From the IMG/VR virus record IMGVR_UViG_3300049794_000013, positions 1-42,805 of that record: a stretch of 42,805 bases of DNA. One strand, given 5' to 3'. This stretch comes from a virus. The notes beneath the pieces are model-generated. The model saw only the letters and a program-made list of their open reading frames with translations. It was not told the origin of the DNA and did not search any database. Below are positions 1 to 42,805 of the stretch, in pieces. Position 1 is the first letter of the stretch; the number at the start of each line of letters is the position of its first letter. The position numbers and the translations under genes are program-made.

Positions 1-93
1 GTGAAGGTGATGCAAGGCGTCGCCAACGACCAGCGGGCCGCCCTGTTGGCCCTCAAAGACAAGTTCGAGCACCGCGACGACCAGGCCAGCTAA
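1..93 (+). CDS. Short hypothetical protein at the left edge (30 aa, possibly complete)
   Basis: The first base opens a reading frame that begins GTG-AAG-GTG-ATG and stops at TAA, 30 codons later. The product is charged and probably helical (ends KFEHRDDQAS). If the contig is circular, its GTG overlaps the TGA of the right-edge gene as GTGA, the coupling used throughout this genome, so the gene would be complete. If the contig is linear, it is only the 3' end of a longer gene. No family is recognised. Confidence 0.45.
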   Translation: MKVMQGVANDQRAALLALKDKFEHRDDQAS

Positions 94-221
94 AACAACC
101 CCCACATGTTTGCAGCATGCGGGGGGAGCGGAACCGACACGAGAAACATCCACGAAACCCGGCGGCGCACAAAGTATACACAGGTGTGTGCCGCCCGTAC
201 AGGAAGGGACCGGCATACACC

Positions 222-1325
222 ATGATCGCGTTTCAGCGAGCCATCAAACGCGAGGCGAAGTTACGCCTCGCGCTCAGCGGCCCCAGTGGCAGCGGTAAAA
301 CCTACACCGCGCTTACTCTCGCACAGGCGCTCGCTGGCTCCGGCGGCAAGGTAGCTGTCCTTGATACGGAGCGTGGCAGCGCCAGCAAATACGCGGACCT
401 CTTCGAATTCGATGTGCTGGAACTGGAGAGCTTCCACCCGGATCGCTACATCGAAGCCATCCATGACGCGGGGGCGGCGGGCTACGCAGTCATCGTGCTG
501 GATAGCCTGTCGCACGCTTGGAACGGGCAGGGCGGGCTGCTGGAAGTGCATGAGCAGGTGGTGAAGCGACAGGCGACCAAGAACAGCTACACCGCCTGGG
601 CGGAAGTGACGCCCATTCAGAATCGGTTGATTGATGCCATCACGAGCGCGCCTTTGCATGTCATCGCCACCATGCGCAGCAAGACGGAATACGTGCAGGG
701 TGAGGGCAAGAACGGGCGCACCGAGATTCGCAAGGTAGGGACGGCACCCATCCAGCGTGACGGCATGGAGTTCGAGTTCGATATCACCGGCGATCTTGAC
801 CAGGACAACACGCTCGTCGTGAGCAAGACGCGCTGCCCAGCGCTCACAAGTGCGGTGATTGCCAAGCCAGGTAAGGCGCTCGGCGATACGCTCATCACGT
901 GGCTGCATGGCGCGCCGGCTGCCGTTCCTGCCGAGCGTCCGCTGCATGTGGTGCCAGATGTTCAGCCCATGACGCCCGCACAGCCGGCACCTAAGCCGGC
1001 ACCCAAGCCAGCCGCGAAGGCGGCGCTGGCACCTCATTGGAATGCTCTCAAGGTCCGCGCCGGCTACGTCGGCATCAGTTACCCCACCAAGTGGGGAGAA
1101 CTCTGCAAGCTGCTCACCGGCAAAGATGACGCCAGCAAATACACGCTGGAAGACTACGACATCGTGGAGCGCGACATCCAGGAACGCGAAGCCGAGAAAC
1201 AGGCGCAGCACGAACTGGGCATCGAGTATACCGATGATCCCGCCGCGCCCATCGGCACCAGCACCGTTGATGCTAGCGGCGCCGACCTGAGCACCGTGGG
1301 TGTCGGCAAGCACCCGGCTAACTGA
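222..1325 (+). CDS. P-loop ATPase of the phage AAA/RecA-like type (recombination or replication accessory)
   Basis: The predicted 367-aa protein has a Walker A motif GPSGSGKT at residues 20-27 and a Walker B-like strand VIVLDS around residue 90. The remainder resembles phage AAA_24/Sak4-like ATPases that assist single-strand annealing or replication; that role is inferred from family resemblance. A Pro/Ala-rich linker near residues 245-275 separates the ATPase core from a C-terminal helical region. I chose ATG 222 because AGGAAGGGA lies at 201-209 and Walker A then falls near the N-terminus; an in-frame ATG at 117 would add an implausible 35-residue leader. It heads the early operon. Confidence 0.82.
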   Translation: MIAFQRAIKREAKLRLALSGPSGSGKTYTALTLAQALAGSGGKVAVLDTERGSASKYADLFEFDVLELESFHPDRYIEAIHDAGAAGYAVIVLDSLSHAWNGQGGLLEVHEQVVKRQATKNSYTAWAEVTPIQNRLIDAITSAPLHVIATMRSKTEYVQGEGKNGRTEIRKVGTAPIQRDGMEFEFDITGDLDQDNTLVVSKTRCPALTSAVIAKPGKALGDTLITWLHGAPAAVPAERPLHVVPDVQPMTPAQPAPKPAPKPAAKAALAPHWNALKVRAGYVGISYPTKWGELCKLLTGKDDASKYTLEDYDIVERDIQEREAEKQAQHELGIEYTDDPAAPIGTSTVDASGADLSTVGVGKHPAN

Positions 1326-1327
1326 CG

Positions 1328-1513
1328 ATGAAAGCGCAGTCCAAGCTCGTCATGCTCACACCGGAACTGGCGCGTATTTGCACACTGTTGGGGGCGGCTG
1401 AAGCGGCGCCCGGCCCCCGTTCACGTGACCGCCTGTCACCCCCGCAAGCGTCCCTGTATATCCAGGCCACGCGCCTGTTGATTGCCCGCTTCATGACAGG
1501 CAAAACCGGATGA
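1328..1513 (+). CDS. Hypothetical small protein (61 aa)
   Basis: This gene starts 2 nt after the ATPase stop and its TGA overlaps the ATG of the next gene (ATGA at 1510). The product has a central basic stretch (GPRSRDR) and otherwise looks helical. No motif or family is recognised. Tight coupling to its neighbours is the main reason to accept it. Its antisense frame is also open (1318-1503) but has no supporting start context. Confidence 0.5.
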   Translation: MKAQSKLVMLTPELARICTLLGAAEAAPGPRSRDRLSPPQASLYIQATRLLIARFMTGKTG

Positions 1514-1719
1514 ACGCACTAGCAACAGCCTGTCTGAAATGCGGGGCGCCGCTGGGTGATGTGAAGCCTGAGCGTATGCCCGGCCACATGCACGCGTCGA
1601 ACCGATCATGGATGGGCTTTGTACAGTTTACCCGCGTCGTCTATATCTGCCCGCGCTGCGGCGCGCCAAACACTCGTGACCGGCGCGTGCGTTGGGGCGG
1701 CGATGAAGGGAAGCATTAG
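1510..1719 (+). CDS. Small zinc-ribbon protein (69 aa)
   Basis: The product contains two CxxC knuckles, CLKCGAP near residue 9 and CPRCGAPN near residue 51. This is the classical four-cysteine zinc-ribbon layout with about 40 residues between the pairs. Such proteins bind zinc and often nucleic acid, but no target can be read here. It overlaps the upstream stop by 4 nt and ends 2 nt before the next small gene. It is one of about a dozen small zinc-binding proteins in this genome. Confidence 0.68.
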   Translation: MNALATACLKCGAPLGDVKPERMPGHMHASNRSWMGFVQFTRVVYICPRCGAPNTRDRRVRWGGDEGKH

Positions 1720-1721
1720 CC

Positions 1722-1838
1722 ATGAACGCACTTCTGCGCTACGCCTGGTCGCTGCTGGGCACGTGGTGGGTGTTCGCGGCGTTCACTATCGCCACACTCG
1801 TGCTGCTGTGGCTGGCGATTGCGGGAGGGCTGCGATGA
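1722..1838 (+). CDS. Single-pass membrane miniprotein (38 aa)
   Basis: The short frame encodes a basic N-terminus followed by an almost unbroken hydrophobic segment (residues 9-35, including FAAFTIATLVLLWLAIAGG), so it is probably one transmembrane helix. It begins 2 nt after the zinc-ribbon stop and its TGA overlaps the following ATG at 1835. Spacing and coupling make it a likely real gene despite its size. No function can be assigned. Confidence 0.55.
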   Translation: MNALLRYAWSLLGTWWVFAAFTIATLVLLWLAIAGGLR

Positions 1839-2071
1839 CAACGCTTGGTGAACGGATGCGCGCGGTGCGCCGGCTATCGGGCTACACCTTACGCGACGTA
1901 ACGGCGCGCTGTGGTGTGTCGATTGGGCATCAGTCGGACATTGAGCGCGACGCATGCAACGCGTCAGTGGACGTGCTGGAGCGCTTGGCCGATGTCTATG
2001 GACTGACGCTCTGCGACCTGCTGAGAGATGTGCGTATCAACGGGCCAGTGAAGCTGGATTACGTGATCTGA
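1835..2071 (+). CDS. XRE/Cro-type helix-turn-helix regulator (78 aa)
   Basis: The protein has the compact five-helix HTH_3/XRE layout: LGERMRAVRRLSGYTLRDVTARCGVS at the start, an Ile-Glu-Arg recognition-helix end, and VDVLERLADVYGLTLCDLL closing the domain. It is little more than the DNA-binding domain, as in Cro-like proteins. I start it at ATG 1835, which overlaps the previous stop; the longer frame from 1619 runs through two other genes. It could act in the lysis-lysogeny circuit, but no operator can be tied to it from sequence alone. Confidence 0.8.
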   Translation: MTTLGERMRAVRRLSGYTLRDVTARCGVSIGHQSDIERDACNASVDVLERLADVYGLTLCDLLRDVRINGPVKLDYVI

Positions 2072-2084
2072 AAGGCCGGCAACG

Positions 2085-2621
2085 ATGACACGCTTGACAC
2101 AGAAACTGAATGGCTTTGTGGTGATCCTGGTAGCAGCCGTCGTGGTGTCGGTGGTGATGAGTGTGCAGATGGCAACCGCCGCGCCAGCGCCGGCTGCACC
2201 AGCAGTGAAGGTGGTGCCGTCGCAACCTGCCATCTTCTGCAACGCGCCAACATGGCACATCACCGCCAATAGCGGGTGGGTCAATACTCTCAGCGACAGT
2301 GTCTACATCTACGCGCAGGTCTGGTATCTGATCGACGGGACGAACGGCAACTTTTGCGATCAGGTCATCAGCAAAGGCGGCCTGTGGTTCCGCGCCACGT
2401 ACACGACTTGTCGCAACGTGACCCTGTATCTCGATCAGGCGCAGTACCCCTGGCACACGCTCGATGTGGTATCGCGGAGCACCATCTGCGGCAGCAATGG
2501 CTCCTCATACCAATTCTGGGGCAATGCGGTATCGAGCTGCGGCTACAACTCATTCGAGGCGGCGATCTTTCCCCAAGTCGGCAACGGCGCCAGCGTGATT
2601 GGGTCAACGCCTTCCTGCTAA
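2085..2621 (+). CDS. Secreted cysteine-containing protein with a signal peptide (178 aa)
   Basis: A basic start (MTRLTQKLNG) and hydrophobic core (VVILVAAVVVSVVMSV) end in an Ala-rich stretch suitable for signal peptidase near residues 31-35. The mature part holds several spaced cysteines (AIFCNAPTW, NFCDQV, TTCRNV, STICGS, SSCGYN, TPSC), which suggests disulfides and export. It lies in the early cluster, away from virion genes. Exported proteins in such positions of temperate phages are often lysogenic-conversion or exclusion factors; that role is only inferred. No family is recognised. Confidence 0.72.
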   Translation: MTRLTQKLNGFVVILVAAVVVSVVMSVQMATAAPAPAAPAVKVVPSQPAIFCNAPTWHITANSGWVNTLSDSVYIYAQVWYLIDGTNGNFCDQVISKGGLWFRATYTTCRNVTLYLDQAQYPWHTLDVVSRSTICGSNGSSYQFWGNAVSSCGYNSFEAAIFPQVGNGASVIGSTPSC

Positions 2622-2695
2622 CGCCTGGCGGGCTGCTTGTCACACCACGACAGGTGGCCGCAAAGCGTGTTGGTGGACGAGAGAGGATACATCAC

Positions 2696-2908
2696 GTGAG
2701 CGAGCAAGTCTGGTGCGCGATGCAGATTACCTGCAACATGTGCGGAAAGGTCGTGTTGGAAAGTGAGCGCGTCAACGTGGAGCGTGCTCGCCCATTGCCT
2801 CCGACGCTAGATGAATTCAAGCAGGCGCTCCGCAAACACATCAAGGCAACCGGACATAACACATTTCATGAGGGACTCGGATTCTCACTGGTAACGGCTG
2901 GCGAGTAG
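2696..2908 (+). CDS. Small zinc-binding-like protein (70 aa, GTG start)
   Basis: The GTG at 2696 is preceded by GAGAGGA at 2679-2685 with good spacing, so I prefer it to the much longer upstream frame, which overlaps the secreted protein. The product has CAMQITCNMCGK near its N-terminus and a basic middle (RKHIKATGH), giving a possible C-C-H-H metal site of the zinc-finger type. No family name is warranted. Confidence 0.55.
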   Translation: MSEQVWCAMQITCNMCGKVVLESERVNVERARPLPPTLDEFKQALRKHIKATGHNTFHEGLGFSLVTAGE

Positions 2909-2950
2909 TCCGCTACTCGTCGCTTTGTGGACAGGAGAGAGGAAGCGACG

Positions 2951-3169
2951 ATGGCACCAGCAATCATGCAAAAGTCCTCAGAGACCGGCATCACCTATTG
3001 CGCTGAATGCCGCCAGTTCATCGCGGGGCGCCCGTGGTGGTTGCGCATTACTGGCGAGTCTGGCGGCACGCTTGCAACCGGTCACTATTGCCAACCCTGC
3101 GCTAACAAGTGGCTCACCGCGAAGGCGCATAACGAGCAGCCCGGCTACGGGCCAAGTTACGTGAAGTAG
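2951..3169 (+). CDS. Small CxxC/CxxC zinc-binding protein (72 aa)
   Basis: Two knuckles, CAEC near residue 17 and CQPC near residue 47, are separated by a short beta-like region, which fits a treble-clef or zinc-ribbon fold. ATG 2951 follows AGGAGAGG at 2933-2940; an upstream in-frame ATG at 2927 has no comparable site. The stop codon lies inside a strong RNA hairpin (3166-3195). The target is unknown. Confidence 0.62.
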   Translation: MAPAIMQKSSETGITYCAECRQFIAGRPWWLRITGESGGTLATGHYCQPCANKWLTAKAHNEQPGYGPSYVK

Positions 3170-3195
3170 TCCGCAAAGGCCCCTTTGCGGGCTAC
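3166..3195 (+). other. 13-bp RNA hairpin between two early genes
   Basis: GTAGTCCGCAAAG at 3166-3178 pairs with CTTTGCGGGCTAC at 3183-3195 (one G-U pair) across a four-base GCCC loop. The stop codon of the upstream gene is within the 5' arm, and the Shine-Dalgarno AAGGAG of the next gene follows immediately at 3201. No U-tract follows, so it is more likely an mRNA-stability or processing hairpin than an intrinsic terminator. Confidence 0.6.
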
Positions 3196-3214
3196 GTAGC
3201 AAGGAGACATAAGG

Positions 3215-3433
3215 ATGAGCGCCTTCGACAAGCGGCGAGCGGAGATGCTGGTGGCGCGGCTCAACAAAGAGCCGAACATCCAGGCGACGGCGCAGCCCTG
3301 TCAGGACTACTGGCGGGTTGACTACGAACTGCGCTATGCCGACGGCCACGTGATGAGCGCTTCTGAAGGCTCGTATTGGCCGGCGTTTACCTGGGCAACG
3401 ATTCAGTCAATGCGAAAGGCAGCCACGCCATGA
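3215..3433 (+). CDS. Hypothetical protein (72 aa)
   Basis: A clear AAGGAG at 3201-3206 precedes ATG 3215. The product looks like a small alpha/beta protein: a basic helix, then strand-rich DYWRVDYELRY and a Trp-containing C-terminal helix. Its TGA overlaps the start of the next gene (3430). No family is recognised. Confidence 0.6.
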   Translation: MSAFDKRRAEMLVARLNKEPNIQATAQPCQDYWRVDYELRYADGHVMSASEGSYWPAFTWATIQSMRKAATP

Positions 3434-3921
3434 CCATCGCGAACCTGGCGCATGTGCGTCCTGGCGAGTCACCGGCACGCACGCTGGCACGCATCAGTCG
3501 CGCGGCGCACAACGCGGACCTTGAAGCGGAGTTGTTTCGCGACCTTGATGGGCTATGGCGCACGGCGGGCTGGCCTGAGCCGCACCCACAGGTCCACTTC
3601 CACCCGCTGCGGAACTTTGCGATAGACATCGCATTTTTCCAGCCGCATCTGCTGGCGGTCGAGGTGGACGGCGGCACGTGGGGCAGGCGCAACCCGCGCA
3701 CGGGCGAGTGGGAACGCGGCAAGCCCGGCGGCCACACCAGCGGCGCGGGCTATCAGGCGTCATGTGAGAAGGGCAACGAGCTGGCAATTGCGGGCTGGCC
3801 GCTGCTGCGGGTGACGGGCAATGACGTGCGCAGTGGCGCGGCACTGGAATACATTCGGCGGGCGCTACACCTGCCGCCGCTGGTGGCGCGGCCTGACGTG
3901 CCGTGGGACTACCAAGAGTAG
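3430..3921 (+). CDS. PD-(D/E)XK-type nuclease-like protein (163 aa)
   Basis: The core reads FAIDIAFFQPHLLAVEVDGG, then a His/Gly-rich stretch, CEKGNELAIAGW and PLLRVTG. This D...ExD...K pattern is typical of the Vsr/DUF559 branch of PD-(D/E)XK nucleases, with the predicted metal-binding Asp and Glu on adjacent strands and the Lys on the following helix. I start it at ATG 3430, overlapping the previous stop. It sits directly before a Dam-type methylase, so a role in DNA repair, host-DNA breakdown or junction resolution is plausible but unproven. Confidence 0.68.
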   Translation: MTIANLAHVRPGESPARTLARISRAAHNADLEAELFRDLDGLWRTAGWPEPHPQVHFHPLRNFAIDIAFFQPHLLAVEVDGGTWGRRNPRTGEWERGKPGGHTSGAGYQASCEKGNELAIAGWPLLRVTGNDVRSGAALEYIRRALHLPPLVARPDVPWDYQE

Positions 3922-3935
3922 AAAGCGGGCGGCGA

Positions 3936-4802
3936 ATGGATGTTACACACGCGACACGGGCACGTGCGCCCTTCCCGTACTACGGGGGCAAACAGTATCT
4001 CGTGCCGCTGCTGCTCTCACTGTTGCCGCCGCATGACACCTACGTGGAGGTGTTCGGCGGGGCTGGCTCGCTGCTGTTTTCCAAGCCGGCCGCGGCCGTG
4101 GAAGTCTACAACGACCTCGACAGCGCGCTTGTGACGTTCTTCCGCGTGCTGCGCAACCCACGGCAAGCGGCACGGCTGCGCACGCTGTTGGACCTGACAC
4201 CCTACAGCCGGGAAGAGTTGGCGGCATGCCGCGCGTGGGACACGGCGACGTCACCGACAGAACGGGCGCGGCGCTGGTTTATCTGTTTGCAGCAGAGCTT
4301 TGCCGGCCGCGTAGACGCCGGCGCGGGCTGGCGCTTCACGAAGCTGCCAAGTCATAACCCCGCGCAGAGCTACCGCGGAAGTATTGCGCGCCTACCAGCA
4401 TTCACCGCGCGGCTGGCGCATGTGCTGGTGGAGCATCAGGACTTCGCGCGCGTCCTGCGGCTCTATGACACGCCGGCGACGCTGTTCTACTGTGACCCAC
4501 CCTACCTGCCAGAGACGCGGGCCAGCCACGGTTATCCTTGTGACATGACGCTGGAGGACCATACACGACTACTGGACCTTGTGCGCGGCCTGCGCGGCAT
4601 GGTGATGCTCTCCGGCTACCGCTCGGCACTCTACGATGGGGCGCTCGCGGGCTGGCACCGCGTGGACAAGCGCACGCTGAACATGGCAGCGAATACCAGG
4701 CGGGACGCGCGGATGGAGTGCATCTGGCTCAGTCCCAATGCCACGGCGCATCAGCCGCAGCTGCCCTTCGGTGACGACCAGGAAGCAGGCGAGTCAGCAT
4801 GA
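3936..4802 (+). CDS. dam: DNA adenine-N6 methyltransferase, Dam/D12 class
   Basis: The 288-aa protein carries the class-alpha order of motifs: PYYGGK at residues 14-19, the S-adenosylmethionine motif VEVFGGAG at 37-44, and the catalytic DPPY at 187-190. Length and order match Dam-type D12 enzymes, which methylate the N6 of adenine in short sites such as GATC; the actual site cannot be read. ATG 3936 gives a normal N-terminus, while the longer frame from 3903 overlaps the nuclease gene. Phage enzymes of this kind protect the genome from host restriction. Confidence 0.9.
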   Translation: MDVTHATRARAPFPYYGGKQYLVPLLLSLLPPHDTYVEVFGGAGSLLFSKPAAAVEVYNDLDSALVTFFRVLRNPRQAARLRTLLDLTPYSREELAACRAWDTATSPTERARRWFICLQQSFAGRVDAGAGWRFTKLPSHNPAQSYRGSIARLPAFTARLAHVLVEHQDFARVLRLYDTPATLFYCDPPYLPETRASHGYPCDMTLEDHTRLLDLVRGLRGMVMLSGYRSALYDGALAGWHRVDKRTLNMAANTRRDARMECIWLSPNATAHQPQLPFGDDQEAGESA

Positions 4803-5011
4803 ACAGCGTAATTACACAAGAGACGGCCAACTGCCGAGCGGGGACGCACACCATCCGTGTGGGGCGCTGCCGCAACTGGGAGGAGCCGTGGCCGCTGGAC
4901 GGCTGGTACTTGTGCCTGGTGTGCCAGCGGTCGGTGTTCCTGCGCCACGGCTGGGTGCGCGAGCTGTACCCGCCACGAAAGCGACCGCCGACAGCAGCGG
5001 CGACAGGCTAG
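4799..5011 (+). CDS. Hypothetical protein (70 aa), last gene of the first early operon
   Basis: Its ATG overlaps the methylase stop. The product has cysteines at NCRAG, GRCRN and LCLVCQRS, a possible but irregular metal site, and ends in a basic Pro/Ala tail. It converges on a minus-strand gene with only 3 nt between stops, so it ends the first rightward block. No family is recognised. Confidence 0.5.
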   Translation: MNSVITQETANCRAGTHTIRVGRCRNWEEPWPLDGWYLCLVCQRSVFLRHGWVRELYPPRKRPPTAAATG

Positions 5012-5014
5012 CGG

Positions 5015-5191
5015 CTACGGGCGGCGCCGGCCTTCGCTTGGCTTCTCAGACAGCGGTATCTCTAGCAGGCGAAGTAAGGCACGTACGCAGGCTTCAGTAT
5101 CCGGCTCATAGTGTCTGATGATCTCGGGTTCGTTTGTCACGGGCGTCCGCTTCAGCTTCGGCGTCTTAGGCTGCTTAGGGGTGCGTGTCAT
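5015..5191 (-). CDS. Small basic protein downstream of the regulator (58 aa)
   Basis: On the minus strand ATG 5191 overlaps the stop of the upstream regulator (ATGA) and has GGAAGGAAG just upstream. The product is basic in its first half (TRTPKQPKTPKLKR) and has an acidic middle followed by a leucine-rich helix (CVRALLRLLEIPL). It is too short for ordinary length cut-offs, but start context and coupling support it. It could be a partner or modulator of the regulator; that is inference. Confidence 0.6.
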   Translation of the reverse strand: MTRTPKQPKTPKLKRTPVTNEPEIIRHYEPDTEACVRALLRLLEIPLSEKPSEGRRRP

Positions 5192-5364
5192 ATGCGCTTC
5201 CTTCCTTCACGTAGCAAGCGCTCGACATCGGCGCGGCGAAAATACAGGCGCTTCTGCTTGCGCTGCATGGGATTGCGTTCGGGAACGAGTTCGCCGGCTT
5301 CCATCATTTTGTAGAGCGTCGAGCGGCTGATTTTCAGCAGCGCTAGTGCCTGTTGCGTCGTCAT
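5188..5364 (-). CDS. MerR/excisionase-like helix-turn-helix protein (58 aa)
   Basis: The protein is a single winged-helix unit: MTTQQALALLKISRSTLYKM followed by EAGELVPER and a wing with RLYFRRADVERLL, the usual HTH_17/excisionase pattern. I choose ATG 5364, 7 nt after GGGAGGG; an ATG at 5388 would add eight residues without a good site. It is transcribed away from the 5570 operon by overlapping divergent promoters, so it may repress one or both, or act as recombination directionality factor. A related protein lies at 40833-41048. Confidence 0.78.
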   Translation of the reverse strand: MTTQQALALLKISRSTLYKMMEAGELVPERNPMQRKQKRLYFRRADVERLLREGRKRI

Positions 5365-5406
5365 CAAGTCGCCCTCCCGTTCCGCCATTCTTCAATGCTC
5401 ACCTTC

Positions 5407-5435
5407 AGTATACACACGTCACACATACTTGACAA
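5407..5435 (-). promoter_or_regulatory. Sigma70-like promoter for the 5364 regulator
   Basis: Read on the minus strand, TTGTCA (5435-5430) and TATACT (5412-5407) are separated by 17 nt. The start codon at 5364 lies 42 nt beyond the -10. The -35 overlaps the -35 of the opposite promoter by five bases, so the two face away from each other. Confidence 0.6.
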
Positions 5436-5456
5436 GCCGGGCGTGCCAAGTATACA
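5429..5456 (+). promoter_or_regulatory. Sigma70-like promoter for the 5570 operon, with repeated AGTATACAC boxes
   Basis: TTGACA at 5429-5434 and TATACA at 5451-5456 have a 16-nt spacer. Both this -10 and the opposite one sit inside related boxes, AGTATACACACGTCACAC from 5407 and AGTATACACTACACACGTG from 5449, which look like paired operators. A third AGTATACACA lies at 173-182, before the first early operon. Confidence 0.6.
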
Positions 5457-5569
5457 CTACACACGTGACACACGTAGTTCACGCCGGACGATGAAAGGCG
5501 GTGCAACACTCACGAATAGCGAACCTTGGAACAGTGAAACGACCACAAAGAAACGAGCAAGAGAAGACG

Positions 5570-6235
5570 ATGGTTGCAGTACAACAAGAGCCTCAAGAGC
5601 CGGGAAAGAAGAGGACCACTTACCTCAAGAACCTGCTCGGTTGGGCGGAAGAGTACGTAAAGAACCGCAAGCGGTTGAGTTATCGTGGCTTCGGCAATAA
5701 GCAGCGCCAGAGCGTTCAGGGCTTCCTGAATGAATTGACGCTTGTAGGAATTCCCCGGCCTGCGCCGCGCGTCGTGTGGGAAATGTACAAAGCAGACCAC
5801 GATCATGTCATCAGCAAGTTCGTTGGTGACAAGGTAGATGAAGTGCGTGACGAGCAAGCGTTCGCTCAGTTCAAGCTCATGCTGAAGACGACGTATATCG
5901 AGGCAGAAATCAACGGGGCGCCGATGGACGTACGCGAGTACGAATACCTTGGCGACGCCATGGAAAACCCGCTGAAGATGCTTCTAGCAGCAGAGACGCC
6001 AGAAGACTTTCTCACTGAGCAAGCAAAGTATGAATTGAAGCTCGATGAGTTGTGCAAAGCGCGCGATGGGCTAGATGAGCACATCGCCTATATGCAAGTC
6101 TGTGGCATAGCTGCCGCGCATCACATCAAGCCCATGATGCGCCTGGAGACTGGCCGCTACTCGTTGGATACGCGCGGCGTGTTGGCGCTTTCTGCACCGG
6201 AAGAGGAAGGGGCCGACAATGACGAGCAAGAGTAA
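5570..6235 (+). CDS. Hypothetical early protein (221 aa)
   Basis: ATG 5570 is preceded by a GAGAAG-type ribosome site; the frame from 5501 lacks one. The protein is charged and mostly helical, with a basic N-terminal third (PGKKRTTYLKNLLGW, KNRKRLSYRG) that could contact nucleic acid, and an acidic C-terminal tail. It ends inside the start of the next gene (17-nt overlap). It is first in the operon behind the divergent promoter, so it is probably expressed early. No family is recognised. Confidence 0.68.
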   Translation: MVAVQQEPQEPGKKRTTYLKNLLGWAEEYVKNRKRLSYRGFGNKQRQSVQGFLNELTLVGIPRPAPRVVWEMYKADHDHVISKFVGDKVDEVRDEQAFAQFKLMLKTTYIEAEINGAPMDVREYEYLGDAMENPLKMLLAAETPEDFLTEQAKYELKLDELCKARDGLDEHIAYMQVCGIAAAHHIKPMMRLETGRYSLDTRGVLALSAPEEEGADNDEQE

Positions 6236-7208
6236 CGACCTCGTAGCGCTCGACGGCGCTCTCGATACTTCTGATGAATCGGTGACGCCGCTCGACTATA
6301 CCGAGATACATGACACTGCGTTGCGTCACGCATTAGAGCACGACGAGCAAGAGGCGCTGACCCACCGTCAGAAAGCCGCTGAGCATGTAGTAGCATTCGC
6401 CCGTGCTATTGCCGACGCGCACAGCCGGCTTACCGGGCCGGTAGGCCAGCATCATGCGTCCCGCGGGACGCATGATGGCAACGATACCTTCGAGCGCTGG
6501 GCCAAGCGGCTCAATATGGGGCGGCGTACGGCGGAGCGCTGGGTAAAGGTTGCCGAGCAGGCGGCTGAATACCTAACACTTGCCCCCAAGCTTCACACGG
6601 ACATGATAGACAACGTGTCCGGACTGGCGCTCTTGCTGGGTGCGGGGCCAGTAGTGCAAGAGACAGTGCTCGCAAATGGTACCCGCACTCGCAAAGAAAT
6701 CGAGCATCTGATCGAGCAGGCGCAGCGCACCCAGGATGAGAACGAACACTTACGCGCTGAGATTGCTTCCACGCGTGAAAGCCTTACTGCAAGCGAGCAC
6801 GCAGTGCAGCTTGTGGAAGAGATGTGGGACAAGCAGCGCGCCTATCTGCGCTCTGAGGTCGCGGCAGAAGCCGAACAGCAGTACAGCGAGACGATAGCCG
6901 AACTGAAGCACGCGCTTCTTGTCGCGCAGCGCAAAGTGACTGGCCTTGAAGAACGCTGGCGCATAGCGCGCGACCAGCTTACTCAGCGCGCGCGCTACGA
7001 CACCCTGGCGACCGACATGGCGCGCACGATGGACCGCTGGAAGGGTGAGCTTCCCGAACCGAGCGACGCCGGCTACCTCACTGAGTTTGAAAGCAAACTC
7101 ACGAATCGTGTAATGGAGCGCTGCAATTCGCTGCGTGACCACTTAGCCAAGTTGCAGGATAGTCTTTCCGTTGTGGAAGGCACCATCCAGCAAATCGAAG
7201 GGCGCTAG
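6219..7208 (+). CDS. DUF3102-like protein with a long coiled coil (329 aa)
   Basis: Residues about 45-120 hold a helical region with an Asn-Asp-Thr-Phe-Glu-Arg-Trp element and LNMGRRTAERWVKVAEQ, which resembles DUF3102, a phage/plasmid domain that looks like a DNA-binding helix-turn-helix. From about 145 to 260 the sequence is heptad-rich (EIEHLIEQAQ, VTGLEERWRI), predicting a coiled coil. The gene overlaps its upstream neighbour by 17 nt. It may be a replication or partition accessory; the exact role is unknown. Confidence 0.7.
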   Translation: MTSKSNDLVALDGALDTSDESVTPLDYTEIHDTALRHALEHDEQEALTHRQKAAEHVVAFARAIADAHSRLTGPVGQHHASRGTHDGNDTFERWAKRLNMGRRTAERWVKVAEQAAEYLTLAPKLHTDMIDNVSGLALLLGAGPVVQETVLANGTRTRKEIEHLIEQAQRTQDENEHLRAEIASTRESLTASEHAVQLVEEMWDKQRAYLRSEVAAEAEQQYSETIAELKHALLVAQRKVTGLEERWRIARDQLTQRARYDTLATDMARTMDRWKGELPEPSDAGYLTEFESKLTNRVMERCNSLRDHLAKLQDSLSVVEGTIQQIEGR

Positions 7209-7233
7209 CTCTCTAGCACAGGCGGCAAGCAGT

Positions 7234-7479
7234 ATGAACAGGCGTGAACGCGTCTTGCGCATGTTGTTTGCCGCCGGCGAGCGGCCCATCACCGCGCGGG
7301 AACTCGCCTGGCAGACCGGCGTACGCGTCTCTGGCGTGCGGCATGTGCTGCGCATCCTAGAGCGGCAAGGGCAGGCAGAGTGCCTGCATAGCGTGACGAT
7401 AGATAGATGCCTGCGATGGCGTTGGAAGGATAGGCAGGGCCATGAAATGGCTACGGCTGTACTCAAGTGTCCTGCATGA
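7234..7479 (+). CDS. Small winged-helix DNA-binding protein (81 aa)
   Basis: RVLRMLFAAGERPITARELA, then TGVRVSGVRHVLRILERQG, is the standard winged-helix pattern seen in MarR/BlaI-like or phage replication-loader N-terminal domains. I place the start at ATG 7234 because the longer frame begins inside the previous gene. It overlaps the next gene by 38 nt, so the pair is likely co-translated. It may regulate or assist the neighbouring replication protein. Confidence 0.65.
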   Translation: MNRRERVLRMLFAAGERPITARELAWQTGVRVSGVRHVLRILERQGQAECLHSVTIDRCLRWRWKDRQGHEMATAVLKCPA

Positions 7480-8335
7480 CCCCAAGGTGCAGATGTTGCC
7501 GCCGGCTCTGTTCAAGGGCTGGGTGAATCTGTTGTGCCTCGCCAACGAAAGCGAGCCACGCGGCGTGCTTCCTGACACGGAAACGATTGCGTGGGCGCTG
7601 CACATGACAGCCGAAGAAGCTGTAACGTTACTGGAAACGTTACAGGCAACTGGCTTAATTGATACATGCGACGATGGATTGTCGCCCCACAACTGGAATG
7701 GACGCCAAGCGCCGAGTGACGATGTGAACACACGTGTCTCGCAGTGGCGCGCACAAAAGCGGAATACGCCTAGCCCCACGCCGACGCCCAAACGACGTAA
7801 CGTTACACGTAACAAAAACGTAACGGCGCCAGAGGAGAAGAGAAGAGATATAGAGGAGAAGAGAGAAACGCGCGTGCGCGCGCGAGACTCTTTTTCGTCA
7901 CAAAACAAAGAAGTTACACAAGCAGAGGCGGACCCAGAGGCCGAACGCAGCGCCGATGTCGCTATCTTTACCGCGTGGTGTAGTGCTACCGGACGTGACG
8001 TGAAGATGTTCAGCGAGCGTCGTACATGGATGGGCAAGATACACGAACTGCGCATCAGTGAAGGATTGTCCCCACCCGGTGTGCCGCCACTCATCGCCCA
8101 GTATCGTGCCAAGTTTGGCAACGACAAGAACCCTAGCCCCGGCCAAGTCGTTGGCGTCTACTCCCAGTTAGGACCGATGCTCAATGGAACCTATCCAAGC
8201 GGTGCTACGCCAGCCAGAAAAGCTGCCCATAGCGCCGCTACCGCTGAAGAAAAAGAAGCCGCCAGTCGAGCCGCGTATCTCGCAAAAACCGCCGTGGTAC
8301 GTGAATTCGCGGGGGGCAACCTACCCACGGGATAG
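7442..8335 (+). CDS. Replication initiator/DnaD-like primosomal protein (297 aa)
   Basis: The N-terminal 85 residues (MKWLRLYSSVLHDPKVQMLP, then a winged-helix with GLIDT...NW) match the N-terminal domain of phage replication O/DnaD-type proteins, which bind the origin. A long basic, low-complexity linker rich in Arg/Glu (EEKRRDIEEKRETRVRARD) follows, then a compact helical C-terminal domain. The ATG has AGGCAGGG upstream. The linker region is A-rich DNA and could hold the origin, as in lambda O, but no clear iteron set is visible. Confidence 0.68.
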   Translation: MKWLRLYSSVLHDPKVQMLPPALFKGWVNLLCLANESEPRGVLPDTETIAWALHMTAEEAVTLLETLQATGLIDTCDDGLSPHNWNGRQAPSDDVNTRVSQWRAQKRNTPSPTPTPKRRNVTRNKNVTAPEEKRRDIEEKRETRVRARDSFSSQNKEVTQAEADPEAERSADVAIFTAWCSATGRDVKMFSERRTWMGKIHELRISEGLSPPGVPPLIAQYRAKFGNDKNPSPGQVVGVYSQLGPMLNGTYPSGATPARKAAHSAATAEEKEAASRAAYLAKTAVVREFAGGNLPTG

Positions 8336-8726
8336 TCGGGTCGTGTGCCCACGCTGCTTCGGCCGCGGCAGCAACGCCGGGCGTGCGCTGGATCGTGAGA
8401 CGGATACCGAGAGTGGCGAGATTCTCGAACGTGGTTGCATTGCCTGCTGGGATGGCTACGCAGAAGGGCCATGCCCGGCGCATAAGTGCCACATCTGCGA
8501 TGGTTCGGGCGTCGTTTGCCCGCAATGTCGTGGTGATCGTGTGGTGCGGCGTGACCTGCCCTTCGGCCATCCCGACTTTGGCAACTGGCCCGATGCGGCG
8601 CATGGTATTGTGGGCGAATATGTACGCTGTGATATCTGTTGCGAAGGCAACGGCATCAATCCGAACAAAGAAGCCGCCGCCATCCGCCGCTGGCTGGTGA
8701 AGCATCCACAGCAGCCGCAGTGGTAG
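8184..8726 (+). CDS. DnaJ-type zinc-finger protein (180 aa, start uncertain)
   Basis: The protein has repeated CxxCxGxG-like knuckles (CPRCFGRG, CIACWDGY, CHICDGSG, CPQCRGD, CDICCEGNG), as in the DnaJ central zinc domain, and no J domain. It probably binds DNA, RNA or an unfolded partner near the replication genes. ATG 8184 overlaps the upstream gene by 152 nt; GTG 8301 or GTG 8343 would shorten the protein while keeping every zinc knuckle. The region upstream of residue 50 is Pro/Lys-rich and could be either coding or a by-product of the overlap. Confidence 0.72.
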   Translation: MEPIQAVLRQPEKLPIAPLPLKKKKPPVEPRISQKPPWYVNSRGATYPRDSRVVCPRCFGRGSNAGRALDRETDTESGEILERGCIACWDGYAEGPCPAHKCHICDGSGVVCPQCRGDRVVRRDLPFGHPDFGNWPDAAHGIVGEYVRCDICCEGNGINPNKEAAAIRRWLVKHPQQPQW

Positions 8727-8750
8727 TTTCACTTTGGGAAGGACACGAGA

Positions 8751-8948
8751 ATGAGTATGCAGGTGCATGTCATTTTGCTGGCTATAAATAGTGCCTTTAC
8801 CTTGGGACTCGCTGCTGAGTGGCGCTGGATGCGTGACGACCTGCCGCGCTGGAATGTGCGGCTGATCGTCGGTATGATTGTCGTCAACATCGGCGTTATC
8901 GCGCTCAATGCCGTCTATCTTGGCGCGTTGGCGCTCGGGCACACGTAA
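8751..8948 (+). CDS. Small membrane protein with two predicted helices (65 aa)
   Basis: GGGAAGGA precedes ATG 8751. Two hydrophobic segments, about residues 6-22 (VILLAINSAFTLGLA) and 37-60 (LIVGMIVVNIGVIALNAVYLG), flank a short charged loop (RWMRDDLPRW). It ends the replication block, just ahead of the packaging-operon promoter. Holin-like or superinfection functions are possible, but nothing in the sequence decides. Confidence 0.6.
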   Translation: MSMQVHVILLAINSAFTLGLAAEWRWMRDDLPRWNVRLIVGMIVVNIGVIALNAVYLGALALGHT

Positions 8949-8970
8949 CCGCCGCGCCGCAGGAGTGATG

Positions 8971-8996
8971 TGCTACAGTACTGTTACGTCAAGTAG
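8971..8996 (+). promoter_or_regulatory. Promoter/operator module of the packaging operon
   Basis: TGCTACAGT (8971-8979) is an extended -10-like element followed by GTTACGTCAAGTAG (8983-8996). The whole module aligns with TGGTATAGT...GTTATGGTCAAGTAG before the portal gene (14422-14446). A perfect 10-bp palindrome, ACAGTACTGT, covers 8975-8984. No -35 hexamer is evident, which suggests an extended -10 promoter or one using an activator. Confidence 0.6.
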
Positions 8997-9027
8997 ACGC
9001 CGTACGCGATGCATGAGGATACGACAC

Positions 9028-9708
9028 ATGTTTACGACTGAGGACGTGGCGCTAGCGCACTTACAGCCGCACCCACGCAACTATCGCGCACACCCCGACG
9101 ACGAGATATCCCATCTCATGGAGTCCATCCAAGCCAACGGGGTGTACCGCAACGTGGTGGTGGCACAGGATGGGCGCACGATCCTCGCCGGACATGGCGT
9201 CGTAGAGGCAGCGTCACGCCTCGGTCTAGAGACGCTGCCCGTCTACCGCGTTGAGTACGGCAAGGACGACCCACGAGCGCTCAAGCTGCTCGTCTCGGAC
9301 AACGAGATTAGCCATCTAGCCGAAGTGGATGATCGTGCGCTCACTGAACTCTTGCGCGAGCTACAAGCGGGTGAAGCAGAGCTCCTGGGCACGGGCTACG
9401 ACGAGGCGATGCTGGCCAACCTGCTATTTGTGACACGACCGGCAAGCGAGATACGCGACCTGGACGCCGCCGCGCAGTGGGTGGGGATGCCGGACTATGA
9501 CGAGGGACCGGGGCGTATCCAGCTCCTACTCAATTTCATGAGTGAAGAGGACCGCGCTGAATGCTGTGGCCTCCTAGGCGTTGACGCGACTGCGGTGGCG
9601 AACGCGAAGACAGGGCGTGGGTGGTCCGTCCGCTGGCCCGTCCGTCCGTATGATGATTCGCGCGCCCTCGCGTTTACCGCCGGGGAAGGGGATGATGATG
9701 ATGAGTAA
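9028..9708 (+). CDS. ParB-like nuclease/CTPase-domain protein (226 aa)
   Basis: The N-terminal half has the ParB/Srx order: LQPHPRNYRAHPDDEI, a helix ending SIQANG, VVVAQDGRTILAGHG, and AASRLGLETLPV. The GHG version with downstream DNEI is typical of stand-alone phage ParB proteins found near methylases or modification genes, rather than chromosome-partition ParB. ATG 9028 follows GAGG at 9015-9018. The stop overlaps the repeated ATGATGATGATG start of the glycosyltransferase, so the pair is translationally coupled. A link to DNA modification or packaging is inferred from context. Confidence 0.8.
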   Translation: MFTTEDVALAHLQPHPRNYRAHPDDEISHLMESIQANGVYRNVVVAQDGRTILAGHGVVEAASRLGLETLPVYRVEYGKDDPRALKLLVSDNEISHLAEVDDRALTELLRELQAGEAELLGTGYDEAMLANLLFVTRPASEIRDLDAAAQWVGMPDYDEGPGRIQLLLNFMSEEDRAECCGLLGVDATAVANAKTGRGWSVRWPVRPYDDSRALAFTAGEGDDDDE

Positions 9709-10624
9709 GCGCGTCCTACCGCGTTACCCTATCTACATCCCCTCGAAGGGGCGCGCCGACTGCTGCTTTACCGCGCGCTGCCTCGCGGACGGCGGTGTCC
9801 CGTTCTCGCTCGTGGTAGAGCCACACGAGGCGGACGCCTATGCGGCGCGGTTCGGGAGTGAGCGTCTCCTCGTGCTCCCCTTTCGGGATCGGGGGAACGT
9901 TATCCCGGCGCGTAACTGGATCCTGGAGCATGCGCAAGCGAGCGGAGCCGTACGGCATTGGACGTTGGATGACAATATCCGCCATTTCGGGCGCCGCTAC
10001 CGTGCTAAGCGGCTATATTGTGAGCCTGGGATCGCGTTGCGGGTCTGCGAGGACTTTACCGATCGCTATGAGAATATCGCGATTAGCGGACTGAACTACT
10101 ACATGTTCGTGCCCGACCACGAGCGCATTCTACCGGTCCAAGTCAACTGCCACGTCTACTCGTGCATGCTCATACGCAACGACCTACCGTACCGCTGGCG
10201 TGGGTACTACAACGAAGATACGGACCTGTGCCTACAGGTGCTCGCGGGCGGCTGGTGTACTGTCCTGCTGAATACGTTCCTGGCCCAGAAGCTTAAGACG
10301 ATGGTAGTGAAGGGTGGGAATACCGCCGCGCTCTACCAAGGCGATGGCCGCCTACGCATGGCGCGCTCACTTGAGCGGATGTGGCCGGGTGTGGTAACGA
10401 CCGAAAGGCGCTTTCAGCGCCCACAGCACGTCATCAAGGATAGTTGGAAACAGTTCGATACGCCGCTGAAGCTGAAGCCTGGCATGTCGCTGGAGCAGCT
10501 TGCAGCGCTGCCGGTAGACGAGTATGGGATGGCGCTCATGCAAGTGGGTGAACAGATCAAGAGTCCGCACATCCGCGCGCTACTTACCGACTGGCAGCAG
10601 ACGCACACAGGTGAGGCATCCTAA
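9701..10624 (+). CDS. GT-A fold glycosyltransferase of the TET-associated (TAGT) type, possible DNA-modifying enzyme
   Basis: The protein opens with YPIYIPSKGRAD, followed by a Rossmann-like half and HWTLDDN with D90-D91-N92 as the predicted metal/nucleotide-sugar motif; NEDTD at 171-175 resembles the acceptor-side motif. This layout fits TAGT-type phage glycosyltransferases, which are associated with sugar addition to oxidised pyrimidines in DNA. Four in-frame ATGs (9692, 9695, 9698, 9701) lie behind GGAAGGG, so the exact start is uncertain. No TET/JBP or hydroxymethylating enzyme is visible here, so the substrate is open. Confidence 0.72.
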   Translation: MSKRVLPRYPIYIPSKGRADCCFTARCLADGGVPFSLVVEPHEADAYAARFGSERLLVLPFRDRGNVIPARNWILEHAQASGAVRHWTLDDNIRHFGRRYRAKRLYCEPGIALRVCEDFTDRYENIAISGLNYYMFVPDHERILPVQVNCHVYSCMLIRNDLPYRWRGYYNEDTDLCLQVLAGGWCTVLLNTFLAQKLKTMVVKGGNTAALYQGDGRLRMARSLERMWPGVVTTERRFQRPQHVIKDSWKQFDTPLKLKPGMSLEQLAALPVDEYGMALMQVGEQIKSPHIRALLTDWQQTHTGEAS

Positions 10625-11076
10625 TGGCGCAACGCGGGCGGAAACTCAAGCTTACAGAAGAAGTCGAGAAGAAGCTGCATGATGCGCTCGACATGGGCTT
10701 GTCTTACAAGCATGCGGCGCAGTACGCCGGGATTGGCGAATCTACTTTCTGGCGCTACATGGCAGAAAAGAAAGAATTTCAAGAGTCTATCCATGCGCGA
10801 GAAAGCCGTGCGGCGCTGATGCTTATGGCCCTCATCCAGAAAGCGGCGCAAGATGATTGGCGCGCCGCTGCGTGGAAGCTCGAACATCGCTGGCCGGATG
10901 ACTATGCTAAGAACCGTATCGAGGTTGAGCATAGCGGGGCGATTAAGATGCACCTGGCACTAGAGCAGCTTCAGAGCGCGCTTGATGAGGTATTCGGGCA
11001 GGATACCGCTGCTAAACGCGCTTTTACGGCGAAGATGGCCGCCAGAGAAGCAGCACGCGTAGCGGGGGTGAACTAG
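10624..11076 (+). CDS. terS: Terminase small subunit (DNA-recognition protein)
   Basis: A 150-aa protein with an N-terminal helix-turn-helix (YKHAAQYAGIGESTFWRYM) followed by helical sequence with AALMLMALIQKAAQDDWRAA. This is common in small terminase subunits that recognise pac or cos and recruit the large subunit. Its ATG shares a base with the previous stop (TAATG), and the large-subunit ATPase gene starts 1 nt after its stop. Position is as informative as sequence. Confidence 0.8.
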   Translation: MAQRGRKLKLTEEVEKKLHDALDMGLSYKHAAQYAGIGESTFWRYMAEKKEFQESIHARESRAALMLMALIQKAAQDDWRAAAWKLEHRWPDDYAKNRIEVEHSGAIKMHLALEQLQSALDEVFGQDTAAKRAFTAKMAAREAARVAGVN

Positions 11077-11077
11077 C

Positions 11078-11869
11078 GTGGACACTGTCGGTATCTGGAG
11101 TGAATTGCACCACAAGAACGACCGCGTGGCCTTCGCCCGCCGTGCCGGCTTTGACCCGGAAGAGTGGCAAGCGCGCGTGCTGCACAGCGAGTCGCCGCGT
11201 ATCCTGCTCAACTGCTCACGTCAAAGCGGCAAGAGTAGCACGGTGGCCGTGCTGGCGTGCCACACGGCGCTCTACGTGCCCAACAGCACCACGCTGATCG
11301 TGAGCTATGCGCTACGCCAGAGCGTCGAGTTGTTTCGCAAGGTGGTGAGTCGTGGCACAGTCGTCTCCTACATGCCCACGATGGTTCTGGGTGCCACACA
11401 AACGAGTTTCGAGTTTGACAATGGCTCGCGCGTGGTGGCGCTTCCAGGCTCTGAAGCCTCCATACGCTCATTCAGCAACGTGCACACGCTGTTATTCGAT
11501 GAGGCGTCGCATGTGCCGAATGAGACATATGAGGCGGCGCGCCCCGTGGTAGCGGCCACCGGTGGCGGGCGTATCATCGCCCTGTCGACGCCGTACGGCA
11601 CTCGTGGCTGGTGGTACGAGGCCTGGCGCGATGAGACGAGCGAGGCCGAGCCGTGGGAACGCTACCGCGTGAAGGCGTGGGAATGCCCGCACATCAAGCC
11701 CGAGTTTCTGGCACATGAGAAGCGCCGCATGGGCAATTGGTGGTTCGACCAGGAATACGGCACGGAATTCCGCGATGCGCAGGATGCGGTATTCCGCCAG
11801 GAAGACATTGACCGCATGTTCAGCGAAGACTACGACACGTGGGACTTGGGGGGAGGCGACAACGCATGA
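11078..11869 (+). CDS. terL: Terminase large subunit, ATPase half (separate gene)
   Basis: GTG 11078 starts a 263-aa protein with Walker A CSRQSGKS (residues 46-53), Walker B LLFDEA (Asp141-Glu142) and the coupling motif ALSTPYGTRGWW. These are the motor motifs of a large terminase. The chain stops at residue 263 without the RNase-H nuclease domain that normally follows; that domain is in the gene at 12619-13392, with three small genes between. Its TGA overlaps the next ATG. The gene shows no frameshift scar, so the split looks stable. Confidence 0.92.
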   Translation: MDTVGIWSELHHKNDRVAFARRAGFDPEEWQARVLHSESPRILLNCSRQSGKSSTVAVLACHTALYVPNSTTLIVSYALRQSVELFRKVVSRGTVVSYMPTMVLGATQTSFEFDNGSRVVALPGSEASIRSFSNVHTLLFDEASHVPNETYEAARPVVAATGGGRIIALSTPYGTRGWWYEAWRDETSEAEPWERYRVKAWECPHIKPEFLAHEKRRMGNWWFDQEYGTEFRDAQDAVFRQEDIDRMFSEDYDTWDLGGGDNA

Positions 11870-12099
11870 GCGCGACGTATACATGGCCGTACCTGCCGTA
11901 CGCCGCAACCGCTGCACCAGAGATAGGGCGCTATCAACTCTTCGAGTCTGCCGGCGGCGCGCTGTATCGGATTGACACGGTTGAGGGGGACACCTGGCGT
12001 TGGGGCGGCAAGATGTGGCGCATGCTGGAGGAAGAGCCAACAGATGAGCCAACAGATGAGCCAACAGATGAGCCAACGGAAGGGGAGCCGGACGCATGA
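11866..12099 (+). CDS. Hypothetical protein with a PTDE repeat tail (77 aa)
   Basis: ATG 11866 overlaps the terminase ATPase stop. The first 50 residues look like a small beta-rich domain (YQLFESAGGALYRIDTVEGD, then RWGGKMWRML); the rest is an acidic tail of four near-identical EPTD units encoded by a perfect 12-nt repeat. It lies between the two halves of the terminase, so it may be a packaging-complex partner. No family is recognised. Confidence 0.6.
   Translation: MSATYTWPYLPYAATAAPEIGRYQLFESAGGALYRIDTVEGDTWRWGGKMWRMLEEEPTDEPTDEPTDEPTEGEPDA
12034..12081 (+). repeat. 12-nt tandem repeat, four copies, in a coding tail
   Basis: GAGCCAACAGAT is repeated exactly at 12034, 12046 and 12058, with a fourth copy, GAGCCAACGGAA, at 12070. 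It encodes E-P-T-D in frame. Copy number could change by slippage without breaking the frame. Confidence 0.9.
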
Positions 12100-12362
12100 G
12101 CAAGCCGATTGTGTTTCATACTGGCCCGTGGACGGTGGGCGATTTGCTTATGGCCATGCGGATTGAACGCAACGATCAGGACATTGAGGCGCTCGTTACG
12201 TTGCTCGTCTCACGGTCGGATGCGTCAGCAGAGACCATTTTAGCGCTGCCCATGTCTGAACTGGAAACGCTGGTGAAGCAGATGGCCGAGACGCTGCACA
12301 CAGCGGGCGTGATGGATGGGCTGGCGCGTTCCTGGCGCCGTCGTGAAGGGGCACCACAGTGA
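12096..12362 (+). CDS. Hypothetical protein between terminase halves (88 aa)
   Basis: It overlaps the preceding stop by 4 nt and its own TGA overlaps the following GTG. The product is mostly helical: GDLLMAMRIERNDQDIEALVTLL, then ETILALPMSELETLVKQMAE, with a basic C-terminus (SWRRREG). No family is recognised. Its helical, charged make-up resembles small assembly chaperones, but this is weak. Confidence 0.6.
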   Translation: MSKPIVFHTGPWTVGDLLMAMRIERNDQDIEALVTLLVSRSDASAETILALPMSELETLVKQMAETLHTAGVMDGLARSWRRREGAPQ

Positions 12363-12622
12363 GAGGCTTCAAAGGCTATAGAGACAACCCGCCAGAGTCC
12401 TATGCTGCGGTTGATGCCGGTCTCACGAACCTGGGAGACCTGCCAGACTATGAGGGGGTCATTTTTGAGGATGGCACGGTTGCGGTACGCTGGCTAACGA
12501 CCTTCCGTTCACATGTCATCTGGCCCAACTATGACACGTTCTATGCCGTCCACGGCCATCCCGAGTACGGCACGCGCATCGAGTGGTTCACGCTCGTGCC
12601 AGAAGTGAGTAGCGAGCCATGA
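12359..12622 (+). CDS. Hypothetical protein between terminase halves (87 aa, GTG start)
   Basis: The GTG start overlaps the upstream stop (GTGA) and the stop overlaps the nuclease ATG. The protein is rich in aromatic residues and beta-like sequence (DYEGVIFEDGTVAVRWLTTF, then WPNYDTFYAVHGHPEYG). It may be a small structural or binding domain; no match is recognised. The strict chain of overlaps from 11866 to 12619 suggests stoichiometric co-translation with both terminase halves. Confidence 0.6.
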   Translation: MRGFKGYRDNPPESYAAVDAGLTNLGDLPDYEGVIFEDGTVAVRWLTTFRSHVIWPNYDTFYAVHGHPEYGTRIEWFTLVPEVSSEP

Positions 12623-13392
12623 GCACCAGTGACCCCACGTCCATCCGTGACCTGCTAGGCCGTGTGCGGGCCGTACATATCGGCGTCGACCTGGGCCAGA
12701 CGGTCGACTTCAGCGCAATAGCCGTGGTGGAAGTGGGCGAGCGACCGTCAGATCGCATGTATAAAGACTGGCGCACGGGCAAGATGGTCCCGGTACCCGA
12801 AGCCACCTACCGCGTGCAGCGTCTACAGCGGCTAGACCTGGGGACGGCCTGGGTGCTGATTGCCGCGCGAGTCGTGGACGTGGTGGCGAGTCTATGGGAC
12901 TGGGAAAAGAAGCTACGCACGGCCGGTGCGTTACTCCCCAACGGTCCACAACTGCCATGGGATATCTGGGCCGATGCGACGGGCGTAGGCAAGCCGATCA
13001 TGGAACTCATCGCCAACGGGTTGGAAGCCGAGCCACGCACACGGCGGGCACGGCTACACCCCGTGAAGTTCTACCACGGCGACGAATTTAGGCGCGGACA
13101 ACTGGACGACGGCACGACGGACGCGCTGGGCAAAGCCTATCTCGTCTCGCGGTTGCAATCGTTGGCGCAAGCGGAACCGCCGCTGCTTAGGTTGCCGCCA
13201 CGTGACCCGGAAGCGCAGACGATGATGCAAGAGCTGAAGGACTACAGGATCAAAGTTGACACCGATGCCAATGATCGGTATGGGGCCTTCAGCACGGGCG
13301 CACACGACGACCTGGTGACGGCGCTGGGCCTAGCATGCATCGAGGAGCCGGGGTACTACAGCGTGGAGAGTGGGCCGAATCTGTGGCCGTAG
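12619..13392 (+). CDS. Terminase large subunit, nuclease half (separate gene)
   Basis: The 257-aa protein has the RNase-H-fold pattern of terminase nucleases: VHIGVDLGQTVDFSAIAVVE with Asp24, IWADATGVGKP with Asp119, and GAHDDLVTALGLA with Asp230-Asp231. These acidic residues would hold the two metals that cut DNA during packaging. The protein lacks Walker motifs, which are on the gene at 11078. The two products must work together, either by non-covalent contact or via the small proteins between them. Start and stop are clean. Confidence 0.9.
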   Translation: MSTSDPTSIRDLLGRVRAVHIGVDLGQTVDFSAIAVVEVGERPSDRMYKDWRTGKMVPVPEATYRVQRLQRLDLGTAWVLIAARVVDVVASLWDWEKKLRTAGALLPNGPQLPWDIWADATGVGKPIMELIANGLEAEPRTRRARLHPVKFYHGDEFRRGQLDDGTTDALGKAYLVSRLQSLAQAEPPLLRLPPRDPEAQTMMQELKDYRIKVDTDANDRYGAFSTGAHDDLVTALGLACIEEPGYYSVESGPNLWP

Positions 13393-13409
13393 TGAGAAAG
13401 GGAACGACG

Positions 13410-13667
13410 ATGATTTTCGACATGGGCAAGCTGCCTGATCGCAACCAGTACCGCACACAGGTCCAGTGTGACGGCCAAAGTGGCGGCTGCACGCAGCGCT
13501 ACAACATCGACATGGACATGTGGTTTATCGAGCATGACTTTCTCAATCACAACGGCGCCGATCCGCGCCCGGACCAGGTGCAGGCGTTTCTTACGGGCGC
13601 GAAGTGGATGACGGTGACGGGTAACGATGGGATCGTGCGGCACTATTGCCCGGAGCACACGCCATGA
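13410..13667 (+). CDS. Small cysteine-containing hypothetical protein (85 aa)
   Basis: GAAAGGGA lies just before ATG 13410. Cysteines at VQCDGQSGGCTQ and a late HYCPEH give a possible C-C-C-H metal site. Acidic and aromatic residues dominate between them (DMDMWFIEHDFL). It is first in a run of four small overlapping genes between terminase and portal. Function unknown. Confidence 0.58.
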   Translation: MIFDMGKLPDRNQYRTQVQCDGQSGGCTQRYNIDMDMWFIEHDFLNHNGADPRPDQVQAFLTGAKWMTVTGNDGIVRHYCPEHTP

Positions 13668-13936
13668 GCGACGAATACTTGGACTGCCCAGCAGAGCACA
13701 TGACATTCGAGTTAGACGATACGTTGGTGAGTCGTGGCTATGCCAAGGCGCCCGGCGCGGCGGACTTGTGGATGCGCTGTCAAGACTGTGGCACGTGGGC
13801 GATTCTGCGCTACCACCCGGACTACCCGCTGGACGGGCTGCATGAGCGCATGCGTGAGCTGGCCCCTGGCCGGCATGCGTCGCAATTCGAGGCGTTAGTG
13901 CGGGGCATCCGCGCACGGGAAGGACAAACGACATGA
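13664..13936 (+). CDS. Small CxxC protein (90 aa)
   Basis: ATG 13664 overlaps the previous stop. The N-terminus carries a CPAEH-like Cys/His element and the middle RCQDCGTW, so a zinc-ribbon-like site is possible. The C-terminal third is a charged helix (HERMRELAPGRHASQFEALV). No family is recognised. Confidence 0.55.
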   Translation: MSDEYLDCPAEHMTFELDDTLVSRGYAKAPGAADLWMRCQDCGTWAILRYHPDYPLDGLHERMRELAPGRHASQFEALVRGIRAREGQTT

Positions 13937-14202
13937 CACGCCTCACACGCATCGTCTGCGACAACCCGGACTGCAAGGCGCAGGTAGAGATGTTCGCTGG
14001 CGAGTACTTCATGCACTATCAGGGTATGGAAGATACGCCAGTTGGCTGGTATCGCCTGACGTACTACGAGCCGAAAGCAGTAGACGCTACGGTGGCAGTG
14101 CTGAATCCGCACGAACCGCGCTATTTCTGCTCGGTGGCCTGCGTGCGTGAGTTCACCGGCCATGCGAAAGAGCCGCAGACGCGCGAAGGGAACACCCGAT
14201 GA
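13933..14202 (+). CDS. Small zinc-binding protein (89 aa)
   Basis: IVCDNPDCKAQV near the N-terminus and FCSVACVREF near residue 74 form the C-x4-C...C-x3-C arrangement of a treble-clef zinc site, close in look to FPG/MYM-type fingers. Between them is a strand-rich stretch. It overlaps its neighbours by 4 nt on both sides. Target unknown. Confidence 0.6.
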   Translation: MTRLTRIVCDNPDCKAQVEMFAGEYFMHYQGMEDTPVGWYRLTYYEPKAVDATVAVLNPHEPRYFCSVACVREFTGHAKEPQTREGNTR

Positions 14203-14402
14203 GCGATGATGAGGATATCCCCATCCCCGTGACCGCCGAAGAGTGGCGAGACGCCTACTGGCGCCACGTGCCGATGTACCAGGCGGAGAACGCGGAGTTA
14301 CGGAAGCACTTAGCGGAACTCTACGCACGCGAGTGGGGAGCGCCTGAGCACAGCGGTCCAGGTGAGTATCGTTGGCCGCCGCCCGATGCGGAAAAGCCAT
14401 AA
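14199..14402 (+). CDS. Hypothetical acidic protein (67 aa)
   Basis: The protein begins with an acidic stretch (MSDDEDIPIPVTAEEW), then a helical part with QAENAELRKHLAELYAREW that could form a short coiled coil, and ends in a Pro-rich tail. It overlaps the upstream gene and is the last gene before the portal promoter and leader. No family is recognised. Confidence 0.5.
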   Translation: MSDDEDIPIPVTAEEWRDAYWRHVPMYQAENAELRKHLAELYAREWGAPEHSGPGEYRWPPPDAEKP

Positions 14403-14421
14403 CCCATACGCCGCGCGCTTG

Positions 14422-14446
14422 TGGTATAGTTGTTATGGTCAAGTAG
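14422..14446 (+). promoter_or_regulatory. Promoter/operator module of the structural operon
   Basis: TGGTATAGT at 14422-14430 is an extended -10 (TGn-TATAGT). It is followed at 14432-14446 by GTTATGGTCAAGTAG, which would cover the start of transcription. The module matches 8971-8996 in order and spacing, and its 15-bp box recurs with one change in the lysis promoter. No good -35 lies 17 nt upstream. Confidence 0.65.
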
Positions 14447-14450
14447 CCAG

Positions 14451-14538
14451 AGACCTTGGCCTCCACTTCTAGACCGGGCAACCAAGGGTCTAGGGGCGTG
14501 TCAAGCACCCTCTGGCCCTTCGGGGCACCTTCCCCTAG
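14451..14538 (+). ncRNA. Structured 5' leader with mutually exclusive hairpins before the portal gene
   Basis: The roughly 140-nt untranslated leader can form hairpin A (AGACCTTGG 14451-14459 with CCAAGGGTCT 14482-14491, one bulge), hairpin B (CTAGACC 14469-14475 with GGTCTAG 14487-14493, 11-nt loop) or hairpin C (CTAGGGG 14490-14496 with CCCCTAG 14532-14538). All three use bases 14487-14493 or part of them, so only one forms at a time. Inside C lies GCCC-UUCG-GGGC at 14515-14526, a classic tetraloop hairpin. No U-tract follows. The layout resembles an attenuator or ligand-sensing switch controlling late translation. Confidence 0.6.
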
Positions 14539-14578
14539 CCGTTCGCATCACACCGGCCACAAGCGAGTACCGTAACCG

Positions 14579-16189
14579 ATGCCCTTGCCGTTGCCGACGC
14601 AAACGCTGTACGAGACCCAGCACAAGTACTGGGGCGACGAAGCCGACTATGCGCAGATGGACCCCGCGCAGGCGATGGCGCTGCAAGACAAGGCGTACCA
14701 CGGCAACTTCAAGAAGCCGCTGAAGCGCACGACGGACAGCGAACCCGACCACAATGTCTTGGACAACCGCTGCGAGCCGATTGTCAGCACGGGCATCGAC
14801 TTCCTGTACGGCGACGAGCTGACGTGGGAAGTGCTCGAGGACGACGGCGAGACGCCCGACGAGGCGGCACAAGAGCATCTCGACGCGGTATGGGACGCCA
14901 ACGTCAAGATGCCGTTACTGGCTGAGTATGAAATTACCAGCGCGAACTTTGGGCATGGCTTCTGCAAGCTGGACCCCGACGATGCCGACATGCCGGCGGC
15001 GCCTAACGGCACGCCGATCCCCGCTATCCTCGTGCTCAACCCCATGCAGATGTCCGTCACGACGGCGCCGGCGAACATTCGCAAGGTGCAGCGCTATAGC
15101 TTCGCCTATCAGGACGTGGACCCGGTATCGGGCGCGATTGCGGACTTCCGGCAACTCACCGAGCGCGACCTCGATATGAACGGGCAGCCGGTATCCGGTT
15201 GGCGCGTCGTGGATCAGATCAAGCGCACGAGTGGCACGGGTAATGACACCATCGCGGCGGTGCTCTCACTGCTGACCCCGAAGACGCAGGCGGAAGAGGA
15301 TCGCCAGTGGGAGACGGTGAGCAGCGAGCAGTGGCCGTATGCGTGGGCGCCGATCCACGACGCGAAGAACATGGCCGAACCCAATAGCTACTGGGGCAAG
15401 GCAGACTTACGGCTCGATTTGATTCATCTCAATGATGTGCTGAATTTCCTGCTGTCGAATCGGCAGCGCATCCTGTACTACCACGGGCATCCGCAGGACT
15501 GGGGCTTCGGCTTCCATGCGCGTGACATCGACGTGTCCCCCGGCGGCATGCCGTGCATTCCCAACATCAATGCCAAAGTGCAGCATATCGAGATGACGGG
15601 CGACCTGGCGGCGCTGAACCTGGCGATTGAAGACGTGCGCGAGAGCATGGACGAACTGTCGCATGTGCCGGCGCTCGCGATTGGGCGGCTGAAGAACTTG
15701 CCGGGCGTGCCGTCGGGTGTCGGCATGAAGGTGGCGTGCCGTCCGCTGATAGCGCAGACACAGCAGAAGCGCGTCATTCGCACGGCCATGTTCATCAAGT
15801 TAAATCAACATATCCTAGAGTTGGGGGGATTCGGTGCCGACCGCAAAATCCAGCTCCACTGGTCCGATATGCTGCCGACCGACGACCTACAATCCGCGCA
15901 AGAGGCGCAGATTTGGGTGTCCGCGCTGGGTGTGTCACAAGATAGCGCGATGCAGCGTATGTCCCCCCCGTTTGACCCAGACGTGGAGCGGCAGAAGAAG
16001 CAGGACGAGCAAGCGGCGGCACTGAAGCAGCAACAGGCGACGCTGCAAATGCAGGCGGCATTCGCCCCACCGGATACGGCGCCCGGTCAGTCTACAGGTC
16101 AAGCGAGTGACAGCCCCTCGTCCAGCCCGAAGGCCGGCCAGGCGCCCTCAACTGCGTCTAAGGCGAAAGCGAAGAAGCCGGTAAAGTGA
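14579..16189 (+). CDS. Portal protein
   Basis: The 536-aa length, position after the terminase, and internal sequence (DNRCEPIVSTGIDFLYGD near residue 65, acidic EDDGETPDEAAQ, long helical middle) fit a siphovirus portal, the dodecameric ring at the DNA-entry vertex. The C-terminal 80 residues are Gln/Ala-rich (QQQATLQMQ), then Ser/Pro/Lys-rich, as in many portals. The ATG has no clear Shine-Dalgarno, so the leader structure may control access. It is the first gene of the long late operon. Confidence 0.85.
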   Translation: MPLPLPTQTLYETQHKYWGDEADYAQMDPAQAMALQDKAYHGNFKKPLKRTTDSEPDHNVLDNRCEPIVSTGIDFLYGDELTWEVLEDDGETPDEAAQEHLDAVWDANVKMPLLAEYEITSANFGHGFCKLDPDDADMPAAPNGTPIPAILVLNPMQMSVTTAPANIRKVQRYSFAYQDVDPVSGAIADFRQLTERDLDMNGQPVSGWRVVDQIKRTSGTGNDTIAAVLSLLTPKTQAEEDRQWETVSSEQWPYAWAPIHDAKNMAEPNSYWGKADLRLDLIHLNDVLNFLLSNRQRILYYHGHPQDWGFGFHARDIDVSPGGMPCIPNINAKVQHIEMTGDLAALNLAIEDVRESMDELSHVPALAIGRLKNLPGVPSGVGMKVACRPLIAQTQQKRVIRTAMFIKLNQHILELGGFGADRKIQLHWSDMLPTDDLQSAQEAQIWVSALGVSQDSAMQRMSPPFDPDVERQKKQDEQAAALKQQQATLQMQAAFAPPDTAPGQSTGQASDSPSSSPKAGQAPSTASKAKAKKPVK

Positions 16190-16238
16190 TAGGCATCAAT
16201 ATGACGCCACGCACGGCGATTCTGAGGGAGGCGGCGGT

Positions 16239-16619
16239 ATGAGCAATGCGGGACGCCCAAAGGGCACTGGCAATTTTGTCGCGGCGTCACGCGCGGCATT
16301 TCATGCTGAGGTCTGCCCCCGCTGTGGAGCCGAGGCGAACATCACCAGCAAGACCATCGTGTGTAGCCCATGCAAGGACTTTTTGACCAGAGTGGCGCGC
16401 GACGAGCAAGAACGCGCCTACCTGGCGAACTATCTGTCTACTCGCGAGGATGACACGGACAAAACGACGGTGCGACTGCGGAAGAGCGCGCTGGACCAGG
16501 GTATTGACTGGACGCACCCACCCGCACCGCTGGCGTTCGCGGATCGTATGGCGGCGCTGATGGCGCCCTATCGCCCACACCCGGACCAATTCACGTCACG
16601 CGACGAGGAAGCGAGCTAA
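16239..16619 (+). CDS. Zinc-ribbon protein between portal and head genes (126 aa)
   Basis: GGAGGCGG precedes ATG 16239. The N-terminus starts SNAGRPKGTG, an AT-hook-like or DNA-binding start seen in some phage regulators, then CPRCGAE and CSPCKDF, two CxxC knuckles about 20 residues apart. The rest is helical. It may bind nucleic acid or act in assembly; nothing decides between these. The stop at 16617-16619 is 3 nt before the next ATG. Confidence 0.6.
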   Translation: MSNAGRPKGTGNFVAASRAAFHAEVCPRCGAEANITSKTIVCSPCKDFLTRVARDEQERAYLANYLSTREDDTDKTTVRLRKSALDQGIDWTHPPAPLAFADRMAALMAPYRPHPDQFTSRDEEAS

Positions 16620-16622
16620 CCG

Positions 16623-17066
16623 ATGGCGAACTCAACGACCGCGCCGGTCGCCGACGCCTATCTGAACTATCTCAAAGGCCAGGCGCTGGCGACGGCGTAC
16701 ACCACCTTCCCGGCAAATCCGCTTGTGACGCTGTGGGTGGGACTGTATACGACTACGCCAACCACCAACGCCAACCTGGCCGGTACGGAAGTCTCTGGCT
16801 CCTCCTACGTGCGTCAAACGATCACCTGTGCATCGGGCTGGAGCGCCATCTCGCAAAATGCCGACACGATCCACGAGCAGATTAGCAATAGTGCGGTGAT
16901 TACGTTCCCTGTCGTGACGACCACGCCCTACACCGTCGTTGGCGTAGGCATCTTCGATGCGGTGACGACGGGCCATTCCATGCATTATCAAGCCGTCACG
17001 TCGCAGGCCGTGTCCGTCGGCAACCAGTACCAGATCGCCATTGGCGCGCTGATCGTGGAGGTCTAG
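16623..17066 (+). CDS. Tail-fibre/Gp80-like beta-rich structural protein (147 aa)
   Basis: The sequence has VTLWVGLYTTTPTTNANLAG, TEVSGSSYVRQTIT, then VITFPV, a VVGVGIFDA strand and MHYQAV. This series matches the phage Gp80-like fold of small beta-structured virion proteins. A related protein is encoded at 32229-32615 near the tail fibres. Its place between portal and scaffold is unusual for a tail protein, so it may decorate the head. Function is inferred from fold only. Confidence 0.62.
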   Translation: MANSTTAPVADAYLNYLKGQALATAYTTFPANPLVTLWVGLYTTTPTTNANLAGTEVSGSSYVRQTITCASGWSAISQNADTIHEQISNSAVITFPVVTTTPYTVVGVGIFDAVTTGHSMHYQAVTSQAVSVGNQYQIAIGALIVEV

Positions 17067-17072
17067 ACACGC

Positions 17073-17519
17073 ATGTTTGATGGCACCAGCGCCGCTAACC
17101 TGGCCACGCTCAAGAATGAGCTGCTGACGGACCCGAAAGCGTACGGCTACGCCGGCGTAGCGAGCGGCGATGTCCTGGCGGACAAGCTGAACCTGGTGCG
17201 CGTGGGCGAGCAAATCCCACGTGATAATCTCGTGCCTGCGGACATTTTCACGGCGATTGTGCCCAGCGAGTGGACAACCGCAAATATGGTGCTCATCAAA
17301 GTGCAATATCTTGACCTGTTATTTAAGGTGACCCGCATTGACTTGAGTAATGGCAACGTCAAGGCCGCGCTTGACCTGGTCTTTCCGAGCGGCACTGCGC
17401 CGTTGACGAATGCCGCCATGCATGCGCTGTACCTGCGCAACGGCTCGCGCGCGGAAACGCTGTTTGGGCCAGAGTCCTACGTGTCTGGCGTCGATGTTGC
17501 GCACGCGCAGCAAAGTTAG
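17073..17519 (+). CDS. Conserved-type phage structural protein (148 aa)
   Basis: The start, LATLKNELLTDPKAYGYAG, is a phrase found in a broadly distributed family of small phage proteins of unknown role located among virion genes. The middle carries LFKVTRIDLSNGNVKAALDL, and the end is a helix with NAAMHALYLRNGSRAETLFG. It begins 6 nt after its upstream gene. It is probably a virion or assembly component; no catalytic residues are visible. Confidence 0.55.
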   Translation: MFDGTSAANLATLKNELLTDPKAYGYAGVASGDVLADKLNLVRVGEQIPRDNLVPADIFTAIVPSEWTTANMVLIKVQYLDLLFKVTRIDLSNGNVKAALDLVFPSGTAPLTNAAMHALYLRNGSRAETLFGPESYVSGVDVAHAQQS

Positions 17520-17531
17520 GAGTACTGCACC

Positions 17532-17999
17532 ATGGCCGCTATACAGCTTTCCGCGTTGCGTACGGGTGTCGTGGTGCTCGCTGGCGCGTCCGAGATGAAC
17601 TCACTGGCAGCAGCCAATGTCGGCGCGCTTACGGCGACCGGCTCTGGTGTCATTCTCGACAACACCGGCAATAAAGACATTTTGTGTGACTTTGAACTGT
17701 TTACCAGCACCCTATCGGGCGCACCCACCTCTGGCGCCTTTTTCGAGTTGCACGCGTACCAAAGCTTTGACGGCACCAACTACGCCACGTCCTTGGCAGC
17801 GGGCACCACGTTGCCGGTTGACACGCCTATCGGGCTGTTCGTGATGAACGGCGTGGGCACGAGCCAGCGCGTCTGGATACGCGGCGTGCAACTCTTCCCC
17901 GGCAAATACAAATTCGCGCTCGCCAACCGTACGGCAGTGGCGTTGCCCGCCACGCTCGCGGTCGTCACGGCGTACGCGTACAGCTTCACGAGCATTTAG
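17532..17999 (+). CDS. Beta-sandwich structural protein, possible head decoration (155 aa)
   Basis: The sequence alternates short strands and turns (ILDNTGNKDILCDFELF, AFFELHAYQSFDGTNYA, QRVWIRGVQLFPGKYKFAL). Its overall style, strands with a SFDGTNY element, resembles the protein at 22626-23066 downstream of the capsid gene (SSDNSNWA). Both could be capsid-surface or neck proteins. AGGAG lies just upstream at 17519-17523. No catalytic motif. Confidence 0.55.
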   Translation: MAAIQLSALRTGVVVLAGASEMNSLAAANVGALTATGSGVILDNTGNKDILCDFELFTSTLSGAPTSGAFFELHAYQSFDGTNYATSLAAGTTLPVDTPIGLFVMNGVGTSQRVWIRGVQLFPGKYKFALANRTAVALPATLAVVTAYAYSFTSI

Positions 18000-18019
18000 G
18001 CGAGGGGACGGTGTAGACC

Positions 18020-19753
18020 ATGCCGTCTCGCCTTGCACTGCCCGCGCGGCAGTTCCGGCAGAAGCCGCCCATGGGCGCGACGCTGGATCGTACCCACCCG
18101 CAGGCGCGTGGTCTCGTCGCGTTCTTCCTGGAGAATGAGGGCGCTGGCAAACTCGTCTACGATCTGGCAATCCCAGGACGCACGAGCACGATCCCGGCAG
18201 CGGCTGTGTGGCAAAACAGCGTCTATGGCCCGCAACTGCTCGCGAGCACCACCGTCACGCAATCCTGCACCTTCAGCAGTAACCCCGCGCTGGCGTCGGG
18301 CGCCGTCAGCTACGAGGTACTCTATCTGCACGGCGCGAGCATCGCAGGCTTTGCGGGCCTGCTGATGACCGCTTCTGAGGGCGCCGGCTTTGCTATTAGT
18401 AACAATCACTTTAACATTGACCAGGGCGCCGGCACGAGCAACACCACCGCCCTCGTGGTGGGCACCTACTATCACGAGGTGTTCGTGGTCGATGGCAGCG
18501 GCACGAACCGCTATTACTTGAACGGCGTAGCCGACGGCACCGACACCACCAGCGGTATTAGCACCACCCTCACCTTTACGAACTGGCTAGGCGACGGTAT
18601 TGCCGTGCCCACGTCCAGCAGCATTGTGTACTGGCGCCTGTGGAACCGAGCGCTGCTGTCCGGTGAAGCGATGGCGCTGTTTACCGACCCCTTTGGCATG
18701 GTCGCAGCCCCCGGCGAAGCCGGTCACACCTACGCGGTGCTCGGCAGTCGTCCGCTGGCAGCGCCGTCCCCTGTCCTGAGTGCGGCGCTTGTGGCCGGTA
18801 GCCGTCCCGCCGTGGCGCCCTTCCCGAACCTGGCCGTACTCGCCTCCCCACCGGCTGGTGGCATTGTCAGCGGCAGCGTCTCCTTCATCAGCAACAGTGT
18901 GCTGGCCGAATCTGCGCAGCTCGTGGCACCCGCCACAGTGCAAGCCAATAGCGTGCTCGCTGAAGCAGCACAAGTCCGCGCCCCGGCGACCGTCCAAAGC
19001 AACAGTGTGCTGGCCGAAAGTCTTGTGCAACTGCTAGCGCCAGCGACCGTGCAGAGTAACAGCCTGCTGGCCGAAAGCGTCCAGATTGTCGAGACGACGG
19101 CGGACCTGGCGCTCGTGCAGGCCAATAGCGCCCTGGCGCTGCCCACGGCGCAGGTCGTAGACCCGTCCATCCCGGTGCAGTCGAATAGCGTGCTGAACGT
19201 CACGGGCGGACTCGCGGGCCAGGGCGGCGGCACCATCATAGCCAACAGCGCCCTTGCGGAAGCGGCGCAAATCGTCGCGCCGGCTACCGTGCAGAGCAAC
19301 AGCGCCCTGGCGGCGGCGGCACAACTGCGCACCGTTGCCACACCACAAGCCAACAGCGTGCTGCAAGAGACGGTGGCGCAAGTCGTGGCGCCGGCTGTCC
19401 TGCAAAGCAATAGCTTGCTGAGTGTGACCGGTGGGCTAGCGGGCGGCGGGTTCGTTCAAGGCGGCGTCTCCTTCGCCAGTAGCAGTGCGCTTGTGCAACA
19501 ACCGGCACAACTACGTACGCTTGCCACGCTGCAAGCCAACTCGGTGCTCAGTGTGACGCCGCAGGGCACTGGCCCGACGACGATCGTGGTGACCGATGCG
19601 CCCCTGTGGGCTACGGCGCTCGCAGACGCGCCCCTGTGGGCCACCGCACTCACGGATGCACCGCTAGCAGCGACCGGGCTAGGCGATGCGGGGACCGCCG
19701 CCACGAGCGTCGCAGATACACCACTGGTGACCACTATCCTCACGGACGCCTGA
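18020..19753 (+). CDS. Adhesin/fibre-like protein: LamG-type domain plus two repeat regions (577 aa)
   Basis: Residues about 30-235 look like a LamG/concanavalin-type beta-sandwich (LVAFFLENEGAGKLVYDLA, RYYLNGVADGTD, YWRLWNRALLSGEAMALF), a usual carbohydrate-binding fold. From about 287 to 513 come some 11 imperfect repeats built on APATVQSNSVLAEAAQ. The end (about 522-577) has shorter repeats on TDAPLWATAL. Repeats of this type make extended rods. It sits between portal and scaffold, so it may be a head fibre rather than a tail fibre. Start ATG 18020 follows GAGGGGA. Confidence 0.68.
   Translation: MPSRLALPARQFRQKPPMGATLDRTHPQARGLVAFFLENEGAGKLVYDLAIPGRTSTIPAAAVWQNSVYGPQLLASTTVTQSCTFSSNPALASGAVSYEVLYLHGASIAGFAGLLMTASEGAGFAISNNHFNIDQGAGTSNTTALVVGTYYHEVFVVDGSGTNRYYLNGVADGTDTTSGISTTLTFTNWLGDGIAVPTSSSIVYWRLWNRALLSGEAMALFTDPFGMVAAPGEAGHTYAVLGSRPLAAPSPVLSAALVAGSRPAVAPFPNLAVLASPPAGGIVSGSVSFISNSVLAESAQLVAPATVQANSVLAEAAQVRAPATVQSNSVLAESLVQLLAPATVQSNSLLAESVQIVETTADLALVQANSALALPTAQVVDPSIPVQSNSVLNVTGGLAGQGGGTIIANSALAEAAQIVAPATVQSNSALAAAAQLRTVATPQANSVLQETVAQVVAPAVLQSNSLLSVTGGLAGGGFVQGGVSFASSSALVQQPAQLRTLATLQANSVLSVTPQGTGPTTIVVTDAPLWATALADAPLWATALTDAPLAATGLGDAGTAATSVADTPLVTTILTDA
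18880..19560 (+). repeat. Array of ~45-60-bp imperfect coding repeats
   Basis: Units built on CCGTGCAGAGCAACAGC and GTGCTGGCCGAA recur about eleven times between 18880 and 19560, in frame with the fibre gene. Spacing is irregular and some units carry Gly-rich insertions (CTGGCGGGCC-type around 19209 and 19430), so this is a protein repeat, not a CRISPR or iteron array. Confidence 0.75.
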
Positions 19754-19762
19754 TATGTTATT

Positions 19763-20083
19763 ATGTCTACAACACAGCAGGGGGCAAGCGGTATGGCAAA
19801 GAGTGCGTATGTGAAGGGCCGGCAAGTCGTGGTGAGTGGCACCATCACGCTTGTCTCGACTGCCGCGCTCACCGACCCGACGACAGTAGTGGTGACCGTC
19901 ACCAAGCCGGACGGCACGACGGCTACGCCCGCCGTGGTGCATGACTCTACCGGCAAGTACCATGCGGTTGTCGATACCAGTACCGGGCCGCAGGGCGATT
20001 GGCGCGTGCTGTTTCAAGATAGCGGCGCAGTGCAAGACGCGAATTACACCGTATTCTGGGTGGATGATCCCGCGTTCCCGTGA
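19763..20083 (+). CDS. Ig-like structural protein (106 aa, start uncertain)
   Basis: The core TVVVTVTKPDGTTATPAVVHDSTGKYHAVVDTS is typical of an Ig-like/bacterial-Ig beta domain, with ANYTVFWVDDPAFP closing it. ATG 19793 has a G-rich AGGGGG nearby and would remove ten residues from the start at 19763. Such domains decorate capsids or fibres and bind surfaces weakly. It belongs to the block between portal and scaffold. Confidence 0.62.
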   Translation: MSTTQQGASGMAKSAYVKGRQVVVSGTITLVSTAALTDPTTVVVTVTKPDGTTATPAVVHDSTGKYHAVVDTSTGPQGDWRVLFQDSGAVQDANYTVFWVDDPAFP

Positions 20084-20095
20084 GTGGAGACAGAT

Positions 20096-20314
20096 ATGGC
20101 GAACCTTGAGGTGACCGTACAGGTACAGCTCGACATTGACGTGAACGGCGAGCCGATTACCTATCTGTACAGCCAACCGGCGAGTATGGAGTCACTACAA
20201 GACACGCCGGGCGGCCTTGTGGTGCATTTGCACATAGATGCGGCAAAATTGGCCGAAGTGTTGTACCCAGAGTTCGTGAAGCTCACCAAACAGGGAGCAT
20301 GGAGACAACAGTAA
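20096..20314 (+). CDS. Hypothetical small structural-region protein (72 aa)
   Basis: ATG 20096 follows GGAGA at 20086-20090. The protein alternates strands (NLEVTVQVQLDIDVNGEPITY) and has one C-terminal helix (AAKLAEVLYPEFVKLTKQG). Its TAA overlaps the following ATG. No family is recognised. Confidence 0.55.
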   Translation: MANLEVTVQVQLDIDVNGEPITYLYSQPASMESLQDTPGGLVVHLHIDAAKLAEVLYPEFVKLTKQGAWRQQ

Positions 20315-20679
20315 TGGCGAAGGTACAGACGGCAAAAGAGCAGTACGACGAGTTGATCAGCGACCTGAAGGCTGGCACGCACCGGTCCGGCGAGAAGGAC
20401 CGGCCCGTGTTGGAGTGGGCCGAGTATGACGTGCCCGCTGGGCTGATTCGTACCGAGGCGCGCCCTGGTGAGGCAGCCGTTTTGCATCCGTATGCGGGCA
20501 AACATGTGGTCACCGTCCAGTACGGCGGCCACAGCGGCGGCGACGGCGGCGACCTCAAGGATTACGTGTTTAATCCGGACCTGGCAGGGGAGCCAATCGC
20601 GCCATCAGCGCCGCCGCCACCCGTTGACAAACTGGCCGTACTCTCCGGCGCGTCGCCGGCACCGAAAACCACAAAGTAA
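20314..20679 (+). CDS. Hypothetical protein (121 aa)
   Basis: The ATG at 20314 shares the last A of the previous stop (TAATG) and has GGAGAC upstream, so the earlier in-frame ATG at 20299 is less likely. The protein is charged at the start (KVQTAKEQYDELISDLKAG), glycine-rich around residue 75 (YGGHSGGDGGD) and ends in a Pro/Ala tail. It closes the block before the scaffold promoter. No function is visible. Confidence 0.55.
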   Translation: MAKVQTAKEQYDELISDLKAGTHRSGEKDRPVLEWAEYDVPAGLIRTEARPGEAAVLHPYAGKHVVTVQYGGHSGGDGGDLKDYVFNPDLAGEPIAPSAPPPPVDKLAVLSGASPAPKTTK

Positions 20680-20715
20680 CCCGTGCGTTGACATAACGCG
20701 CATTTTTGCCGAAAG

Positions 20716-20726
20716 TATGGTATGCT
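20716..20726 (+). promoter_or_regulatory. Extended -10-like element immediately before the scaffold gene
   Basis: TGGTATGCT (within 20716-20726) matches the TGGTATAGT/TGGTATACT elements at the portal, lysis and 38-kb promoters. TTGACA lies at 20688-20693, but its 22-27-nt spacing is too long for a normal sigma70 pair. Transcription from here would begin close to the ATG, so it may serve a shorter scaffold product or none at all. Confidence 0.35.
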
Positions 20727-20730
20727 TGCG

Positions 20731-21486
20731 ATGACGAACCCAAACAGCGGCTCTGCGAATCCCCAGGCGGGAGGACAGAACGCAGCCCAGACGGTGACGA
20801 ATCCCCAGGCGGGAGGATCACCGACCTCGACCCCGGCGCAGCACTCGGGCGCCCCGGCTGGCGGTACTGGCTCGAATCCCCTGGCGGGAGGAAGCGGTAA
20901 CGACCAGGCTAACAACCCCCCGAATGATGATGAGGGCGCGACCGTCTCAGCGGCTCAGCACCGCGAGACACTGCGCGAGGCGAAGGTTAATCGCGAAAAG
21001 TGGCAGGCCGCTGAAAAGCGCCTGCAAGCACTTGAGGACGCAAAACTCTCTGAGCAGGAACTAGTCAAGAAACGGTTACAAGAGGCTGAGGCCCAAGTCA
21101 CCGAAACGACACGGGCCAATCATGGCCTCCGCTTGCAGATTGCGATTGAGGAACAAGTGCGTAGCCTCGATTTGGTCAGCACGCGCGCCGTCAAGTCCTT
21201 GCTCCTACAAGAGTATGCAGACCAATTGGATGATGACCTGGCAAACGTGAACAGTGTCATTAACCAGGCGATTGCGGATAATCCCTGGCTCAAGAAACAA
21301 GAGCCATCGCCGCAGTCACCCAACTCCGGTCGCTCTGTGAGTCCTCCGCGTACCCCCGCTGGACAATACACCCAGCAACGCCCGCCGCAGCCACAGACGC
21401 CCCTCCCCTATAACCAGTTCCCGACCTTCAGTCAACTCACCGAAGCCGATTGGGATACCGAGAGCCGTAAGCAGCGCGGGCAGTAA
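20731..21486 (+). CDS. Scaffold-like protein upstream of the major capsid gene (251 aa)
   Basis: The protein has a low-complexity N-terminus with NPQAGG repeats, a highly charged coiled-coil middle (about residues 75-135, AKVNREKWQAAEKRLQALED), a helical part, and a Pro/Gln-rich tail. Composition and position directly before the capsid gene are typical of phage scaffolds (GPO-like or DUF4355-like). ATG 20731 is preferred to ATG 20722, which falls inside the -10-like element; a downstream start is possible. It would be removed during head maturation. Confidence 0.75.
   Translation: MTNPNSGSANPQAGGQNAAQTVTNPQAGGSPTSTPAQHSGAPAGGTGSNPLAGGSGNDQANNPPNDDEGATVSAAQHRETLREAKVNREKWQAAEKRLQALEDAKLSEQELVKKRLQEAEAQVTETTRANHGLRLQIAIEEQVRSLDLVSTRAVKSLLLQEYADQLDDDLANVNSVINQAIADNPWLKKQEPSPQSPNSGRSVSPPRTPAGQYTQQRPPQPQTPLPYNQFPTFSQLTEADWDTESRKQRGQ
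20756..20892 (+). repeat. Three copies of a 20-bp repeat in the scaffold N-terminus
   Basis: CGAATCCCC-A/T-GGCGGGAGGA occurs at 20756-20775, 20798-20817 and 20873-20892 (the last with one change). In frame it encodes N-P-(Q/L)-A-G-G. Each copy carries a GGGAGGA that looks like a Shine-Dalgarno inside the coding region. Confidence 0.8.
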
Positions 21487-21507
21487 CGCCTCCCCCACGT
21501 CGCATCT

Positions 21508-21540
21508 ACACTCCTCTCGGCTCTGCCCGATGAGGAGTGT
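21508..21540 (+). promoter_or_regulatory. Hairpin that contains the Shine-Dalgarno of the major capsid gene
   Basis: ACACTCCTC (21508-21516) pairs with GAGGAGTGT (21532-21540), and TCGG (21517-21520) pairs with CCGA (21527-21530), with one bulged T and a six-base loop. The GAGGAG ribosome site (21532-21537) is therefore fully paired, 8 nt before ATG 21546. It could be a translation switch, a processing site, or a weak terminator; only three T residues follow. Confidence 0.7.
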
Positions 21541-21545
21541 TTGCT

Positions 21546-22580
21546 ATGGCCGTCCAAACCGGCTCCGTTACCATGGCGCAGGCGGCGGCTCATTCGAATG
21601 AGCCGCTGGTCCAGACCATCTCGATGAGCCTCGTGGATATGGGCAGCGTGCTCGCCCGTGACATCCCCTTCATTGACAAGCCGACGATTTTTGTCAATGG
21701 CGTCCGCTTTGAAGGTGGCCTCCCCGCCATCACGTGGGCCGCGCTCAACCAGGAAGGTGTGACCGTCAGTACGGCGCCGTCTGCCTTCCAAGAGCAGGTC
21801 TACATACTCAGAAACCAGGTCGATATTGATGAGTTCTTGGCGCGTGACATGACCGCCATTCGCGACGTGCGCGCCACCCAGGTTGAAGTGCTGCTGAAAA
21901 GCATCGCGTTTGATGTGAACGAGAAATTCATCACGAATCGGCACGACACCGGCGACGCCAACGCCTTCGTGGGCTTGCGCCAACGCATTGCTGCCGGCAG
22001 CACCTACGGAGTACGCGCCGAGAATCTGATTAACGGAGGCGGCATAGACCTCTCGCTGACGAACCTCGCTACGACCGCCGGTGCTCCCACCGCCGGCAAC
22101 TTCTTTGAGTTGCTCGATCAACTCCTTTTCAGCGTCGATGCGCCCGACGGGTCCCCGCAGGTCACCATCTACTGTAACGAGGACTTCAAGCGCCGGCTGA
22201 ACCACGCGGTGCGCACGATGGGCACCCAGGGTGGTTTCAATCAGGCGCGGGACATGTACGACCGGGTCGTGGACACCTACAAATCGTGCATCATCCGCGA
22301 CATTGGCCGTAAGCGTGACCAGGTGTCGCGCATCATCACCAACACTGAACTGGCGAACGGTCTGGCCGATACCGGCAACGTCTGTACCTCGATCTACGCC
22401 GTGAACTACAGCGAGGGACACTTCGGCGGCTGGCAGTTCAACCCGCTGGCAGCCGGCGTGCAGAACCTTGGTCGGTTGAACACGGGCGTGCAGTTCAGGA
22501 CGTACGTGTCTTGGGCCGGCGGCCTCATCAACTACAGCACGCGCTCCATCGCGCGTCTGTATGGCATCAAGATGTCGTAG
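21546..22580 (+). CDS. Major capsid protein
   Basis: A 344-aa protein directly after the scaffold gene. It has the length and mixed alpha/beta character of HK97-fold capsids and a typical end (GGWQFNPLAAGVQNLGRLN, then RSIARLYGIKMS). Start ATG 21546 follows GAGGAG at 21532. The N-terminus is not long enough for a built-in delta domain, which fits a separate scaffold. It should form the head shell in many copies, so the hairpin over its ribosome site is notable. Confidence 0.82.
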   Translation: MAVQTGSVTMAQAAAHSNEPLVQTISMSLVDMGSVLARDIPFIDKPTIFVNGVRFEGGLPAITWAALNQEGVTVSTAPSAFQEQVYILRNQVDIDEFLARDMTAIRDVRATQVEVLLKSIAFDVNEKFITNRHDTGDANAFVGLRQRIAAGSTYGVRAENLINGGGIDLSLTNLATTAGAPTAGNFFELLDQLLFSVDAPDGSPQVTIYCNEDFKRRLNHAVRTMGTQGGFNQARDMYDRVVDTYKSCIIRDIGRKRDQVSRIITNTELANGLADTGNVCTSIYAVNYSEGHFGGWQFNPLAAGVQNLGRLNTGVQFRTYVSWAGGLINYSTRSIARLYGIKMS

Positions 22581-22625
22581 GCCGCTTGCTACAAAGAGCA
22601 AGAGAACGCGAAAAGGAGCAAGCAC

Positions 22626-23066
22626 ATGCCTTCTGATCTGCTCAGTCGGACACAACTGTTGTCTGGCTCACTGGCCAACGCGGATACCGTGGCACTGACG
22701 CCGGCGTCCGCCAGTACCACCAGCGGCAGCGCGGTGGACCTGGGCGCGGGTGGCGCGCTACCCGCTGGCTCGCCAATTCCGCTGGTATGCCGCGTCGTCG
22801 TCTTGGATGCACACGAAACGTCGGGCGGCGGCGCGCTCACCTTCACCATTAGCCACAGTTCGGATAACTCGAACTGGGCCGTGTTGGCGGGGTCATCGCG
22901 TGGCTTCAACGACATCATCACACTGTCGGCGTCGGTGCAGACCGCTGAAATCTTCATCGGCTTCTACACCCACCAGCGCTATGTGCGCCTGGACATGGTG
23001 GTCGGCACGACGCCGGTGGGCGCCAGCGTGAAGTTCATCGCTGAGTTCATGCCCAGCTACCCGTAG
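22626..23066 (+). CDS. Beta-rich head protein, possible decoration protein (146 aa)
   Basis: The protein has the strand-turn style of phage head-decoration or Bbp16-like proteins: PIPLVCRVVVLDAHETSGG, SHSSDNSNWAVLAGS, and RYVRLDMVVGTTPVGASVKF. It follows the capsid gene by 45 nt with AAAAGGAG upstream, the classic slot of a decoration protein. A looser relative is at 17532-17999. Confidence 0.62.
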   Translation: MPSDLLSRTQLLSGSLANADTVALTPASASTTSGSAVDLGAGGALPAGSPIPLVCRVVVLDAHETSGGGALTFTISHSSDNSNWAVLAGSSRGFNDIITLSASVQTAEIFIGFYTHQRYVRLDMVVGTTPVGASVKFIAEFMPSYP

Positions 23067-23086
23067 GCAAGCAGAAGGCGGGGCGC

Positions 23087-23198
23087 GTGCCACCGTCCAT
23101 GCTAGACACACTGCGGTCTTCGGCATGGTGGGACAAGTAGGGCGCGCATGAGCGGTGCAGCGGGTGTACAGGGGCGGCTGCTCAATTTGGTGAGGTGA
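23087..23198 (+). other. Short gap with two possible mini-ORFs between head genes
   Basis: This 138-nt gap holds GTG 23087-TAG 23140 (17 codons) and ATG 23148-TGA 23198 (16 codons) in tandem. Neither has a firm ribosome site and no neighbour shares their style. They may be leader peptides or chance frames. No strong hairpin is seen. Confidence 0.2.
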
Positions 23199-23204
23199 CG
23201 TGTT

Positions 23205-23777
23205 ATGCCCGTGCGTTCCACGATGATTGATCTGGTGGTCCGTGTCCGGTCGCTCTATGGTGACCCGGCGGGGCCAAATGCCAAGTTTGACGACCAGACC
23301 ATCCAAGATGCCTTGGACCGGGATCGCACGGACATCATCCTCGGTGAGTATCACGGGCTGGCGGGGCGCTACACGCTTCCTGGCTCGCCGCCAAGTTTCG
23401 CCTGGACCGATTACTACGACCCGCTGGGCTGGGGTGACTGGGAAGCCGACGCGACGCTCTACAACGGCAGTATGACGCTGCTGACGCCACTCACCAGCGA
23501 TTACCTATCGGGGCACTGGACCTTCGCGAATCAGCCGCCGCCGGTCTACATCCAGGGCAAAACCTATGACGTGTACGCGGCGGCACGGGCGATTGTGCTG
23601 CGGTGGATCGGTTTGGAGGCCACCAGCTTCGACTTTAGCGCCATGCGCGGCACGTCGTTTACCGTCTCGCAGAAGCGCGCGGGCTTGAAGATGCTAGCGG
23701 ACGAACTCGCCACCGAGATGCGCGTGCGCAGCGCCAAGCTGGTACGAAGGGACACCGCCGGTGCTTTCGGCTACTGA
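23205..23777 (+). CDS. Head-tail connector/adaptor-like protein (190 aa)
   Basis: The sequence opens with MIDLVVRVRSLYGDP and FDDQTIQDALDRDRTDIILGEY, as do many phage gp6/gp15-like adaptor proteins, and ends with a helix containing QKRAGLKMLADELATEMRVRSAKLV. GGTGAGGTGA precedes ATG 23205. Such proteins sit under the portal and join the tail. The stop is inside the next gene (17-nt overlap). Confidence 0.68.
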   Translation: MPVRSTMIDLVVRVRSLYGDPAGPNAKFDDQTIQDALDRDRTDIILGEYHGLAGRYTLPGSPPSFAWTDYYDPLGWGDWEADATLYNGSMTLLTPLTSDYLSGHWTFANQPPPVYIQGKTYDVYAAARAIVLRWIGLEATSFDFSAMRGTSFTVSQKRAGLKMLADELATEMRVRSAKLVRRDTAGAFGY

Positions 23778-24132
23778 TATCGCGAAGTGCCAGGCGACCA
23801 TGCTCTTGGCAATGGACACGACGCTCGCCATTGACCGCATCACGCCGACGACCAGCGCGTGGGGCACCACGTCTGAGGGCTTTACCACGGTCCAGCAGAA
23901 CGTGCCGTGCATCGTAAATGACCCGAATGACGGCGAGATGAATGAGCAGGGACAATCCGGCATCGTGGGCATCGAGCAGCAGTGGGATATCTGGGTCCCC
24001 AACGGCACCAACGTGCTCACCAATGACCGCGTGACACTCGCCAACGGCACGGTGATGCGGGTGCAGAGCACGCACAACCCGCGCTCAAGCTATTTCATGC
24101 TCGATAGCTTCCTCGCATCGGTAGTGAGGTGA
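23761..24132 (+). CDS. Head-closure/stopper-like protein (123 aa, GTG start)
   Basis: The GTG at 23761 starts within the connector gene. The sequence, with DPNDGEMNEQGQSG and an IWVPNGTNVLTNDRVTLANG segment, fits the SPP1 gp16-like/DUF6093 type of small beta-barrel closure proteins that plug the head. The order connector-closure-tail terminator-tail tube seen here is standard. Confidence rests mostly on position. Confidence 0.6.
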   Translation: MLSATDIAKCQATMLLAMDTTLAIDRITPTTSAWGTTSEGFTTVQQNVPCIVNDPNDGEMNEQGQSGIVGIEQQWDIWVPNGTNVLTNDRVTLANGTVMRVQSTHNPRSSYFMLDSFLASVVR

Positions 24133-24137
24133 GACAT

Positions 24138-24308
24138 ATGAAAAGCAAAGAACCGCGCGTCAAACTCACCGTGACCGGCCAACGGGATACAACGGTGCGC
24201 TTGCCGCAAGTGGCGTACACGGTTGGCTTTCCGCTTTCCGGCTTCACGGTCTATGAAGGCCAGTGGAGTTGGACGAGCAACCCAGCACGTGCTGAAGTGG
24301 TGCGCTGA
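24138..24308 (+). CDS. Short hypothetical protein in the neck region (56 aa)
   Basis: ATG 24138 has GGTGAGA upstream and the TGA overlaps the next ATG at 24308. The protein is basic at the start (KSKEPRVKLTVTGQRDTTVR) with aromatic residues towards the end (VYEGQWSWTSNPARAE). The frame is fully open and the 4-nt overlap is the genome's usual style, so I accept it. Possibly a small neck protein; not recognised. Confidence 0.6.
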   Translation: MKSKEPRVKLTVTGQRDTTVRLPQVAYTVGFPLSGFTVYEGQWSWTSNPARAEVVR

Positions 24309-24733
24309 TGCCTACCGGAGTTGAGGCCGTTGACGGCGTGGCGTGGGCGCTAGCGCAACTCAACGCCGATAGCGCGTTCACCAGCGCCGTGCCGGGTGGC
24401 ATCCATATCGGCGTCGCGCCGCAGGGGACACCAGCGCCGGTGTGCGTGGTGTTCGTCCAGAGCGCGCCTGAATACACGACAGCGTTCATGCAGCATATCT
24501 GGGCGGACGCGACGCTGCTGGTGAAGATATCCGGCCCGCAGGATGTGTTCGCGGCGATCCGCAACGCGGCCATCCGCGCCTACGCCGTGCTGCAACGGCA
24601 CACGGGCAGTAGCTTCGGCTCGCAAGTCGTCTCATGTGTGCTGCAAAGCGCGGTGCCGGTGCCAGAGCCGGCGCTCGTCAACGGCGTCCAGTGGATGAGT
24701 TACGTTCAGTTGTATCGGGTCCTCGTGGCCTAA
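24308..24733 (+). CDS. Tail terminator/completion-like protein (141 aa)
   Basis: GVEAVDGVAWALAQLNADSA at the start, PAPVCVVFVQSAPEYTT, and a late VNGVQWMSYVQLYRVLV pattern suggest a DUF3168/gpU-like fold, which caps the tail tube at the head end. The order before the major tail protein agrees. It starts on the overlap with the small gene. No active site is expected. Confidence 0.65.
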   Translation: MPTGVEAVDGVAWALAQLNADSAFTSAVPGGIHIGVAPQGTPAPVCVVFVQSAPEYTTAFMQHIWADATLLVKISGPQDVFAAIRNAAIRAYAVLQRHTGSSFGSQVVSCVLQSAVPVPEPALVNGVQWMSYVQLYRVLVA

Positions 24734-24745
24734 AGGTCGTGCCGC

Positions 24746-26044
24746 ATGCCAGCGATTGCTAGCATAAACCAGATCGTGCAGCTTGGCGTGGAAAGTGTGA
24801 GCGGCACGCCGCCGGGCGGTGGCTCGAACCGCGTCATGCGCCACCTGACCTACAACGTGGACCCGGACTTCCAGTACCAGATGTATCGCGGGTCCGGTCA
24901 GCGCTTTAACAGCATCCAGACGCTGAAAGCGGAGATGGCGAAGTTTAAGTTGGGCGGGCCAATCAGCTACACCGAATTGGCCTACCCGTATGCAGGCATG
25001 TGGGGCCAGCCGGTGATTACGACGCCGGCCAACGGCGTAGCGGCGCGTCAACTCGCCTTCAACCCCAAACCTTCGGGCGCGCAGGGCGGCGTGACGTACC
25101 AGATTCAGAACGGCGATGCGGTACGCACGCGCCAGTTCAACTACGCGGTCCACACCGGCATTGACCTCACCATCAAGCGCAATGGCGACTCTGTGGTGAG
25201 TGGTGGAGATGGCTTCGCGCAGCAGACGCAGCCGAACGTGACACTCACGGGCGCCCCGACGGCGCAGGCGCAGCTTCCGGCGCCGCCGATTAACTTCAAC
25301 GTCTACCTGGACCAGACCAGCGCCAACATCGGGGTGACACCGTTCACGCAGTGCGTGGAAGCGCAGTTCAAAACGTCGGGGTGGTATGCGCCGCTGTGGT
25401 TCCTGGTGCGCGGCAACGCGTCCTTCGGCACGGTGGTGGATACGCCGCCGGCCACGACGTGCCTGCTCAGGATTATGCCGGATGTGGTCGCAGATAACCT
25501 CTGGGTGCAGGCGCGTTCGGGTTCCACAGTCTATATTCGCCTCGATGCGGTGGGCAACCCCGTCGATAACGCCTATTCGCTCAACGGCAGCGCATCCTAC
25601 AGCGCCGGCACGTTCACGCTCACGTATAAGGGCCAGACCACCACCGCTATCGCCTTCAACGCCAGCGGCACGACGATCCTGGCGGCGCTGAATGCCCTTT
25701 CGACCGTGACGACGCCCTGGACGTGCTCGCAGTCGGGCACGCTGTTCAATACCGCCAACACGTTCGTCCTGACGGCCGCCGGCACGCTCCAAAACGACCC
25801 TAGCCCGCTCACGGCGCAGTTCAGTCTGACAGGTGGCACGCCGGCCATCACGTCGCTGGTGGTGCCGAACAATCTCAGGATCGACATGGCCGCGAAGCTC
25901 GTGCCGCAAGCCTACAACGATGACGGCGGTGGCTGGATTCAAGACTGGCTCTTTGAGTGCGTTATTGACTCCAACTGGACCCTCGCCAACGCAGGGGGCA
26001 CGGCGTTCTACGCGCAGCTCATCAACAGCATGACGACCCTCTAG
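24746..26044 (+). CDS. Major tail (tube) protein with an inserted Ig-like domain (432 aa)
   Basis: The N-terminal 235 residues carry typical tail-tube sequence (SINQIVQLGVESVSGTPP, MYRGSGQRFNSIQTLKAEM) and the end has WIQDWLFECVIDSNWTLANA. About residues 255-380 form an extra domain rich in Ser/Thr and strands (NGSASYSAGTFTLTYKGQTT) that resembles a bacterial Ig-like module inserted into the tube protein. Extra Ig domains on tail-tube proteins project from the tail and may bind the cell surface. The gene lies upstream of the chaperone pair, as expected. Confidence 0.76.
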   Translation: MPAIASINQIVQLGVESVSGTPPGGGSNRVMRHLTYNVDPDFQYQMYRGSGQRFNSIQTLKAEMAKFKLGGPISYTELAYPYAGMWGQPVITTPANGVAARQLAFNPKPSGAQGGVTYQIQNGDAVRTRQFNYAVHTGIDLTIKRNGDSVVSGGDGFAQQTQPNVTLTGAPTAQAQLPAPPINFNVYLDQTSANIGVTPFTQCVEAQFKTSGWYAPLWFLVRGNASFGTVVDTPPATTCLLRIMPDVVADNLWVQARSGSTVYIRLDAVGNPVDNAYSLNGSASYSAGTFTLTYKGQTTTAIAFNASGTTILAALNALSTVTTPWTCSQSGTLFNTANTFVLTAAGTLQNDPSPLTAQFSLTGGTPAITSLVVPNNLRIDMAAKLVPQAYNDDGGGWIQDWLFECVIDSNWTLANAGGTAFYAQLINSMTTL

Positions 26045-26074
26045 TCAGCACAGGCTTAGAAAGCGTTAGAAGCA

Positions 26075-26548
26075 ATGCCTGCCAGCTTGAGCCAACTATC
26101 GAGTAACCGTGCGCGTCTAGAGCGCACCCTAGACGACGGCGAATCCTTCTACGTCGAGTACCGCCCAGCGCAGCTCACCCCGCGCCAGTTGCACCGCATT
26201 CTGGCGTTGCAAAGCCGCGTATGGGAAACGTTGACGCCTGCTGAGCAAGCGGAGGCGGCGGACGTGACGACGCACGTTCTGGCCGAGACGCTCATCGCGA
26301 CGAATCTGACGGACTCGCAGCACCGCTCGATAGTCTGCACGCTGGACGGCTTGCAAGACGTGTCCTACACGGACCAGGCGGCGCTCTTGCAGCTCATCCA
26401 AGAGGACCAGCGCATGGGGGAAGCGACCGGGACCGGGAACTCCGGGGCATCGTCTACGCCCATCTCGGTATCAGCCCCGATGGAGAGCGCATCCCCGCCG
26501 TCGGCGAATGGTACCTCCTCAAAGCGGTTGCCGAATGGCTCCGCATAA
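26075..26548 (+). CDS. Tail assembly chaperone, short form (gpG-like, 157 aa)
   Basis: A helical, charged protein (LERTLDDGESFYVEYRPAQL, TPAEQAEAADVTTHVLAETL, then DQAALLQLIQEDQRM) followed by a Gly/Ser-rich tail from about residue 116. It sits between tail tube and tape measure, the invariant place for G/GT-type chaperones. The tail after residue 116 looks like the out-of-frame remainder after a slip site. It prevents early assembly of the tape measure. Confidence 0.76.
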   Translation: MPASLSQLSSNRARLERTLDDGESFYVEYRPAQLTPRQLHRILALQSRVWETLTPAEQAEAADVTTHVLAETLIATNLTDSQHRSIVCTLDGLQDVSYTDQAALLQLIQEDQRMGEATGTGNSGASSTPISVSAPMESASPPSANGTSSKRLPNGSA

Positions 26549-26691
26549 GTGTACCGGAAACGATAGACCTGCCGCTGTGGTGGCTGGACCACGCTGTAGT
26601 GGCGATTGAAGCGGAAGCGGAAGCGGCGAAAGAACAGCAGCGGCGCGGGACGACGCAGAACGCCATAGACCAGATACACGGCGGACGCTAG
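26075..26691 (+). CDS. Tail assembly chaperone, long GT fusion by -1 frameshift (about 205 aa)
   Basis: Translating the -1 frame beyond GGGGGAA at 26416-26422 gives a well-formed C-terminal domain: RELRGIVYAHLGISPDGERI, GEWYLLKAVAEWLRI and PLWWLDHAVVAIEAEAEAAKE, ending at TAG 26689-26691. It is longer, aromatic and gene-like compared with the Ser/Pro-rich zero-frame tail. The T frame has no start of its own and opens only after the stop at 26242. The fusion would keep residues 1-116 and add about 89. This is the usual G/GT arrangement of siphoviruses. Confidence 0.82.
26416..26422 (+). promoter_or_regulatory. Predicted -1 frameshift slip site GGGGGAA
   Basis: Zero-frame codons here are ATG-GGG-GAA. 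After a one-base slip the GGG tRNA pairs perfectly again with GGG (26416-26418), while the GAA tRNA would rest on GGA with one G-U pair. It is the only homopolymer-like site in the overlap that suits the chaperone frameshift. Confidence 0.65.
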
Positions 26692-26702
26692 GGGGCACAC
26701 AC

Positions 26703-27041
26703 ATGAGCGCGGAAGTCGTGATAATTCGTAACGTGCTGCCCACCATCACCCACCGCTTTCCGGGTGCCGTAGACGCCGTGCTGAGTGCGGGCACCGAGCG
26801 CATGGCCGAGTTCGCCGAGACGCATCATCCCTGGCAGAACCGCACCGGCGAGACGGAGGCCAGCATCCATAGCGAGCAGACCGGCGACCACGAGTTCGCC
26901 TTCATCGGCGGCGGCGCGATGGTGTGGTTAGAGTGGGGCACCATCAATATGCCGCCCTTCCCCACTATGCAACCGGCCTATGACGCGGTAGAGCCGAGTG
27001 TCGAGGATGGCCTCAGCCGCCTCGCAGAAAAGCTTGTGTAA
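26703..27041 (+). CDS. HK97 gp10-like tail-completion protein (112 aa), in an unusual position
   Basis: The sequence HHPWQNRTGETEASIHSE, AMVWLEWGTINMPPFPTMQP and a C-terminal helix match the HK97-gp10/tail-completion family: an aromatic-Asn-Arg-Thr-Gly motif, a Glu-Gly-Thr turn and a Pro-rich segment. In most phages this gene lies before the tail tube; here it is between the chaperones and the tape measure. AGGGGG precedes the ATG. Confidence 0.7.
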   Translation: MSAEVVIIRNVLPTITHRFPGAVDAVLSAGTERMAEFAETHHPWQNRTGETEASIHSEQTGDHEFAFIGGGAMVWLEWGTINMPPFPTMQPAYDAVEPSVEDGLSRLAEKLV

Positions 27042-27044
27042 TTT

Positions 27045-28817
27045 ATGAGTGTGACTGTGCTGGACGCGCTAGTCAAGATGCGGGCTGAGGGCATCGCTGA
27101 TGTCGTGGGGGCGTTTGGCCTCATCGGGCGGGGCGCGGATGACACGGGGCGGCACGTCGGTCTGTTCGGCAGCGCGACTAAGCTGGCCTTCGCCGCAGCG
27201 GGTGCGGCGGCCCTTGCCGGTGTCGTACTGATCGTCAAGTCGCTTGGCGACATGGTACAGGAAGGTATGGCCGCCAATGTCACGATGGCACAGACCACTG
27301 CCGTGCTCACCTCTACCAAGGGTGTCGCAGGTGTCACGGCTGACGCGGTGACGAATCTGGCCGAAAAGTACATGAACCTCGACGGCATCAATGATGACGT
27401 AGTGCGCTCGACGGAAAATCTGTTGCTGACCTTCACCAGCATTAGCAAGGATATCTTCCCGCAAGCCACGCAAGCGGCACTGGATGTGTCCGTGGCCCTC
27501 AACGAAGACCTGAAGAACGCCACCATCCAAGTTGGCAAGGCGCTGCAAGACCCGATAACCGGGCTTACGAACCTGCGGCGCGTCGGTGTGCAGTTTGACC
27601 AGACACAACGCGACCTCATCAAGACCTACATGGAGCACGGCGAGAAGGCCAAGGCGCAGGCGGTGATCCTGGCCGAACTGAACAAGGAGTTTGGGGGCAG
27701 TGCGGCGGCTGCCGGCCAAGCCAATGGTGGCATTAAGATATTGGGCGCGCAATTCGACAATATGAAGCAGACCATCGGGCAAGCCATCGTGGCCGTGCTG
27801 CTCCCGCTGGCCGTCTCGGTCATGCCGCACTTACGCGACGCGATTGGTTGGGTGTCTGATAAGGCGAAGGGGCTGCCGGACCTGTTCAAGCAGATTGGTG
27901 ACTTCCTGCGGCCACTGGGCGATAGCGTGACGCATGTGGACGGCCCGATGCGCAGCTTTGGGCGCGGCGCGCAGGAAGCGTCCGACATCCTCATCAAGCA
28001 TAAGGGCATTCTCTCGCAGGTGGGGGACATGCTGGGCGTGCTGGGTCAGCATCTCAACATTGTCATCCCGATTATCGGGGTTATTCTCGTGGCGGCGTTC
28101 GTGGCGTGGGCCGCGGCCGCCACGGCGGCGGCCATTGCCACGATAGCGGCCACGTGGCCGGTGCTCGCCATCATTGCCGCCATTGCGCTCTTGGCGGCGG
28201 GGCTGGTCTACGCCTACACGCACTGGGGCTGGTTTAAGGCGAGTGTGGATGCCGCGCGGGTGGAAGTGGGCGCCTTCATCGGTGAACTGGGCTGGCTCTT
28301 CGGCAAGCTTGGCGAACTGGCGCACTGGATTGGCGATAACATCATGCCCAAACTCGGCTGGCTGAAGGACCGCCTGGGGGACGTGGCGGGCGCGGTAGGG
28401 CATGCACGTGACGTGTTCGGCACCCTCACCAACAAGTTTGGCGACGTGCGCGGCGCGATTGACTGGCTGATCAGCAAGATTAGGGACCTCATTGGCTGGC
28501 TTGGCAGCATTCACCTGCCGGACCTGGGTGGCTTGCACCTGCCCGGCTTTGCAGCCGGCGGCGTGATGCCCGGCGGCGCGGCCATCGTCGGTGAAGAGGG
28601 GCCAGAGTTGGCGCTGTTCCCGGCGGGCACGCGCATCATCCCCGCTAGTCAGACGGCGGCGCTTATGTCCGGCGGCTCAGGCGGGGGTAGTGGCGGCGGT
28701 GGTGGTGGCGGTGGTGGCGGCGATATCGTGATCCACGCGCACTGGAACATTGACGGTCGGGAAGTCGGGCAAAGCGTGGTACGCGCCGTACGCCTCGCAA
28801 CGGGACAGCGGGTGTGA
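27045..28817 (+). CDS. Tape measure protein (590 aa)
   Basis: The longest helical virion protein before the tip genes. It has early Ala-rich hydrophobic segments (LAFAAAGAAALAGVVLIVKS), a central membrane-like stretch (IPIIGVILVAAFVAWAA, then AIATIAATWPVLAIIAAIAL), and a C-terminal GFAAGGVMPGGAAIVGEEGPELALFPAG typical of tape measures, including the loose Gly tail. Its length would predict a tail near 90 nm at about 1.5 angstrom per residue. It starts 3 nt after the gp10-like gene. Confidence 0.88.
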   Translation: MSVTVLDALVKMRAEGIADVVGAFGLIGRGADDTGRHVGLFGSATKLAFAAAGAAALAGVVLIVKSLGDMVQEGMAANVTMAQTTAVLTSTKGVAGVTADAVTNLAEKYMNLDGINDDVVRSTENLLLTFTSISKDIFPQATQAALDVSVALNEDLKNATIQVGKALQDPITGLTNLRRVGVQFDQTQRDLIKTYMEHGEKAKAQAVILAELNKEFGGSAAAAGQANGGIKILGAQFDNMKQTIGQAIVAVLLPLAVSVMPHLRDAIGWVSDKAKGLPDLFKQIGDFLRPLGDSVTHVDGPMRSFGRGAQEASDILIKHKGILSQVGDMLGVLGQHLNIVIPIIGVILVAAFVAWAAAATAAAIATIAATWPVLAIIAAIALLAAGLVYAYTHWGWFKASVDAARVEVGAFIGELGWLFGKLGELAHWIGDNIMPKLGWLKDRLGDVAGAVGHARDVFGTLTNKFGDVRGAIDWLISKIRDLIGWLGSIHLPDLGGLHLPGFAAGGVMPGGAAIVGEEGPELALFPAGTRIIPASQTAALMSGGSGGGSGGGGGGGGGGDIVIHAHWNIDGREVGQSVVRAVRLATGQRV

Positions 28818-28821
28818 TGCC

Positions 28822-31800
28822 ATGACCCTGTGGTCTATTACCGCCATTGACACGATGAAGGGCAGCCGGGATACCTGCTTCCCCACCACGCAGCAACTGA
28901 CGCCGGCACAAATTGCGTTTGACGTACATCTGTCGGCGACCCTCAACGTCACGCATGTCACGGTAGACTCGTTCTACGACTTCCCCGCGTATCTGGCGCT
29001 GTGGGTGGCAGCGGTGCGCGCGGAAGGCAAGAAGGTTTGGTTTCGCTGCCACTGGGCACACTGGGAAGGCAACAACGGCCAACCGGCGGACATGACCCCG
29101 GCGCAAAATCTCACGGCGACGACCGGCTTTATCACCGCCAACCCGACACTGTTCCAGCCGGGCGATATCTTTGACCCGTGCGACGAGCCAGAGAACTCAC
29201 CGTATTGGAACACGACGTATACGGCCGGCTGGAATTCGTCAGGCCCCAACGCGGGCACGAATGCGTACAACCAGTTCCACCTGGACCTGAAGAGTCAGTG
29301 TGACGCCGCGTTCGCTGCTATCCTCGTCCCTGGCGTCATCACGGGCGTGCATAGCGTAGGCGGCTTCTTCGCCAAGACACCCACGTGTCTCTACAACTCC
29401 ACGGTGGCCACGCTCGGCTACGTCTGCCCGGACTCGTACCCCGCCGGCATGAATAGCACCGACCCCGGCACCGTGGCGAACGCCCTCATCACGGAATATC
29501 AGCAGATACTTGCGGCGCGTCCGGGCATCCCGTTGCTGATCGGGGAACTCGGCTATAGCACCTTTGCACTGGTGGATGACGCGACGCAACTCGCGGCGCT
29601 GAGCGCCATCTTTGCGCAACTGGCGGGGCTGTCCGGTGTGGTGGGCATGAACTACTGGGTGGGCAGTGGCAGTCCCACGTTTGACGGCACTCGGCTCTTC
29701 GCCGGCACGCGGGCCGACGGCTGGACGTTACGCCCCAGTGGGTTGGCGGTCTCTACGCTTTACGGGCAACAACTCAAGGGCTGGCAGCGCAGCGACCTGA
29801 TGCAAGTGGTGGTGGGGGGGGCACCGGTCAACGATCTGCCGGGCTTGTCCATCAAGAACGCCATCGGCCAGCGCAGCACCGCCACGTTCACCGTGCTCGA
29901 CAATACCGGCGTGCTGGGCTTTCTGCAAGGCCAGCCCGTCAGCATCTTCGAGCCATTGCCCGGCAATATGTTGACCTACAACCAAAGCAGTGTCGAGACG
30001 GACACCAGTGGGTTTACCGTGCTCGTGGGCGCCACCCTCACTCGTGACACCGGGCAGTTCTGGCAAGGCACCGCGAGCCTGAAGGCGGTGACACCTGGCA
30101 GCAGCGCGGCGGAGGGCTTCATCTGCTATCTGCCGTCGGGCAGTCTGGTGGGCGGCGAAACGCTGACGCTCTCAGGCTACGTCACGGGCGCGTCAGGTGG
30201 TGTGCGGCTCTTCCTGTACTCGGATACGCTCTTCGCGCTCGGCACGCAGGCCAGTACGACGTTGACCGGCCTGGGGACGTGGCAACGCTTGGTGACCACA
30301 GTGACGCTGCCGTCACCGCTGCCGAGCGGCAATATCGGGCTACGCATCGCCACCACAACGGCGCAGGCCATCACCTTCTATGCCGACGGGCTGCAAGTGG
30401 AAGCGGGGGGCGTGGCCAGCCCGTGGAGTGGCGGCTTGGGGCCGATTAGCGCGCCGTGGCTGCCCTTCACCGGCTATGTCATGGATGCGCAGCGTCAATC
30501 CCCCGGCTGGTCGTCTACGATGCTGCACGATCTGGCCTGTGCGGACAATCACTACCTAGCGGATAAGCGCATCGCCGCCACGTCGTACGCGAATCAGACC
30601 TGCGGCTTTATGGTGACCGACCTGTGGACGAACTATCTGGCACCGGAAGGCGTGACGATTCAGCGCGGCATCAATAAACTGTCCGCGCAGCAAAGCGACA
30701 TCGAGGGCCTGGACCTGAGCGCGTTCAACACGAATGCGGGCGTGACGCTGAGTCAGGACGCGACGCTGGGGACCGTGCAGCACGGCCTCTACGCACTCAA
30801 GATCGTGACGAACGCCAGCCAGACCTTCCAGTTCATCGAGGCGCGTATCCCCACCCTTGGCTTTACCCCCGGTGCGCAGGTCACCATCAGCGCGTGGATG
30901 ATGGCCAGCACCGGCACGCCGACGATTCGCTACTACATTCAATCATCGACGGGCGCGGTTGGCTCGTCCGGCAACGTGACCATTAGCACGACGCGCACGC
31001 GCTACACCGTGACGGCGACGCTGCCCAACCCCATCACGGCCACCTATTTCGCCTGGCGTATCGACACGGGCAGTGTGGCGCAAGCGTTGACGCTGTGGGT
31101 AGACGGCCTGCAATTCGAGCAAGCGGCGGCGGCGTCCGCGTGGGAACTGGGTGGCCTCGTCAAGAGTGTGCAGACCGGGCCGACGGTCACCAGTTATCTG
31201 GTGAACTACGTGCCGGTGAGTAAAGCGCTGGACGATCTGGCCAACTTAGCCGGGATGACGTGGCAGATTGATGCGAACAAGGTGCTGTGGTTCACGACTA
31301 GTACCGCGCTGCCGGCGCCGTGGACCTATGACGGGACGCAGGCGGATGACAGCCCCGGCGCGCCAGGGCAGATCGTGGAAGAGACGAACCCGTTGTACCG
31401 CAATGCCCAATGGATACTCTCGATTAATGACGTGACCAGCAGTCAAGTCGAGACACGGCAAGGCGACGGGAAGCTCACCGCGTTTACGTTCAACTACCCG
31501 CTGCATAGCGTGCCGACCGTGACCGTGAACGCCGTGTCGAAGACCGTGGGCATTGGCCAAGTAGATACCGGCAAAAATTGGTACTGGAACAAGGGTAGCA
31601 ACGTGCTGTCACAGGACCCGGCAGACACGAAGCTGATTAGCACGGACACGCTCTCAGTGACCTACATCGGCGAGTGGGTCAGCAACGTCTACAGTCAGAA
31701 CGCGGGGGCTATCGCCACGGAGTTGGCGCTTGAAGGCGGCGGTACGGGCATTGTGGAAGAGGCGCATAGCGACCCCGCCATCAGCACGGCGGGGCAGGGC

Positions 31801-32214
31801 TTCCAACTGGCCGGCGCGCTCTTGAATCGCTACGCGCAGATTGGGCGCACGCTCAGCTTCCGCACACGCAGTAGCGGCCTCGCGCCGCAGCAATTGCTCA
31901 CGGTGAACCTGCCGCCCGCGTGGGGCATGACGGGTGCGCAAGCGCTTATCGAGAGTGTAGGACTGTCTGAGGACACGAACTGGTGGGTGTACGACGTGAA
32001 AGCGCTGATCGGCCCGGTCAATGACACGTGGGTGCAGTATTTCCAGCGCATCGCCAACCCGCTCGGCACACTGCCCGGTAGTGCGGGCACGTCGCAGACG
32101 GTGGCGCTCTTGGTGCCAGAGACGGCGGCATGGAACTGGGCAGCGACCTACACAGCCACGGTGACCGCGTGCCCCGTCTTCCCTATCACACTCACACCAG
32201 CGACATTATGTTAA
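28822..32214 (+). CDS. Tail-hub/baseplate protein with an N-terminal glycoside-hydrolase-like domain (1130 aa)
   Basis: Residues about 1-300 resemble a TIM-barrel glycosidase: repeated strand-helix units, DPCDEPEN with Glu122 as candidate acid/base, and LLIGELGYST with Glu242 as candidate nucleophile. A hub-like stretch follows (ISAPWLPFTGYVMD and VSKALDDLANLAGMTWQID), interrupted by two jelly-roll carbohydrate-binding-like modules at about 380-535 and 625-775 (QFWQGTASLKAV; TVQHGLYALKIV). It is thus a distal tail protein joined to a probable surface-sugar hydrolase and its binding modules. ATG 28822 follows the tape-measure stop; an upstream in-frame ATG at 28750 lies inside that gene. Confidence 0.78.
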   Translation: MTLWSITAIDTMKGSRDTCFPTTQQLTPAQIAFDVHLSATLNVTHVTVDSFYDFPAYLALWVAAVRAEGKKVWFRCHWAHWEGNNGQPADMTPAQNLTATTGFITANPTLFQPGDIFDPCDEPENSPYWNTTYTAGWNSSGPNAGTNAYNQFHLDLKSQCDAAFAAILVPGVITGVHSVGGFFAKTPTCLYNSTVATLGYVCPDSYPAGMNSTDPGTVANALITEYQQILAARPGIPLLIGELGYSTFALVDDATQLAALSAIFAQLAGLSGVVGMNYWVGSGSPTFDGTRLFAGTRADGWTLRPSGLAVSTLYGQQLKGWQRSDLMQVVVGGAPVNDLPGLSIKNAIGQRSTATFTVLDNTGVLGFLQGQPVSIFEPLPGNMLTYNQSSVETDTSGFTVLVGATLTRDTGQFWQGTASLKAVTPGSSAAEGFICYLPSGSLVGGETLTLSGYVTGASGGVRLFLYSDTLFALGTQASTTLTGLGTWQRLVTTVTLPSPLPSGNIGLRIATTTAQAITFYADGLQVEAGGVASPWSGGLGPISAPWLPFTGYVMDAQRQSPGWSSTMLHDLACADNHYLADKRIAATSYANQTCGFMVTDLWTNYLAPEGVTIQRGINKLSAQQSDIEGLDLSAFNTNAGVTLSQDATLGTVQHGLYALKIVTNASQTFQFIEARIPTLGFTPGAQVTISAWMMASTGTPTIRYYIQSSTGAVGSSGNVTISTTRTRYTVTATLPNPITATYFAWRIDTGSVAQALTLWVDGLQFEQAAAASAWELGGLVKSVQTGPTVTSYLVNYVPVSKALDDLANLAGMTWQIDANKVLWFTTSTALPAPWTYDGTQADDSPGAPGQIVEETNPLYRNAQWILSINDVTSSQVETRQGDGKLTAFTFNYPLHSVPTVTVNAVSKTVGIGQVDTGKNWYWNKGSNVLSQDPADTKLISTDTLSVTYIGEWVSNVYSQNAGAIATELALEGGGTGIVEEAHSDPAISTAGQGFQLAGALLNRYAQIGRTLSFRTRSSGLAPQQLLTVNLPPAWGMTGAQALIESVGLSEDTNWWVYDVKALIGPVNDTWVQYFQRIANPLGTLPGSAGTSQTVALLVPETAAWNWAATYTATVTACPVFPITLTPATLC

Positions 32215-32228
32215 GAAGGTGGTAGGCT

Positions 32229-32615
32229 ATGCCAGCGGCGACCGTTTGCAATGTAGCGCTGAACTTCGTGCGGGACAACCTATCCGGCGCCAACACAAGT
32301 GCGCTGAAAGCCACGTGGTTTGCCATCGGGACCAGCACACAGGGCACACCACTCACGGCCACCCAGCTCGCCGCTGAGGCGTTCAGGAAGACGGTGACGG
32401 CCTACGCCAACGGCGCGAACCCCGGTGAAGGGCTGATTAACTGTTATCTAGGCCCATCCGACGGCGTGGGCACCGTCATCACTGAGATCGGGTTGTTTGG
32501 TGGACCGACAGCGACCAGCGCAGCCGGCAGCGGGACGCTGATCTTTTACGCGCTGTATAGCCACACGCACACGGCGCTTGAATCCATCCAGTTCCAATGG
32601 GACAGCACGATCTAG
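32229..32615 (+). CDS. Small tail-fibre-associated protein, Gp80-like (128 aa)
   Basis: AGAAGGTGG precedes ATG 32229. The sequence ALKATWFAIGTSTQGTPLTA, a YANGANPGEGLINCYLG turn, ITEIGLFGG and LIFYALYSH follows the same series of strands as the 16623-17066 protein, so the two look like distant paralogues. It directly follows the hub gene and probably belongs to the tip or fibre. Confidence 0.6.
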   Translation: MPAATVCNVALNFVRDNLSGANTSALKATWFAIGTSTQGTPLTATQLAAEAFRKTVTAYANGANPGEGLINCYLGPSDGVGTVITEIGLFGGPTATSAAGSGTLIFYALYSHTHTALESIQFQWDSTI

Positions 32616-32631
32616 AGAGGCAGGCGACCAC

Positions 32632-33213
32632 GTGCCATACACCAAAGGCGGGCCGTACACCGTCGGCGGGGCGTTCAGCAGCGCCAACGCGAACAACCTG
32701 GAAACGCAATACGACGAGGCCCTGCAAAGCATTACGAATGCCTTTGCCAGCGCCTTCGTACTTTCTGGCGGCGTCTGCACGATCCACGGCGGCTTGCCCA
32801 AACAACTGGACGTGACGGCGTGCGCCTACTACGCGCTGCAAGCGGATAATTCCCTGCGTGCGCGGCAAGTCAACGCCACGAACTTCACGACGGTGACCGC
32901 CAGCACGACGTACTTCCTGGACTATAACCCCGACGGCAGCACGTCGTGGGCCACCTCGCACAGTGGCATGGCAAACTTTCTGCCGATTGCCAGCGTCACC
33001 ACCGATGGCAGTGGCAACATTAGCGTGATTACGGATGTGCGTGGGATCACGGTGCAACTCTTCCCTACAGCGGTCGGTATCGCGACGTTCGGCGGCAAGA
33101 CGCTGGCCCGCATCAGGAGCAATGGTGGCGGCGCGGCGGGAAATACACTCTGGGTAGGCACGACCGACCCCGGTAGCAACGCGGTTGAAGGCGACGTGTG
33201 GGTGGCTGGTTAG
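32632..33213 (+). CDS. Tail-fibre-like protein (193 aa, GTG start)
   Basis: GTG 32632 follows AGAGAGG. The N-terminus (PYTVGGAFSSANANNLETQY) and many Ser/Thr/Asn-rich strands (NATNFTTVTASTTYFLDYNP) are common in short tail-fibre or receptor-binding proteins that trimerise. The C-terminus ends in GTTDPGSNAVEGDVWVAG, as in many fibre ends. An ATG at 32578 in the same frame overlaps the previous gene and is not favoured. Confidence 0.62.
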   Translation: MPYTKGGPYTVGGAFSSANANNLETQYDEALQSITNAFASAFVLSGGVCTIHGGLPKQLDVTACAYYALQADNSLRARQVNATNFTTVTASTTYFLDYNPDGSTSWATSHSGMANFLPIASVTTDGSGNISVITDVRGITVQLFPTAVGIATFGGKTLARIRSNGGGAAGNTLWVGTTDPGSNAVEGDVWVAG

Positions 33214-33236
33214 CGCGCGGCGATAGCGAGTAACGT

Positions 33237-34067
33237 ATGAGTATCCTGGGCAATTCAGTTACCCCGAACGTCGGGTGGTCCTGGCCCGGTTCCGGCTATG
33301 AGTTCGCGTCGTCCTTCACCACGCCAGCGGGCGGCGGCATTCTCATCTCCACGCTTCACGCGTACTTCGCTACGCCGTCCGGGGCCAGCACCGGCTACGT
33401 GTGTGTGTGGAGCAACGGCGGGACGCTGCTTGGCTCGGTGAACATCGGGTCCTTGCCGGGTGGCTCACAGTCGCCGGGTGGGCAGTCGTGGCAGGCGGGG
33501 ACGCTCGGCGTGAATCTCTACGTGGCGGGGAACACGGCTCTCTGGATTGGCGGCTACGGCACCGGCAATGTGGTCTTCAGCAGCGGAACCGGCGGCGCCA
33601 GCAACGTCAAGAGCGTGGGTGGTGGTGGTCCTGGGTCGTTCGGCGGTAGCAGCTCATCGGGTATTGGCGTGGCTGGCGCCTATGTGGACTACGTGCTGCT
33701 GAGTGCGCCGACCATCAGTAGCGCGACGCCGAATATCGGGATTACGGGCACAGCCGTCGCCGTGGTTGGCACGAGCTTCAATCAGGCCACAAGTTGCACG
33801 ATTGGCGGCGCGGCGGCCAGTTTTGTCATCAACAGCAACACCAGCATCACGGCCACCGTCCCGAGTGGTGCGGCGCCGGGGCTTGGCACGCTGGTGGTGA
33901 CAAACCCAGCTGGTACGGGCAGCATCCCGTTTACGTCTGGCGGTATCGTGCATATGCGCCGTAGCGGTGCGTGGGTGACGAGCACGGTGAGTGTACGTCG
34001 TAGCGGCGCCTGGGTGCCGGTCGTGGTCTACGTGCGCCGTGGCGGCGCGTGGGTGGTCGCCAGCTGA
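33237..34067 (+). CDS. Fibre/adhesin-like protein with an IPT/TIG domain and RRxGAWV repeats (276 aa)
   Basis: The first 150 residues are Gly/Ser-rich beta sequence. Residues about 160-235 fit an IPT/TIG fold (PTISSATPNIGITGTAVAVV, then TSFNQATSCTIGGAAASF, ending LVVTNPAG). The C-terminal 40 residues hold three copies of RR-S/G-GAWV, a pattern known at the ends of phage fibres. It is probably an exposed receptor-binding or fibre component. The TGA overlaps the next ATG. Confidence 0.65.
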   Translation: MSILGNSVTPNVGWSWPGSGYEFASSFTTPAGGGILISTLHAYFATPSGASTGYVCVWSNGGTLLGSVNIGSLPGGSQSPGGQSWQAGTLGVNLYVAGNTALWIGGYGTGNVVFSSGTGGASNVKSVGGGGPGSFGGSSSSGIGVAGAYVDYVLLSAPTISSATPNIGITGTAVAVVGTSFNQATSCTIGGAAASFVINSNTSITATVPSGAAPGLGTLVVTNPAGTGSIPFTSGGIVHMRRSGAWVTSTVSVRRSGAWVPVVVYVRRGGAWVVAS

Positions 34068-34687
34068 TGGACATGCTCGATGACATCTCGAAGGAATTGC
34101 CGACGAACGGGATGAAGGTCGCGGACCTCATCAGTGCCTTCAACATGCGGCTGGGCTACGTGAGCACGGCGCTGGCCCAACTCGACAAACGGCGGGATGC
34201 CATTGATGCCAAGCTTGAAAAAAAGCTGGATGAACAGGATAGGAAGCTGGATGAACTCGCGGCCTTTCAGGCGCGCTCCCCGACACGGGCGGACCTGGTT
34301 GAAATGCAGAAGGCGCAGTTGCTGCGTGAGACCTATGAGATTTCTCACCAAGTCCTGGTCACGCAGATAGCCGCAGCGCGGGGCGATATCGCCTCCCTAC
34401 AAGTGGCACGGAGCGCGGAAGACGCACGGGTGGGCGACTTGCTGCGGGCCGCAGATAAGACGCATGCGGACCAGAATCTCGCGCTGAAGTCATTAGAAGA
34501 CCGGGCAAAAGTCTCGGAAGGCGCCATCACGGGACTCCAGGGGTCCGCAGCAAGTATGCCTAGTGTACGACGGAGCCAGATTGCCCTGGTCCTGACGGCG
34601 CTCGGCATCTTCGTCGCCCTGTCGTGTAGCGGGCTGGGCACGCTGCTCACCGTCGTGGAACTGGTGTTGCACGCGACAGGACATTAG
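34067..34687 (+). CDS. Coiled-coil protein with C-terminal membrane anchor (206 aa)
   Basis: Most of the protein is charged and helical, with strong heptads (KRRDAIDAKLEKKLDEQDRK), and residues about 175-200 are hydrophobic (IALVLTALGIFVALS), so it likely sits in the inner membrane with a cytoplasmic coiled coil. It lies at the end of the tail operon and meets the holin gene stop-to-stop (overlap at 34684-34687). That position suggests a lysis or membrane function; nothing more can be claimed. Confidence 0.6.
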   Translation: MDMLDDISKELPTNGMKVADLISAFNMRLGYVSTALAQLDKRRDAIDAKLEKKLDEQDRKLDELAAFQARSPTRADLVEMQKAQLLRETYEISHQVLVTQIAAARGDIASLQVARSAEDARVGDLLRAADKTHADQNLALKSLEDRAKVSEGAITGLQGSAASMPSVRRSQIALVLTALGIFVALSCSGLGTLLTVVELVLHATGH

Positions 34688-35088
34688 GCCGCCGCTGTTG
34701 GCTCAGTACTCACTGGCGGCATGACCGGTGCGGGCTTATTGCCCACGTCCGACGGGCCAGCCTTCGCTGCTTTGATGCGCTTGCTGGCGGTCACGATCTT
34801 GAGCGGCTGGCTCGGCGCGGGCACCACGTCGGTCTGCGCTGAGTGGTACTTGACGACGGCTGCAATCAGCGCGACAACGAACGGCAGGAAGACCTGACTG
34901 CGTATCTGCTCCCAGAAGTTCGTGCCGGTGCCACTCAACGCCGCATAGATCGTCGGCAGGTTCAAGAGCAGCCAGCCCCCCATCGAGAAGCTGAGATACT
35001 GCCAGAACTTATAGTTGGCGCGCTCCCAGGGGGTCATGGTCTGGCCGTCGGCAGCCATGGCAAACAGAGAGAATGGATAGATGTTCAT
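34684..35088 (-). CDS. Holin-like membrane protein (134 aa)
   Basis: Two hydrophobic segments, about residues 34-51 (LSFSMGGWLLLNLPTIYAAL) and 66-80 (VFLPFVVALIAAVV), are joined by a polar loop and followed by a basic, Pro-rich tail (ASKRIKAAKAG). This is the class II holin layout. Its ATG overlaps the stop of the upstream endolysin gene. The two would be co-transcribed leftward, so holin pore timing and endolysin release are coupled. Confidence 0.74.
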   Translation of the reverse strand: MNIYPFSLFAMAADGQTMTPWERANYKFWQYLSFSMGGWLLLNLPTIYAALSGTGTNFWEQIRSQVFLPFVVALIAAVVKYHSAQTDVVPAPSQPLKIVTASKRIKAAKAGPSDVGNKPAPVMPPVSTEPTAAA

Positions 35089-36074
35089 GCGGCCGCCTCC
35101 ACTAAGAGCGCGCGCAGCCCCTTGCCGAGCGCCGCATCCTTCGCCGTCTGCGGGTCCACTGTCGGCGTCGTCTCGCCCGCTTCCTCTGCCGCGTTAGCGG
35201 CCTTGAGTGCGGCAATCTGCGCTTCCAGGTTCGTATTCAGCGCCGGCCAGTTTGGCCCCACGACCTCGTTGGCCGCTGTCTGGCCCCACACGAGGGACAG
35301 CGCGAAGTCCTGCCGTGCCGGGGTGCCGTACTCGCCAGTGAGCGGCATGAGCGCCGCAGGCCACGCGGCGGCATCGAGGATGTGCTGGCGGAAGCCATGC
35401 CCGACCGTCCCGCCATTGGGCGCGGTTAGCACGCCGTTCGCGTCTCTCCAGCCACCAGGTACGCCTGCCATGGGAATGCTCACTTTCGCTGCGAACGCCA
35501 GCGCCCCGCACGGTTGCGCGGCGGCTAGGATGGCGTCGGGGTAATACTGGAGCACGTCCCCAGCGGCGAAGTTGTCACCGTCCACTGCCCACCATCCCAC
35601 CGGTAGGTCACGACCTGCTCGTACGGAAAACCCGCCAGCGTGATAACCGACGATCCCGATAAAGTGGTAGTGGAGGTTTGTGGCGTTTTCGCCTTGTCCG
35701 CTGATGCTGTCTCGTAAGGCTTGTCCATTGGCCGTCTCCATAAGGATGTAGCTGTGGCCGGCGTGCGCCAGGTAGAACGCGCGCCAGCCGCTCACGCCAT
35801 CGGCCGGCCATGGCTCCCCATAGCCCCGGTAGGCGGTGAGCGGCATGCCCAGATTGCTGGCTTCTTGGTGCAGGGCATCGAGCGTGCTCGCGCCACTGGC
35901 CGCGCATAAGCCGCGCCGGTACATGTCGGTGTATACATCATATGTAGCGGGCTGACCGGCTTGTGTTGACCAGCGTACGCCCATGGAAAGCGCATTCGGG
36001 CCACATGCACCAGTCAGATTCCCGACGAACTCTGTCTCGCGATGGATAGCGCCGGGGAGGATAGATTCGGCCAT
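35085..36074 (-). CDS. Endolysin with papain/C39-like cysteine peptidase domain (329 aa)
   Basis: GACGPNALSM places a candidate catalytic Cys24, LHYHFIGIVGYHAGG gives a His at 137, and WWAVDGDN supplies a possible Asp/Asn partner, together the order Cys-His-Asp of papain-like peptidases that cut peptidoglycan stem or cross-bridge peptides. The C-terminal third is helical and Ala/Thr-rich, perhaps for wall contact. It lies beside a holin, which supports a lysis role. Export would depend on the holin; no signal peptide is seen. Confidence 0.78.
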   Translation of the reverse strand: MAESILPGAIHRETEFVGNLTGACGPNALSMGVRWSTQAGQPATYDVYTDMYRRGLCAASGASTLDALHQEASNLGMPLTAYRGYGEPWPADGVSGWRAFYLAHAGHSYILMETANGQALRDSISGQGENATNLHYHFIGIVGYHAGGFSVRAGRDLPVGWWAVDGDNFAAGDVLQYYPDAILAAAQPCGALAFAAKVSIPMAGVPGGWRDANGVLTAPNGGTVGHGFRQHILDAAAWPAALMPLTGEYGTPARQDFALSLVWGQTAANEVVGPNWPALNTNLEAQIAALKAANAAEEAGETTPTVDPQTAKDAALGKGLRALLVEAAA

Positions 36075-36095
36075 GCGGCGGCGTGCTTTCGCTTC

Positions 36096-36127
36096 GTTAT
36101 GGTTAAGTAGCTAGTGCTACTATACCA
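36096..36127 (-). promoter_or_regulatory. Promoter/operator of the lysis operon
   Basis: On the minus strand TGGTATAGT (36127-36119) is an extended -10, 44 nt from the endolysin start. Just after it, 36110-36096 carries the same 15-bp box as the portal promoter (14 of 15 bases, GTTATGGTTAAGTAG) but in the opposite orientation, over the first transcribed bases. This ties lysis to the structural operon by a shared control site. Confidence 0.62.
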
Positions 36128-36138
36128 TACGGAGGCGC

Positions 36139-36429
36139 TCAGAACCTGCCGAAAATCACCCACGTTGCATCAATCTCACGCAGGCTGCCGTCTTCTAGCA
36201 TGGCGATCTTGCATTCAACACCTGGCTCTGTGGTGAGGGAGTCAGGGTGTGCCGCTACGCGGAATGTGGCATCCATGGATGCGAGCACATATTCGTGCGG
36301 GAACTTCGCCGCGCGCTGATACGTCATCTTAGCGTCCTCAACAATCTCCGTAACCCGCCGGCCAGGGTACTTCTTTTCCACGAACGCGCGCACGATCTGA
36401 TGCCGCGCTTCTAACTCTTCAGCGTTCAT
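36139..36429 (-). CDS. Hypothetical protein (96 aa), last gene of the membrane/HTH operon
   Basis: I start it at the minus-strand ATG at 36429 (MNAEELEARHQ), 11 nt inside the upstream gene, rather than at 36585, which overlaps that gene fully. The product has helix EARHQIVRAFVEKKYPGRRV and strands DATFRVAAHPDSLTTEPG, MLEDGSLREIDATWVIFG. No family recognised. It ends just short of the lysis promoter. Confidence 0.55.
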   Translation of the reverse strand: MNAEELEARHQIVRAFVEKKYPGRRVTEIVEDAKMTYQRAAKFPHEYVLASMDATFRVAAHPDSLTTEPGVECKIAMLEDGSLREIDATWVIFGRF

Positions 36430-36661
36430 TGCGTCGCCTGCTCTCAATTCGCCGCTGCCTCGCCTCACTGTCGGCGTCATAACGGCGCTGCCACTCATCC
36501 ACGAGCCGATGCATTTCCGCCGCCGCCACGTAGATGGTGATGGTGCGTGCATTCGCGCCCTCAATCTCCCAATTGAGTTCGACAAGCAACTCGTGGAAGG
36601 TTGCGGTTAGCCGCGCCCCTGGCTCGCCGCCCAGCACGAGCACATCATCTTCATCCCTCAC
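36419..36661 (-). CDS. Hypothetical protein (80 aa, GTG start)
   Basis: GTG 36661 overlaps the upstream TGA (GTGA) and has GGAAGAGG 7 nt before it; the ATG at 36697 gives a longer overlap and no better site. The protein has a strand-rich start (DVLVLGGEPGARLTATFHEL) and a basic helix at the end (RRYDADSEARQRRIESRRRN). No family is recognised. Confidence 0.58.
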   Translation of the reverse strand: MRDEDDVLVLGGEPGARLTATFHELLVELNWEIEGANARTITIYVAAAEMHRLVDEWQRRYDADSEARQRRIESRRRNER

Positions 36662-37611
36662 TGTGCTACCTCTTCCCGCTGTCGGCTTTCTTGCCATGCA
36701 CTATACAACTCGTTGGCCGTGGTTTGCGCACAGTTCAGGATACCGCGTAACGCCTTCCGGCTCATGGTCGGGTCATGGTCCAGCGCGTCAAAGGCGGACG
36801 CCCGCAAGCCCGCTGCCCTAGCCCTCTTCCGAACGTTCTGCCGCTCGGCTGCCGTGGTGCGGCGTGGCATCAGGTGTAGGGCTGCTTGTGCGCTTGGCTC
36901 TACTGCTGCCGCGAGAGTGTCAGGAGCGATGTCAGTAGCGGGGCGGGAAGCGGCGGCAGGCGTACCCGGTCCCGTCGGTGGCGAATCGTGGTCATAATAT
37001 GACAACTTTTTGCCAAGCCCTGCGGCGGCCACGTCCCGCCAGCCCAGCGCCTTCCGCATCCGCACCTGTGCCCGCAACGGTTCAAGCGTCAATTCGCGTT
37101 CGAGTTTCGCTTGCTCATCAGCAATGGTGGCGGATTTAGGTGCGGCGTAGCGCAGGACACCGGATATCACCACGAGCGCAACGGCGAGTACGGATCGTTG
37201 AATGATCCACGTTGTCGAGTCCATGCCGAGCTGCGCCAGTGCCGCACTGGTAGTGATGCCTTCCGCTTGTTGTGTGGCGAATACCTGCGCCGCCACGAAG
37301 GCCACATAGGCGAGCGCTAGCACGAGTACGGCGTAGCCTGCCGCACGCCAAGGATGGCCCGTCTGTGCGGCCCGGCTCAGCTTCACACTTGAGCCGATGA
37401 GCTGCCCGTCCAGACCCACCGCCATTGCCACGGCCCAGCCATAGAGCAACCCCGGTTGCGTGGTGAGTAGCTTCCCATCGGTCATCAGTGAGATAAGGCC
37501 GACAAGGATACCACCGGTCAGCACAGGGCCAGAGCAGATCGTTAAGAACTCTTCCCACCAGTGAAAGAAGCCGGCGATAGCAGCCAGCATCGGCAGTTCG
37601 CGCTCGTTCAT
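36658..37611 (-). CDS. Multi-pass membrane protein with C-terminal helix-turn-helix-like region (317 aa)
   Basis: Residues 1-160 hold about four hydrophobic segments (ILVGLISLMT, LLYGWAVAMAVGLDGQLIGS, YAVLVLALAYVAFVAAQVFA, SVLAVALVVISGVLRYAA). A charged cytoplasmic linker follows, then from about 255 a basic region, TAAERQNVRKRARAAGL, and SRKALRGILNCAQTTANEL, resembling a helix-turn-helix. A membrane-tethered DNA-binding protein in a lysogeny-side operon could sense stress or anchor DNA. This is inference; no known family is claimed. Confidence 0.62.
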   Translation of the reverse strand: MNERELPMLAAIAGFFHWWEEFLTICSGPVLTGGILVGLISLMTDGKLLTTQPGLLYGWAVAMAVGLDGQLIGSSVKLSRAAQTGHPWRAAGYAVLVLALAYVAFVAAQVFATQQAEGITTSAALAQLGMDSTTWIIQRSVLAVALVVISGVLRYAAPKSATIADEQAKLERELTLEPLRAQVRMRKALGWRDVAAAGLGKKLSYYDHDSPPTGPGTPAAASRPATDIAPDTLAAAVEPSAQAALHLMPRRTTAAERQNVRKRARAAGLRASAFDALDHDPTMSRKALRGILNCAQTTANELYSAWQESRQREEVAQ

Positions 37612-37823
37612 GGCGCGCCCCCTAGCGCCGGCTCAGGGATGAGGTAGGCGTAGTGGTGTTCTGGCAGACGGTCGGCGGCGTGCCTCAGAAGATGCACTGC
37701 ACACCACTTAGGTGCCTGGAATGGCCCAAGCGTGTCGCACGTCGCACACCAGCCATCAATCGGTTCGTCACAGTCGGGTACGCTGCATAATCCGCGCTCG
37801 CGCTGGCGTTGTTCACGGTCCAT
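37608..37823 (-). CDS. Small B-box/CxxC zinc-binding protein (71 aa), first gene of the operon
   Basis: The protein has GLCSVPDCDEPIDGWCATCD and WCAVHLLRHA, a C-x4-C...C-x2-C...C-x2-H pattern like B-box or LIM-type zinc fingers. AGGAGG (minus strand 37837-37832) is 8 nt from ATG 37823 and lies inside the 3' arm of a terminator-like hairpin. It overlaps the membrane-protein start by 4 nt. Confidence 0.68.
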   Translation of the reverse strand: MDREQRQRERGLCSVPDCDEPIDGWCATCDTLGPFQAPKWCAVHLLRHAADRLPEHHYAYLIPEPALGGAP

Positions 37824-37824
37824 G

Positions 37825-37849
37825 AAAAAAGCCTCCTGGGGATGGAGGC
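37825..37849 (-). terminator. Intrinsic-terminator-like hairpin that includes the operon's Shine-Dalgarno
   Basis: On the minus strand GCCTCC-ATCCCCA-GGAGGC is followed at once by six T residues and then C-ATG. The 6-bp GC stem plus U6 is a valid Rho-independent terminator, and the 3' arm is the AGGAGG used to translate the gene at 37823. It could stop transcription or block translation unless something opens it. Confidence 0.75.
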
Positions 37850-38010
37850 AGGGCTTGTGCGGTCGCCAGCACTTAGGTACACTGGCTCTCAGACCCGCCC
37901 TGCGAACTCAGGGTTGGTTTAGCGGGCGGTCGGTGCTGATAACACCGGCCCACCCGCGCACTACAAACACGCTGCGACGATGGCAGATGCGGGGCGCTCT
38001 CGTGAAGCTT
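37850..38010 (-). ncRNA. Structured 5' leader of the membrane/HTH operon
   Basis: From the promoter near 38017 to the start at 37823 lies about 185 nt without a gene. It contains three hairpins before the terminator-like one: 37922-37957 (long GCGGG...CCCGC stem with inner CGGTG/CACCG), 37898-37913 (CCCTG/CAGGG) and 37865-37886 (GCCAG/CTGGC). It resembles a riboswitch or attenuator in layout, but the sequence does not match a known riboswitch consensus that I can identify. Confidence 0.5.
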
Positions 38011-38016
38011 GCCCCC

Positions 38017-38025
38017 AGTATACCA
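38017..38025 (-). promoter_or_regulatory. Extended -10 promoter for the membrane/HTH operon
   Basis: On the minus strand the run is TATGG-TATACT, giving TGn and a perfect -10 (38022-38017). No -35 match lies 17 nt upstream. Transcription would begin near 38010, about 185 nt before the first gene. Confidence 0.58.
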
Positions 38026-38493
38026 TAGCGCCGCGGCGTGGCTGTGCGGCGGTGGGAAGGGTGGGGGCACTCGAATGGTATTTGCTGCCAACCAGCAGAT
38101 GCGGCGCTCTGACGATTCCCTGCAATTCCGCCTTTTGCTACGCAACAGACAGCAGGATATACTGCCGTTAGCATTCCAGTCTCCCCCTGTCCGCACCGCC
38201 CGTCACCCCCCATAATTCCCGGCTTCGTGGCGCCTTTGTCATCTTCGGCCCGGTGCCACCTGAGACCACTGGAATGCTTTTTCCGTTCTTGTGTACATCC
38301 CGGCTGGTCCTGCACTTCTTGTGTCCTGTGTTATGCTTGCCGTCACAGCAAGACGGCTGCATTAATAACGTTCCAGTTTCGACATTTCACCCGCGCAATG
38401 CACTTGACATTGAGTAGCAGGAACCGCTGAAAGAAAGGCAGCGGCGGGCCACCCGGTGGTGGCACCTAGTAGTAGGAAGCGAGTCACAAGGAC
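38026..38493 (+). other. Intergenic region upstream of integrase with repeated TTCCAGT sites (possible attP side)
   Basis: No convincing gene is present in about 470 bp. GCATTCCAGT is found at 38171-38180 and inverted at 38268-38277, and TTCCAGT again at 38371-38377. The short minus-strand frame 38168-38362 has no ribosome site and is rejected. TTGACA at 38404-38409 lacks a good -10. The position beside the integrase makes it the likely side of an attachment site, although a core cannot be set without the host junctions. Confidence 0.4.
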
Positions 38494-39465
38494 ATGCGTA
38501 CTCGGTTACCCACACCACTCGCGCGTACCCGCACCTCGCGTACCCAAGCTGGCCCCGCACTGCTTGACCTGGCGGATAGTTACCGCCTACGTCTGCGCGC
38601 CACCAGGAAAAGCCCGCAAACTATCCGGTCGTATATCAGTGTCCTGCATACGCTTACGGACTTCCTAACCGAGCACGGATTATCGTGCGACATCACGCGT
38701 ATCGGGCCAGGGCACATCGAGACGTTCATGGCGGACCAGCTTGAGCGGTTGACGCCTGGCACCGCATCGGCACGCTACGGTTGGCTGCATGTGTTTTTCC
38801 GCTGGTGCGTCGAAGTCGGTGAGCTGGAAGCGGATCCAATGGCGCATATGCATAAGCCGCCGACACCTGACACGCCGCCGCCCATTCCGTCAGTGGAAGA
38901 CTTGAAGCGCCTGCTGCACACCTGCGCTGGACGGGGCAACGACGCGCAGGAGGCATACCACAACCGGCGCGACCTGGCTATTTTCTATCTGCTACTGGAC
39001 ACCGGCATGCGCCGCAGTGAAGTGTGCCGACTGACGTGGGATGACGTGGACATGACCAGCGGGCGCGTCACCATCATTGGCAAGCGGGCTAACGGCCAGG
39101 ACAGGACACGCTACGGGCGGCTGGGCATGGCGTCACTCTCAGCACTTGACGCCTACAAACGGTACCGCCGTGGGCACAAGTACGCGAGCCTGCCGAACAT
39201 CTTCCTGGCCCAGCGCGGCGCACTCACCGGCCAGGGCGTCTATGACATCGTGCGTCGTCGTGCGGAACAGGCGGGGCTTGACTTACGACCGCATAGGTTC
39301 CGCCACTACTTCGCCCATGCCTGGCTCGCCGCTGGCGGCAGTGAGGGCGGCTTACGGGCGCTGGGCGGCTGGCGTAGTGACGTGATGAGGCGCTACGGGG
39401 CATCCCTGGCGAGTGAGCGCGCGCTTTCGGAACACGAGCGCTTGGCGCCAGGAGATCGTCTCTAG
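38494..39465 (+). CDS. int: Tyrosine-family site-specific integrase (323 aa)
   Basis: An N-terminal SAM-like DNA-binding domain (SYRLRLRATRKSPQTIRSY) precedes the catalytic domain. Key residues can be followed: Arg173 in TGMRRSE, His267-x-x-Arg270 in HRFRH, Trp293 in GGWRSD in place of the usual second His, and the nucleophile Tyr301 in RRYGA. All active-site positions needed for strand exchange are present. It supports a temperate lifestyle. The gene ends 3 nt before a converging minus-strand gene. Confidence 0.93.
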   Translation: MRTRLPTPLARTRTSRTQAGPALLDLADSYRLRLRATRKSPQTIRSYISVLHTLTDFLTEHGLSCDITRIGPGHIETFMADQLERLTPGTASARYGWLHVFFRWCVEVGELEADPMAHMHKPPTPDTPPPIPSVEDLKRLLHTCAGRGNDAQEAYHNRRDLAIFYLLLDTGMRRSEVCRLTWDDVDMTSGRVTIIGKRANGQDRTRYGRLGMASLSALDAYKRYRRGHKYASLPNIFLAQRGALTGQGVYDIVRRRAEQAGLDLRPHRFRHYFAHAWLAAGGSEGGLRALGGWRSDVMRRYGASLASERALSEHERLAPGDRL

Positions 39466-39468
39466 CGG

Positions 39469-39675
39469 TCAGTTTCCGAGCAGGGCACGGGCTTTCTGCT
39501 GCAATGTCCAGTGCTCAGAGAGCCAGATACCATCGGCTGCGAGCACGCGCCCAATCTCGCGCCATGCTTCTACTTCCGCGAGCAGCGCCGTATTTTCTGT
39601 TTTCGCTTCCCGCAAGCGTTCGGGCAGTGACTTGTAGCCTTCGGGGATGATGTCGTAATAGTCCTCATCGCTCAT
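39469..39675 (-). CDS. Small coiled-coil protein (68 aa)
   Basis: I start it at the minus-strand ATG 39675 (MSDEDYYDIIPEGYK); the longer frame uses a TTG at 39816. The helical core ERLREAKTENTALLAEVEAW and end LQQKARALLGN resemble the C-terminal parts of the neighbour at 39847-40197 (EVERLRGW; VKARALL). The two may be paralogues or share a domain. Function unknown. Confidence 0.58.
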   Translation of the reverse strand: MSDEDYYDIIPEGYKSLPERLREAKTENTALLAEVEAWREIGRVLAADGIWLSEHWTLQQKARALLGN

Positions 39676-39850
39676 TGTCTTGTGTACGCTTTCTTGTCTT
39701 GTGCCGTGTCGCTTCGGTTGCAATGCGGTGGCGATTCCAGACTGGAATGAGTAGACGCTTGTTACCCGTTCCAGTCTCGGTAACTGTGCGTACGCCGCAT
39801 CGTCTGAATCTCGCAAGGAAAGCGAGGTGCAGCGATGCAGTCACGGTCAC
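39665..39850 (-). CDS. Doubtful small basic protein (61 aa)
   Basis: A frame from GTG 39850 overlaps the upstream stop as GTGA and ends at 39665, 11 nt inside the next gene, so its packing fits this genome. The product is basic (RHKTRKRTQDNER) with no recognised motif and ordinary codon use. It also covers the palindrome ATTCCAG-A-CTGGAAT that may be an integrase site, so it could instead be non-coding. Confidence 0.3.
   Translation of the reverse strand: MTVTASLHLAFLARFRRCGVRTVTETGTGNKRLLIPVWNRHRIATEATRHKTRKRTQDNER
39734..39778 (+). repeat. TTCCAGT-type sites downstream of the integrase gene
   Basis: ATTCCAG-A-CTGGAAT is a perfect 15-bp palindrome at 39734-39748 and TTCCAGTCTC lies at 39769-39778. 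Both match the sites before the integrase (38174, 38268, 38371). Such motifs around an integrase gene suit binding sites for integrase or excisionase. Confidence 0.5.
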
Positions 39851-40197
39851 GACTCACTGGCGAGCAGCGCGCGGGCCTTCACGACGATGCAGTCGGGCAA
39901 ATGCTGAATGACTGCGGGATGCTTGGCAATCTTGTCGCAAAAGGCGCAGGCGTATTCCTGGCCGTCGATATACCAGGCACGGTCTGCCGTCTCTCGTGCA
40001 ACCTCCCGCAGCGTCGCGTTCTCACGTTCCAGCGCAAGCTGATTCGCCAGGTGCTCTTCTGCTATGGCACGCCAGCCGCGCAGCCGCTCCACTTCCGCAT
40101 GAAGCGCTTCCAAGCGTCCCAGCGCCGCCCACACAATATGCACATTCTCTCCAGTCGCCAGGGCTGCCAACCCAGTCGCTATCTCTTCATCCGTCAT
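39847..40197 (-). CDS. Coiled-coil protein with a C-C-H-C zinc site (116 aa)
   Basis: The N-terminal two-thirds are helical (LGRLEALHAEVERLRGWRAI, then ERENATLREVARETA). The C-terminal third has CAFCDKIAKHPAVIQHLPDC, a C-x2-C...H...C arrangement that likely binds zinc, and ends VKARALLASES. AAGGGGAC is just upstream of the ATG. It is of the size and style of small phage regulators or modulators, but no family is recognised. Confidence 0.62.
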   Translation of the reverse strand: MTDEEIATGLAALATGENVHIVWAALGRLEALHAEVERLRGWRAIAEEHLANQLALERENATLREVARETADRAWYIDGQEYACAFCDKIAKHPAVIQHLPDCIVVKARALLASES

Positions 40198-40206
40198 GCC
40201 GTCCCC

Positions 40207-40761
40207 TTACTGGTAACGCTGCACATCCATGATCCACTGGATACTATCGGCCTGCACGCGCAGGTAGACAGTGGCGCCGTCCTGCTGCACCGTGTAGGTG
40301 TCTTTGCCGCACGGCTGATTCGCGCGGTCCACCAGTTCCGCATACGGCAGATCGTTCCCGTAGGTCTCGCCCTTCAGGTACAGGTCGGCGATGAACAGGT
40401 TGGCGCTGTCACTCGCCGTGCAGTTCGTCAGGATGTGGTCACCGGTCCGCACGTCAAACGTGTCCGACTGACTGTTCCCGCTGCCAGCCAGGTGCTTGAC
40501 TGTCACCCACGCCTTCGGCTTGGCGGTGGCCGTCGGCAATGCCTGGGTCGCCGTGTCAGCGGGGGCCGCTTGTGTAACAGTACTTTGAGTCGACGCTGCT
40601 GCTTGCTGGCTGGGCGACGTGCTGCCGACGGTGTAGCCGAAGCTACAGCAGCCGCAGCCGATGAGCAACGCGCCGACACCCAGGCCGATACGCGCCGCGC
40701 GGGATTGTCGCGTGAGAAATGCCCAACTGCGGGCCGTGAACTGTTTCAATCGCTGAATCAT
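40207..40761 (-). CDS. Membrane-anchored or secreted protein (184 aa)
   Basis: The chosen ATG 40761 follows AAGGAAA by 6 nt; a longer frame starts at 40782. A basic start (RLKQFTARSWAFLTRQSRAA) is followed by a hydrophobic segment IGLGVGALLIGCGCCSFGYT, then a Ser/Thr/Ala-rich stretch (AASTQSTVTQAAPADTATQA) and a folded-looking C-terminal domain (TYTVQQDGATVYLRVQADSI). It is probably anchored by one helix, with the bulk outside. In a lysogeny block this suggests an immunity or conversion factor; that is inference. Confidence 0.66.
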   Translation of the reverse strand: MIQRLKQFTARSWAFLTRQSRAARIGLGVGALLIGCGCCSFGYTVGSTSPSQQAAASTQSTVTQAAPADTATQALPTATAKPKAWVTVKHLAGSGNSQSDTFDVRTGDHILTNCTASDSANLFIADLYLKGETYGNDLPYAELVDRANQPCGKDTYTVQQDGATVYLRVQADSIQWIMDVQRYQ

Positions 40762-40832
40762 GCTGATTTTCCTTCTATACACTCTGCCAGCTATCCATTA
40801 GACTGGCGGTTGGGTATCCCCGTCCGGTTTTG

Positions 40833-41048
40833 TCAGGCTGCGACGGGGACGCCTTTTTTCTTGGCACGTGCCTCTGCTAGCACCGCATTCGCATCTTCAC
40901 GCCTCACCAGTTTGATGCGCTTGTCGAATGGGTTCTCTTCCGTCTTCACGATGCCATCCCGAATAAGCTGCGCCATCTTGCCCTTACTTACCCCCATTTC
41001 TGCGCGCAGCTCCGCAATGGTCAGATACTCCTCTCGCATGCTTGCCAT
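40833..41048 (-). CDS. MerR/excisionase-like helix-turn-helix protein, second copy (71 aa)
   Basis: YLTIAELRAEMGVSKGKMAQ followed by a wing with KRIKLVRREDANAVLAEARA is the same HTH pattern as the protein at 5188-5364. ATG 41048 is used because GAGG is 8 nt upstream; ATG 41081 lies further up with only an AAGCGAG-type site. It faces the twin-promoter region across a divergent intergenic space, so it is the best candidate to bind the TTGGTCC boxes there. Confidence 0.76.
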   Translation of the reverse strand: MASMREEYLTIAELRAEMGVSKGKMAQLIRDGIVKTEENPFDKRIKLVRREDANAVLAEARAKKKGVPVAA

Positions 41049-41109
41049 CGTCTGTGCCTCGCCTCCTGTGGACCTGCTCATGTCTCGCTTAGAACTGTCT
41101 CGTACCTAT

Positions 41110-41138
41110 AGCTTAGACGAGTTTTCACTAGATGTCAA
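41110..41138 (-). promoter_or_regulatory. Candidate promoter for the second MerR-like gene
   Basis: TTGACA is read on the minus strand at 41138-41133, and 17 nt further TAAGCT (41115-41110), a weak -10. TTGGTCC boxes at 41141 and 41152 lie just upstream of its -35, towards the divergent promoter. It is plausible but not strong. Confidence 0.45.
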
Positions 41139-41150
41139 GATTGGTCCGAT

Positions 41151-41231
41151 ATTGGTCCTATTGAGTCTTGACATGTGCCGCTAGATAGTCTATACTGATT
41201 CATAGAGATACACGATAGGTACACGAAAGGG
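41151..41231 (+). repeat. 81-bp promoter module, copy 1
   Basis: This block (from ATTGGTCC to ACGAAAGGG) is nearly identical in length and layout to 41578-41658: TTGGTCC box, TTGACA-17-TATACT promoter, and a shared GAGATAC...GATAGGTACACGAAAGGG leader with the ribosome site. The modules differ mainly in the spacer and in the bases just after the -10. Confidence 0.85.
41168..41196 (+). promoter_or_regulatory. Consensus sigma70 promoter before the 41242 gene
   Basis: TTGACA 41168-41173 and TATACT 41191-41196 with a 17-nt spacer, the optimal arrangement. Transcription would start about 38 nt before ATG 41242. TTGGTCC boxes at 41141 and 41152 are placed to repress or activate it. Confidence 0.85.
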
Positions 41232-41241
41232 ACGGAACAAG

Positions 41242-41502
41242 ATGAGCAAGCTGTACGGCAAGGTGACCGGCGACAAGGGTAAGAGCACGCGCGCCTCACA
41301 AAAGTGCATCGAGACGTGGGTGCAGACCGAGCAGGGGCGTATCTGCGTCACGCTCAACGCGAGCGGTGCGTTTGTGGTCGAGCTATTCCCGGTCAGCGGC
41401 TACGAAGCGCAAGGCGTGGGCACGATGCTCTGCTACGGCGATGTCAACATTCAGCACGCGCTCGCAGGCCAGCGCCTGAGCGATCTGCAATTCACGGCAT
41501 AG
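41242..41502 (+). CDS. Hypothetical protein (86 aa) behind a strong promoter
   Basis: AAAGGGA precedes ATG 41242. The product is beta-rich and compact (LYGKVTGDKGKSTRASQKCI, GRICVTLNASGAFVVELFPV) and may be a small DNA- or protein-binding inhibitor; nothing more is visible. Its promoter is the strongest-looking in the window, so it is likely abundant soon after infection. Confidence 0.65.
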   Translation: MSKLYGKVTGDKGKSTRASQKCIETWVQTEQGRICVTLNASGAFVVELFPVSGYEAQGVGTMLCYGDVNIQHALAGQRLSDLQFTA

Positions 41503-41577
41503 ACAGTTCACACGAGTGGCTGCCCTACCGGCCAGACGGGGATACGAGGAGCACACGAGTTTTGTGCACCAGTCCAA

Positions 41578-41658
41578 ATTGGTCCTATTAGGTCTTGACA
41601 TTCAGTGCTACATAGTCTATACTAGTCTATAGAGATACGAGATAGGTACACGAAAGGG
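41578..41658 (+). repeat. 81-bp promoter module, copy 2
   Basis: Second copy of the 41151-41231 module, with the same length and layout and many exact stretches (ATTGGTCCTATT, GTCTTGACA, ATAGTCTATACT, GATAGGTACACGAAAGGG). It stands before the zinc-ribbon gene at 41667. Confidence 0.85.
41595..41623 (+). promoter_or_regulatory. Consensus sigma70 promoter before the 41667 gene
   Basis: TTGACA 41595-41600 and TATACT 41618-41623 have a 17-nt spacer. TTGGTCC lies at 41579-41585. It drives the operon that runs over the right edge and, if circular, into the early genes. Confidence 0.85.
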
Positions 41659-41666
41659 CAGCCATC

Positions 41667-42005
41667 ATGAAGACCCGGACATGCGCAGTATGCGGAGCGG
41701 ACATGCGGTATCAGAAGGCGGGGCAAAAGAACGCCGGCAAAGTGCTCTGCAAGTCCTGCGGCCTGGACTGGAACATCCGCGAGACGGGCGAGGTCGTGCA
41801 GGTTCCACAGCGGCAGTCACAGAAGACCTGGACAGTCACCGTCAAGGACTTGGGCACGGGCGAGCAGTGGACCGTTGAAGTTGAGACCGAGACGAACCGG
41901 CAGGCAGCGGCGCGGGTGCGGGCGCTCGAGACGATGTACTCAGGACTGGACTGGCAGGCGAACCTGATCGTGACGAGCTGCATGCGCAGCGAAAAGGCGG
42001 CGTGA
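41667..42005 (+). CDS. Zinc-ribbon protein (112 aa)
   Basis: CAVCGADMRY and LCKSCGLDW are two CxxC knuckles about 20 residues apart; they are followed by a beta-rich C-terminal domain (KTWTVTVKDLGTGEQWTVEV, then a helix). It is an early-expressed small protein with possible nucleic-acid or polymerase contact. AAAGGGC lies just before ATG 41667. The stop overlaps the next start. Confidence 0.68.
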   Translation: MKTRTCAVCGADMRYQKAGQKNAGKVLCKSCGLDWNIRETGEVVQVPQRQSQKTWTVTVKDLGTGEQWTVEVETETNRQAAARVRALETMYSGLDWQANLIVTSCMRSEKAA

Positions 42006-42217
42006 AGATGACAGCAGCACAAATGCGCGCACTGGCGCGGCGACTTGAGACGGTGAACCGCGCTGCTGCTGAGGACGTAGCGGCGTTAGCAGCAGCGTGC
42101 GAGGGGCCAGAGCAGCGGGAATGGTTGCTCATGTGTGAGGTGATGCGGTTCCGAGCCTTCGGCGAAGTTGAGGTATCCGCGCTGATCTGGCGGGCAATGA
42201 ACGGCGGCACGAGATGA
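42002..42217 (+). CDS. Hypothetical helical protein (71 aa)
   Basis: GTG 42002 overlaps the upstream TGA; ATG 42008, two codons later, is an alternative. The product is Ala-rich and helical (QMRALARRLETVNRAAAEDV, then LLMCEVMRFRAFGEVEVSAL). Its TGA overlaps the next ATG (42214). No family is recognised. Confidence 0.55.
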   Translation: MKMTAAQMRALARRLETVNRAAAEDVAALAAACEGPEQREWLLMCEVMRFRAFGEVEVSALIWRAMNGGTR

Positions 42218-42585
42218 TGGCAGCCACGATGAGCCTGGCGGCAGCGGACAGCGGCCTATGGAAAGTGCGAGCGCTCACACTCGCGAGCGAGAAACGACTG
42301 ATAGGGGCCGCGCGCTTGCTCTGGACCACGGTGTACGGGCGGGAAGTGTGGACGGTGCCATCGCGGGCACACAAAGGCGAGCTGCATCAGGTGACGGTCG
42401 ACACGACGAGCGGGCGCATCCACTGCGACTGCCCGTCACGGTCAGCTTGTAGTCACCAGGGCGCGGTACTTCATGCAGCGCGGATGCGCGAGCAGGCGAC
42501 GCGGGCCATGCAGAGCGAGCAGGACTGGCGCCGGGAATGTGACATGGGCGGGGCGTTGATGGACGCCGGAAGGGGCTGGAACTGA
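42214..42585 (+). CDS. SWIM-type zinc-finger protein (123 aa)
   Basis: The centre reads HQVTVDTTSGRIHCDCPSRS then ACSHQGAVLHA, that is CxC...CxH preceded by strands, the SWIM zinc-finger signature. SWIM domains bind DNA or proteins and are found in recombination and mobile-element proteins. An Arg-rich helix follows (RMREQATRAMQSEQDWRREC). The gene is part of the early right-end operon. Confidence 0.74.
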   Translation: MMAATMSLAAADSGLWKVRALTLASEKRLIGAARLLWTTVYGREVWTVPSRAHKGELHQVTVDTTSGRIHCDCPSRSACSHQGAVLHAARMREQATRAMQSEQDWRRECDMGGALMDAGRGWN

Positions 42586-42805
42586 TGAACGACCGCGCGA
42601 GAGAGAAGTATGACGACCAGTTGCGGGAACTGACTGAGCATCAATTGGGCATGCCCGACCAGATGTTCAACGTGAAGGACGGAGGTGACTGCTACGCCGG
42701 CCTTGAACTGGCGAGCTACCTGATCTGGCTTGGCGCCGTCGAGAGCGTGCCTGTCTCTGCTCAGGCGCTCGGAGTGCTGGTGCTCGCCTGCATAGGGCGC
42801 GGCAT
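42585..42805 (+). CDS. Hypothetical protein, cut by the right edge
   Basis: ATG 42585 overlaps the upstream TGA and AAGGGG is just upstream. The visible 73 codons encode a helical start (REKYDDQLRELTEHQLGMPD), then ELASYLIWLGAVESVPVSAQ and ALGVLVLACIGRG. If the right end is joined to base 1, the frame reads G-M-stop, giving a complete 74-aa protein. No family is recognised. Confidence 0.6.
   Translation, partial: MNDRAREKYDDQLRELTEHQLGMPDQMFNVKDGGDCYAGLELASYLIWLGAVESVPVSAQALGVLVLACIGRG

Follow-up and report, generated by a model that had tools for sequence, protein, structure and literature searches.

The DNA analysed here, referred to as the window, is the 42,805-nt IMG/VR record IMGVR_UViG_3300049794_000013, a soil phage sequence which is classed as linear and may be incomplete. 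It contains three intergenic sites, all ahead of gene groups, at which an extended -10 element is followed by a short box (Table 1). In profile searches, a ParB-like protein, a glycosyltransferase, the terminase small subunit and the terminase ATPase were found to be encoded after site 1, and the portal protein (14579-16189) after site 2. The gene that follows site 3 (35085-36074) gave nothing useful in direct profile searches of Pfam, PHROGs, NCBIfam or PDB sequences, and a single-sequence structure model was useless (pLDDT 36.6). Relatives of this gene were present in 12 of the 50 related records, the best being 39% identical. Eight of them were scanned; Amidase_2 was found in five, a weak C39-like peptidase match in one and nothing in two. 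Since five of the eight relatives contain Amidase_2, 35085-36074 very likely encodes an endolysin, with a catalytic part that appears to have been exchanged. The related lysins L384-L391 share a conserved C-terminal domain, which some of them combine with an amidase and others with a peptidase-like part; these are modular endolysins. The adjoining gene 34684-35088 is a putative holin by appearance.

Site 3 falls within a run of minus-strand genes starting near 37823, with ORFs 36139-37823 lying upstream in the same direction. The sequence-only reading had placed this site before the lysis genes, which the endolysin homologues bear out, but the site lies inside the run and not at its head. A box-less extended -10 that had been pointed out at 38017 is indeed present. 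About 170 nt on from this promoter-like element, a strong intrinsic terminator is found at 37849-37831, with a T run that stops at the ORF 37608-37823 start codon; the whole stretch (37831-38025, minus strand) resembles a late promoter with leader and terminator. Another box-less element had been proposed at 20718. Its letters are there, but a role as promoter is doubtful, because it overlaps possible ATG starts of the next gene.

Table 1. Positions of the promoter elements, box copies and inverted repeats in the window
Feature	Sequence	Position	Strand	Context
Extended -10, site 1	TGCTACAGT	8971-8979	+	before ParB-like, glycosyltransferase and terminase genes
Box, site 1	GTTACGTCAAGTAG	8983-8996	+	3 nt after -10; one base shorter than other forms
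Extended -10, site 2	TGGTATAGT	14422-14430	+	before portal gene 14579-16189
Box, site 2	GTTATGGTCAAGTAG	14432-14446	+	1 nt after -10
Extended -10, site 3	TGGTATAGT	36119-36127	-	before probable endolysin 35085-36074
Box, site 3	GTTATGGTTAAGTAG	36096-36110	+	reversed relative to promoter; 8 nt after -10
Fourth box copy	GTTACGTGAAGTAG	3156-3169	+	end of ORF 2927-3169
Extended -10 without box	TGGTATACT	38017-38025	-	head of minus-strand gene run
Box-less element	TGGTATGCT	20718-20726	+	overlaps possible start codons
Upstream arm, site 1	ACGTAAC	8943-8949	+	inverted match to GTTACGT (8983-8989); overlap with the ORF 8751-8948 stop codon
Upstream arm, site 2	CCATAAC	14397-14403	+	inverted match to GTTATGG (14432-14438); overlap with the ORF 14199-14402 stop codon
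Upstream arm, fourth copy	CATAAC	3128-3133	+	gap 22 to GTTACG
Imperfect inverted repeat, site 3		36090-36137	.	22-nt arms 36090-36111 and 36116-36137, 77%, 4-nt spacer

When the window was re-read, all letters and coordinates given before for 8971, 14422 and 36119 (minus strand) proved correct, and the reversed box at 36 kb (GTTATGGTTAAGTAG) indeed agrees with the site 2 box in 14/15 positions. The pattern TGNTAYART occurs exactly three times in the window, at sites 1-3. The -10 hexamers of sites 1, 2 and 3 match in 4/6, 5/6 and 5/6 positions, respectively, and TGn adjoins the hexamer at all three. The lack of a -35 that had been claimed for the three sites also held, as the best match to TTGACA at spacers of 14-20 was 2/6, 3/6 and 3/6. 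The distance from box to start codon is 31, 132 and 21 nt. A structured portal leader was rejected: Rfam gave no match at gathering scores across the window, nor within 14400-14640 when E values of up to 5 were allowed, and the fold z was -0.85. Likewise discarded were a tRNA remnant (no tRNA was found), a mini-gene in the box (ATG GTC AAG TAG; site 1 has no start codon) and a box acting as the -35 of a divergent promoter, for which no opposite-strand -10 was seen by eye at 16-18 nt at sites 1 and 2.

An exact scan revealed a fourth copy of the box, GTTACGTGAAGTAG, which is absent from the sequence-only reading and differs from the site 1 form by one mismatch. It sits within coding sequence, and the same exact scan found no extended -10 near 3156-3169. 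Because this copy has no promoter, the module must be more than a component of promoters. Directly 3′ of it, a perfect 9-bp hairpin (CCGCAAAGG-cc-CCTTTGCGG, 3170-3195) is present, which has no T run.

Upstream of the -10 at sites 1 and 2 stands an inverted copy of the first seven box bases, so that the -10 is placed between the two arms; the letters differ between the sites and the pairing is perfect at both. As background, 9.9% of random 100-nt stretches contain a 7-bp pair of any sequence whose gap is 20-40. These arms were spotted before the pair pattern was counted, and the pair at 3156, the arms of which agree in 5/6 letters, was found after the rule was set. The pattern C[AG]TAAC-N15-40-GTTA[CT]G has three occurrences in the window, which coincide with the direct box copies 3156, 8983 and 14432 (gaps of 22, 33 and 28, respectively), compared with a mean of 0.13 in shuffles, of which 0/300 gave three. 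The right arm of the dyad extends into GTCAAGTAG (or GTGAAGTAG). There is no upstream arm at site 3. The imperfect repeat at this site contains the box in one half and the -10 in the other, and its arms read TATGGTTAAGTAGC (box) and TATGGTATAGTAGC (-10). As a half-site, the word has three 12/12 copies in the window; matches of 10 or 11 are absent, compared with 1.7 in shuffles. Since it was derived from those copies, only their arrangement counts as evidence.

Box copies are in excess over chance. Four copies in the window differ from one or other of the two box forms by at most one mismatch, two of them defining the forms, while shuffles gave a mean of 0.005 and 0/200 reached four. A 15-mer at three mismatches, taken alone, is not striking, as many matches being obtained in 6/100 shuffles. 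The likeness of the promoter flanks alone hinges on the width of the search. With six intergenic extended -10 candidates and 30-nt flanks, the best triple was equalled in 0/3000 window draws and 4/3000 intergenic draws, and with 45-nt flanks in 41/3000 and 40/3000, respectively. When all 15 extended -10s were admitted with 45-nt flanks, the triple score was matched in 178/1000 shuffles and the pair score in 69/1000. With hexamers of 5/6 the pair score was reached in 2/300, overlapping pairs not being excluded. From the copies, the arms and the site 3 repeat, the shared element looks real and operator-like. No likeness was seen outside the -10 and box region, and a recent duplication of a promoter cassette was rejected on this ground.

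Promoter style was examined in 1.325 Mb of non-redundant sequence from 153 related loci. In this sample TGNTATANT was observed 205 times versus 101 expected, whereas three control words were depleted (54, 72 and 60 observed versus 66, 94 and 89 expected). TA or TG stands ahead of TGNTATANT in 67/201 cases in the relatives, as it does at sites 1-3. At the right distance, a -35 matching in at least 5/6 positions was found in 22/201 cases, and at a control distance in 8/201. Judged from these counts, an extended -10 without a -35 seems to be the usual kind of promoter in related phages. Extended -10 promoters function without a -35, and sites 1-3 have in common the marks of the extended -10 class with TRTG, that is, TGn before the hexamer and no -35. 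The box does not belong to this class. Because -35-less promoters look normal in related phages, no activator would be needed at them, and a missing -35 in this phage family is no sign of an activator. Within single related records, no two extended -10s have a downstream box in common, as 0/219 pairs scored 11 or more (0.4% between records). The three promoter pairs of this window score 15, 11 and 8, and the first two are unusual because no within-record pair in the relatives reached 11. A search of the literature on extended -10 promoters with phage late genes or Chloroflexi found no paper.

The relatives were phage contigs gathered by alignments of terminase, capsid and portal. Their capsids are mostly 43-54% identical and their portals about 30%, with the terminase also common to them; the closest capsid, on a fragment (L218) that spans only this stretch, is 76% identical. 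The sequence-only reading had proposed conservation of the box in related phages as a test, and the outcome went against it. Across IMG/VR, the -10 and box in direct order gave 0 matches. The box with up to two mismatches was found in 4/50 related records, compared with 5 for the reversed control. In 393 loci a box lay within 40 nt of 3/3754 extended -10s (control 9). Box words in the same 393 loci numbered 2 versus 3 in the control within one mismatch, and 36 versus 48 within two. This non-conservation weakens the claim without settling it, because the relatives are all at least moderately distant. In addition, an extended -10 with a 5/6 hexamer was found at most 250 bases upstream in only 1/39 portal, 0/14 TerL and 1/69 capsid genes of the relatives; by this rule site 2 counts and site 1 does not. 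As extended -10s are rare before these genes, the promoter layout is not a family feature. On the host side, 400 genomes in the phylum of a Chloroflexi genome were searched and 41 had a capsid match. With the best of these at E 5e-40, there is no near prophage in those 400 genomes. The element is likely a private operator set of this phage.

The nearest known systems are the Cluster A stoperators and the Cluster K SAS/ESAS. For Cluster A phages (L5, TipsytheTRex), PMC9283540 describes more than twenty 13-bp asymmetric sites per genome, located in promoters and short intergenic spaces, with an orientation that follows transcription. Like these operators and stoperators, the box is a short asymmetric phage word found at promoters and once at a gene end. 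Three of the four copies are oriented with transcription, as are the Cluster A sites described there, but site 3 is not. Unlike in Cluster A, as portrayed in that source, there are only four copies, the element has inverted arms and an inverted repeat, and no related repressor was seen among the ORFs scanned. For Cluster K, PMC3203893 gives the SAS/ESAS consensus as GGGATAGGAGCCC; SAS lie immediately upstream of gene starts, are numerous in each genome and are conserved across subclusters, and each ESAS is an imperfect inverted repeat of 17 bp whose spacer is mostly 4-13 bp long. The repeated word before genes is similar in this phage, and the 22-nt repeat of site 3 with its 4-nt spacer resembles an ESAS, whereas the arms of sites 1 and 2 are 28-33 nt apart. 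In contrast to the SAS described in PMC3203893, the box is separated from the gene by 21 to 132 nt and is not conserved. Since at least one tested defining feature fails in each comparison, we file the element under neither Cluster A stoperators nor Cluster K SAS/ESAS. The operator-like kind is already known; this phage's version is private.

How the element might act can be considered from its position. Transcription starts about 7 nt downstream of an extended -10, and at this usual distance the predicted starts would lie near 8986, 14437 and 36112. The box core would then cover about +1 to +10 at each of them, and at sites 1 and 2 the right part of the dyad would cover about -5 to +10. Activators rarely bind over a transcription start; as the box would lie over the starts, a repressor is preferred. 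The fixed place over the start in either orientation would moreover point to a DNA-bound protein and not to an RNA leader. We propose with moderate confidence that one operator-like element is present at three putative extended -10 promoters, which are of ordinary type and lack a -35, and that this element is bound by one phage protein, most likely a repressor or roadblock. Positioned on the start site, such a protein would block polymerase or its escape, and the packaging, portal and lysis genes would be kept off until its removal. A roadblock would be in keeping with the box copy that stands at a gene end without a promoter, and stoperator-like action would be a variant of the repressor. That one module is common to the packaging, portal and lysis promoters, as read earlier, is supported, with the fourth copy and the inverted arms strengthening it. 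Of the single phage activator or repressor then proposed, one DNA-binding protein is plausible, but an activator is not implied by the missing -35. Profile searches with a part of the window's ORFs, in a record that may be incomplete, turned up no regulator gene, and 40833-41081, the one small HTH candidate, is weak. Besides this, the lack of conservation, the variable arm spacing (22, 28, 33), the stop-codon overlaps, the place of copy 4 in coding sequence, the non-significant wide-flank likeness (178/1000) and the missing upstream arm of site 3 count against the proposal. If the element is real, it offers a handle on late-gene timing in a little-known soil phage family related by capsid, portal and terminase, and the box would be a defined DNA bait for finding the regulator.

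A more elaborate form of the proposal, which we consider unlikely, takes the operator word and the extended -10 as two versions of one sequence (TATGGTnnAGTAGC). One protein would then read start and -10 at the three late promoters via flexible dyads (22, 28 and 33 nt, about half helical turns apart), and the promoter-less copy would stop elongation in an early operon. The opposite possibility has a limited but appreciable chance of being right, namely that these are ordinary host-type extended -10 promoters with flanks that are alike by chance and were picked by eye, site 3 being helped by a local palindrome. The 178/1000 shuffles that reach the triple score with every extended -10 and 45-nt flanks admitted, the box that is not conserved in relatives, the frequency of -35-less extended -10s in the family and the promoter-less copy 4 are all in line with chance. 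However, the excess of box copies over shuffles, the arms at every direct box copy and the narrow-flank tests (0/3000 and 4/3000) speak against chance. The late activator of the sequence-only reading, a phage protein at the box that recruits polymerase to weak -35-less promoters, would suit the late phage genes downstream and the absence of a -35 at three sites. We regard it as very unlikely, since the box would lie over the start, where activators rarely bind, since extended -10 promoters manage without a -35 and abound in related phages, and since the box can be reversed or stand without a promoter.

Similarly low is the probability of a true stoperator-type system, in which a repressor with asymmetric sites would halt both initiation and elongation. 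The promoter-less copy at a gene end is oriented with transcription, all three direct copies follow transcription, and L5-type sites, in the account of PMC9283540 that concerns them, likewise lie in promoters and short intergenic spaces in this orientation. Yet there are four copies and not more than twenty, the site 3 box runs against transcription, and no homologous repressor was found among the ORFs scanned, which are part of the window's ORFs. Q-like antitermination, with the box acting in the initial transcribed region as a -10-like element that causes a pause, also seems scarcely probable. The box does resemble the extended -10 (TGGTCAAGT versus TGGTATAGT) and would closely follow the start at both site 1 and site 2, and lambdoid late promoters require a -10-like sequence at this place (PMC6606751); a different promoter (38017) followed by the intrinsic terminator 37849-37831 just before a gene run would fit as well. 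However, the -10-like element here, TCAAGT, matches TATAAT in only 3/6 positions, without the second-position A, and the site 3 box is on the other strand, which leaves sites 1 and 2 only. In addition, 38017 has no box, and the ORFs scanned contain no Q-like protein. Unlike the lambdoid Q late promoters of PMC6606751, the sites have no -35, no -35/-10 repeat and no good -10-like hexamer, and no terminator-like site was listed on the transcribed strand in the leaders of sites 1-3, whereas lambdoid Q late promoters have a terminator there.

Some further features of the window were noted. Early-type promoters with TTGACA and TATACT are found in 41131-41658, where an 81-nt promoter unit occurs twice, 427 nt apart and 83% alike, and there seems to be a divergent promoter at 41131. 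Two overlapping promoter-like sites on opposite strands, with a common TTGACA region, lie at 5407-5458. In the structural region, the 577-aa gene 18020-19753 contains repeats of about 54 bp (18863-19654). The terminase large subunit is split, its ATPase and nuclease parts being separate genes (11078-11869 and 12619-13392) with three small ORFs between them; in Thermus and Meiothermus relatives it is one gene, and in several viral relatives the parts are adjacent. The glycosyltransferase 9695-10624, which adjoins the terminase, is like a beta-glucosyl-HMC-alpha-glucosyltransferase, and a D12 adenine methyltransferase is encoded at 3903-4802; DNA modification by these two enzymes is possible.

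Follow-up and report, generated by a model that had tools for sequence, protein, structure and literature searches.

A phage large terminase encoded as separate ATPase and nuclease genes with three small genes between them

Terminases assemble as a ring on the portal, where the ATPase translocates DNA and the nuclease cuts it. In the usual description, pump and cutter are parts of the same chain, and the large terminases of T4 (gp17), P74-26, G20c and Sf6 are each a single two-domain protein. The fused large terminases (TerLs) of the Thermus phage Riverbug (417 aa) and the Meiothermus phage MMP17 (415 aa) are one polypeptide with contiguous domains. A comparative study describes the association of an RNase-H nuclease domain with the large subunit as a universal feature of tailed phages (PMC7824862). 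Two other reports describe terL genes split by introns, in Lelliottia phage phD2B (PMC4246154) and in the Jug phages (PMC12393476). In the open-licence literature we searched, Parabacteroides phage phiPDS1 was the only case of a split at the domain boundary; the report on this phage remarks on the split, and its authors raise a codon-table or assembly issue (PMC10773633).

We analysed a 42,805-nucleotide stretch of viral DNA (IMG/VR record IMGVR_UViG_3300049794_000013, positions 1 to 42,805), referred to below as the window. At 11078-13392, the motor and the nuclease of the large terminase are encoded by two genes and not, as in a canonical TerL, in one polypeptide. Five ORFs run in one direction, with the ATPase first, three small genes next and the nuclease last. 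Each of the four junctions is an ATGA or GTGA with a 4-nt overlap. Judged from these overlaps alone, the five products might be made in balance, as the preliminary description proposed. The ORF listing agrees with the preliminary description of this locus in its ORFs, sizes and overlaps: both terminase frames are complete, each with its own start and stop, and the three intervening genes encode 77, 88 and 87 aa. In all five genes, the annotated frame has a better codon score than any of the five alternative frames. The terminase lies within a tailed-phage gene set that includes TerS, a portal protein and a major head protein (phrog_212, 4.3e-30), and the window also encodes scaffold-like, major tail and tape-measure proteins. 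The features of the locus are as follows.

10624..11076, + strand: TerS, the small terminase subunit, directly upstream of the ATPase gene (phrog_4102 terminase small subunit, E 5.1e-25)
11078..11869, + strand: terminase large subunit ATPase (motor), 263 aa, GTG start (Pfam, PHROGs, AlphaFold, Foldseek)
11822..11866, + strand: C-terminal tail of the ATPase, last 15 residues, candidate docking peptide (position equivalent to the ends of split relatives)
11866..12099, + strand: small gene 1, 77 aa, with an acidic PTDE repeat (ORF and 4-nt overlap)
12096..12362, + strand: small gene 2, 88 aa, an orphan (ORF and overlap)
12359..12622, + strand: small gene 3, 87 aa, GTG start (phrog_21173, 3.5e-8; phrog_7499, 7e-8)
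12619..13392, + strand: terminase large subunit nuclease, 257 aa, RNase-H fold (phrog_27743, 1.1e-18; AlphaFold; alignment to fused TerL)
13410..14402, + strand: four small genes before the portal gene, at 13410-13667, 13664-13936, 13933-14202 and 14199-14402, several of which contain Cys (ORFs, overlaps)
14579..16189, + strand: portal protein (Pfam SPP1_portal above cut-off; phrog_64, 1.4e-15)

By motifs and structure prediction, the first of the five genes encodes a complete motor domain like that of T4 gp17. Two Pfam families, Terminase_3 and Terminase_6N, match it above cut-off, and phrog_7579 does so at 4.6e-52. The Walker motifs are confined to this gene, as initially described. Walker A (SRQSGKS), Walker B (LLFDEA) and an STP motif occur only here, and the ATPase motifs are conserved across 23 aligned split ATPases. 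The AlphaFold model (pLDDT 89.1) has a terminase-type P-loop fold, and its nearest Foldseek matches are the P74-26 and T4 gp17 ATPase domains (7ks4, 4znk, 2o0j). The product is about 42-43% identical to the fused TerLs of Riverbug and of the Meiothermus phages MMP7 and MMP17. When aligned with the Riverbug and MMP17 proteins, the gene ends in the interdomain linker.

Alignment and modelling likewise show that the last of the five genes encodes a complete RNase-H nuclease of the terminase type, catalytic residues included. Its product aligns with the C-terminal half of the Riverbug TerL at 30% identity (E 2e-7 in a single comparison), and, in comparison with the Riverbug and MMP17 TerLs, the gene starts about 20 residues before the first catalytic aspartate. 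The RNase-H acidic residues D24, D119 and D230/D231 are kept in this gene, where the preliminary description had located them, and the fused Thermus and Meiothermus TerLs carry the same catalytic aspartates. D24, D119 and D231 are invariant in 23 aligned split nucleases. Among 136 ORFs aligned to the nuclease profile, with gaps and paralogues counted within the 136, an aspartate occupies the D24 position in 125, D119 in 125 and D231 in 126. Searched singly against Pfam, the nuclease gene matched no family; 14 of the 23 aligned family members matched Terminase_6C at E up to 0.1, and all 23 matched phrog_27743. The AlphaFold model has a pLDDT of 85.8. With Foldseek, the HSV pUL15 nuclease ranked first at only E 2e-3, ahead of unrelated RNase-H-like chains, and a second pass with VIA-align placed terminase nucleases at the top (G20c TerL nuclease 5m1f: Z 16.2, rmsd 2.6, 158 aligned).

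The window thus shares both the ATPase fold and the RNase-H nuclease fold with the T4, P74-26, G20c and Sf6 large terminases. PHROG 7579 (239 positions) matches the ATPase half and PHROG 27743 (233 positions) the nuclease half. PHROG 27743 is listed as being of unknown function, so the nuclease half is not named in PHROGs. We searched 50,697 phage records by tblastn with the window nuclease and with a split nuclease from Rhizobium. Neither search gave a convincing match, so the split nuclease appears to be absent from those records at that sensitivity. The two terminase genes of phiPDS1 (MN929097) lie about 90 bp apart; the first did not align with the window ATPase, and the second gave a sub-threshold T7-type RNase-H match. 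The phiPDS1 terminase is apparently of another type than that of the window. We found no description of the window's split-terminase lineage in the open-licence literature searched.

We surveyed relatives of the locus in two collections. IMG/VR scans with single window proteins returned nothing; an alignment that included fused Thermus and Meiothermus TerLs was needed, and a contig scan with the window ATPase aligned to two of these TerLs yielded 74 loci. A genome contig scan with 23 ATPases yielded 125 relatives, of which we kept the best 80. We classified 155 loci, the window included. Separate ORFs for the ATPase and a downstream nuclease are present in 97 of them, and in 85 the two genes abut, the nuclease lying no more than 130 nt from the ATPase stop. 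The halves lie further apart in 12 loci, the window among them, a number inflated by L148 (broken ATPase frame), L133 (a stretch of N) and L096 (whose first nuclease copy is incomplete). A long ORF was taken as fused in 51 loci; this call rests on ORF length, only 16 loci match the nuclease profile as one ORF, and some of the ORFs counted as fused may contain a different nuclease type. One locus runs off its contig, and in six a short ATPase was found but no downstream nuclease. Of these six, L150 and L155 gave no nuclease match in the genome searched, and L023 has its nuclease at the distant end of its contig. By record title, the relatives come from Acidobacteriota, Alpha- and Gammaproteobacteria, Planctomycetota, Chloroflexi, Thermoleophilia, Salinibacteraceae and methanogens, among others. 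Because the same two-gene arrangement recurs in relatives, it is not a product of chance. Searches for a single TerL of 400-500 aa can misjudge phages with a split terminase.

L023 and L162 lie on the same 53 kb viral contig, where the nuclease is at the opposite end from the ATPase on the same strand. We found no terminal repeat on this contig; were its two ends connected, the halves would be about 3.2 kb apart, with an HNH gene and a papain-like protease gene between them. In L163, from the same Euryarchaeota MAG as L108, the nuclease match lies on another contig stretch of the MAG and contains an in-frame TAG, possibly reflecting pyrrolysine use or a broken gene.

We examined the history of the split with a tree of the ATPases. 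The window groups with one Chloroflexi locus and a set of viral contigs, all of them split. Identity to the window ATPase reaches 53-54% in this group, and both window halves have their nearest kin there. Close relatives with a fused large subunit, which the preliminary description had named as counter-evidence, were not found; the nearest relatives are split and fused forms lie further out. Across the tree, split and fused states are strongly clustered but interleave rather than forming one division. At least 4 changes between the states are forced by starred branches, and the fewest that fit are 7 in 149 rows, a tentative count from a tree that leaves out L053, L055, L062, L065, L066, L078, L148 and L159. 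An AU test on 39 rows rejected a single split/fused division (p 1.6e-5), with rows that were hand-picked representatives and a grouping that was set after the first tree had been seen. The direction of a switch could be read in one case only. L160 encodes a fused ATPase-nuclease (5920-7302) nested in an otherwise split acidobacterial group, and its nuclease part matches the split nuclease profile at 1.5e-42; it is likely a re-fusion. Long planctomycete ORFs did not match the split nuclease profile at 1e-3, and these may join the same ATPase type to another nuclease type.

The model that we consider very probable is that this phage packages DNA with TerS and a two-polypeptide large terminase whose parts are docked non-covalently, and that the small genes are later cargo. 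The large terminase would be made as two polypeptides separated at the interdomain linker. ATPase and nuclease would associate on the portal into a motor that is ordinary in other respects, the ATPase ring would translocate DNA, and the docked nuclease, perhaps held by the C-terminal tail of the ATPase, would make the initiating and terminating cuts. The lineage would have split its terminase first and acquired the three small genes afterwards. With a natural two-protein terminase, one can ask directly whether translocation and cleavage can be coupled without a covalent link. The number of nucleases on the ring and the means by which they are docked there become accessible questions too.

Alternatively, the three small genes could encode additional subunits that connect the separate motor and nuclease or regulate them. 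The preliminary description had offered a motor complex with extra subunits as one of its two readings. The genes sit exactly between the halves, the 4-nt overlaps at all four junctions mean that they are probably co-translated, and codon use favours their frames. Small genes 1 and 3 score 0.041 and 0.051, barely above the 95% point of null ORFs (0.023; maximum 0.245), so their coding status also leans on the overlaps and, for small gene 3, on homologues. Small gene 1 contains a perfect 12-bp tandem repeat at 12034-12077 that gives the acidic PTDE repeat near the protein end. Against the extra-subunit reading, none of the three proteins has a homologue in the other 154 loci (phmmer, E 1e-3), and the halves abut in 85 of the 97 split loci. 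A conserved association of the small genes with split terminases was thus not found. The gene-sized inserts elsewhere are different genes: a phosphoribosyltransferase-like gene in L024, a PD-(D/E)XK gene in L124, HNH and papain-like protease genes after the ATPase in L023, and unnamed ORFs in L049, L062 and L065.

Homologues of the small proteins were sought more widely. Small proteins 1 and 2 had none in the 50,697 phage records at E up to 1, scans of IMG/VR with small proteins 2 and 3 found none, and the Pfam matches of small protein 2 are weak and sub-threshold. Small protein 3 belongs to a small phage protein family of Mycobacterium and Streptomyces phages (phrog_21173, phrog_7499), and tblastn retrieved actinophage proteins (best E 4e-4). 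Its kin lie about 0.9 kb upstream of terS in Catdawg, among tRNA genes in LilMartin and among unnamed genes in VWB, and in none of these three records between terminase genes. In the window, the nuclease is followed by another four small genes, which have no homologue in the relatives' loci; small genes are thus common all along this operon. Orphan small proteins evolve fast, so a subunit role peculiar to the window phage keeps a small probability, but we consider the extra-subunit reading improbable. Because the small genes lack homologues in the other loci and other inserts are unrelated to them, they are likely accessory cargo rather than motor subunits. The most likely account is that this cargo sits at an insertion-tolerant junction and stays in the operon through its 4-nt overlaps. 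The junction looks more like a landing place for cargo than like a five-part machine.

Other explanations fare worse. A programmed frameshift could join slightly overlapping frames in the relatives, with the window as a derived exception, and many abutting pairs do overlap by a few to 15 nt. The candidate nuclease starts, however, fall at -12, -9, -6, -3, 0, +4 and +10 relative to the ATPase stop, which indicates that there is no fixed shift site, and frameshift joining is impossible across the three small genes of the window. We regard this explanation as highly unlikely. A self-splicing intron, with or without a homing endonuclease, could restore a full-length TerL after splicing. Precedents are published for phD2B and the Jug phages, whose TerL coding sequences, like that of the window, occupy more than one ORF and whose splits are explained by introns and homing endonucleases. 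The window showed no sign of either: Rfam gave no match in the whole window at gathering thresholds or in 10600-14600 at E up to 5, and no endonuclease was found in the insert with Pfam or PHROGs. The ATPase and nuclease ORFs also have their own starts and stops and overlap their neighbours, and the genes abut in 85 relatives. We rejected the intron reading, which retains scarcely any probability. Breakage of one TerL gene by a frameshift or chimera on this single metagenomic contig was also rejected and is next to impossible, since independent contigs and isolate genomes are split at the same linker and the roughly 750 bp of coding-like sequence between the halves, with three genes, cannot come from a frameshift.

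These results bear on the earlier suggestion of an ancient intron or insertion event. The split is indeed old and the arrangement is a fixed one; the nearest relatives are all split, so it is older than the small genes. It also exists without them, so their insertion did not cause it, and the absence of an Rfam intron match speaks against the intron part of that suggestion.

We compared the ends of split ATPases with the corresponding zones of fused forms. Split ATPases often end in an acidic-V-x-P/A-L/W peptide that is by and large absent from fused forms. A regular expression for this tail matched 69 of the 102 ends of non-fused ATPases, compared with 2 of 52 linker zones in long ORFs and an average of 15.2 of 102 in shuffles, although it was written after viewing the sequences and related sequences are not independent. 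The window tail fails this expression. It resembles a WDL variant with six extra residues and occupies the position of the WDL or EVEPLF ends of split relatives. Within the ATPase model, confidence is lowest in this tail (58 and 54 for the last two pLDDT blocks). From sequence patterns, we suggest that the tail might be a docking peptide for the nuclease, a possibility that we put somewhat short of even.

Additional nuclease copies were found in several relatives. More than one ORF matched the nuclease profile in 13 of the 114 loci with any profile match, and L016, L129 and L141 look like one nuclease gene in two pieces. Six loci (L021, L084, L086, L087, L088 and L092) have one copy with all aspartates and at least one altered paralogue, in which D24 is replaced by E, K or S, D119 by N, or D231 by E. 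In L083, L096, L157 and L161, the second copies are unaltered at the readable catalytic positions. L086, L088 and L092 also have a nuclease copy upstream of the ATPase, and L088 has up to five copies around one ATPase. If the nuclease is freed from the motor, it could duplicate into active and altered copies, be moved or be re-fused, and one active copy with several altered ones would make a mixed cutting ring. We tentatively propose, as a view that is more doubtful than probable, a large and mostly uncultured lineage of phages and phage-like islands with a detachable docked nuclease, a mixed cutting ring and the tail as docking peptide.

Split terminases also occur in isolates, in Lysobacter sedimenti (L166), Rhizobium phaseoli ATCC 14482 (L167) and Nitrobacter sp. 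Nb-311A (L168). Each lies in a short island that also contains integrase-like and primase genes, with a tRNA gene nearby. Scans of 10 chosen proteins from these islands found no portal, capsid or tail protein and one weak scaffold match. The islands may be phage satellites that lack a capsid but carry a terminase of their own.

In the window, two genes precede TerS (8878-9708 and 9581-10624). One is of the TET-associated glycosyltransferase type (Pfam TAGT, 2.3e-45), and the other has relatives beside four split-terminase loci. The pair hints at hypermodified DNA. Finally, L062 and L065 contain very long ATPase ORFs of 1054 aa (4582-7746) and 836 aa (4441-6951). Both carry what we read by eye as intein-like insertions, and the insertion in L065 lies inside the Walker A motif.

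Follow-up and report, generated by a model that had tools for sequence, protein, structure and literature searches.

A predicted intrinsic terminator carrying a Shine-Dalgarno sequence closes a putative noncoding leader in an unclassified virus record

Genome context and features

Record IMGVR_UViG_3300049794_000013 of the IMG/VR virus collection is a single record of 42,805 bases with 61.6% G+C content, and the virus is unclassified. The whole record is called the window below. The plus strand encodes portal, capsid, and tail genes, assigned by PHROG matches, and open frames up to 34.7 kb. A minus-strand operon runs from 37.8 to 34.7 kb and is convergent with the plus-strand genes. The operon, its leader, and the neighboring features are listed in Table 1.

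XerC and XerD models give the integrase its best score, approximately 110 bits, which is far under their cut-offs. The phage might therefore use a dif-like site. Among the products of the minus-strand group 41081–39469, upstream of the leader, is a protein of 82 aa that gives weak matches of the HTH type. Two near-consensus plus-strand promoters (TTGACA-17-TATACT, 41168–41196 and 41595–41623) share the same hexamers, with 427 bases between them. Each lies directly 5′ of a small plus-strand gene (41242 and 41667), and the minus-strand HTH-like gene at 40833–41081 is near the pair. The promoters and the HTH-like gene likely mark an immunity or early control region.

Table 1. Positions of the features described in the text; all positions are those of the window
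Feature	Position	Strand	Remarks
Intrinsic terminator (predicted)	37825–37849	−	6-bp stem, 7-nt loop, U6
Terminator 5′ arm	37849–37844	−	
Terminator loop	37843–37837	−	
Terminator 3′ arm	37836–37831	−	
Terminator U6	37830–37825	−	
Shine-Dalgarno AGGAGG	37832–37837	−	Loop end and 3′ arm; 8 nt 5′ of ATG
Leader, probably untranslated, ~186 nt	37824–38010	−	Predicted fold; reading frames without coding bias
Leader hairpin P2	37922–37957	−	15 pairs and internal bulge; predicted fold
Leader hairpin P3	37893–37918	−	CCCUG/CAGGG core 37913–37898; predicted fold
Leader hairpin P4	37865–37886	−	GCCAGUG/UGCUGGC; predicted fold
Candidate antiterminator helix	37903–37897 : 37854–37848	−	GCAGGGC:GCCCUGC, 7 bp; predicted fold
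Extended -10 element	38017–38025	−	TGGTATACT; no recognizable -35; inferred start near 38010
71-aa Cys-rich orphan protein	37608–37823	−	First operon gene; ORF; no TM helix
317-aa protein	36658–37611	−	Start overlaps 71-aa ORF stop (ATGA); 3–4 hydrophobic (TM) helices
329-aa orphan	35085–36074	−	GACGPNAL and GHSYIL stretches
Genes upstream of leader	40833–41081, 40207–40782, 39847–40197, 39469–39816	−	
Integrase	38494–39465	+	PF00589 at 2.3e-21; divergent from leader

Profile searches returned no significant family match for the operon products. Alignment-free AlphaFold models were of unusable quality, with a mean pLDDT of 50 for the 317-aa protein and 37 for the 329-aa protein. The codon score of the 71-aa ORF is slightly negative, so it is perhaps not a gene, in which case the Shine-Dalgarno (SD) reading given below would fall. 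As read from its sequence, the 71-aa protein has a Cys/His spacing (CSVPDC...WCATC...WCAVH) like that of small zinc-binding proteins. The 329-aa orphan is possibly a papain/C39-like cysteine peptidase, judging from the two stretches in Table 1. It is followed by a gene for a protein of 134 aa that has a single TM helix, and the two perhaps form a lysin and holin lysis pair on the strand opposite the structural genes. The first-pass annotation had named this a membrane/HTH operon. The 317-aa gene bears out the membrane part; the first gene lacks a TM helix, and no HTH was confirmed.

Relatives of the locus were sought at several levels. No relatives of the 71-, 317-, and 329-aa proteins or of the integrase were found in IMG/VR, and none of the 317-aa protein in the genomes, plasmids, and phages searched. 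The sole near relative found is a 4.3-kb contig whose major capsid protein is 76% identical and which does not include the leader region; no capsid relative was found in genomes. Searches of phage records with the leader DNA found no relative. Against all loci collected in the pattern scan described below, the leader DNA matched the terminator itself or gave chance matches alone. Rfam covariance models gave 0 matches to the leader at the gathering threshold. At E values up to 10, microRNA and lncRNA models alone matched, at chance level.

Leader and terminator

The leader was described earlier as 185 nt long, with three further hairpins, behind an extended -10 promoter. A length of ~186 nt from the inferred start agrees, and P2, P3, and P4 were predicted, together with a less certain hairpin at the 5′ end. 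The 3′ side of P3 doubles as one strand of the candidate antiterminator helix. The promoter held up in part: the extended -10 is present and makes a promoter plausible at this place, but a -35 is lacking and a 9-mer of this type occurs somewhere in 43% of whole-window shuffles. The leader fold is in mild excess over shuffles, with z −1.97 (213 nt) and z −1.5 when the terminator is left out.

Three other arrangements were considered and rejected. A leader peptide or ribosome-mediated attenuator was set aside because the leader has no ATG and its GTG frames have no coding bias. An upstream coding gene ended by the terminator was set aside because the nearest same-strand ORF that ends upstream, 37908–38315, has a negative codon score. 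Relief of the T4 type, by a promoter inside the 5′ arm, was set aside because no -10-like sequence was seen by eye at 37860–37844.

The minus strand from 37849 to 37821 reads GCCTCC-ATCCCCA-GGAGGC-TTTTTT-C-ATG, exactly as first annotated. After the U-tract come a C at 37824 and the ATG at 37823–37821, and the distance from stem to ATG is 7 nt. The 3′ arm was said to be also the AGGAGG of the first gene, and this is the case, with the first A (37837) being the final base of the loop and the remainder lying in the arm. This AGGAGG ranks among the better SD sequences in the window. The hairpin was also called a bona fide terminator. The stem, the U-tract, a d'Aubenton-Carafa-type score of +13.7 (above zero), and a calculated energy of −10.0 kcal/mol all fit that description, and its status is that of a predicted terminator. 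In the predicted ensemble of the complete leader, the stem forms with a probability of 0.93–0.99.

Terminators of this class were counted as a perfect 6-bp stem with at least 4 G/C, a loop of 3–8 nt, and at least 5 T directly after. There is 1 in the whole window on both strands, against 0.027 per dinucleotide shuffle, and the class followed by SD and ATG was met in 0 of 150 dinucleotide shuffles. The element is therefore above chance. Between the upstream minus-strand genes and the terminator there is just a weak terminator-like site, at 38454–38436.

Occurrence in other phages

IMG/VR was scanned with the pattern GCCTCC-N3-8-GGAGGC-T5-N0-5-ATG, which is present in at least 119 stretches. Among the matches listed, 51 sites have an ATG that starts an ORF of 50 aa or more, and they fall in 23 sequence clusters. 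Up to 22 clusters other than that of the window thus carry the element at an ORF start among the matches listed, a few of them with ORFs of 50–67 aa that are doubtful as genes. Some of the listed ORFs, as read from their translations, look like tail-fibre, small terminase subunit, scaffold, and Microviridae-type replication proteins. At most other listed sites the preceding gene stops 5–40 nt before the stem, so the arrangement is not specific to sensors. The collected loci also contain 32 unselected terminators, too few for a matched genome-wide rate, and none of these opens an ORF of 60 aa or longer. The scan matches suggest that SD-bearing terminators recur in unrelated phages.

A family of 13 loci (L010, L026, L043, L059, L071, L074, L080, L082, L087, L091, L103, L118, and L122) is kin to cyanophage S-CBS4 gp029, with the hairpin adjoining the start codon of a gene of ~136 aa and bearing the SD in its 3′ arm. 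Arms, U-tract, and ATG are kept across the family while loop and flank drift; conservation of the arms is not independent, as they belonged to the search pattern. The annotated homologue in Synechococcus phage S-CBS4 has a terminator-like hairpin in the same place with GGGGGC as 3′ arm and no canonical SD. This suggests that selection acts on the terminator and that the SD overlap is optional.

In the families L010/L026/L043, L009, L012, and L025, as in the window, GCCTCC-loop-GGAGGC-T5+-(0-5)-ATG opens ORFs. Those families sit after a coding gene, whereas the RNA upstream of the window hairpin is probably untranslated. Ribosomes finishing the preceding gene could override the terminator in the intergenic examples. 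No ribosome would do so in the window if the upstream RNA is untranslated. That the element closes a seemingly noncoding leader is the uncommon trait here.

Comparison with known systems

In the dual expression platforms of riboswitches, the 3′ side of the terminator hairpin contains the RBS, and a hairpin-to-start distance within 10 nt is used to call dual transcription and translation control (Barrick and Breaker 2007, PMC2258182). The window hairpin is alike in carrying its RBS in the 3′ side and, at 7 nt, falls inside the 10-nt rule. A known aptamer lies upstream in those platforms, whereas the window leader has no recognized aptamer. Naville and Gautheret 2010 (PMC2965389) described putative bifunctional 5′ terminators that would sequester the RBS, counted 18 candidate attenuators of Escherichia coli within less than 15 nt of the start codon, and wrote that no bifunctional terminator had been demonstrated by experiment by 2010. 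Those attenuators are chromosomal and the window element is in a virus record; both would sequester the RBS. The mean energy of 5′ terminators is −16.5 kcal (PMC2965389), and the window hairpin, at −10, is weaker, the two values coming from different protocols. A strong effect of distance from the gene has been reported for terminator tR2 (PMC4824070), which bears on the possible override of intergenic terminators by ribosomes. The literature searched contained nothing direct on phage terminators overlapping an RBS. The kind of element is already known as the dual expression platform; the window adds a new member, one found in a virus record and lacking a recognized sensor.

Proposed mechanism and alternatives

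We consider it probable, with moderate confidence, that the operon begins with an untranslated leader closed by a dual transcription/translation attenuator. The exact sequence, the predicted fold with its terminator score and 7-nt spacing, its scarcity in shuffles, and the same architecture at ORF starts in up to 22 other clusters, kept in place across the 13-locus family, speak for this reading. At 37825 polymerase would encounter an intrinsic terminator of modest strength, where some transcripts would stop as the ~186-nt leader. In read-through RNA, the GGAGGC arm would be paired in the 6-bp stem and initiation at the 71-aa gene would be reduced. The 317-aa gene, coupled through ATGA, would likewise be initiated less often. 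The strong SD at its 8-nt spacing would compensate in part. The net effect would be low basal expression, raised by whatever prevents closure of the stem, which may be an antiterminated polymerase, an RNA-binding protein, or the 7-bp helix of Table 1. Termination, occlusion of the SD in vivo, and the promoter at 38025–38017 are all three inferred.

The claim that one fold controls elongation and translation together stands as a prediction, because the stem forms with high probability in the predicted ensemble and contains the SD. Its riboswitch part is unsupported. The short stem and an energy weaker than the reported mean argue against a dual attenuator.

Instead of responding to a signal, the hairpin may act as a fixed damper or as an insulator; this is the simplest alternative, and a serious one. 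An insulator would block read-through from the minus-strand genes 41081–39469, which would otherwise run antisense through the integrase into the operon; the SD overlap would be sequence economy, and nothing would switch. Those genes are on the same strand with just the weak site at 38454–38436 between, the element mostly ends a preceding gene in other phages, and in S-CBS4 the terminator, not the SD overlap, seems to be kept. However, ~1.6 kb separates the last of these genes from the terminator, and a promoter-like site and hairpins in the leader itself would be needless for insulation. We regard insulation as unlikely, though it deserves some weight.

A signal-responsive leader is a more doubtful explanation. 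It would be a riboswitch, a protein-binding RNA, or a cis-acting antitermination RNA, with P2–P4 as sensor and exchange between P3 and the 7-bp helix as switch. The leader is structured (z −1.5 to −2), and the helix is the dominant fold, with a probability of 0.81, in a transcript lacking the terminator 3′ arm. It competes with the 3′ side of P3 and occupies the first two bases of the terminator 5′ arm, a geometry that suits an antiterminator. However, a helix of equal length occurs in 6.1% of shuffles and is not significant, the terminator is favored over it by 7.7 kcal/mol (ddG), and overall pairing of the 5′ arm does not exceed that of shuffled leaders, 37.5% of which reach the same level. 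The modeled helix is a lead only as an antiterminator. The leader has no Rfam match, and no relatives that could show covariation were found in the collections searched. The riboswitch analogy of the first-pass annotation is therefore unsupported: there is no Rfam match, leader-bearing relative, or leader peptide, and the fold is barely above that of shuffled leaders. The specific form of this explanation, a new class of phage leader RNA that joins P2–P4 to the dual terminator/SD platform, with P3 against the 7-bp helix as the switch, is slightly more doubtful again. The same low likelihood attaches to its further element, control of a minus-strand operon of orphan zinc-finger-like and membrane proteins.

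The terminated leader might be made for its own sake, as a ~186-nt phage small RNA, and only rare read-through would then express the operon. A promoter-like site, several hairpins, and a terminator are what a small RNA gene would have, but Rfam has no match, no related sequence was found, and the AGGAGG-8-ATG spacing would be left without a reason. We hold this to be very improbable. Least credible is a chance hairpin-like run that neither terminates transcription nor limits translation, which the short stem and weak consensus promoter would allow but the scarcity of such terminators in shuffled windows, and their absence with SD and ATG, argue against.

If the dual attenuator is real, a single 6-bp hairpin would govern polymerase escape into a phage operon as well as the access of ribosomes to it, which is a minimal means of holding genes low until the hairpin opens. 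SD-bearing terminators would be missed by annotation and by expression models in which a terminator and a ribosome site count as distinct elements. The wider phage pattern of such terminators is of more interest than the single case in the window.
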